19,157 nucleotides of DNA from Clostridiales bacterium. Lineage in GTDB: Bacteria > Bacillota_A > Clostridia > Oscillospirales > Oscillospiraceae. The translations under genes and the position numbers were made by a program. Positions 1-19,157 of the stretch are shown here, piece after piece. The DNA is taken from the NCBI GenBank assembly GCA_019417795.1, contig DXUR01000017.1, forward strand, positions 1-19,157. Reading direction: 5' to 3'. Position 1 is the stretch's first letter; every line of letters starts with the position of its first letter. The notes below the pieces were generated by a model, which was not told the DNA's origin, made no database searches, and saw only the letters and a list, made by a program, of their open reading frames with translations.

Positions 1-2
1 TG

Positions 3-242
3 CACCAGAAGGAGCAGAACAAACAGCACCCGGTCTACCGCCTGTTCAATACCCGAACCGGTACGATCCGCAAACATCACTGGCGGGGAAAACTCTCCGA
101 CGAACTAAGACAGGAGGCGCTCTATCTGGCGGGGAACTACCGGGACAAGGCGCTGATGGACAATGACTACGCCGCTGACGGGTATGCGCGGGACATGGAA
201 TTGGAACACATTTACGCGGAGGCGGAAAAGCGGCTGAAATGA
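3..242 (+). CDS. C-terminal end of an unrecognised accessory protein (partial)
   Basis: An open frame enters from the left edge and runs 79 codons to a TGA at 240-242. The visible peptide is hydrophilic and rich in charged and aromatic residues. It begins around HQKEQNKQHPVYRLFN and ends in a predicted helix, MELEHIYAEAEKRLK. I do not recognise the family and give no function. The next gene starts 15 nt after the stop behind its own ribosome binding site, so the two are probably co-transcribed. Together with the sigma-like gene it suggests plasmid-, phage- or conjugative-element cargo, but this is inference from context only. The coding frame is supported by the absence of stops and by the tight junction with the next gene. 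Confidence 0.55.
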   Translation, partial: HQKEQNKQHPVYRLFNTRTGTIRKHHWRGKLSDELRQEALYLAGNYRDKALMDNDYAADGYARDMELEHIYAEAEKRLK

Positions 243-257
243 GGAAGGGGCGTTCCT

Positions 258-1235
258 GTGGCGAAAAATATGTACACCGTTGCTAAGGACAGCCCCTGCA
301 ATGAAGCGCTGGCTTTGCGGATGCAGACAGGAGACAAGAATGCTGCGGAGTTGCTTATCTCACAGAACGAGGGCTACCTCACCGAACTGGCGTGGGCGTA
401 CACACCATGGTGTGAGACGGAGGACTTGAAGCAGGAGGCAGCGCTGGCGCTGCTGGACGCGGCAAGGCGCTTTGATCCCGCCTACGGAACAAAGCTGCTG
501 ACCTATGCGACGCTCGCGATAGAAGCGGCGCTGTCCGACTACGCCGCGCGGTATTCTACCTCTCTGTCCATTCCCGTCAGCCGGTACAATCAACTGCGCA
601 GGGTGGCACACCTCTGCGCCGAGGCACAGGATGCCTCAGAGACGGAATTGACCAAGGCGGTATGCGAAAAGCTGAAGGTATCCTCCAAGGCAGCCGAGGC
701 ACTGTTGAAGGAATACCGGACGCTGTTTTGCGTCCGGCAGTTGGGTGACGATGTATTTTCCATCAGCTGCGGCGGTGATCCAGCCGTTACCTATGACCGC
801 CTGATGCGCAGGACGCTGCTGATGCAGCGGATGGAGGAGGTGCTGACGCCCAGAGAGCTGAATCTGGTGCAAAGCTACCTCGGCATCGGTCAGCCGGACA
901 AGGTCGGCATGACCTTTCAGGAGCTGGCGATCCGGCTCAATTACAACGGTCCCAGCGGTGTGGAGAAGGCGTACAAAGCCGCGCTCCGGAAGCTGAAAAA
1001 GGACTTGTACGGCGGCGCCTACGGCCGGTGGCTCTCCGCACAGAAAGCTATTAACAAGGCCAGAGTAGAAGCGGAAGCTGATCCTGGGCATTACACAACT
1101 CCTCAGACCACATGGTTGGATGAAAAGGAACTGATGGAGCGGTTTATCTGCGAGGTCGTTTCGCTGATCCGTGTTCATGAGATTTTCAGTGACGCATTGG
1201 AGAATATTGCTGCAAAAATTTTTGAGGAGTCTTGA
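258..1235 (+). CDS. Sigma-70 family RNA polymerase sigma factor-like protein
   Basis: This 325-aa protein has the layout of a group 3/4 sigma factor. Residues about 28-98 resemble region 2, with the ETEDLKQEAALALLDAARRF stretch followed by FDPAYGTKLLTYA, the usual core-binding/-10 recognition pattern. Residues about 100-160 resemble region 3. Residues about 185-250 resemble region 4, with LTPRELNLVQSYLG, then TFQELAIRLNYN and a basic helix ALRKLKKDL. About 75 extra residues (251-325) have no obvious sigma counterpart. I chose the GTG at 258 because AGGAAGGGG lies about 8 nt upstream; an in-frame ATG at 270 is further from that site. It follows the preceding partial gene by 15 nt. Such factors often occur on integrative elements of Firmicutes and control element genes. 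Its promoter targets cannot be read from the window. Confidence 0.75.
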   Translation: MAKNMYTVAKDSPCNEALALRMQTGDKNAAELLISQNEGYLTELAWAYTPWCETEDLKQEAALALLDAARRFDPAYGTKLLTYATLAIEAALSDYAARYSTSLSIPVSRYNQLRRVAHLCAEAQDASETELTKAVCEKLKVSSKAAEALLKEYRTLFCVRQLGDDVFSISCGGDPAVTYDRLMRRTLLMQRMEEVLTPRELNLVQSYLGIGQPDKVGMTFQELAIRLNYNGPSGVEKAYKAALRKLKKDLYGGAYGRWLSAQKAINKARVEAEADPGHYTTPQTTWLDEKELMERFICEVVSLIRVHEIFSDALENIAAKIFEES

Positions 1236-1410
1236 AAACTGTAGCAAACTCATTTCGGACGGCAAACAATTCTCAATACGGGCGATTGGTGCCAAAGTTG
1301 AAGTCAAAACACCAGTGATAAAGAACATCGACCGTGAGTATATACGGAGCATCCCAACACGAGCAATGGTAGATGTTGACAAGAACAATTACGATAGTGC
1401 TACGTCATAA
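1236..1410 (+). pseudogene. Open-frame remnant after the sigma-like gene (+1 frame)
   Basis: Just past the sigma-like stop, the +1 frame is open to a TAA at 1408-1410. Its peptide is plausible for a real protein, for example KVEVKTPVIKNIDREY and PTRAMVDVDKNNYDS. The open frame reaches back into the sigma gene as far as an ATG at 1171, but it has no convincing ribosome binding site of its own. It may be the 3' end of another gene joined here by deletion, or the true tail of the sigma-like protein shifted by a one-base indel near 1233. The family is not recognised. Its last codons overlap the tail of the convergent broken gene, so at least one of the two may be chance. Confidence 0.25.
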
Positions 1411-1680
1411 TATATCACGTTGCGACGCCAGCCACATTTGTTTTCGATGTAGTCAGTCATACCCACTACATCAATGTTGTAGTTTCTCGCATTTTCAGCG
1501 TTTCTATCAATGGTTGTTATACTGTCTATTCCGAGTTCCCGCTTTAGAAGGGCTCCAATGTTTTCGGTGTATCCTTCCATCTGCTTGGCTTCATCAGGAT
1601 ACAATTCGCTATACAGCTTCTTGTTTTCCGAATATGGTATCCAGAAGCTTTCTTTTCAGGGTGTTCGGGTAGTTTCTCAT
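1389..1680 (-). pseudogene. Small unrecognised gene broken by a one-base frameshift
   Basis: On the minus strand an ATG at 1680 sits 8 nt after AAGGAGA. It opens MRNYPNTLK and then runs into a stop after 23 codons. A second minus-strand frame, shifted by one base, is open from about 1655 to the TAA at 1389. It reads ESFWIPYSENKKLYSELYP and continues through NIGALLKRELGIDS to NVIYYDVALS. Removing one T from the TTTT run at 1653-1656 would join the two into a continuous protein of about 96 aa. The change could be a real inactivating mutation or a homopolymer sequencing error. Composition is more AT-rich than the cobalamin genes, suggesting a different origin. I do not recognise the family. Confidence 0.5.
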
Positions 1681-1755
1681 CGGCGTGGTCTCCTTGAAAT
1701 TCCTCTCAAGGCGAAGCTTCCGATTTTTTCAAATTGTCAAGTGTTTTTTTGCAAA

Positions 1756-1792
1756 AATAATCCAGACCGCCCTATCGGCGGTCTGGATTATT
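1756..1792 (-). terminator. Intrinsic terminator of the cobalamin operon
   Basis: A perfect inverted repeat has 16-bp arms (1756-1771 and 1777-1792) and a 5-nt loop. Read on the minus strand, the GC-rich core GGCGGTCTGG is followed by ATTATTTTTG, the normal layout of a Rho-independent terminator. It lies about 90 nt downstream of the last gene of the cluster. In the plus direction the downstream tract (ATTATTGCTTATCTT) is less uniform, so plus-strand termination is possible but weaker. Confidence 0.85.
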
Positions 1793-1882
1793 GCTTATCT
1801 TAATGAGATTACGGATAAGCCAGAGGTTTTGATTTTAAGCCTTGCCGCCGTTATGCAGTCTTCATATTTTGACTATTACCAT

Positions 1883-2791
1883 TTAACGGCTGGTAAAAGA
1901 AGGCTGTGGGCCACCCAGATGGGCTCCGCTTTCTGGATCAGCTCCGTGGTCGGAGGCCACCACAATCTCATGCTCAGACGCCAACAGCCGGGAGAGCACC
2001 CTATCATCGACCCGGCGCAGGAAAGTCTCCTTTTCCGCCGAATCGTGGCGATGGGCCGCTTCATCCGCCCCGTTGATATGCAGCAGCACAAAGGGGCAGC
2101 GTTCCGCCGCTCGCAGGGCTGCCTCTGTCTTGGCGTCCAGATCCGTATCCACATCGCCAGTAGCCCCCTTTACCGGGAAAAGCTCCATGTGCAGCAGCCG
2201 GGCAATCCCCTTTACCAACTCCTTGCCGCAGATCACGGCGCTCTTCTGGGGAAATGGCGGCAGTGCTACCGGAACAGACTGTCCCCACAGAAGCATACAT
2301 CGTTCTTTCGTCAGCAGTCTTTCAAAGGCATGGCGCAGTACCAAGCTTCCCTGCGGGCACAGTGCCCGCTGCCCGCCGGAAGGAATCTGCGTTACAATGT
2401 TATTCACAGTATGCGCCATGTGGGGAAATACCAGCAGTGCCTGATAGCCGCCCAGCCGGTAATAGGTAAATGCAGGATCCTCTACCTTTGCCGGGGCACA
2501 GCAAGGCATGGTACAGCAGCCCTCTCCATCCAGCGTGTAGCAGCTGCCCCGCAGTAGCAGGTCATCGGGCCGGACGGGGATTCCGGCCCCCAGCGCCTCT
2601 ACATAGCCTCGGAGATGTACCGGCAGATCCGTTACCCCCAACAGGCGCAGTACGCAGTGCAGTGTTTCCGGTGGGAAGCTGCCGCAGGTATCCACATACC
2701 GCACCGAACCCATGGACGCCAGATGACCATATCGCTCCACCTGAAAGTGGGGATCCGTCATGCCGTCAATCACGCATAATATCCTGCTCAG
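1883..2791 (-). CDS. ApgM-like alkaline-phosphatase-superfamily enzyme (candidate phosphatase of the cobalamin cluster)
   Basis: This protein of about 302 aa resembles archaeal-type 2,3-bisphosphoglycerate-independent phosphoglycerate mutase (ApgM, alkaline phosphatase superfamily). An N-terminal metal-site motif, ILCVIDGMTD, has the metal Asp at about residue 8. A PPET motif follows, with Thr at about 43 where ApgM proteins carry their phosphoryl-accepting Ser/Thr. Further on come GYVEALGAGIPV, DEAAH (about 243-247), ASDHGADP (about 279-286) and a final AHLGGPQP. It is shorter than the roughly 400-aa archaeal enzymes. I place the start at a CTG at 2791, preceded by AAGGGGGAGAG. A GTG at 2776 and an ATG at 2764 are alternatives, and upstream in-frame sequence belongs to cbiP. 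It is the last gene of the operon, 34 nt after cbiP. A glycolytic role would not explain its place here; a phosphatase role in the lower-ligand pathway (alpha-ribazole phosphate or similar) is my inference, not shown by the sequence. Confidence 0.75.
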   Translation of the reverse strand: MSRILCVIDGMTDPHFQVERYGHLASMGSVRYVDTCGSFPPETLHCVLRLLGVTDLPVHLRGYVEALGAGIPVRPDDLLLRGSCYTLDGEGCCTMPCCAPAKVEDPAFTYYRLGGYQALLVFPHMAHTVNNIVTQIPSGGQRALCPQGSLVLRHAFERLLTKERCMLLWGQSVPVALPPFPQKSAVICGKELVKGIARLLHMELFPVKGATGDVDTDLDAKTEAALRAAERCPFVLLHINGADEAAHRHDSAEKETFLRRVDDRVLSRLLASEHEIVVASDHGADPESGAHLGGPQPSFTSR

Positions 2792-2825
2792 GTCTCTCCC
2801 CCTTTTTCCATCGGAACTTGTTTCG

Positions 2826-4289
2826 TTATACTTCCCGGCGCAGCACCCGGTAGACAAAGGACATATCCAGTCCGCCGCGTACCACGTCCGCCAGCAGGTC
2901 GTACTGCCGTTCCTTGTAGCCGCAGGCGTCAAAGGTTGCCAGCGCGTCAAAAGACACACCCTTTCTGGCGCACAGTGCTTTCAGGATCGTATCCGTGATG
3001 CCCGGCGCATCAAAAATGCCGTGGACATAGCTGCCGTATACGTTTCTGCTGCCGGTGAGGGCGGGCATCTGCTGCTGACTGCGGCCCATGTGGATCTCGT
3101 ACCCCTCGTAGGCGAGTCCGTTCAGGCCGGAGAGCATTCCCTCCACACCGTAAAAGACGCCTCGCGTCTGGGTCTGCACCTTTTCACCCCGAAATTCGGT
3201 GTCCATCTCCAGCAGACCCAAACCGTTGATCTCCGTGACACCGGCGGCCTCCACATGCTCCGGGTCGGACACGGTGCGCCCCAGCATCTGATAGCCGCCG
3301 CAGATGCCGAAAACCAGCGTGCCGGCGTCAGCCGCCTTCAAAATGGCCGCCTCCAGACCGGACTGCCGCAGCCACCGCAGGTCGGCAATGGTGCTCTTGG
3401 TACCCGGCAGCAGAATCATGTCCGGCTGGTGCAGGTCACTCACCTGATCCACATAGCGCAGCGACACGTTTCCGTAATGTTCGAAGGGGCTGAAATCCGT
3501 GAAATTGGAGATGCGCGGCACGCGGATTACCGCGATATCCAAGATCTTTCGCTCTTTGGAGCGGTCAAACCGCTCGGTCAGGCTGTCTTCATCGTCGATG
3601 TCTACGTGGGCGTAGGGGATGACCCCCGCCACCGGGATGCCGCACAGCTGCTCCAGCGTCTTCAGTCCCGGCTCCAGAATGGCCCGGTCACCCCGGAATT
3701 TGTTGACCACCACGCCCTTGATGCGGCGGCGCTCGTCCTCCTCCAGCAGTGCCACCGTACCGTAGAGCTGGGCGAACACGCCGCCCCGGTCGATGTCGCC
3801 TACCAGCAGCACCGGCGCGTCCACCAGCTTGGCAAGGCCCATATTGACGATATCATCCTGCTTGAGGTTGATCTCCGCAGGGCTGCCTGCCCCCTCAATG
3901 ACGATCACGTCATACTCTGAGTTCAGACTGTTGTAGGCCTCCAGCACGGCGGGGATGTAGTCCCGCTTGCGGCGGAAGTACTCCATGGCCTGCATATTGC
4001 CCCGCACCTGTCCGTTGACGATGACCTGACTGCCCACGTCGGTGGTGGGCTTGAGCAGGATGGGATTCATGCGGGTGTCCGGCTCGATCCCGGCGGCCTC
4101 TGCCTGCACTACCTGCGCCCGGCCCATCTCGCCGCCGTCCTTGGTGATGAAGGAGTTCAGCGCCATGTTCTGGCTCTTGAACGGTGCCACACGGTAGCCG
4201 TCCTGCTTCAAAACGCGGCAGAGTCCCGCCGCCAGCAGGCTCTTTCCCGCATTGGACATGGTCCCCTGAATCATAATATTCATTGCCAT
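2826..4289 (-). CDS. cbiP: Cobyric acid synthase CbiP
   Basis: CbiP catalyses the ATP- and glutamine-dependent amidation of the b, d, e and g side chains of adenosylcobyrinic acid a,c-diamide to give adenosylcobyric acid, in the cytosol. At 487 aa it has the normal length. The N-terminal synthetase domain has the P-loop-like IMIQGTMSNAGKS (residues about 5-17), APFKSQNMALNS, and IEGAGSPAEINL (131-142). The C-terminal class I glutamine amidotransferase domain has the nucleophile Cys330 in FGICGGYQML and His423 in YVHGIFD. The start ATG lies inside the end of cobD (10-nt overlap), which implies translational coupling; a second Met two codons later is possible. No key residue seems to be missing. 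Confidence 0.96.
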   Translation of the reverse strand: MAMNIMIQGTMSNAGKSLLAAGLCRVLKQDGYRVAPFKSQNMALNSFITKDGGEMGRAQVVQAEAAGIEPDTRMNPILLKPTTDVGSQVIVNGQVRGNMQAMEYFRRKRDYIPAVLEAYNSLNSEYDVIVIEGAGSPAEINLKQDDIVNMGLAKLVDAPVLLVGDIDRGGVFAQLYGTVALLEEDERRRIKGVVVNKFRGDRAILEPGLKTLEQLCGIPVAGVIPYAHVDIDDEDSLTERFDRSKERKILDIAVIRVPRISNFTDFSPFEHYGNVSLRYVDQVSDLHQPDMILLPGTKSTIADLRWLRQSGLEAAILKAADAGTLVFGICGGYQMLGRTVSDPEHVEAAGVTEINGLGLLEMDTEFRGEKVQTQTRGVFYGVEGMLSGLNGLAYEGYEIHMGRSQQQMPALTGSRNVYGSYVHGIFDAPGITDTILKALCARKGVSFDALATFDACGYKERQYDLLADVVRGGLDMSFVYRVLRREV

Positions 4290-5344
4290 AGTGATTTCTC
4301 CTTGCAGAATTGCCGGATGGCCGTTATCAATGCTTCATTTTCCCCGTGAGGCCTCACCGCAATGCGATACCACCCGTCACCCAGCCCGTTGTAATTCCCA
4401 CAGCCACGGATGGCGATACCCTGCTGCAGCAGGCCCTCCCGCAGCCCCAGCGGCCCACGGAACAGCAGGTAATTGGCATGGGACGGGCATACCCAGAAGC
4501 CCAGCGCCGTCAGGTTATCCGTGAGCCACCGCCGCTCCGTGTGGACGAGGGACAGCGTCCTTTGCAGGAAGTCCCGCTCCGCCAGCGCCGCCACACCGGC
4601 ACTCTGGGCCGGCGAGGACACGTTCCACGGCGGGGACGCAGCCGCCATGCGGCGCAGTAACGCATTGTCGGCGCACAGGCAGTACCCCAGCCGGATGCCC
4701 GCCATGCCGTAGCTCTTGGTAAAGGCCTTCAGGATCAGCAGCTCCGGGTGCGCCGTCAAAAGGGATTTGGCGCTGACACCGTCCTCCGTAAGATCGAGGA
4801 AGCACTCATCCAGAAACACCCGCGCACCCCACGCCGCACAGCCCTGCAGGATCTGCTCCAGCAGAGGGAGCGGGATCAGCCGCCCGGTGGGGTTGTTGGG
4901 GTTACAGAGGAATACCACCTCCGGTTTTTTTTCCTCTAAGAAGGACAGAAACCTCTCGTCCAAATCGAAATTCTGCGCCTGATGCAGGAAATACCGCTCT
5001 ACGCGGCAACCCACCTGCGCCAGTCCCGCCCCATATTCCACAAAGGTGGGGGCCAGTTCCACCGCCGTCCGGGGCCGCAGTGCGGCGCAGTATGTGTAGA
5101 TCAGGTCTGCCGCGCCGTTTCCGCAGAGAATATAGGACGCCGGCACCTGCTCATGGCCCGCGATAGCCTGCACCAGCCGGCGGCAGTAGGGGTCAGGGTA
5201 GCGGTGCAGCCGGGGCAGAGCCCGGCACACCGCCTCCAGTACGCCGGGAGGCGTACCCAGGGGGTTGGTGTTGGCGGAAAAATCCAGCGTGATACCGCCG
5301 CCGTATACATCGCCGCCGTGTTGATTTTTTGTTTGATACAGCAT
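4280..5344 (-). CDS. cobD: L-threonine-O-3-phosphate decarboxylase CobD
   Basis: CobD is a PLP enzyme of aminotransferase fold type I that converts L-threonine phosphate to (R)-1-amino-2-propanol phosphate, the linker CbiB attaches to cobyric acid. The 354-aa length is typical. Recognisable parts are LDFSANTNPLG near the N-terminus, ILCGNGAADLIY (72-83), VFLCNPNNPTGR (144-155), FLDECFLDL (177-185) and the PLP Schiff-base lysine Lys210 in KAFTKSYGMAGIRLGY. Similar sequences include histidinol-phosphate aminotransferase, but the position between cbiB and cbiP supports CobD. The ATG at 5344 has AAGGAGA 7 nt upstream in the 11-nt gap after cbiB. The 3' end overlaps cbiP by 10 nt. Confidence 0.94.
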   Translation of the reverse strand: MLYQTKNQHGGDVYGGGITLDFSANTNPLGTPPGVLEAVCRALPRLHRYPDPYCRRLVQAIAGHEQVPASYILCGNGAADLIYTYCAALRPRTAVELAPTFVEYGAGLAQVGCRVERYFLHQAQNFDLDERFLSFLEEKKPEVVFLCNPNNPTGRLIPLPLLEQILQGCAAWGARVFLDECFLDLTEDGVSAKSLLTAHPELLILKAFTKSYGMAGIRLGYCLCADNALLRRMAAASPPWNVSSPAQSAGVAALAERDFLQRTLSLVHTERRWLTDNLTALGFWVCPSHANYLLFRGPLGLREGLLQQGIAIRGCGNYNGLGDGWYRIAVRPHGENEALITAIRQFCKEKSLWQ

Positions 5345-5355
5345 CTATGTCTCCT

Positions 5356-6318
5356 TCACAGTGCAAAGGGCAGCTTGACCCCGCAGCTCAAAAGCAGGGT
5401 GAGGATCGCTGTGACGGTCATCAGGCGGCACACGCGGGGGATGTCCTCGTGAGTGATCTCCCGCGATGCGTCGCCGATATACTCCTTTTTGTGCAGCACG
5501 CCGTGGTACCACGCATCCCCCGCCAGGCGCACGCCCAGCAGTCCCGCGCAGACGGATTCCGTCTGGGCTGAGTTGGGGCTGGCGTGCTTTCGACGGTCGC
5601 GGCGGAAGATCCGCCAGCCTGCCGCCGTATCCAGACCCATCAGGCCGCCCGCCGCCAGCATCAGAAGCGCCGACAGCCGCGCCGGGATGTAATTCACCAC
5701 GTCGTCGGCCTTGGCGGGTACAAGACCGATGTTCTTATAGGGCGGCTCCACATACCCCAGCATGGAGTCCATGGTGTTCACTGCCTTGTAGAAAAATCCC
5801 AGCGGTGCGCCGCCGATGGCCAGAAACAGCAGCGGCGCCACCACGCCGTCGGAGGTGTTCTCCGCCACCGTTTCCACGGCGGCACGGGTCACGGCGGCAT
5901 CGTCCAGCCGGTCGGTATCCCGCCCCACGATCATGGAAACAGCATGGCGGGAGGCGGCCAAATCCCCGCTTTCCAGCGCATCATAGACCTTCATGCTCTC
6001 GTCCCGCAGGGACTTGACGGCCAAGATCTGCCAGCACATCACGCTTTCCAGCGCCAGACGCAGCCACGGGCTGACCAGACCGCTCAGCCACAGCAGCAGA
6101 GCCGGGACGGCGGTGGATACGATGACCACCGCTCCCCACAGGATGGCGCCCGCCGCCCGCTCACCGGAGGGCGTTTTGGGGCATATGCACCGCAGCCCCC
6201 GCTCCAACACACTGATACATTTTCCAATCAGAACTACCGGATGGGGAAAGCCGTGGGGGTCGCCCACCAGAAGGTCTATGCAAAAGCCGATAACAAGTGC
6301 CGCAAGCGACCACATCAT
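5356..6318 (-). CDS. cbiB: Adenosylcobinamide-phosphate synthase CbiB
   Basis: CbiB is an integral membrane protein that joins aminopropanol phosphate from CobD to adenosylcobyric acid, giving adenosylcobinamide phosphate. At 320 aa it matches the family. The N-terminus has the characteristic IDLLVGDPHGFPHPVVLIGK (14-33). Hydrophobic stretches follow around residues 55-80 and 190-220. NTSDGVVAPLLFLAIGGAP and AVNTMDSMLGY are conserved CbiB blocks, and the C-terminus ends in a last hydrophobic segment (TAILTLLLSCGV). The ATG overlaps the stop of the preceding fusion gene by 4 nt (ATGA), so translation is likely coupled. It sits with cobD and cbiP, the genes for its two substrates. Confidence 0.95.
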   Translation of the reverse strand: MMWSLAALVIGFCIDLLVGDPHGFPHPVVLIGKCISVLERGLRCICPKTPSGERAAGAILWGAVVIVSTAVPALLLWLSGLVSPWLRLALESVMCWQILAVKSLRDESMKVYDALESGDLAASRHAVSMIVGRDTDRLDDAAVTRAAVETVAENTSDGVVAPLLFLAIGGAPLGFFYKAVNTMDSMLGYVEPPYKNIGLVPAKADDVVNYIPARLSALLMLAAGGLMGLDTAAGWRIFRRDRRKHASPNSAQTESVCAGLLGVRLAGDAWYHGVLHKKEYIGDASREITHEDIPRVCRLMTVTAILTLLLSCGVKLPFAL

Positions 6319-8303
6319 ACCGTTTCTCCTCCGCCCTGCATCGTAAAAATATAAATGGGATTTTGTCCGCTCATCAGGTGGTAGCTTCCGGCTTTTCTGT
6401 CCCGCGCTGCTTGCAGGGACACCACCTCCGTCTCCGCAAAGGGGAATGCCGGCAGGCAGCCCGTCAGTTCAGCCACGGACTCCAGCGAAACGGCCGTGGC
6501 CACGATGCGGACATGAGGATTTTTTGCCAGCAGCAGCGCCACGATCTCGTGCATATTGCCGGCACTGCCGCCGATGAATGCGTGAGTGGGGGCTGGCAGA
6601 CCGACGCAGGCCTCCGGCGCGCTGCCGCAGACCACCTGTAAGTTTTCCAATGCAAACCGATTACGGTTTTGCCCCAGTAGCGCTGCGGCATCCTCTCGCC
6701 GCTCTACGGCGCAGACAAGCCCTTGCTTTGCCTGTAAGGCCATTTCCACCGACACTGAGCCGGTACCGGCACCGATGTCCCAGCAGACGCTCCGCTCCGT
6801 CAGCCGCAGCTTGGACAGGCACACCGCCCGCACCTCGCTTTTCGTCATAGGCACCACCGGCATTCCCTCCGCACTGCGGAGAAAGGCGTCATCCGGCAGA
6901 CCCGGTGTGACCACCGCGTCGGGTTGGGGGTTTTCGATAAGCGCCACGCTCAGGGGGGCATAGACACCATCCGTCAGCTCCGCCGCCGTGCCGCGCACGA
7001 TGCGCTCATCCGGGTAGCCCAGCCGCTGGCCCACATACACAGAGACATGGCCCAGATCACCCTCTGTCAGCGTACGGCATAGATCGTTGATGCCGCGCTC
7101 GCCGCCTACCAGCGCAAAGAGGCGGCCATTTGCCCGCACCTCCGGCAGAATGTTGTGCTGCCGCCCGTGGAGACTCACCACCCGGACATCCTCATAGGAG
7201 GTCCGGAGCCGGGCGCACAGATAGGACAACGAGCTCAAACCCGGCAGCACCGCCGTGTCGCAGCCCTCCAGCAGGGGCAGCAGCTTTTTCGTGCCGCTGA
7301 AGAAGCCGGTGTCGCCGGACATGACCACCGCGAAGCGGTGGTACTCCCAGTGGGTGCGGATAAAGTCCGCAATATCCTGCGGCGCAATGGCGTCGCAGGT
7401 GTGCTGTCCCGGCCGTGCCACAGCCTCCAGCATCCGTTTTGCGCCGATGAGACAGTCCGCCGCCTCAATGGTTTCACTGACCTCACGGGTCATAGCCTCC
7501 CGGCTGCCGGGGCCGATGCCGACGATCCGCCCCGGCGGCCGGAGGGTGCAGCCAAACCGCTTACACAGCACATCCAGCACCGCCGCAAAGGGAAGACCCT
7601 CCCGCTGGGGCGGGCGGCCAATGACCACCAGACCTGCGCCCGCCTTCCGGGCGGCGGATGCCTTAGCGGGAAAGCCGCCGGCTTCGCCGCCGTCCTTGGT
7701 CACCATCCATGCGGCGTCGGCAAACCGCAGTGTGGCCAGATCCATCTCCTCGGAGAAAGGCCCCTGCATGGCGATGATATGGGCGGCCTTCAGCCCTGCT
7801 GCGCGGCAGGCCTCCAGCGAGGCATCCATGGGCAGCACCCGGGCGTATACCCGCTGGGTAAAATCGGGGATGGCGCTGTACGCCGCCAGTTCCTTACTGC
7901 CGGTGGTCAGCAGGATATTGCCCCGCGTACTCTCCAGAAATGCGGCGGCCGCCGCCGCATTCTCCACGCAGACCACATCCTCCGTCTGTTCGGAGGATTG
8001 CCGCAGCAGACGCAGATACTCCGTCTCCGTTTCCCGACAGGCTGTGCAGATGCTCTCGGTGATGGAGGTGGCATAGGGGTGGGTAGCGTCGATGACCAGA
8101 TCGAACCGGGTCTCTTGCAGCATCCGGATGATGTCCTCCACCGGGATACGCCCCGCCAGAACCGTAATGTTTTCCGCCTCCGGCAGCAGCGTTTCACCGT
8201 ACTCCGTGGCCACGCATACCGTAGCCTGCACCGGCTGTCCGGCCAGGAATTCCACCAGTTCCCGGCCCTCCGTGGTGCCGGCAAACACGCAGATATTACA
8301 CAT
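6315..8303 (-). CDS. Tri-domain CbiJ-CbiE-CbiT fusion: cobalt-precorrin-6A reductase, C5-methyltransferase and C15-methyltransferase/decarboxylase
   Basis: One uninterrupted 662-aa frame holds three enzymes. Residues about 1-250 are CbiJ, the NAD(P)H-dependent reductase of cobalt-precorrin-6A, with CVFAGTTEGREL, IDATHPYATSI (71-81) and VTKDGGEAGG (201-210). Residues about 258-460 are CbiE, a tetrapyrrole methyltransferase, with IVGIGPGS (260-267), VVMSGDTGFFSGTKK (326-340) and PGLSSLSYLC (354-363). Residues about 470-655 are CbiT, a Rossmann-type SAM methyltransferase that also decarboxylates the C12 acetate, with VPMTKSEVRAV (484-494) and the SAM loop WDIGAGTGSVSVE (508-520). CbiE-CbiT fusions (CobL type) are common; adding CbiJ at the N-terminus is less usual. 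The three act consecutively, or nearly so, so fusion fits channelling of unstable intermediates. The start ATG overlaps the cbiH stop by 8 nt. The linkers (about 251-258 and 458-470) are short, which argues against an assembly artefact. Confidence 0.93.
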   Translation of the reverse strand: MCNICVFAGTTEGRELVEFLAGQPVQATVCVATEYGETLLPEAENITVLAGRIPVEDIIRMLQETRFDLVIDATHPYATSITESICTACRETETEYLRLLRQSSEQTEDVVCVENAAAAAAFLESTRGNILLTTGSKELAAYSAIPDFTQRVYARVLPMDASLEACRAAGLKAAHIIAMQGPFSEEMDLATLRFADAAWMVTKDGGEAGGFPAKASAARKAGAGLVVIGRPPQREGLPFAAVLDVLCKRFGCTLRPPGRIVGIGPGSREAMTREVSETIEAADCLIGAKRMLEAVARPGQHTCDAIAPQDIADFIRTHWEYHRFAVVMSGDTGFFSGTKKLLPLLEGCDTAVLPGLSSLSYLCARLRTSYEDVRVVSLHGRQHNILPEVRANGRLFALVGGERGINDLCRTLTEGDLGHVSVYVGQRLGYPDERIVRGTAAELTDGVYAPLSVALIENPQPDAVVTPGLPDDAFLRSAEGMPVVPMTKSEVRAVCLSKLRLTERSVCWDIGAGTGSVSVEMALQAKQGLVCAVERREDAAALLGQNRNRFALENLQVVCGSAPEACVGLPAPTHAFIGGSAGNMHEIVALLLAKNPHVRIVATAVSLESVAELTGCLPAFPFAETEVVSLQAARDRKAGSYHLMSGQNPIYIFTMQGGGETV

Positions 8304-9027
8304 TGCGGTATCCTCTGGGTGTGACCAGTTGACCGGCCACCGTTTTGACGGCGGCGCTGCCGATCAGCACGGTGCAGAACATATCCACCTCCGCCTCCCG
8401 CAGCTCTGCCAGCGTCAGGATGCGGCTGCTCTGCCCCTCACGGCCAATATTGCGCACGATGCCGCACAGCCGCTCTCCCGGCAGACGGCGCAGCAGGATA
8501 TCGCAGGCCCGCTTCAGGTGGTCGGGTCTGCCGTGGCTGGCGGGGTTGTACAGGGCGATGGTCAGATCCGCCGCCGCCGCGCAGTCCAGCCGCTTTTCGA
8601 TGGTTTCCCACGGCGTCAGCCGATCGCTGAGGCTGATGACCGCAAAGTCGTGGGTCAGCGGCGCACCCAGCACCGCTGCGGCGCTGCAAGCCGCCGTCAG
8701 ACCAGGCACAACCTGAATTTCAGGCTCCTGCGCCTCGCCCCGCAGCTCATAGACCAGCGCCGCCATGCCGTAGATGCCGCTGTCACCGGAGCAGACCATG
8801 GCGACGGTCTTACCGCTGCGCGCCAGTTCCAGCGCCAGCTGGCAGCGCTCGGCCTCCCGTGTCATGGGGGTGGAGTGAAGCTCCTTGCCGGGGTAGCGAT
8901 CCCGCACCAGATCCACATACACCGGGTAGCCTACGATGGCGTCACACGCCCGCAGGGCGGTATCCGCCCGAATGGTCATATCCTCATAGCTGCCCGGCCC
9001 GATACCTACTACAATTACCTTACCCAA
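8296..9027 (-). CDS. cbiH: Cobalt-precorrin-3B C17-methyltransferase CbiH
   Basis: CbiH methylates C17 and drives ring contraction of cobalt-precorrin-3 (or cobalt-factor III). It is a 243-aa class III SAM tetrapyrrole methyltransferase. Motifs are KVIVVGIGPGS at the N-terminus, VCSGDSGIYGMA, VPGLTAACSAAAVLGAP, HDFAVISLSD and IALYNPASHGR, the last being typical of CbiH/CobJ. I chose the TTG at 9027 because GGGAGGTG lies 5-6 nt upstream and the protein then starts directly at the conserved strand. The in-frame ATG at 9054 would add nine residues encoded within cbiG. With the TTG start, cbiH overlaps cbiG by 8 nt and the downstream fusion gene by 8 nt. No extra C-terminal domain is present. Confidence 0.92.
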   Translation of the reverse strand: MGKVIVVGIGPGSYEDMTIRADTALRACDAIVGYPVYVDLVRDRYPGKELHSTPMTREAERCQLALELARSGKTVAMVCSGDSGIYGMAALVYELRGEAQEPEIQVVPGLTAACSAAAVLGAPLTHDFAVISLSDRLTPWETIEKRLDCAAAADLTIALYNPASHGRPDHLKRACDILLRRLPGERLCGIVRNIGREGQSSRILTLAELREAEVDMFCTVLIGSAAVKTVAGQLVTPRGYRNV

Positions 9028-10030
9028 AGCGCACCTCCCAATGCTCCGCCGCAACGGCGACGGTCACGCCGTCCCGCGCTGTTTTTTGTACGATCAGTTT
9101 TTCGGCATCCAGCAGCGCCGCCCGCTCACAGACATTGTCCACGCCGGTAACGGAGCGGACGAAGTCGGAGGGAGTGAAGTCACCCGCCACATCCCGCAGC
9201 TGCTGCGCCGTGTAAAAATGCACCGGCCAGTTGTTTTTCTCACAGGCGGCCAGCAGGCCTGCCTCGTCCTGCTTCAGGTCGATGGAACAGACGCCGCAGA
9301 TGGCCGCCGTGTCCAGCCCATTTTCCGCGAACACTGTCTGCACCGCACGCACCACCGCCTCGGCGGAGATGCCCCGCCGGCAGCCTACACCTACCCGCAG
9401 TACGCGAGGGATAAGCCGCAGGGTGCGGGCGAAGTGTGCCTTTGTACGCCAGCCAATGAAAACGCCCAGCGGGCCACTCTCCCCGGCAAACGTACCCTCC
9501 GGCAGGGGGGCGGGCAGAGAAAACTGGCTGCAAAGGGGGATATCCTCCTCTAAGATCGCCGCCGAAACCGCCTTGGCAAGCCCCATGTCAGAGATGACGC
9601 AGCCGTGCCGGGCAGCCCATGCGTCCACGGAAAATTTTCCCCGGATGTCGGTGGCGGTGGTGACCACCGCCGTGGCCCCCAGCTTTTCCGCCAGCTCCAC
9701 CGCCAGCGCGTTGGCGCCGCCGATATGGCCGGAGAGCAGGGGGATCACAAACCGCCCCGCCTCGTCGATGCACAGCACCGCCGGGTCGGTTTTTTTGCTT
9801 TTGACATAGGGGGCGATCTCCCGCACGGCGATGCCGCAGGCCCCCACGAAGATCAGTGCGTCCATGGAGGAAAAGCTCGCGCCGTATACCGCCTTGTCCA
9901 GCGGCAGAAAGCCCGGCTCTTCAAAACGCGGCATGGTATAGCACATCCATGCCTCCTCCGGCAGCGCCGCCAGTATCCGCCGCGCCGTGACGCAGCCGCC
10001 CCGGCTGAAGGCGAACAGGGCGGCTCTCAT
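9020..10030 (-). CDS. cbiG: Cobalt-precorrin-5A hydrolase CbiG
   Basis: CbiG opens the delta-lactone of cobalt-precorrin-5A and releases acetaldehyde, a step specific to the anaerobic pathway. The 336-aa length is normal. The N-terminal domain contains FVGACGIAVREIAPY (61-75) and the signature PLLSGHIGGANALA (97-110). A middle domain follows with FSVDAWAARHG. The C-terminal domain (about 210-330) starts at LRVGVGCRRGISAEAV and includes AICGVCSIDLKQDEAGL. The ATG overlaps the end of cbiF by 4 nt and the 3' end overlaps cbiH. The presence of CbiG and CbiD places this cluster in the cobalt-early, oxygen-independent route. Confidence 0.95.
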   Translation of the reverse strand: MRAALFAFSRGGCVTARRILAALPEEAWMCYTMPRFEEPGFLPLDKAVYGASFSSMDALIFVGACGIAVREIAPYVKSKKTDPAVLCIDEAGRFVIPLLSGHIGGANALAVELAEKLGATAVVTTATDIRGKFSVDAWAARHGCVISDMGLAKAVSAAILEEDIPLCSQFSLPAPLPEGTFAGESGPLGVFIGWRTKAHFARTLRLIPRVLRVGVGCRRGISAEAVVRAVQTVFAENGLDTAAICGVCSIDLKQDEAGLLAACEKNNWPVHFYTAQQLRDVAGDFTPSDFVRSVTGVDNVCERAALLDAEKLIVQKTARDGVTVAVAAEHWEVRFG

Positions 10031-10782
10031 TGCGCCCCCTTGCGGAACTCCGTTGTAAAATCGGGGTGGTACAGCAGGGAGCGCAGATAGTTGTCACCCA
10101 GACAGTTGCCCACCACGATCAGCGAGGTCTTGGTCAGACCGTTGCCCGTCACCGTCTCGTGGAGCGTGCCCACCGTGCAGCGGAAGATATGCTCCTCCGG
10201 CCAAGTGGCCTTGTAGACCACCGCCGCCGGGGTGTCAGCGGTATAGCCTCCCGCCAGCAGCTCATCTTGCAGCAGTTCGGTCAGTGAGGTGCTGAGAAAC
10301 AGCACCATGGTGGCCTGATGGGCTGCCAGCGAGCGGATGGACTCCCGCTCCGGCACCGGCGTGCGGCCGGGAGCGCGGGTGATGATGACGGTCTGGCTCA
10401 CATCGGGCAGGGTGTACTCCGCCCGCAGCGCGGACGCTGCGCCGCAGAAGGCGCTGACGCCGGGGCAGACATCGTAGACAATGTCCCGCTTTTCCAGCTC
10501 GTCGAACTGCTCCCGCACCGCACCATAGATGCTGGAATCCCCCGTGTGCAGACGCACCGTGGTCTTTCCCTCCGCCTCCGCTTTCTCGATGAGGGCGATA
10601 ACCTCCTCCAGCGTCAGCTTGGCGCTGTCGTGGATCTCGCAGCTCTCCCTGGTGTAGTCCAGTAGCGCCGGATTCACCAATGAGCCGGCGTAGATCACCA
10701 CGTCGGCCTCGCCCAGCAGCTTGGCGCCCCGGACGGTGATGAGGTCGGCAGCGCCGCTGCCCGCTCCCACAAAATGTACCAT
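10027..10782 (-). CDS. cbiF: Cobalt-precorrin-4 C11-methyltransferase CbiF
   Basis: CbiF transfers a methyl group from SAM to C11 of cobalt-precorrin-4. The 251-aa product has the tetrapyrrole methylase layout: VHFVGAGSGAADLITVRG at the N-terminus, VVIYAGSLVNPALL (28-41), VRLHTGDSSIYGAV, DVCPGVSAFCGAASAL, and TVIITRAPGRTPVPERESI, the last being strongly typical of CbiF/CobM. The ATG is preceded by AAAGGAGGACTGACA and lies 2 nt after the cbiD stop. The gene end overlaps cbiG by 4 nt (ATGA). Length and motifs are complete. Confidence 0.95.
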   Translation of the reverse strand: MVHFVGAGSGAADLITVRGAKLLGEADVVIYAGSLVNPALLDYTRESCEIHDSAKLTLEEVIALIEKAEAEGKTTVRLHTGDSSIYGAVREQFDELEKRDIVYDVCPGVSAFCGAASALRAEYTLPDVSQTVIITRAPGRTPVPERESIRSLAAHQATMVLFLSTSLTELLQDELLAGGYTADTPAAVVYKATWPEEHIFRCTVGTLHETVTGNGLTKTSLIVVGNCLGDNYLRSLLYHPDFTTEFRKGAQ

Positions 10783-10784
10783 TG

Positions 10785-11912
10785 TCAGTCCTCCTTTATC
10801 CGGCGCAGCAGTGCCGCTGCGTCCTTCGTCTCACAAAGATAGCCATATTCCTTGGAAAAGAGGATGGCTCCCGTCTCTATATCACTGCATTTATAGTGCA
10901 TCATGTCGTCAATGCGCCGGGCCAGCCGGTGCAGCACTGCGTCATAAAGTCCCTGCTCCTTCAACAGCCGCAGGGCGTCGTCACAGGTGGCGCAGCGGAG
11001 CAGCTCCTCCGCTGCCGCTGCGCCCAGTCCCTCTGCGGCGGCACAGGCCGTCAGGATGTCCATGCGGCAGTCGCCGTAGCGGGAGTGGGTGTTCCACATA
11101 CCGCCCGCCAGCTTTACCAGCTTGCCGATGTGACCGATGAGCAGCGCCCCTCGGAAGCCCAGCTCCCGGCACATCTCCAGCGCATCGCCGATGAAGTTGG
11201 AGGTCATCACCGCCGTGGCGGGGTCGATGCCCATGGCACCCTTGATATAGTCTACGCCGTAGTTGCCGGGGGCCAGCAGCACATAGTCCGCGCCGCCCTC
11301 CCGCCGCTGCCGCAGCTCTACATGGATGGTGTCCACCAGCGCCTGCTCGCTCATAGGCTCTACGATCCCCGTGGTGCCTAAGATAGAGATGCCGCCCTTG
11401 ATGCCCAGCCGGGGGTTGAAGGTCTTTTTCGCCAGCGTCTCGCCATCGGGAGCGGAGATCACCACCCGCAGCCCGCCGGTGTAGCCCAGCAGACCGCAGA
11501 CCTCCTCCACATTTTCCCGGATCATCCGGCGGGGCACGGAGTTGATGGCCGCTGCTCCCACCGGCTGGTCAAGCCCCGGCTTGGTTACCCGGCCCACGCC
11601 CTGTCCGCCATCGATGACAATACCAACAGCCTCTGTTTTCCGCACCTCGGCATAAACGAGGGTGTCACGGGTGATATCCGGGTCGTCGCCGCTATCCTTC
11701 CGGATGGCGCAGCGCACACAGTCCAGGGAGCTGTGGATGTCCTCCACCGCCAGCGTCAGCTCCATGCCCTTGGGTGTCAGCAGGCGAATGGACTCCTTTT
11801 TGCTGCCGCTCAGCAGCATCCATGCGGCGGCCTTGGCTGCCGCCGCGGCACAGGAGCCGGTGGTGTAGCCCAGACGGAGCTTTTTTCCGTCCCGTATGAT
11901 AAATTCCTTCAT
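10785..11912 (-). CDS. cbiD: Cobalt-precorrin-5B C1-methyltransferase CbiD
   Basis: CbiD methylates C1 of cobalt-precorrin-5B and is a marker of the anaerobic pathway. The 375-aa protein starts with LRLGYTTGSCAAAAAKAA (12-29), the family signature. It continues with VIDGGQGVGRVTKPGL, VPRRMIRENV, ISILGTTGIVEPMSEQAL, LAPGNYGVDY and the C-terminal block LIGHIGKLVKLAGGMWNTHS. CbiD has its own fold, unlike the neighbouring SAM methylases. The gene starts 3 nt after the cbiC stop and ends 2 nt before cbiF. No defects are seen. Confidence 0.96.
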   Translation of the reverse strand: MKEFIIRDGKKLRLGYTTGSCAAAAAKAAAWMLLSGSKKESIRLLTPKGMELTLAVEDIHSSLDCVRCAIRKDSGDDPDITRDTLVYAEVRKTEAVGIVIDGGQGVGRVTKPGLDQPVGAAAINSVPRRMIRENVEEVCGLLGYTGGLRVVISAPDGETLAKKTFNPRLGIKGGISILGTTGIVEPMSEQALVDTIHVELRQRREGGADYVLLAPGNYGVDYIKGAMGIDPATAVMTSNFIGDALEMCRELGFRGALLIGHIGKLVKLAGGMWNTHSRYGDCRMDILTACAAAEGLGAAAAEELLRCATCDDALRLLKEQGLYDAVLHRLARRIDDMMHYKCSDIETGAILFSKEYGYLCETKDAAALLRRIKED

Positions 11913-11915
11913 GAC

Positions 11916-12542
11916 CTACCGCCTGATCTGGTAGAGCATGGCGTTGCAGATGGCCGCCGCCACATTGCTGCCGCCCTTGCGGCCCCGGGACACGATGTAG
12001 GGTGCGGCAGCGGCCTCGATGATGCGCTCCTTGCTCTCCACCACATTCACAAAGCCCACCGGTACCCCGATGATGAGGGCGGGACGGAGCTTGTCTGCCT
12101 CCATCAGCTCCTCCAGCGAAAAAAGTGCCGTAGGGGCGTTGCCGATGGCGAAGATGCAGGGCTTGGGCAGGGCTGCTGCCCGCTCCATGGATACAAAGGC
12201 ACGGGTCACGCCCCGCTCCTTAGCCTCCGCCGCCACGTCCGCGTCCGACATGAAGCAGTGTACCTCTCCGCCCAGCGAGGCGAGGATCGTCTTATTGATC
12301 CCGGCCTTGGCCATCTGGGTATCGGTGACGATGTCGCAGCCCGCCCGTAGAGCGGCGATGCCCTTTTGCACCGCATGGCCGGAAAAGGCCAGATTGTCCA
12401 CATAGTCAAAATCCGCCGTGGTGTGGATGACCCGTTTGATGACCAGCTCGTTTTCCGGGTCCAGCCGCCGGTCGCCCAGCAACTCTGTGATGATGGCGAA
12501 GCTGCGCTTCTCAATGTCCATAGGCTTCATTTGCTCCATCAT
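11916..12542 (-). CDS. cbiC: Cobalt-precorrin-8 methylmutase CbiC
   Basis: CbiC moves a methyl group from C11 to C12, converting cobalt-precorrin-8 to cobyrinic acid. The product of about 208 aa has normal length. The catalytic histidine is His40 in VIKRVIHTTADFDY. Other conserved parts are LRAGCDIVTDTQMAKAGI, PCIFAIGNAPTALF, LIIGVPVGFVNVVESKE and GRKGGSNVAAAICNAML. Two Met codons in tandem, at 12542 and 12539, overlap the cbiA stop. AAAGGAGA upstream fits either; I give the first. Longer in-frame extensions would lie within cbiA and are not conserved-looking. Confidence 0.95.
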   Translation of the reverse strand: MMEQMKPMDIEKRSFAIITELLGDRRLDPENELVIKRVIHTTADFDYVDNLAFSGHAVQKGIAALRAGCDIVTDTQMAKAGINKTILASLGGEVHCFMSDADVAAEAKERGVTRAFVSMERAAALPKPCIFAIGNAPTALFSLEELMEADKLRPALIIGVPVGFVNVVESKERIIEAAAAPYIVSRGRKGGSNVAAAICNAMLYQIRR

Positions 12543-13885
12543 AGCGTCTCCTTTCTGCAAGCCGCCAAAAAGCGCTGTGCCATGGCAGGCTTGGCGTAAA
12601 AATGGAAGTGGGGAAACCCCGCGTACAGCGTGTCCGTGGCATACGCACAGCACCACTGCTTTCCGGAGGGCTTTTCCGCCAGAAAAGCGCCGCCGGGCTG
12701 GGGGGTGTCCCAGTGGTGAAATTCATGCATGGGTATCTGTTCTCCGGCGCGGCAGAGGAGATTGTCCTCCCGGGCCGTGGCGGTGATATAGCCGAACCGG
12801 GTCAGCCTCCCCGTATCAAAGCAGTCCCCCGGCAGCGCACCCACCATGGCGCGGCCTGCGATGGACTGCGTCAGATACATGAAGCCGCCGCACTCGGCGA
12901 TACAGGGCATCCCCGCGTGTGCGGCCTCCCGAAGCTGCCTGCGCAGGGCGTGGTTTTCCTCCAACTGCGCCGCGTAAAGTTCCGGGTATCCGCCGCCTAA
13001 GTACAGCCCCTGTACACCGTTGGGGAGCCGTTCATCCGTCAGGGGGCTGAAGGGCACCAGCTCCGCGCCCAGCTGCCGCAGCAGGTCGAGACTGTCCTCA
13101 TAGTAAAAGCAGAACGCCCTGTCCCGCGCCACGCCGATCCGCACCGGCGCGCCCTTTTCCGGCAATACCGGCGGCGTGAAGTCCAGCACCGGCGCATTGT
13201 GGGCGATCTCCAGCAGCGCGTCCAGCTCCAGCGTCTTTTCCGCCGCCTCTGCCAGCTTCCGCAGTTTCTCCCGCAGATCTGCTACCTCGTCCGCTGTCAC
13301 CAGCCCCAGATGGCGGCTCTCCAGCGTGCACTCTGGCAGCCTGGGCAGATAGCCGCAGGCGCGGACGCCCAGCCGGCTTTCCAGCTCCCGCGCCAGCGCA
13401 CCGTAGCTCATGGCACTGCACCCGTTCAGAATGACGCCCTGCACGTTGTTGTCCGGTGCGAAGTCCAGAAAGCCCTGCACCGCCGCCACAACGGACAACG
13501 CCGCCCCCCGTGCGTTCACCACCAGCACCACGGGGCTTTCCGTTTCCCGCGCCGTCTCATAGGTGCTGGCGCGGGTGGAGGTGAGCCCCAGCCCGTCATA
13601 GTATCCCATGACGCCCTCAATGACCGTCACATCGCACTCCTCACCATTGTGCGCCAGCAGATAGCGCATGGTGTCGGGGTCAAAAAAGAACGGGTCGAGG
13701 TTAGAGCTTTTCGCGCCGATGACCCGGCTATGGAACATGGGGTCGATGTAATCCGGGCCGCATTTTGCCGCGCCTACCCGCAGACCCCGCGCTACCAGCG
13801 CCTGCAAAACGGCGCAGGTGACGGTGGTCTTGCCACAGCCGCTGTTGGTACCGGCCAGCACCAGCCGGGGTACGTCTCGTTGCAT
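12539..13885 (-). CDS. cbiA: Cobyrinic acid a,c-diamide synthase CbiA
   Basis: CbiA amidates the a and c carboxylates of cobyrinic acid, using ATP and glutamine. The 448-aa protein has the P-loop-like LVLAGTNSGCGKTT (8-21), the block KCGPDYIDPMFH (41-52), and VIEGVMGYYDGL (88-99). The C-terminal glutamine amidotransferase domain has LYLGGGYPELYA (294-305), nucleophile Cys332 in CIAECGGFMYL, and the HEFHHW segment (387-392). The related hydrogenobyrinate enzyme CobB belongs to the aerobic route; the neighbouring cbiD and cbiG make CbiA the right name here. The start is 9 nt after cbiL. The stop overlaps the cbiC start. Confidence 0.95.
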   Translation of the reverse strand: MQRDVPRLVLAGTNSGCGKTTVTCAVLQALVARGLRVGAAKCGPDYIDPMFHSRVIGAKSSNLDPFFFDPDTMRYLLAHNGEECDVTVIEGVMGYYDGLGLTSTRASTYETARETESPVVLVVNARGAALSVVAAVQGFLDFAPDNNVQGVILNGCSAMSYGALARELESRLGVRACGYLPRLPECTLESRHLGLVTADEVADLREKLRKLAEAAEKTLELDALLEIAHNAPVLDFTPPVLPEKGAPVRIGVARDRAFCFYYEDSLDLLRQLGAELVPFSPLTDERLPNGVQGLYLGGGYPELYAAQLEENHALRRQLREAAHAGMPCIAECGGFMYLTQSIAGRAMVGALPGDCFDTGRLTRFGYITATAREDNLLCRAGEQIPMHEFHHWDTPQPGGAFLAEKPSGKQWCCAYATDTLYAGFPHFHFYAKPAMAQRFLAACRKETL

Positions 13886-13894
13886 AGCGCCCTC

Positions 13895-14581
13895 TCAATC
13901 CGCCACGATGGTGGCAAAATAGCTGATCTCCTCCGGCAGCTGCCGCAGGTCGGTGTAGATCTGCTCTGTCTCCAGTCCGCAGTCCGCCACCATACCGGCG
14001 TTTGCCGCCATACCGCGGCGCTCCAGCGCCGCCGCCGTCTCGTGGATGGCCTTGCCGGACTTCATGATGACCTTCGTTCCCGGCAGTGCCAGCGCACTGT
14101 CCAGATCGGCGCTGCCCGGCAGGATGTGGAGGGGCTCCTCCATGCGGGTGAGGCTGCGCCCCAGCCGCGCCGCCACGGCGCAGAAGCTGGTGACGCCGGG
14201 ACACATCACCGTTTCATAGCCATCGGTTCGGATGCGCTCAAGGATGTAGTAGGCCGTGGCGTACACGGACACGTCGCCCAGATTGACCATGGCCACGTCC
14301 TGCCCGGCCGCCAGCGCCGTTTCGATGGCGGCAGCCGCCGTGCGGTAGCTGTCCTCCCGTACCGCCGCATCATGCGCCATGGTGAAATCCAACGGCAATA
14401 TGGTCTTACCCTGCATATCCACAGCACCGGCGGCGATGTCCAGCGCCAGCATCCGCCCGGACTTCATCCGGGGAGCGGCCACCACGCCGCACTCCGTCAA
14501 GACCCGGCACGCCTGCCGGGTCAGCAGCTCCGGGTCGCCGGGACCCACGCTGACGGCGTAAAAAACACCTTGTTTTTCCAT
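13895..14581 (-). CDS. cbiL: Cobalt-factor II C20-methyltransferase CbiL
   Basis: CbiL methylates C20 of the cobalt-sirohydrochlorin made by CbiK. The 228-aa SAM-dependent tetrapyrrole methylase has FYAVSVGPGDPELLTRQA at the N-terminus, MVNLGDVSVYATAYYILE in the middle, VMCPGVTSFCAVAARLG, and LHILPGSADL. I chose the ATG at 14581 because AAGGAG stands about 7 nt upstream and the conserved strand begins seven residues later. An open frame running further upstream lies within the ATPase gene and looks like an antiframe artefact (Arg/Gly/His rich). It starts 11 nt after the ABC ATPase gene, linking the uptake module with the ring-synthesis genes. Confidence 0.93.
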   Translation of the reverse strand: MEKQGVFYAVSVGPGDPELLTRQACRVLTECGVVAAPRMKSGRMLALDIAAGAVDMQGKTILPLDFTMAHDAAVREDSYRTAAAAIETALAAGQDVAMVNLGDVSVYATAYYILERIRTDGYETVMCPGVTSFCAVAARLGRSLTRMEEPLHILPGSADLDSALALPGTKVIMKSGKAIHETAAALERRGMAANAGMVADCGLETEQIYTDLRQLPEEISYFATIVAD

Positions 14582-14592
14582 GATAGCACTCC

Positions 14593-15360
14593 TTACGGCA
14601 CAAATTCCAGGCTGTCGAAGCAGGGGTCGTACTTCCCGTGCTCCATCCGGTACAGCTTTGCGATATACTCGCGGGTGAAAATCTCCTCCGGGGTGCCGAT
14701 GCGGTCGATGCGGTCGCCCGCCACGCACACCACCGTGTCGGAAATGCGCTCCGCCAGCTCCAGCTCGTGGAGCGACAGCAGCACCGCCAGATCGTTCTCC
14801 CGCACCATGCGCTTGAGCACCGTCAAAAGCTCCAACTTGTAGCGAATATCCAGAAAGCTGGTGGGCTCGTCCAGCACGATGATCTCCGGCTCCTGACACA
14901 GCGCCCGGGCCAACAGAATGCGCTGGCGCTGTCCGTCACTGATGGCGGAGAAGGGGCGGTCAGCAAACTCCATGCCGCCTACCTGCTCCAGCGAGCGCTC
15001 CACGATGGCCTGATCCTCCGGCTGCAAAATGCCCAGCCGCCCGGTATAGGGGTAGCGGCCGCTGCTCACCACGTCCCGGCAGGTCATCAGCTCCGGCTCC
15101 ATCCGGGCCGTCATCAAAATGGCCATGCGCCGGGCGATCTCATTGCGGCTGCGCTCCTCCATGGCCTTGCCGTCCAGAAACACCGTGCCGGACACCTTGG
15201 AGAGCTGGCCGATAATGGTTTTTAAGATGGTGGATTTTCCCGACCCGTTGGGGCCGATGAGCGTCACGATCTTGCCCCGCTGCACATGGAGGGCGACATC
15301 TTCAATCAGCGGCTTGCCGTGGTAGCCCACGGCAAGCGCCTTGGTTTCCAGATATGCCAT
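14593..15360 (-). CDS. ABC transporter ATPase of a BtuD/FecE-type importer
   Basis: This 255-aa ATPase powers import by the neighbouring permease. Walker A is GPNGSGKST (36-44), Walker B is IIVLDEPTSFLD (160-171), the D-loop follows, and the switch histidine is His198 in LSLHEL. Two sites deviate. The signature is ISDGQRQR (140-147) instead of the usual LSGGQ. The Q-loop region reads AILMTARMEPELMT (80-93) without an obvious glutamine. The region from 100 (SGRYPYTG) is typical of the siderophore/heme/cobalamin importer class. The start ATG lies 2 nt after the permease stop; an upstream in-frame extension overlaps the permease gene and is not protein-like. The substrate cannot be read from this subunit. 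Placement between cbiK and cbiL suggests cobalt, a cobalt chelate or a corrinoid. Confidence 0.92.
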   Translation of the reverse strand: MAYLETKALAVGYHGKPLIEDVALHVQRGKIVTLIGPNGSGKSTILKTIIGQLSKVSGTVFLDGKAMEERSRNEIARRMAILMTARMEPELMTCRDVVSSGRYPYTGRLGILQPEDQAIVERSLEQVGGMEFADRPFSAISDGQRQRILLARALCQEPEIIVLDEPTSFLDIRYKLELLTVLKRMVRENDLAVLLSLHELELAERISDTVVCVAGDRIDRIGTPEEIFTREYIAKLYRMEHGKYDPCFDSLEFVP

Positions 15361-15362
15361 AC

Positions 15363-16376
15363 TCACGCCGCCTTTCTGTGGATCATCATGTAGATGACGA
15401 TGGGTGCGCCGAATACCGCCGTGACGGAGCTGATGCTCACCTCTGTGGGGGCAAAGGCGGTGCGGGCGACGAGGTCGCAGAACAGGCAGAACACGCCGCC
15501 GCCTAAAAAGCAGGCCGGGATCATACACAGCGGCTCCGCCGATTTGAACAGGGACTTCATCAGGTGCGGCACTGCGATGCCAACAAAGGAGATGGGGCCG
15601 GCAAAGGCCGTGACGCAGGCGGACAGCACACTGGACAGCAGGATCAGCGCCGTCCGGAAGGCCCGCAGGGGGACGCCCATATTTTGGGCATAGACCTCGC
15701 CCAACTGGTACGCCCGGATGGGCTTGGAAAGCAGGAAGGTCAGCAGCAGCGTGACGCCGCAGACGCCGGCCATGGTCTTTACATTCTCCCAGCTCATGCC
15801 GGAGAAGGAGCCGAGAGACCAGTTGTGCAGATTCACGATGCTGGAATCGTCGGCAAAGGTCACGAGAAAATCCGTCAGTGCCGAGCAGATATAGCCGATC
15901 ATCACGCCGCAGACCACCAGCAGGCTCATGCGCTTGACCCGCTGGGAGATCAGCAGCACGAAGCCCATGGACACCATAGCTCCCACGAAGGCCGCTGCGA
16001 TGAGAATGGCGGAGGAGGTGGTCTTGCCACGGCTCAGCAGCACCAGCATGGCCACGCACACCGTCATCTTTGCGCCGGAGGAGATGCCCAGCACGAAGGG
16101 GCCTGCGATGGGGTTGTGGAAGAAAGTTTGCAGCAGATAGCCGGACAGGGACAGCGCCCCACCCAGGATCAGCGCCGACAGGAGCCGGGGCAGACGGATC
16201 TTTACGATGATCTGGCTCTGGGTAAAGCCAACATCGCCCCCCAGCAGGATCCGCCATATCTCAGACGCGGAAAGAGAAACGCTTCCCGCGAAGATATTCC
16301 AAATCAAAAATGTGAATAAAAGCAGGAGGAGCAGCAAAAAGCCTCCCCAGATGCGAAGTGTTCGGTTTCTCTTCAT
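15363..16376 (-). CDS. BtuC/FecCD-type ABC permease
   Basis: This 337-aa multi-pass membrane protein belongs to the FecCD/BtuC family, which normally works as a homodimer. A strong first hydrophobic helix covers residues about 10-30. The family block GGALSLSGYLLQTFFHNPIA is followed by GPFVLGISSGAKM. Later come SWENVKTMAG and the ATPase-coupling segment AGPISFVGIAVPHLMK. The end SVTAVFGAPIVIYMM is typical. The ATG at 16376 is preceded by TAAGGAGGA with a 5-nt spacer. Gaps are 29 nt to the binding-protein gene upstream and 2 nt to the ATPase gene downstream, so the three form one transporter. Only one permease gene is present, which fits a homodimeric channel. Confidence 0.93.
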   Translation of the reverse strand: MKRNRTLRIWGGFLLLLLLLFTFLIWNIFAGSVSLSASEIWRILLGGDVGFTQSQIIVKIRLPRLLSALILGGALSLSGYLLQTFFHNPIAGPFVLGISSGAKMTVCVAMLVLLSRGKTTSSAILIAAAFVGAMVSMGFVLLISQRVKRMSLLVVCGVMIGYICSALTDFLVTFADDSSIVNLHNWSLGSFSGMSWENVKTMAGVCGVTLLLTFLLSKPIRAYQLGEVYAQNMGVPLRAFRTALILLSSVLSACVTAFAGPISFVGIAVPHLMKSLFKSAEPLCMIPACFLGGGVFCLFCDLVARTAFAPTEVSISSVTAVFGAPIVIYMMIHRKAA

Positions 16377-16405
16377 GCCGCTCCTCCTTATGATGTAAAA
16401 AATGC

Positions 16406-17557
16406 TCACTTCATCCGTGTCAGAAAGTGAAAAGCCGTATCCGGCGCGTCGTTCAACGCATGGTTCACGTCCAGAATGAGATCGCTCAGCTCCAGCGACT
16501 CCTGATAGAAGTTTTTGGTCAGGCACCACACATTACCGCTCTTGACGGCCTTGAAGTCGGCCATCAGTGGATCCAGTGCCACCAATTCGTCCAGCGTGTG
16601 CAGCTCGCCATCGATGATGCTGTTGTAGATCAGCACATCGGCGTCCACTGCACCGTGGTAGAAGGATTCCATCTGAATGTTGACGGTGGACTGGGCGTTG
16701 TCCTCCGCCGATTCATCGAAGGAGACATAGTCTCCGCCGGCGATGGCAACGCACTTCGCCACATAGTCCGTGGACTTGCGGACGTTTACAGCGCCGCTGC
16801 TGGTGATGTAGAAAAACGCCACAGTCTTGCCGGTGGGCTGCTGCTCCAGTACGTCCGCCACGCTGTCCATCTTCTCATTAAACAGCGCCTCGGCCTCGTC
16901 CTCCTTGTCCAGCAGCGCCGCGTACAGCTTGATCCACTCCATCCGGCCCATGGGCTGGGTCTCGTAGCTGGATGTCTCCACCAGCACAGGGATGCCCATC
17001 CGCTCCAGTTGCTCCAGCACCGCCGGAGAGTGATAGATCATGGTGTTTTCCACCGCCAGATCGCAACCCTGTGACAAGATCAGCTCATAATCCGGCTCGG
17101 AGTACTTGCCGGCGTATACCATCGCTCCGCTGTCCATGGCGTCCTTGGCACGTTGGATATACCAGTCCGACTGCTTTTTGCCGCTGAGGGTGATGCACCC
17201 GACGGCGTCCAGCTTGTCGAAGTAGTCCATGGCGGCGGCGGCTACCAGATAGATCTGGTCCAGCGGCTGGTGCAAAACAGTGACGCCGGAGGGTATTCCG
17301 TCAGGCACCGCCGCGCCCTCCGCTACCAGCAGGTACACCCGGTCGTTGTTGATGGTGATGCGCTTGTAGCTCTCTCCGGCATACTCTACGGTAAACTGCT
17401 GGGCATAGCGCAGGGGCATGGTACGGTCAAAGACCAACTCATCCCACGATACGGAGACAGTTTGTCCATCTGTTTTGGCAGGGGCGTCTGCCGTGCCGCA
17501 GCCACAGAGGGACAGCATCAGCAGCAGCGCCAGTACCGCGGCGGTCAGCCGTTTCAC
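16406..17557 (-). CDS. ABC importer substrate-binding lipoprotein (BtuF/FecB-like)
   Basis: The 383-aa protein begins with a lipoprotein signal: MKR, a hydrophobic stretch to residue 17, and LCGC with the lipidated Cys at 20. The rest resembles class III (Peripla_BP_2) binding proteins, with two lobes joined by a long helix. The first half contains DQIYLVAAAAMDYFDKLDAV and YAGKYSEPDYELILSQGCD; the middle reads IPVLVETSSYETQPMGRMEW; the second half contains VDADVLIYNS and a final LSDLILDVNHAL. The start is a GTG at 17557 with GGAGG 7 nt upstream, overlapping the preceding lipoprotein stop by 4 nt. The family is seen with iron-siderophore, heme and cobalamin importers. The ligand here is unknown; context favours cobalt or a tetrapyrrole/corrinoid. 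Confidence 0.9.
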   Translation of the reverse strand: MKRLTAAVLALLLMLSLCGCGTADAPAKTDGQTVSVSWDELVFDRTMPLRYAQQFTVEYAGESYKRITINNDRVYLLVAEGAAVPDGIPSGVTVLHQPLDQIYLVAAAAMDYFDKLDAVGCITLSGKKQSDWYIQRAKDAMDSGAMVYAGKYSEPDYELILSQGCDLAVENTMIYHSPAVLEQLERMGIPVLVETSSYETQPMGRMEWIKLYAALLDKEDEAEALFNEKMDSVADVLEQQPTGKTVAFFYITSSGAVNVRKSTDYVAKCVAIAGGDYVSFDESAEDNAQSTVNIQMESFYHGAVDADVLIYNSIIDGELHTLDELVALDPLMADFKAVKSGNVWCLTKNFYQESLELSDLILDVNHALNDAPDTAFHFLTRMK

Positions 17558-18390
17558 TGGGCTGCCTCCACCACCGTGGTGGAATCAAAGGTCAGGGTGT
17601 ACTCGATCTCGTGGGGGGTGCTCATAGCGGTGGTGTCGCCGATCACCGTCAGCGGGGTATCCAGCGCCCGCACGGGGATCTCGAAGGTGGAGCCGCCCTC
17701 GGTGGTGAGAACGTCATAGCGCTGTCCGTCCACCAGCATATAGTCGTACTTCTGGCTGCTCCACACGATGGTGGCGGTGGCAGCGCCGTTCTCCACCTTC
17801 AGGGTGCAGGGGGTCAGCACATGGGACTTACCGGAGCCGCCCTCAAAGCCTACCTCAATGGTGTAAGTGCCGTCCGCCAGCGTAATGGCGGCAGCGTCCA
17901 CGCAGTCATCCTCCTTCAGAACAGGGTTGGAGACGGAGACCTTGTGGTCATACCACACGCCCTTCTTGCCGATGAGGGCCACGTCGAACTCCGTGTCCAG
18001 TGCGGGCACGGGGATATCAAAGCCGTTGACCGTCTCGGTCAGGCCATCGGGATAGGTGACGGTGTCCTTGGTGGGCTGCAGCAGCACGGCGCCGTCCTTC
18101 TGTGCGTCCTCCTTCAAACCGGGGAACAGGTTGACGATGCTGGTGGAGGCGAGGCTGACGTGAATGGTCATCTGCCCGTCCTTCACGGTCAGTACGCCCT
18201 TGCCGTCGCAGGTCTCGTTGGCGTGGAACATACTGCTGTCGGTGTTGAAGTCGGCGGTGTATACGCCGTCCGCCAGAGCGGGCTGGTCGGGCTCCTCGTT
18301 GCCGGGGGCATCGGTCTGCTGCTGCCCGCAGCCCACCAGCAGCGCTGTCATCATCAGAGCGGCCAGCAGAAACGAAAGAATTTTTTTCAT
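17554..18390 (-). CDS. Lipoprotein with two tandem NEAT-like repeats, candidate metal/tetrapyrrole-binding partner
   Basis: The 278-aa protein has a lipoprotein signal with lipobox LVGC (Cys21) and a short Gln/Pro/Glu-rich linker. Two related domains follow. The first is about 39-153 and the second about 171-270. Each starts with LADG(V/T)YT, has a strand-like LTVKDGQMTIHV or LKVENGAATATIV, and ends with F(D/E)IPV(P/R)ALDT. This plan resembles NEAT domains, the heme-binding modules of Gram-positive surface proteins, but the match is by eye, and the usual heme-ligand YxxxY pair is not clearly present. Candidate ligand residues include Met54, His56, Cys61, His149, His190 and Met218. The ATG at 18390 has AAGGAGG upstream, and the end overlaps the binding-protein gene by 4 nt. 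It may capture ligand and pass it to the ABC importer. No specific function is proven. Confidence 0.85.
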   Translation of the reverse strand: MKKILSFLLAALMMTALLVGCGQQQTDAPGNEEPDQPALADGVYTADFNTDSSMFHANETCDGKGVLTVKDGQMTIHVSLASTSIVNLFPGLKEDAQKDGAVLLQPTKDTVTYPDGLTETVNGFDIPVPALDTEFDVALIGKKGVWYDHKVSVSNPVLKEDDCVDAAAITLADGTYTIEVGFEGGSGKSHVLTPCTLKVENGAATATIVWSSQKYDYMLVDGQRYDVLTTEGGSTFEIPVRALDTPLTVIGDTTAMSTPHEIEYTLTFDSTTVVEAAQ

Positions 18391-18416
18391 GGTAAAGTCC
18401 TCCTTGCTTTGAAAAA

Positions 18417-18449
18417 GGCTCCGAGGCGATAATATACCGCCCCGGAGCC
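18417..18449 (-). terminator. Intrinsic terminator or attenuator between cbiK and the uptake genes
   Basis: Arms at 18417-18428 and 18438-18449 form a 12-bp stem (11 Watson-Crick pairs plus one G-U wobble) with a 9-nt AT-rich loop. On the minus strand the stem is followed at once by TTTTTC, a classic Rho-independent layout. It lies 13 nt after the cbiK stop and about 26 nt before the lipoprotein start codon. No separate promoter is evident in the remaining gap, so partial read-through is the simplest reading: more cbiK transcript than downstream transcript. Confidence 0.85.
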
Positions 18450-18462
18450 CGTTCAGTCCTTG

Positions 18463-19157
18463 TTACGCGATAGCGTCGATGGCAGCCTTGGTGTGTGCCA
18501 CGTAGAGAGCCTGCACGTCCGCGATACGGCCCAGACCGGAGATCTGGCAGTTCACGGTGAAGCCGGCGGCCTCAAACATGGTCTTCCAGGAATCCTCGTC
18601 CGCACCGGCCATGTCGTTGTTGGCGTGGTCGCCCGCCACGACCATCAGGGGACGCAGCACCACGGTGGTGTAGCCGGCGTTCTTGACGGCCTCGATCACG
18701 GCCTCGCAGGAGGTCTCCTCGGGCTCGCCCTCCACGGTGCCGACGAACACGTTCTCATAGCCCAGCTTGGCCATCTGGGTGGCCATCTGGCTGTAGGTGA
18801 CCTTGGCCACGTGCGCCGTACCGTGACCCATCAGCACATAAGCCACACCGGCCTCCTTGGCGGCGGCGGTAGACTCGTAACCGCTCTCGCTCAGAGCAGC
18901 GGCGACGACGGCCTTGGCAACGGCTTCCTTATCGGTGTTGATGACGGTGGCGTCGCTTCCCACCTCACCCAGCATGGGCTCGGCGATCTCAACGGACTCG
19001 AACTTGTCACGAACCTTGTCAATGGCGGCGCACATCTCGTCGTACTCAGCACCGTGCATCAGATGGGTGGGCTGCACCACCAGCTGCTTCACGCCGTTGG
19101 CGACAGCGCGCTCCAGAGCCTGCTCCATGTTGTCGATCTTCTCGCCGTCACGGGCCT
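18463..19157 (-). CDS. cbiK: Sirohydrochlorin cobaltochelatase CbiK (N-terminus outside window)
   Basis: CbiK inserts Co2+ into sirohydrochlorin, the entry step of the anaerobic pathway. The frame is open through the right edge; 231 residues are visible and about the first 50 of a standard 260-aa CbiK are missing. The three active-site/metal residues known from the Salmonella enzyme are present: His in VLMGHGTAH, Glu in VGTVEGEPEE, and His in VVAGDHANNDMAG. Other conserved parts are QPTHLMHGAEYDE near the visible start and ISGLGRIADVQALYVAH near the end. A Met nine codons into the visible part is not the true start because homology continues before it (ARDGEKIDN). Some CbiK proteins outside this group are exported; whether this one carries a signal peptide cannot be seen. 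Confidence 0.95.
   Translation of the reverse strand, partial: ARDGEKIDNMEQALERAVANGVKQLVVQPTHLMHGAEYDEMCAAIDKVRDKFESVEIAEPMLGEVGSDATVINTDKEAVAKAVVAAALSESGYESTAAAKEAGVAYVLMGHGTAHVAKVTYSQMATQMAKLGYENVFVGTVEGEPEETSCEAVIEAVKNAGYTTVVLRPLMVVAGDHANNDMAGADEDSWKTMFEAAGFTVNCQISGLGRIADVQALYVAHTKAAIDAIA

Follow-up and report, generated by a model that had tools for sequence, protein, structure and literature searches.

A double-NEAT lipoprotein gene beside cbiK may belong to a surface salvage system for tetrapyrrole precursors of cobalamin in gut Firmicutes

Introduction

One of the closest described counterparts of the locus studied here is the Iht system of P. gingivalis, whose IhtB (FetB) is an exported CbiK homologue and is interpreted, in the accessible portions of the papers concerned, as acting on heme or porphyrin as a chelatase (PMC10913741, PMC13227078, PMC13402209). 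The relevant section of Shelton et al. places P. gingivalis among organisms without the steps to precorrin-2 (PMC6461909), yet a functional corrin pathway has reportedly been found in this species (Roper 2000). The same puzzle of a missing ring that we meet below has already been raised for P. gingivalis. Another related arrangement is known from Desulfovibrio, where, according to the portion of the source consulted, one B12 riboswitch controls both cbiK-cbiL and btuCDF (PMC545781). Tetrapyrrole precursor salvagers were defined by Shelton et al. as genomes in which the corrin pathway is kept and precursor genes are missing. In the sections of that paper available to us, an annotated CbiL/CobI is present in 87.1% of salvagers versus 99.2% of producers, the three species tested for ALA dependence are predicted ALA salvagers, and no uptake system is named for salvagers (PMC6461909).

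In this study we analysed a stretch of 19,157 nucleotides, hereafter the window, from a Clostridiales bacterium of the Oscillospiraceae (assembly GCA_019417795.1, contig DXUR01000017.1, positions 1 to 19,157, forward strand). A first-pass annotation had proposed that it encodes a lipoprotein with two NEAT-like domains within an anaerobic cobalamin operon, serving the surface capture of cobalt, a cobalt-tetrapyrrole or a corrinoid. We compared this lipoprotein and its neighbours with those of related genomes, and propose that they take part in the salvage of a tetrapyrrole ring.

Results

The window is occupied by a single run of minus-strand genes that leads from cbiK through the NEAT gene, a binding protein, a permease and an ATPase to cbiL and on to cbiP. 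Only the 3' part of cbiK (18463..19155, 230 codons) lies inside, its 5' end being outside the window; this part matches Pfam PF06180 with E 6.7e-56 and 189.9 bits (cut-off 26.2), and five full-length exported CbiK relatives score 234-247 bits. The lipoprotein gene (17554..18390, 278 aa), for which the first-pass annotation had given no strand, lies on the minus strand and follows cbiK directly, as had been stated, after a spacer of 72 nt. Within this spacer, at 18412..18450 on the minus strand, RNA folding gives a hairpin of 16 pairs (-32.2 kcal/mol, z -4.7) followed by a U-run, which looks like a terminator or attenuator. It was overlooked by the promoter/terminator scan, and a simple rule applied to 47 spacers of relatives picked out a comparable hairpin with U-run in 6. 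Downstream, the stop of the NEAT gene and the GTG start of the binding-protein gene share GTGA, so that the 4-nt overlap described before is indeed present.

The product of this next gene (16406..17557, minus strand) is a BtuF/FecB-like substrate-binding protein (Peripla_BP_2, E 1.9e-29), which with 21.3 bits does not reach the cut-off of the IsdE-type model TIGR03659 (298.65). It is followed, all on the minus strand, by a FecCD/BtuC-type permease (15363..16376), for which BtuC is the best NCBIfam model at 208.4 bits against an unreached cut-off of 334, and by a BtuD/FecE-type ATPase identified by profile matches (14593..15360), which stays below the cut-off of the NCBIfam corrinoid ATPase model (201.8 bits, cut-off 537). 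Then come cbiL (13895..14581; TIGR01467, 182.5 bits, above the cut-off of 163.25) and the remaining anaerobic corrin genes cbiA, cbiC, cbiD, cbiF, cbiG, cbiH, cbiJ-E-T, cbiB, cobD and cbiP (2826..13885, minus strand). Each of these exceeds the curated cut-off of its model except CobD, which remains below it (TIGR01140, 263.8 bits, cut-off 290.55).

The lipoprotein carries the lipobox LVGC that had been read from its sequence (18328..18339, minus strand), with Cys21 invariant in an alignment of 20 rows. Two domains follow, NEAT1 (residues ~39-158; 17917..18276) and NEAT2 (residues ~170-274; 17569..17883), both on the minus strand. The shared starts noted previously are there (LADGVYT at residue 39, LADGTYT at 171), and so are the motifs FDIPVPALDT and FEIPVRALDT; the latter, however, are not the domain ends for which they were taken, as the domains extend a further ~25-30 residues to the last strand. 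The assumed internal duplication is well supported, with a local score of 60 between the two domains against a mean of 28.8 (sd 5.3) for shuffled sequences and none of 2000 shuffles reaching the same value. Against Pfam NEAT (PF05031) the protein obtains 32.0 bits (E 1.9e-7), slightly below the gathering score of 32.8. In alignment A2, 36 of 45 members match NEAT at E<=0.01, among them the lipoprotein of the window, and precomputed PF05031 annotation is present on 88 of 120 homologues among the matches listed. In computed structure comparison both domains show the Ig-like NEAT fold; a fold other than NEAT, which would have spoken against the original assignment, was looked for and not found. 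The closest structures are heme-carrying NEAT domains. When the NEAT-family profile was run against PDB sequences it retrieved no NEAT sequence; the matches were weak ones to galectins, with E 0.88 at best, and a single-sequence search with the lipoprotein gave no convincing match.

The heme-ligand motif of NEAT domains is YxxxY. It is absent from both domains, as the first-pass annotation had remarked: NEAT1 has YDHKV and NEAT2 has HEIEY at this place. Among relatives, W-Y-x-[HR]-x-[VLI] is found in 118 of 130 NEAT1 domains, and H-x3-Y in 121 of 136 NEAT2 domains, with Y-x3-Y in 6 of these 136. In a 45-row alignment the invariant residues of NEAT1 lie where the last strand begins (W146, Y147, H149, V151), and those of NEAT2 are Y215, Y217, M218, M256, P259, H260 and Y264.

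A scan of species genomes yielded 331 stretches encoding such proteins, of which the best 80 were used as loci. Their hosts are mostly Lachnospiraceae (Blautia included), Faecalibacterium and other Oscillospiraceae. The suggested survey of homologues for co-occurrence with cbiK had a clear outcome: CbiK is fused to NEAT1 or encoded at most 2 kb upstream in 77 of these best 80 loci, and homologues devoid of cobalt, heme or corrinoid genes, the outcome named as refuting the idea, were not found. The three exceptions are L036 and L057, which start at a contig end, and L009, where CbiK is 3 kb off. Three separate genes for CbiK, NEAT1-NEAT2 and the binding protein follow one another in this order in 47 of the best 80. 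Fusions, read from stop-to-stop frames, join CbiK to NEAT1 in 19 of the 80 (CbiK-NEAT1-NEAT2 as a single open frame in 6, CbiK-NEAT1 in 13) and a NEAT domain to the binding protein in 18 (NEAT2 in 17, NEAT1-NEAT2 in 1). The fusions put NEAT1 on the side of CbiK and NEAT2 on that of the importer, and so suggest an order of hand-over. A plasmid collection searched for the locus gave no match.

Most of the CbiK proteins at these loci are exported. Among the 78 CbiK genes read at the best 80 of the 331 loci, 73 encode a signal peptide, 62 of them with a lipobox; four others are cut by contig ends and one is a second, cytoplasmic copy (L061). Leaving that copy aside, a signal peptide was thus seen at every one of the 73 readable N-termini. 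Export was called by a purpose-made rule applied to the first fitting Met of the stop-to-stop frame rather than by a trained predictor, and the rule sets some starts too far upstream (L001, L005), where a later signal peptide is present. A lipobox was seen in 119 of 120 relatives of the L001 CbiK among the matches listed. The CbiK part in the window shares 86% identity over 229 aa with P0214, a protein beginning with a signal peptide and lipobox, and although its own N-terminus lies outside the window this CbiK is probably exported as well.

The motifs GHG and GDHA, which we take to hold the two catalytic histidines of CbiK, are present in all 122 exported proteins and in 54 of the 61 of the cytoplasmic class. 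In the Salmonella enzyme the catalytic histidines are 145 and 207, according to the part of the review consulted (PMC7689651). A model of the fused protein of L024 (mean pLDDT 85.1, pTM 0.63) has a CbiK part that best matches Salmonella CbiK, the periplasmic CbiK of Desulfovibrio (2xvz/2xvx) and FetB of P. gingivalis (9b86). In a tree of 192 CbiK proteins, several nodes of which are weakly supported, the exported or cytoplasmic label changes four times by parsimony.

In all 25 loci searched (7/7, 8/8 and 10/10), the exported cbiK is immediately preceded on the same strand by a cobalamin riboswitch (RF00174), at 46-238 nt before the assigned cbiK start in 15 of them. At 10 loci with a cytoplasmic CbiK it is directly upstream in one, elsewhere in the stretch in four and not found in five. 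The window, which does not reach the start of cbiK, gave no RF00174 match.

We also studied a sample that was not chosen by locus, namely 297 genomes belonging to the same family as the Faecalibacterium genome G024. CbiK is present in 112 of these, and N-termini were read for 109 CbiK genes in 107 genomes after five of the 112 had been dropped for weak or partial matches. A NEAT domain is encoded no more than 3.5 kb away from 47 of the 51 exported, 2 of the 49 cytoplasmic and 1 of the 9 unclassified CbiK genes, L141 being counted as cytoplasmic, as computed, though its sequence resembles exported CbiK. NEAT domains therefore accompany exported CbiK and not CbiK generally; four of the 51 exported CbiK have no NEAT domain nearby. 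HemB is found in 11 of 49 CbiD-positive genomes with exported CbiK only versus 28 of 45 with cytoplasmic CbiK only (Fisher p 1.4e-4, kinship ignored; nine unclassifiable genomes, two with both kinds and two cytoplasmic-only genomes without CbiD were left out). Since HemB occurs in 11 of the former and is absent from 17 of the latter, export and precursor loss are linked and not tied to each other. The link is weaker in this sample than among the 40 locus genomes described next, and salvagers without an exported CbiK occur in it. A division of CbiK by match length (11 exported genomes, HemB in 0/11 versus 45/96 other CbiD-positive genomes) was dropped, as shorter exported CbiK exist.

To 40 genomes with the locus, drawn from the best 80 of the 331 loci, we applied searches for single gene families; many of these genomes are drafts or MAGs, and the unusually large size of G011 (5.9 Mb) could point to a mixture. 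Ten of the 40 have a second, cytoplasmic CbiK. In the other 30 no second CbiK was found, the sole match in G040 being a fragment at a contig end beside the locus. Every CbiX match in the 40 genomes falls inside a CbiK gene, and CobN was found in none of 78 genomes, comprising these 40 plus 38 genomes of the sample that lack HemB (37 with exported CbiK, and G191). CbiD is kept in 38 of the 40 (9/10 with two CbiK, 29/30 with one). The precursor genes behave differently: HemB is present in 9/10 genomes with two CbiK versus 4/30 with one, HemC in 10/10 versus 5/30, CobA in 10/10 versus 6/30 and CbiL in 10/10 versus 11/30, one of the 11 being under the cut-off (Fisher p 4e-6 to 5e-4, kinship ignored). 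Altogether 23 of the 30 genomes with one CbiK possess CbiD and lack HemB, HemC and CobA, and 15 of these 23 lack CbiL too. One genome without HemB, HemC and CobA, with one CbiK and CbiD, is the closed chromosome of Faecalibacterium sp. I4-3-84 (locus L030, genome G025); hence incomplete assembly is not the whole explanation for the missing precursor genes.

In 13 genomes without CbiL (12 of the 15, plus G016) the corrin clusters contain no cbiL. Twelve of these clusters run from cbiD to cbiA without interruption and that of G018 ends at cbiF; G003 (L200) additionally has cobT, cobU, cobS and a phosphatase gene. As CbiL is absent from 19 of the 30 genomes with one CbiK, imported plain cobalt-sirohydrochlorin would be insufficient there. 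CbiM was considered as a sign of cobalt entering already chelated and was rejected, as it does not separate the classes (strong matches in 3/10 versus 6/30); it has no match in 28 of the 40 genomes.

Discussion

The exported CbiK, the link of NEAT domains to export, the fusions, the riboswitch and the lost precursor genes together point to the salvage of a ring, and not to the capture of bare cobalt or of a finished corrinoid. We consider it fairly probable that the locus encodes a surface system for a sirohydrochlorin-type ring, which would be captured, loaded with cobalt on the outer side of the membrane and taken up for cobamide synthesis. The NEAT lipoprotein would be the ring-handling part of this cobalamin-regulated uptake system, with NEAT1 and NEAT2 binding the tetrapyrrole on the outside of the membrane and exchanging it with the exported CbiK. 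This cobaltochelatase would put Co2+ into the ring outside the cytoplasm, and the BtuF/FecB-like protein and the BtuCD-like ABC transporter would bring in the metalated product, which Cbi enzymes in the cytoplasm would convert to a corrin. Most likely the ring is a uroporphyrinogen-derived isobacteriochlorin (sirohydrochlorin/factor II or its 20-methyl form, factor III) that other organisms release. Hosts that lack precursor synthesis are likely to obtain their ring through this system, and for hosts that make the ring themselves, such as those of the Blautia type, we propose an accessory salvage route. The first-pass annotation had seen the NEAT fold and the connection to cbiK and to a BtuF/FecB-like importer; it had missed export, the pairing of NEAT with exported and hardly ever with cytoplasmic CbiK, fusions, riboswitch and the loss of precursor genes. 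Its guess of a cobalt-tetrapyrrole rather than heme as ligand still appears the better one.

Might these genes serve heme-iron acquisition instead? NEAT domains could strip heme, the exported CbiK could remove or swap its metal as a reverse chelatase and the ABC transporter could import iron or porphyrin, as proposed for Iht of P. gingivalis. The structural matches to heme-carrying NEAT domains agree with this, as does the close structural match to FetB, which the accessible literature describes as a heme or porphyrin chelatase. We nevertheless regard it as unlikely, since all the loci searched have a cobalamin riboswitch before the genes (the search being for RF00174 rather than for iron-regulator sites), the gene set lies in or beside corrin operons, and YxxxY is missing in nearly all domains. 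Furthermore, heme has lost side chains required for corrin synthesis and would be unusable as a corrin precursor. The riboswitch would suit the capture of finished corrinoids such as cobinamide or B12 by an ordinary BtuFCD with unusual accessory lipoproteins, and the transporter is of the BtuCD/FecCD kind, its best NCBIfam models being BtuC and the corrinoid ATPase, both below cut-off. Yet this would leave unexplained why a cobaltochelatase whose active-site motifs are intact should be exported and, in some loci, fused to NEAT domains, and the later corrin pathway kept by hosts without HemB, HemC and CobA would stand idle; hence we think this rather unlikely, too.

Two further explanations separate the ring from the metal. 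A metal-free or iron-containing ring and cobalt might enter on different routes, with a chelatase outside the families searched (e.g. of the CysG/Met8 type) loading the ring inside and the exported CbiK in a side role. A second, cytoplasmic CbiK in a quarter of the locus genomes (10/40) would be in line with this; however, the CobA/CysG C-terminal family is below cut-off in 24 of the 30 genomes with one CbiK, so that a fused CysG is unlikely there, and we judge the explanation as a whole to be quite improbable. Alternatively the exported CbiK and the NEAT domains could be merely a surface trap for cobalt, with the ring made inside. That CbiK acquires Co2+ (review, in the part available; PMC7689651) and that CbiM is so often without a match would fit. 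But the 23 of 30 one-CbiK genomes that keep CbiD and show no match to HemB, HemC or CobA should not make a ring, no other chelatase to load one was found in searches for CbiK, CbiX and CobN, and NEAT domains bind rings. A mere cobalt trap thus seems very improbable to us.

Returning to ring salvage, it might be possible that in these gut Firmicutes the cobalt insertion of anaerobic B12 synthesis has been moved outside the cell, an extension in which we place more doubt than confidence. Metal-free ring in the environment would then be a shared precursor and in effect a cobalt catcher, to be loaded by CbiK-NEAT at the surface and imported in metalated form; in the 15 genomes without HemB, HemC, CobA and CbiL it would arrive already methylated at C20, as factor III. 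If this were true, factor III would be a new B12 intermediate exchanged between gut microbes. With such a system, a ring intermediate would join the B12-related compounds exchanged in the gut, NEAT domains would no longer be confined to heme, and the question of how tetrapyrrole precursor salvagers obtain their ring would gain named genes: a riboswitch-controlled surface chelatase, NEAT carriers and an importer. Exported CbiK, NEAT domains and tetrapyrrole precursor salvagers are each already known. In the literature searched, whose coverage includes few subscription papers and preprints, we found no paper that brings them together, and none that links NEAT with CbiK or reports cobalt insertion for B12 outside the cytoplasm.

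In conclusion, the locus combines traits of several described systems. With Iht of P. gingivalis (IhtB, IhtC-E) it shares a CbiK homologue with signal peptide together with a binding protein, a permease and an ATPase, and in the relatives this trait is met as an exported CbiK homologue adjoining a binding protein and a FecCD ABC transporter. Iht, however, uses a TonB receptor, and the accessible descriptions mention no NEAT domains for it and treat it as a heme or porphyrin chelatase system, not as an entry step to B12. To our knowledge, a TonB-dependent receptor is not to be expected in Firmicutes. The cbiK-cbiL-btuCDF genes of Desulfovibrio resemble the present locus in their B12 riboswitch, and the periplasmic CbiKP is among the top structural matches; there btuCDF is read, in the portion of the source seen, as vitamin B12 transport. 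We know of no NEAT domains at that locus, and D. vulgaris also has a cytoplasmic CbiK. Salmonella CbiK is cytoplasmic, whereas the locus CbiK of the relatives has a signal peptide. Isd-family NEAT hemophores carry YxxxY, where NEAT1 here has Y..V/L/I and NEAT2 has H..Y, and unlike them the present NEAT domains stand among cobalamin genes, adjoining CbiK or fused to it. Like the salvagers of Shelton et al., finally, 23 of the 40 locus genomes keep CbiD without HemB, HemC and CobA, and have a single CbiK.

CbiL and the second CbiK

Loci L198-L210 and L212 from related genomes carry anaerobic corrin operons that are long apart from the absent cbiL. Among the 40 locus-bearing genomes checked for gene content, CbiL was absent from 19 of the 30 without a second, cytoplasmic CbiK and from none of the 10 with one; its absence was confined to genomes lacking the second CbiK. 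L200 also contains a second CobU-like gene (4416-4799), which is short, aligns to no more of the CobU profile than its C-terminal part and is flanked by cobS and a phosphatase gene.

Gene arrangements in relatives and in the window

Other arrangements of CbiK and NEAT domains were observed in several relatives. In L196, around 2478-5800, a CbiK-containing protein of 654 residues with a signal peptide adjoins a long frame holding several NEAT and binding-protein-like stretches; its source genome (G035) has a cytoplasmic CbiK as well, besides carrying the locus in its normal form (L061). In L108 (genome G229, at 6177) two tandem CbiK domains are followed by NEAT1 in one frame, which is cut by the contig end. 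L009 encodes a stand-alone NEAT2 protein (6867-7508, minus strand) whose C-terminal end resembles a membrane anchor; its gene sits between cbiK and the double-NEAT gene, the latter on the other strand.

In the window, the cobalamin operon ends with a frame of 358 codons (1883-2959, minus strand), which matches Pfam Metalloenzyme and scores 116.6 bits with the apgM phosphoglycerate mutase model, below the cut-off of 320. A 325-codon frame (258-1235, plus strand) matches Sigma-70 region 2 (Pfam E 1.2e-7).

The spacer hairpin

cbiK is separated from the NEAT gene by a very stable hairpin of 16 pairs with a U-run (window 18412-18450, minus strand). It is likely a terminator or attenuator, and as such would reduce NEAT and importer expression relative to cbiK. 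A similar feature is present in 6 of 47 cbiK-NEAT spacers of relatives.
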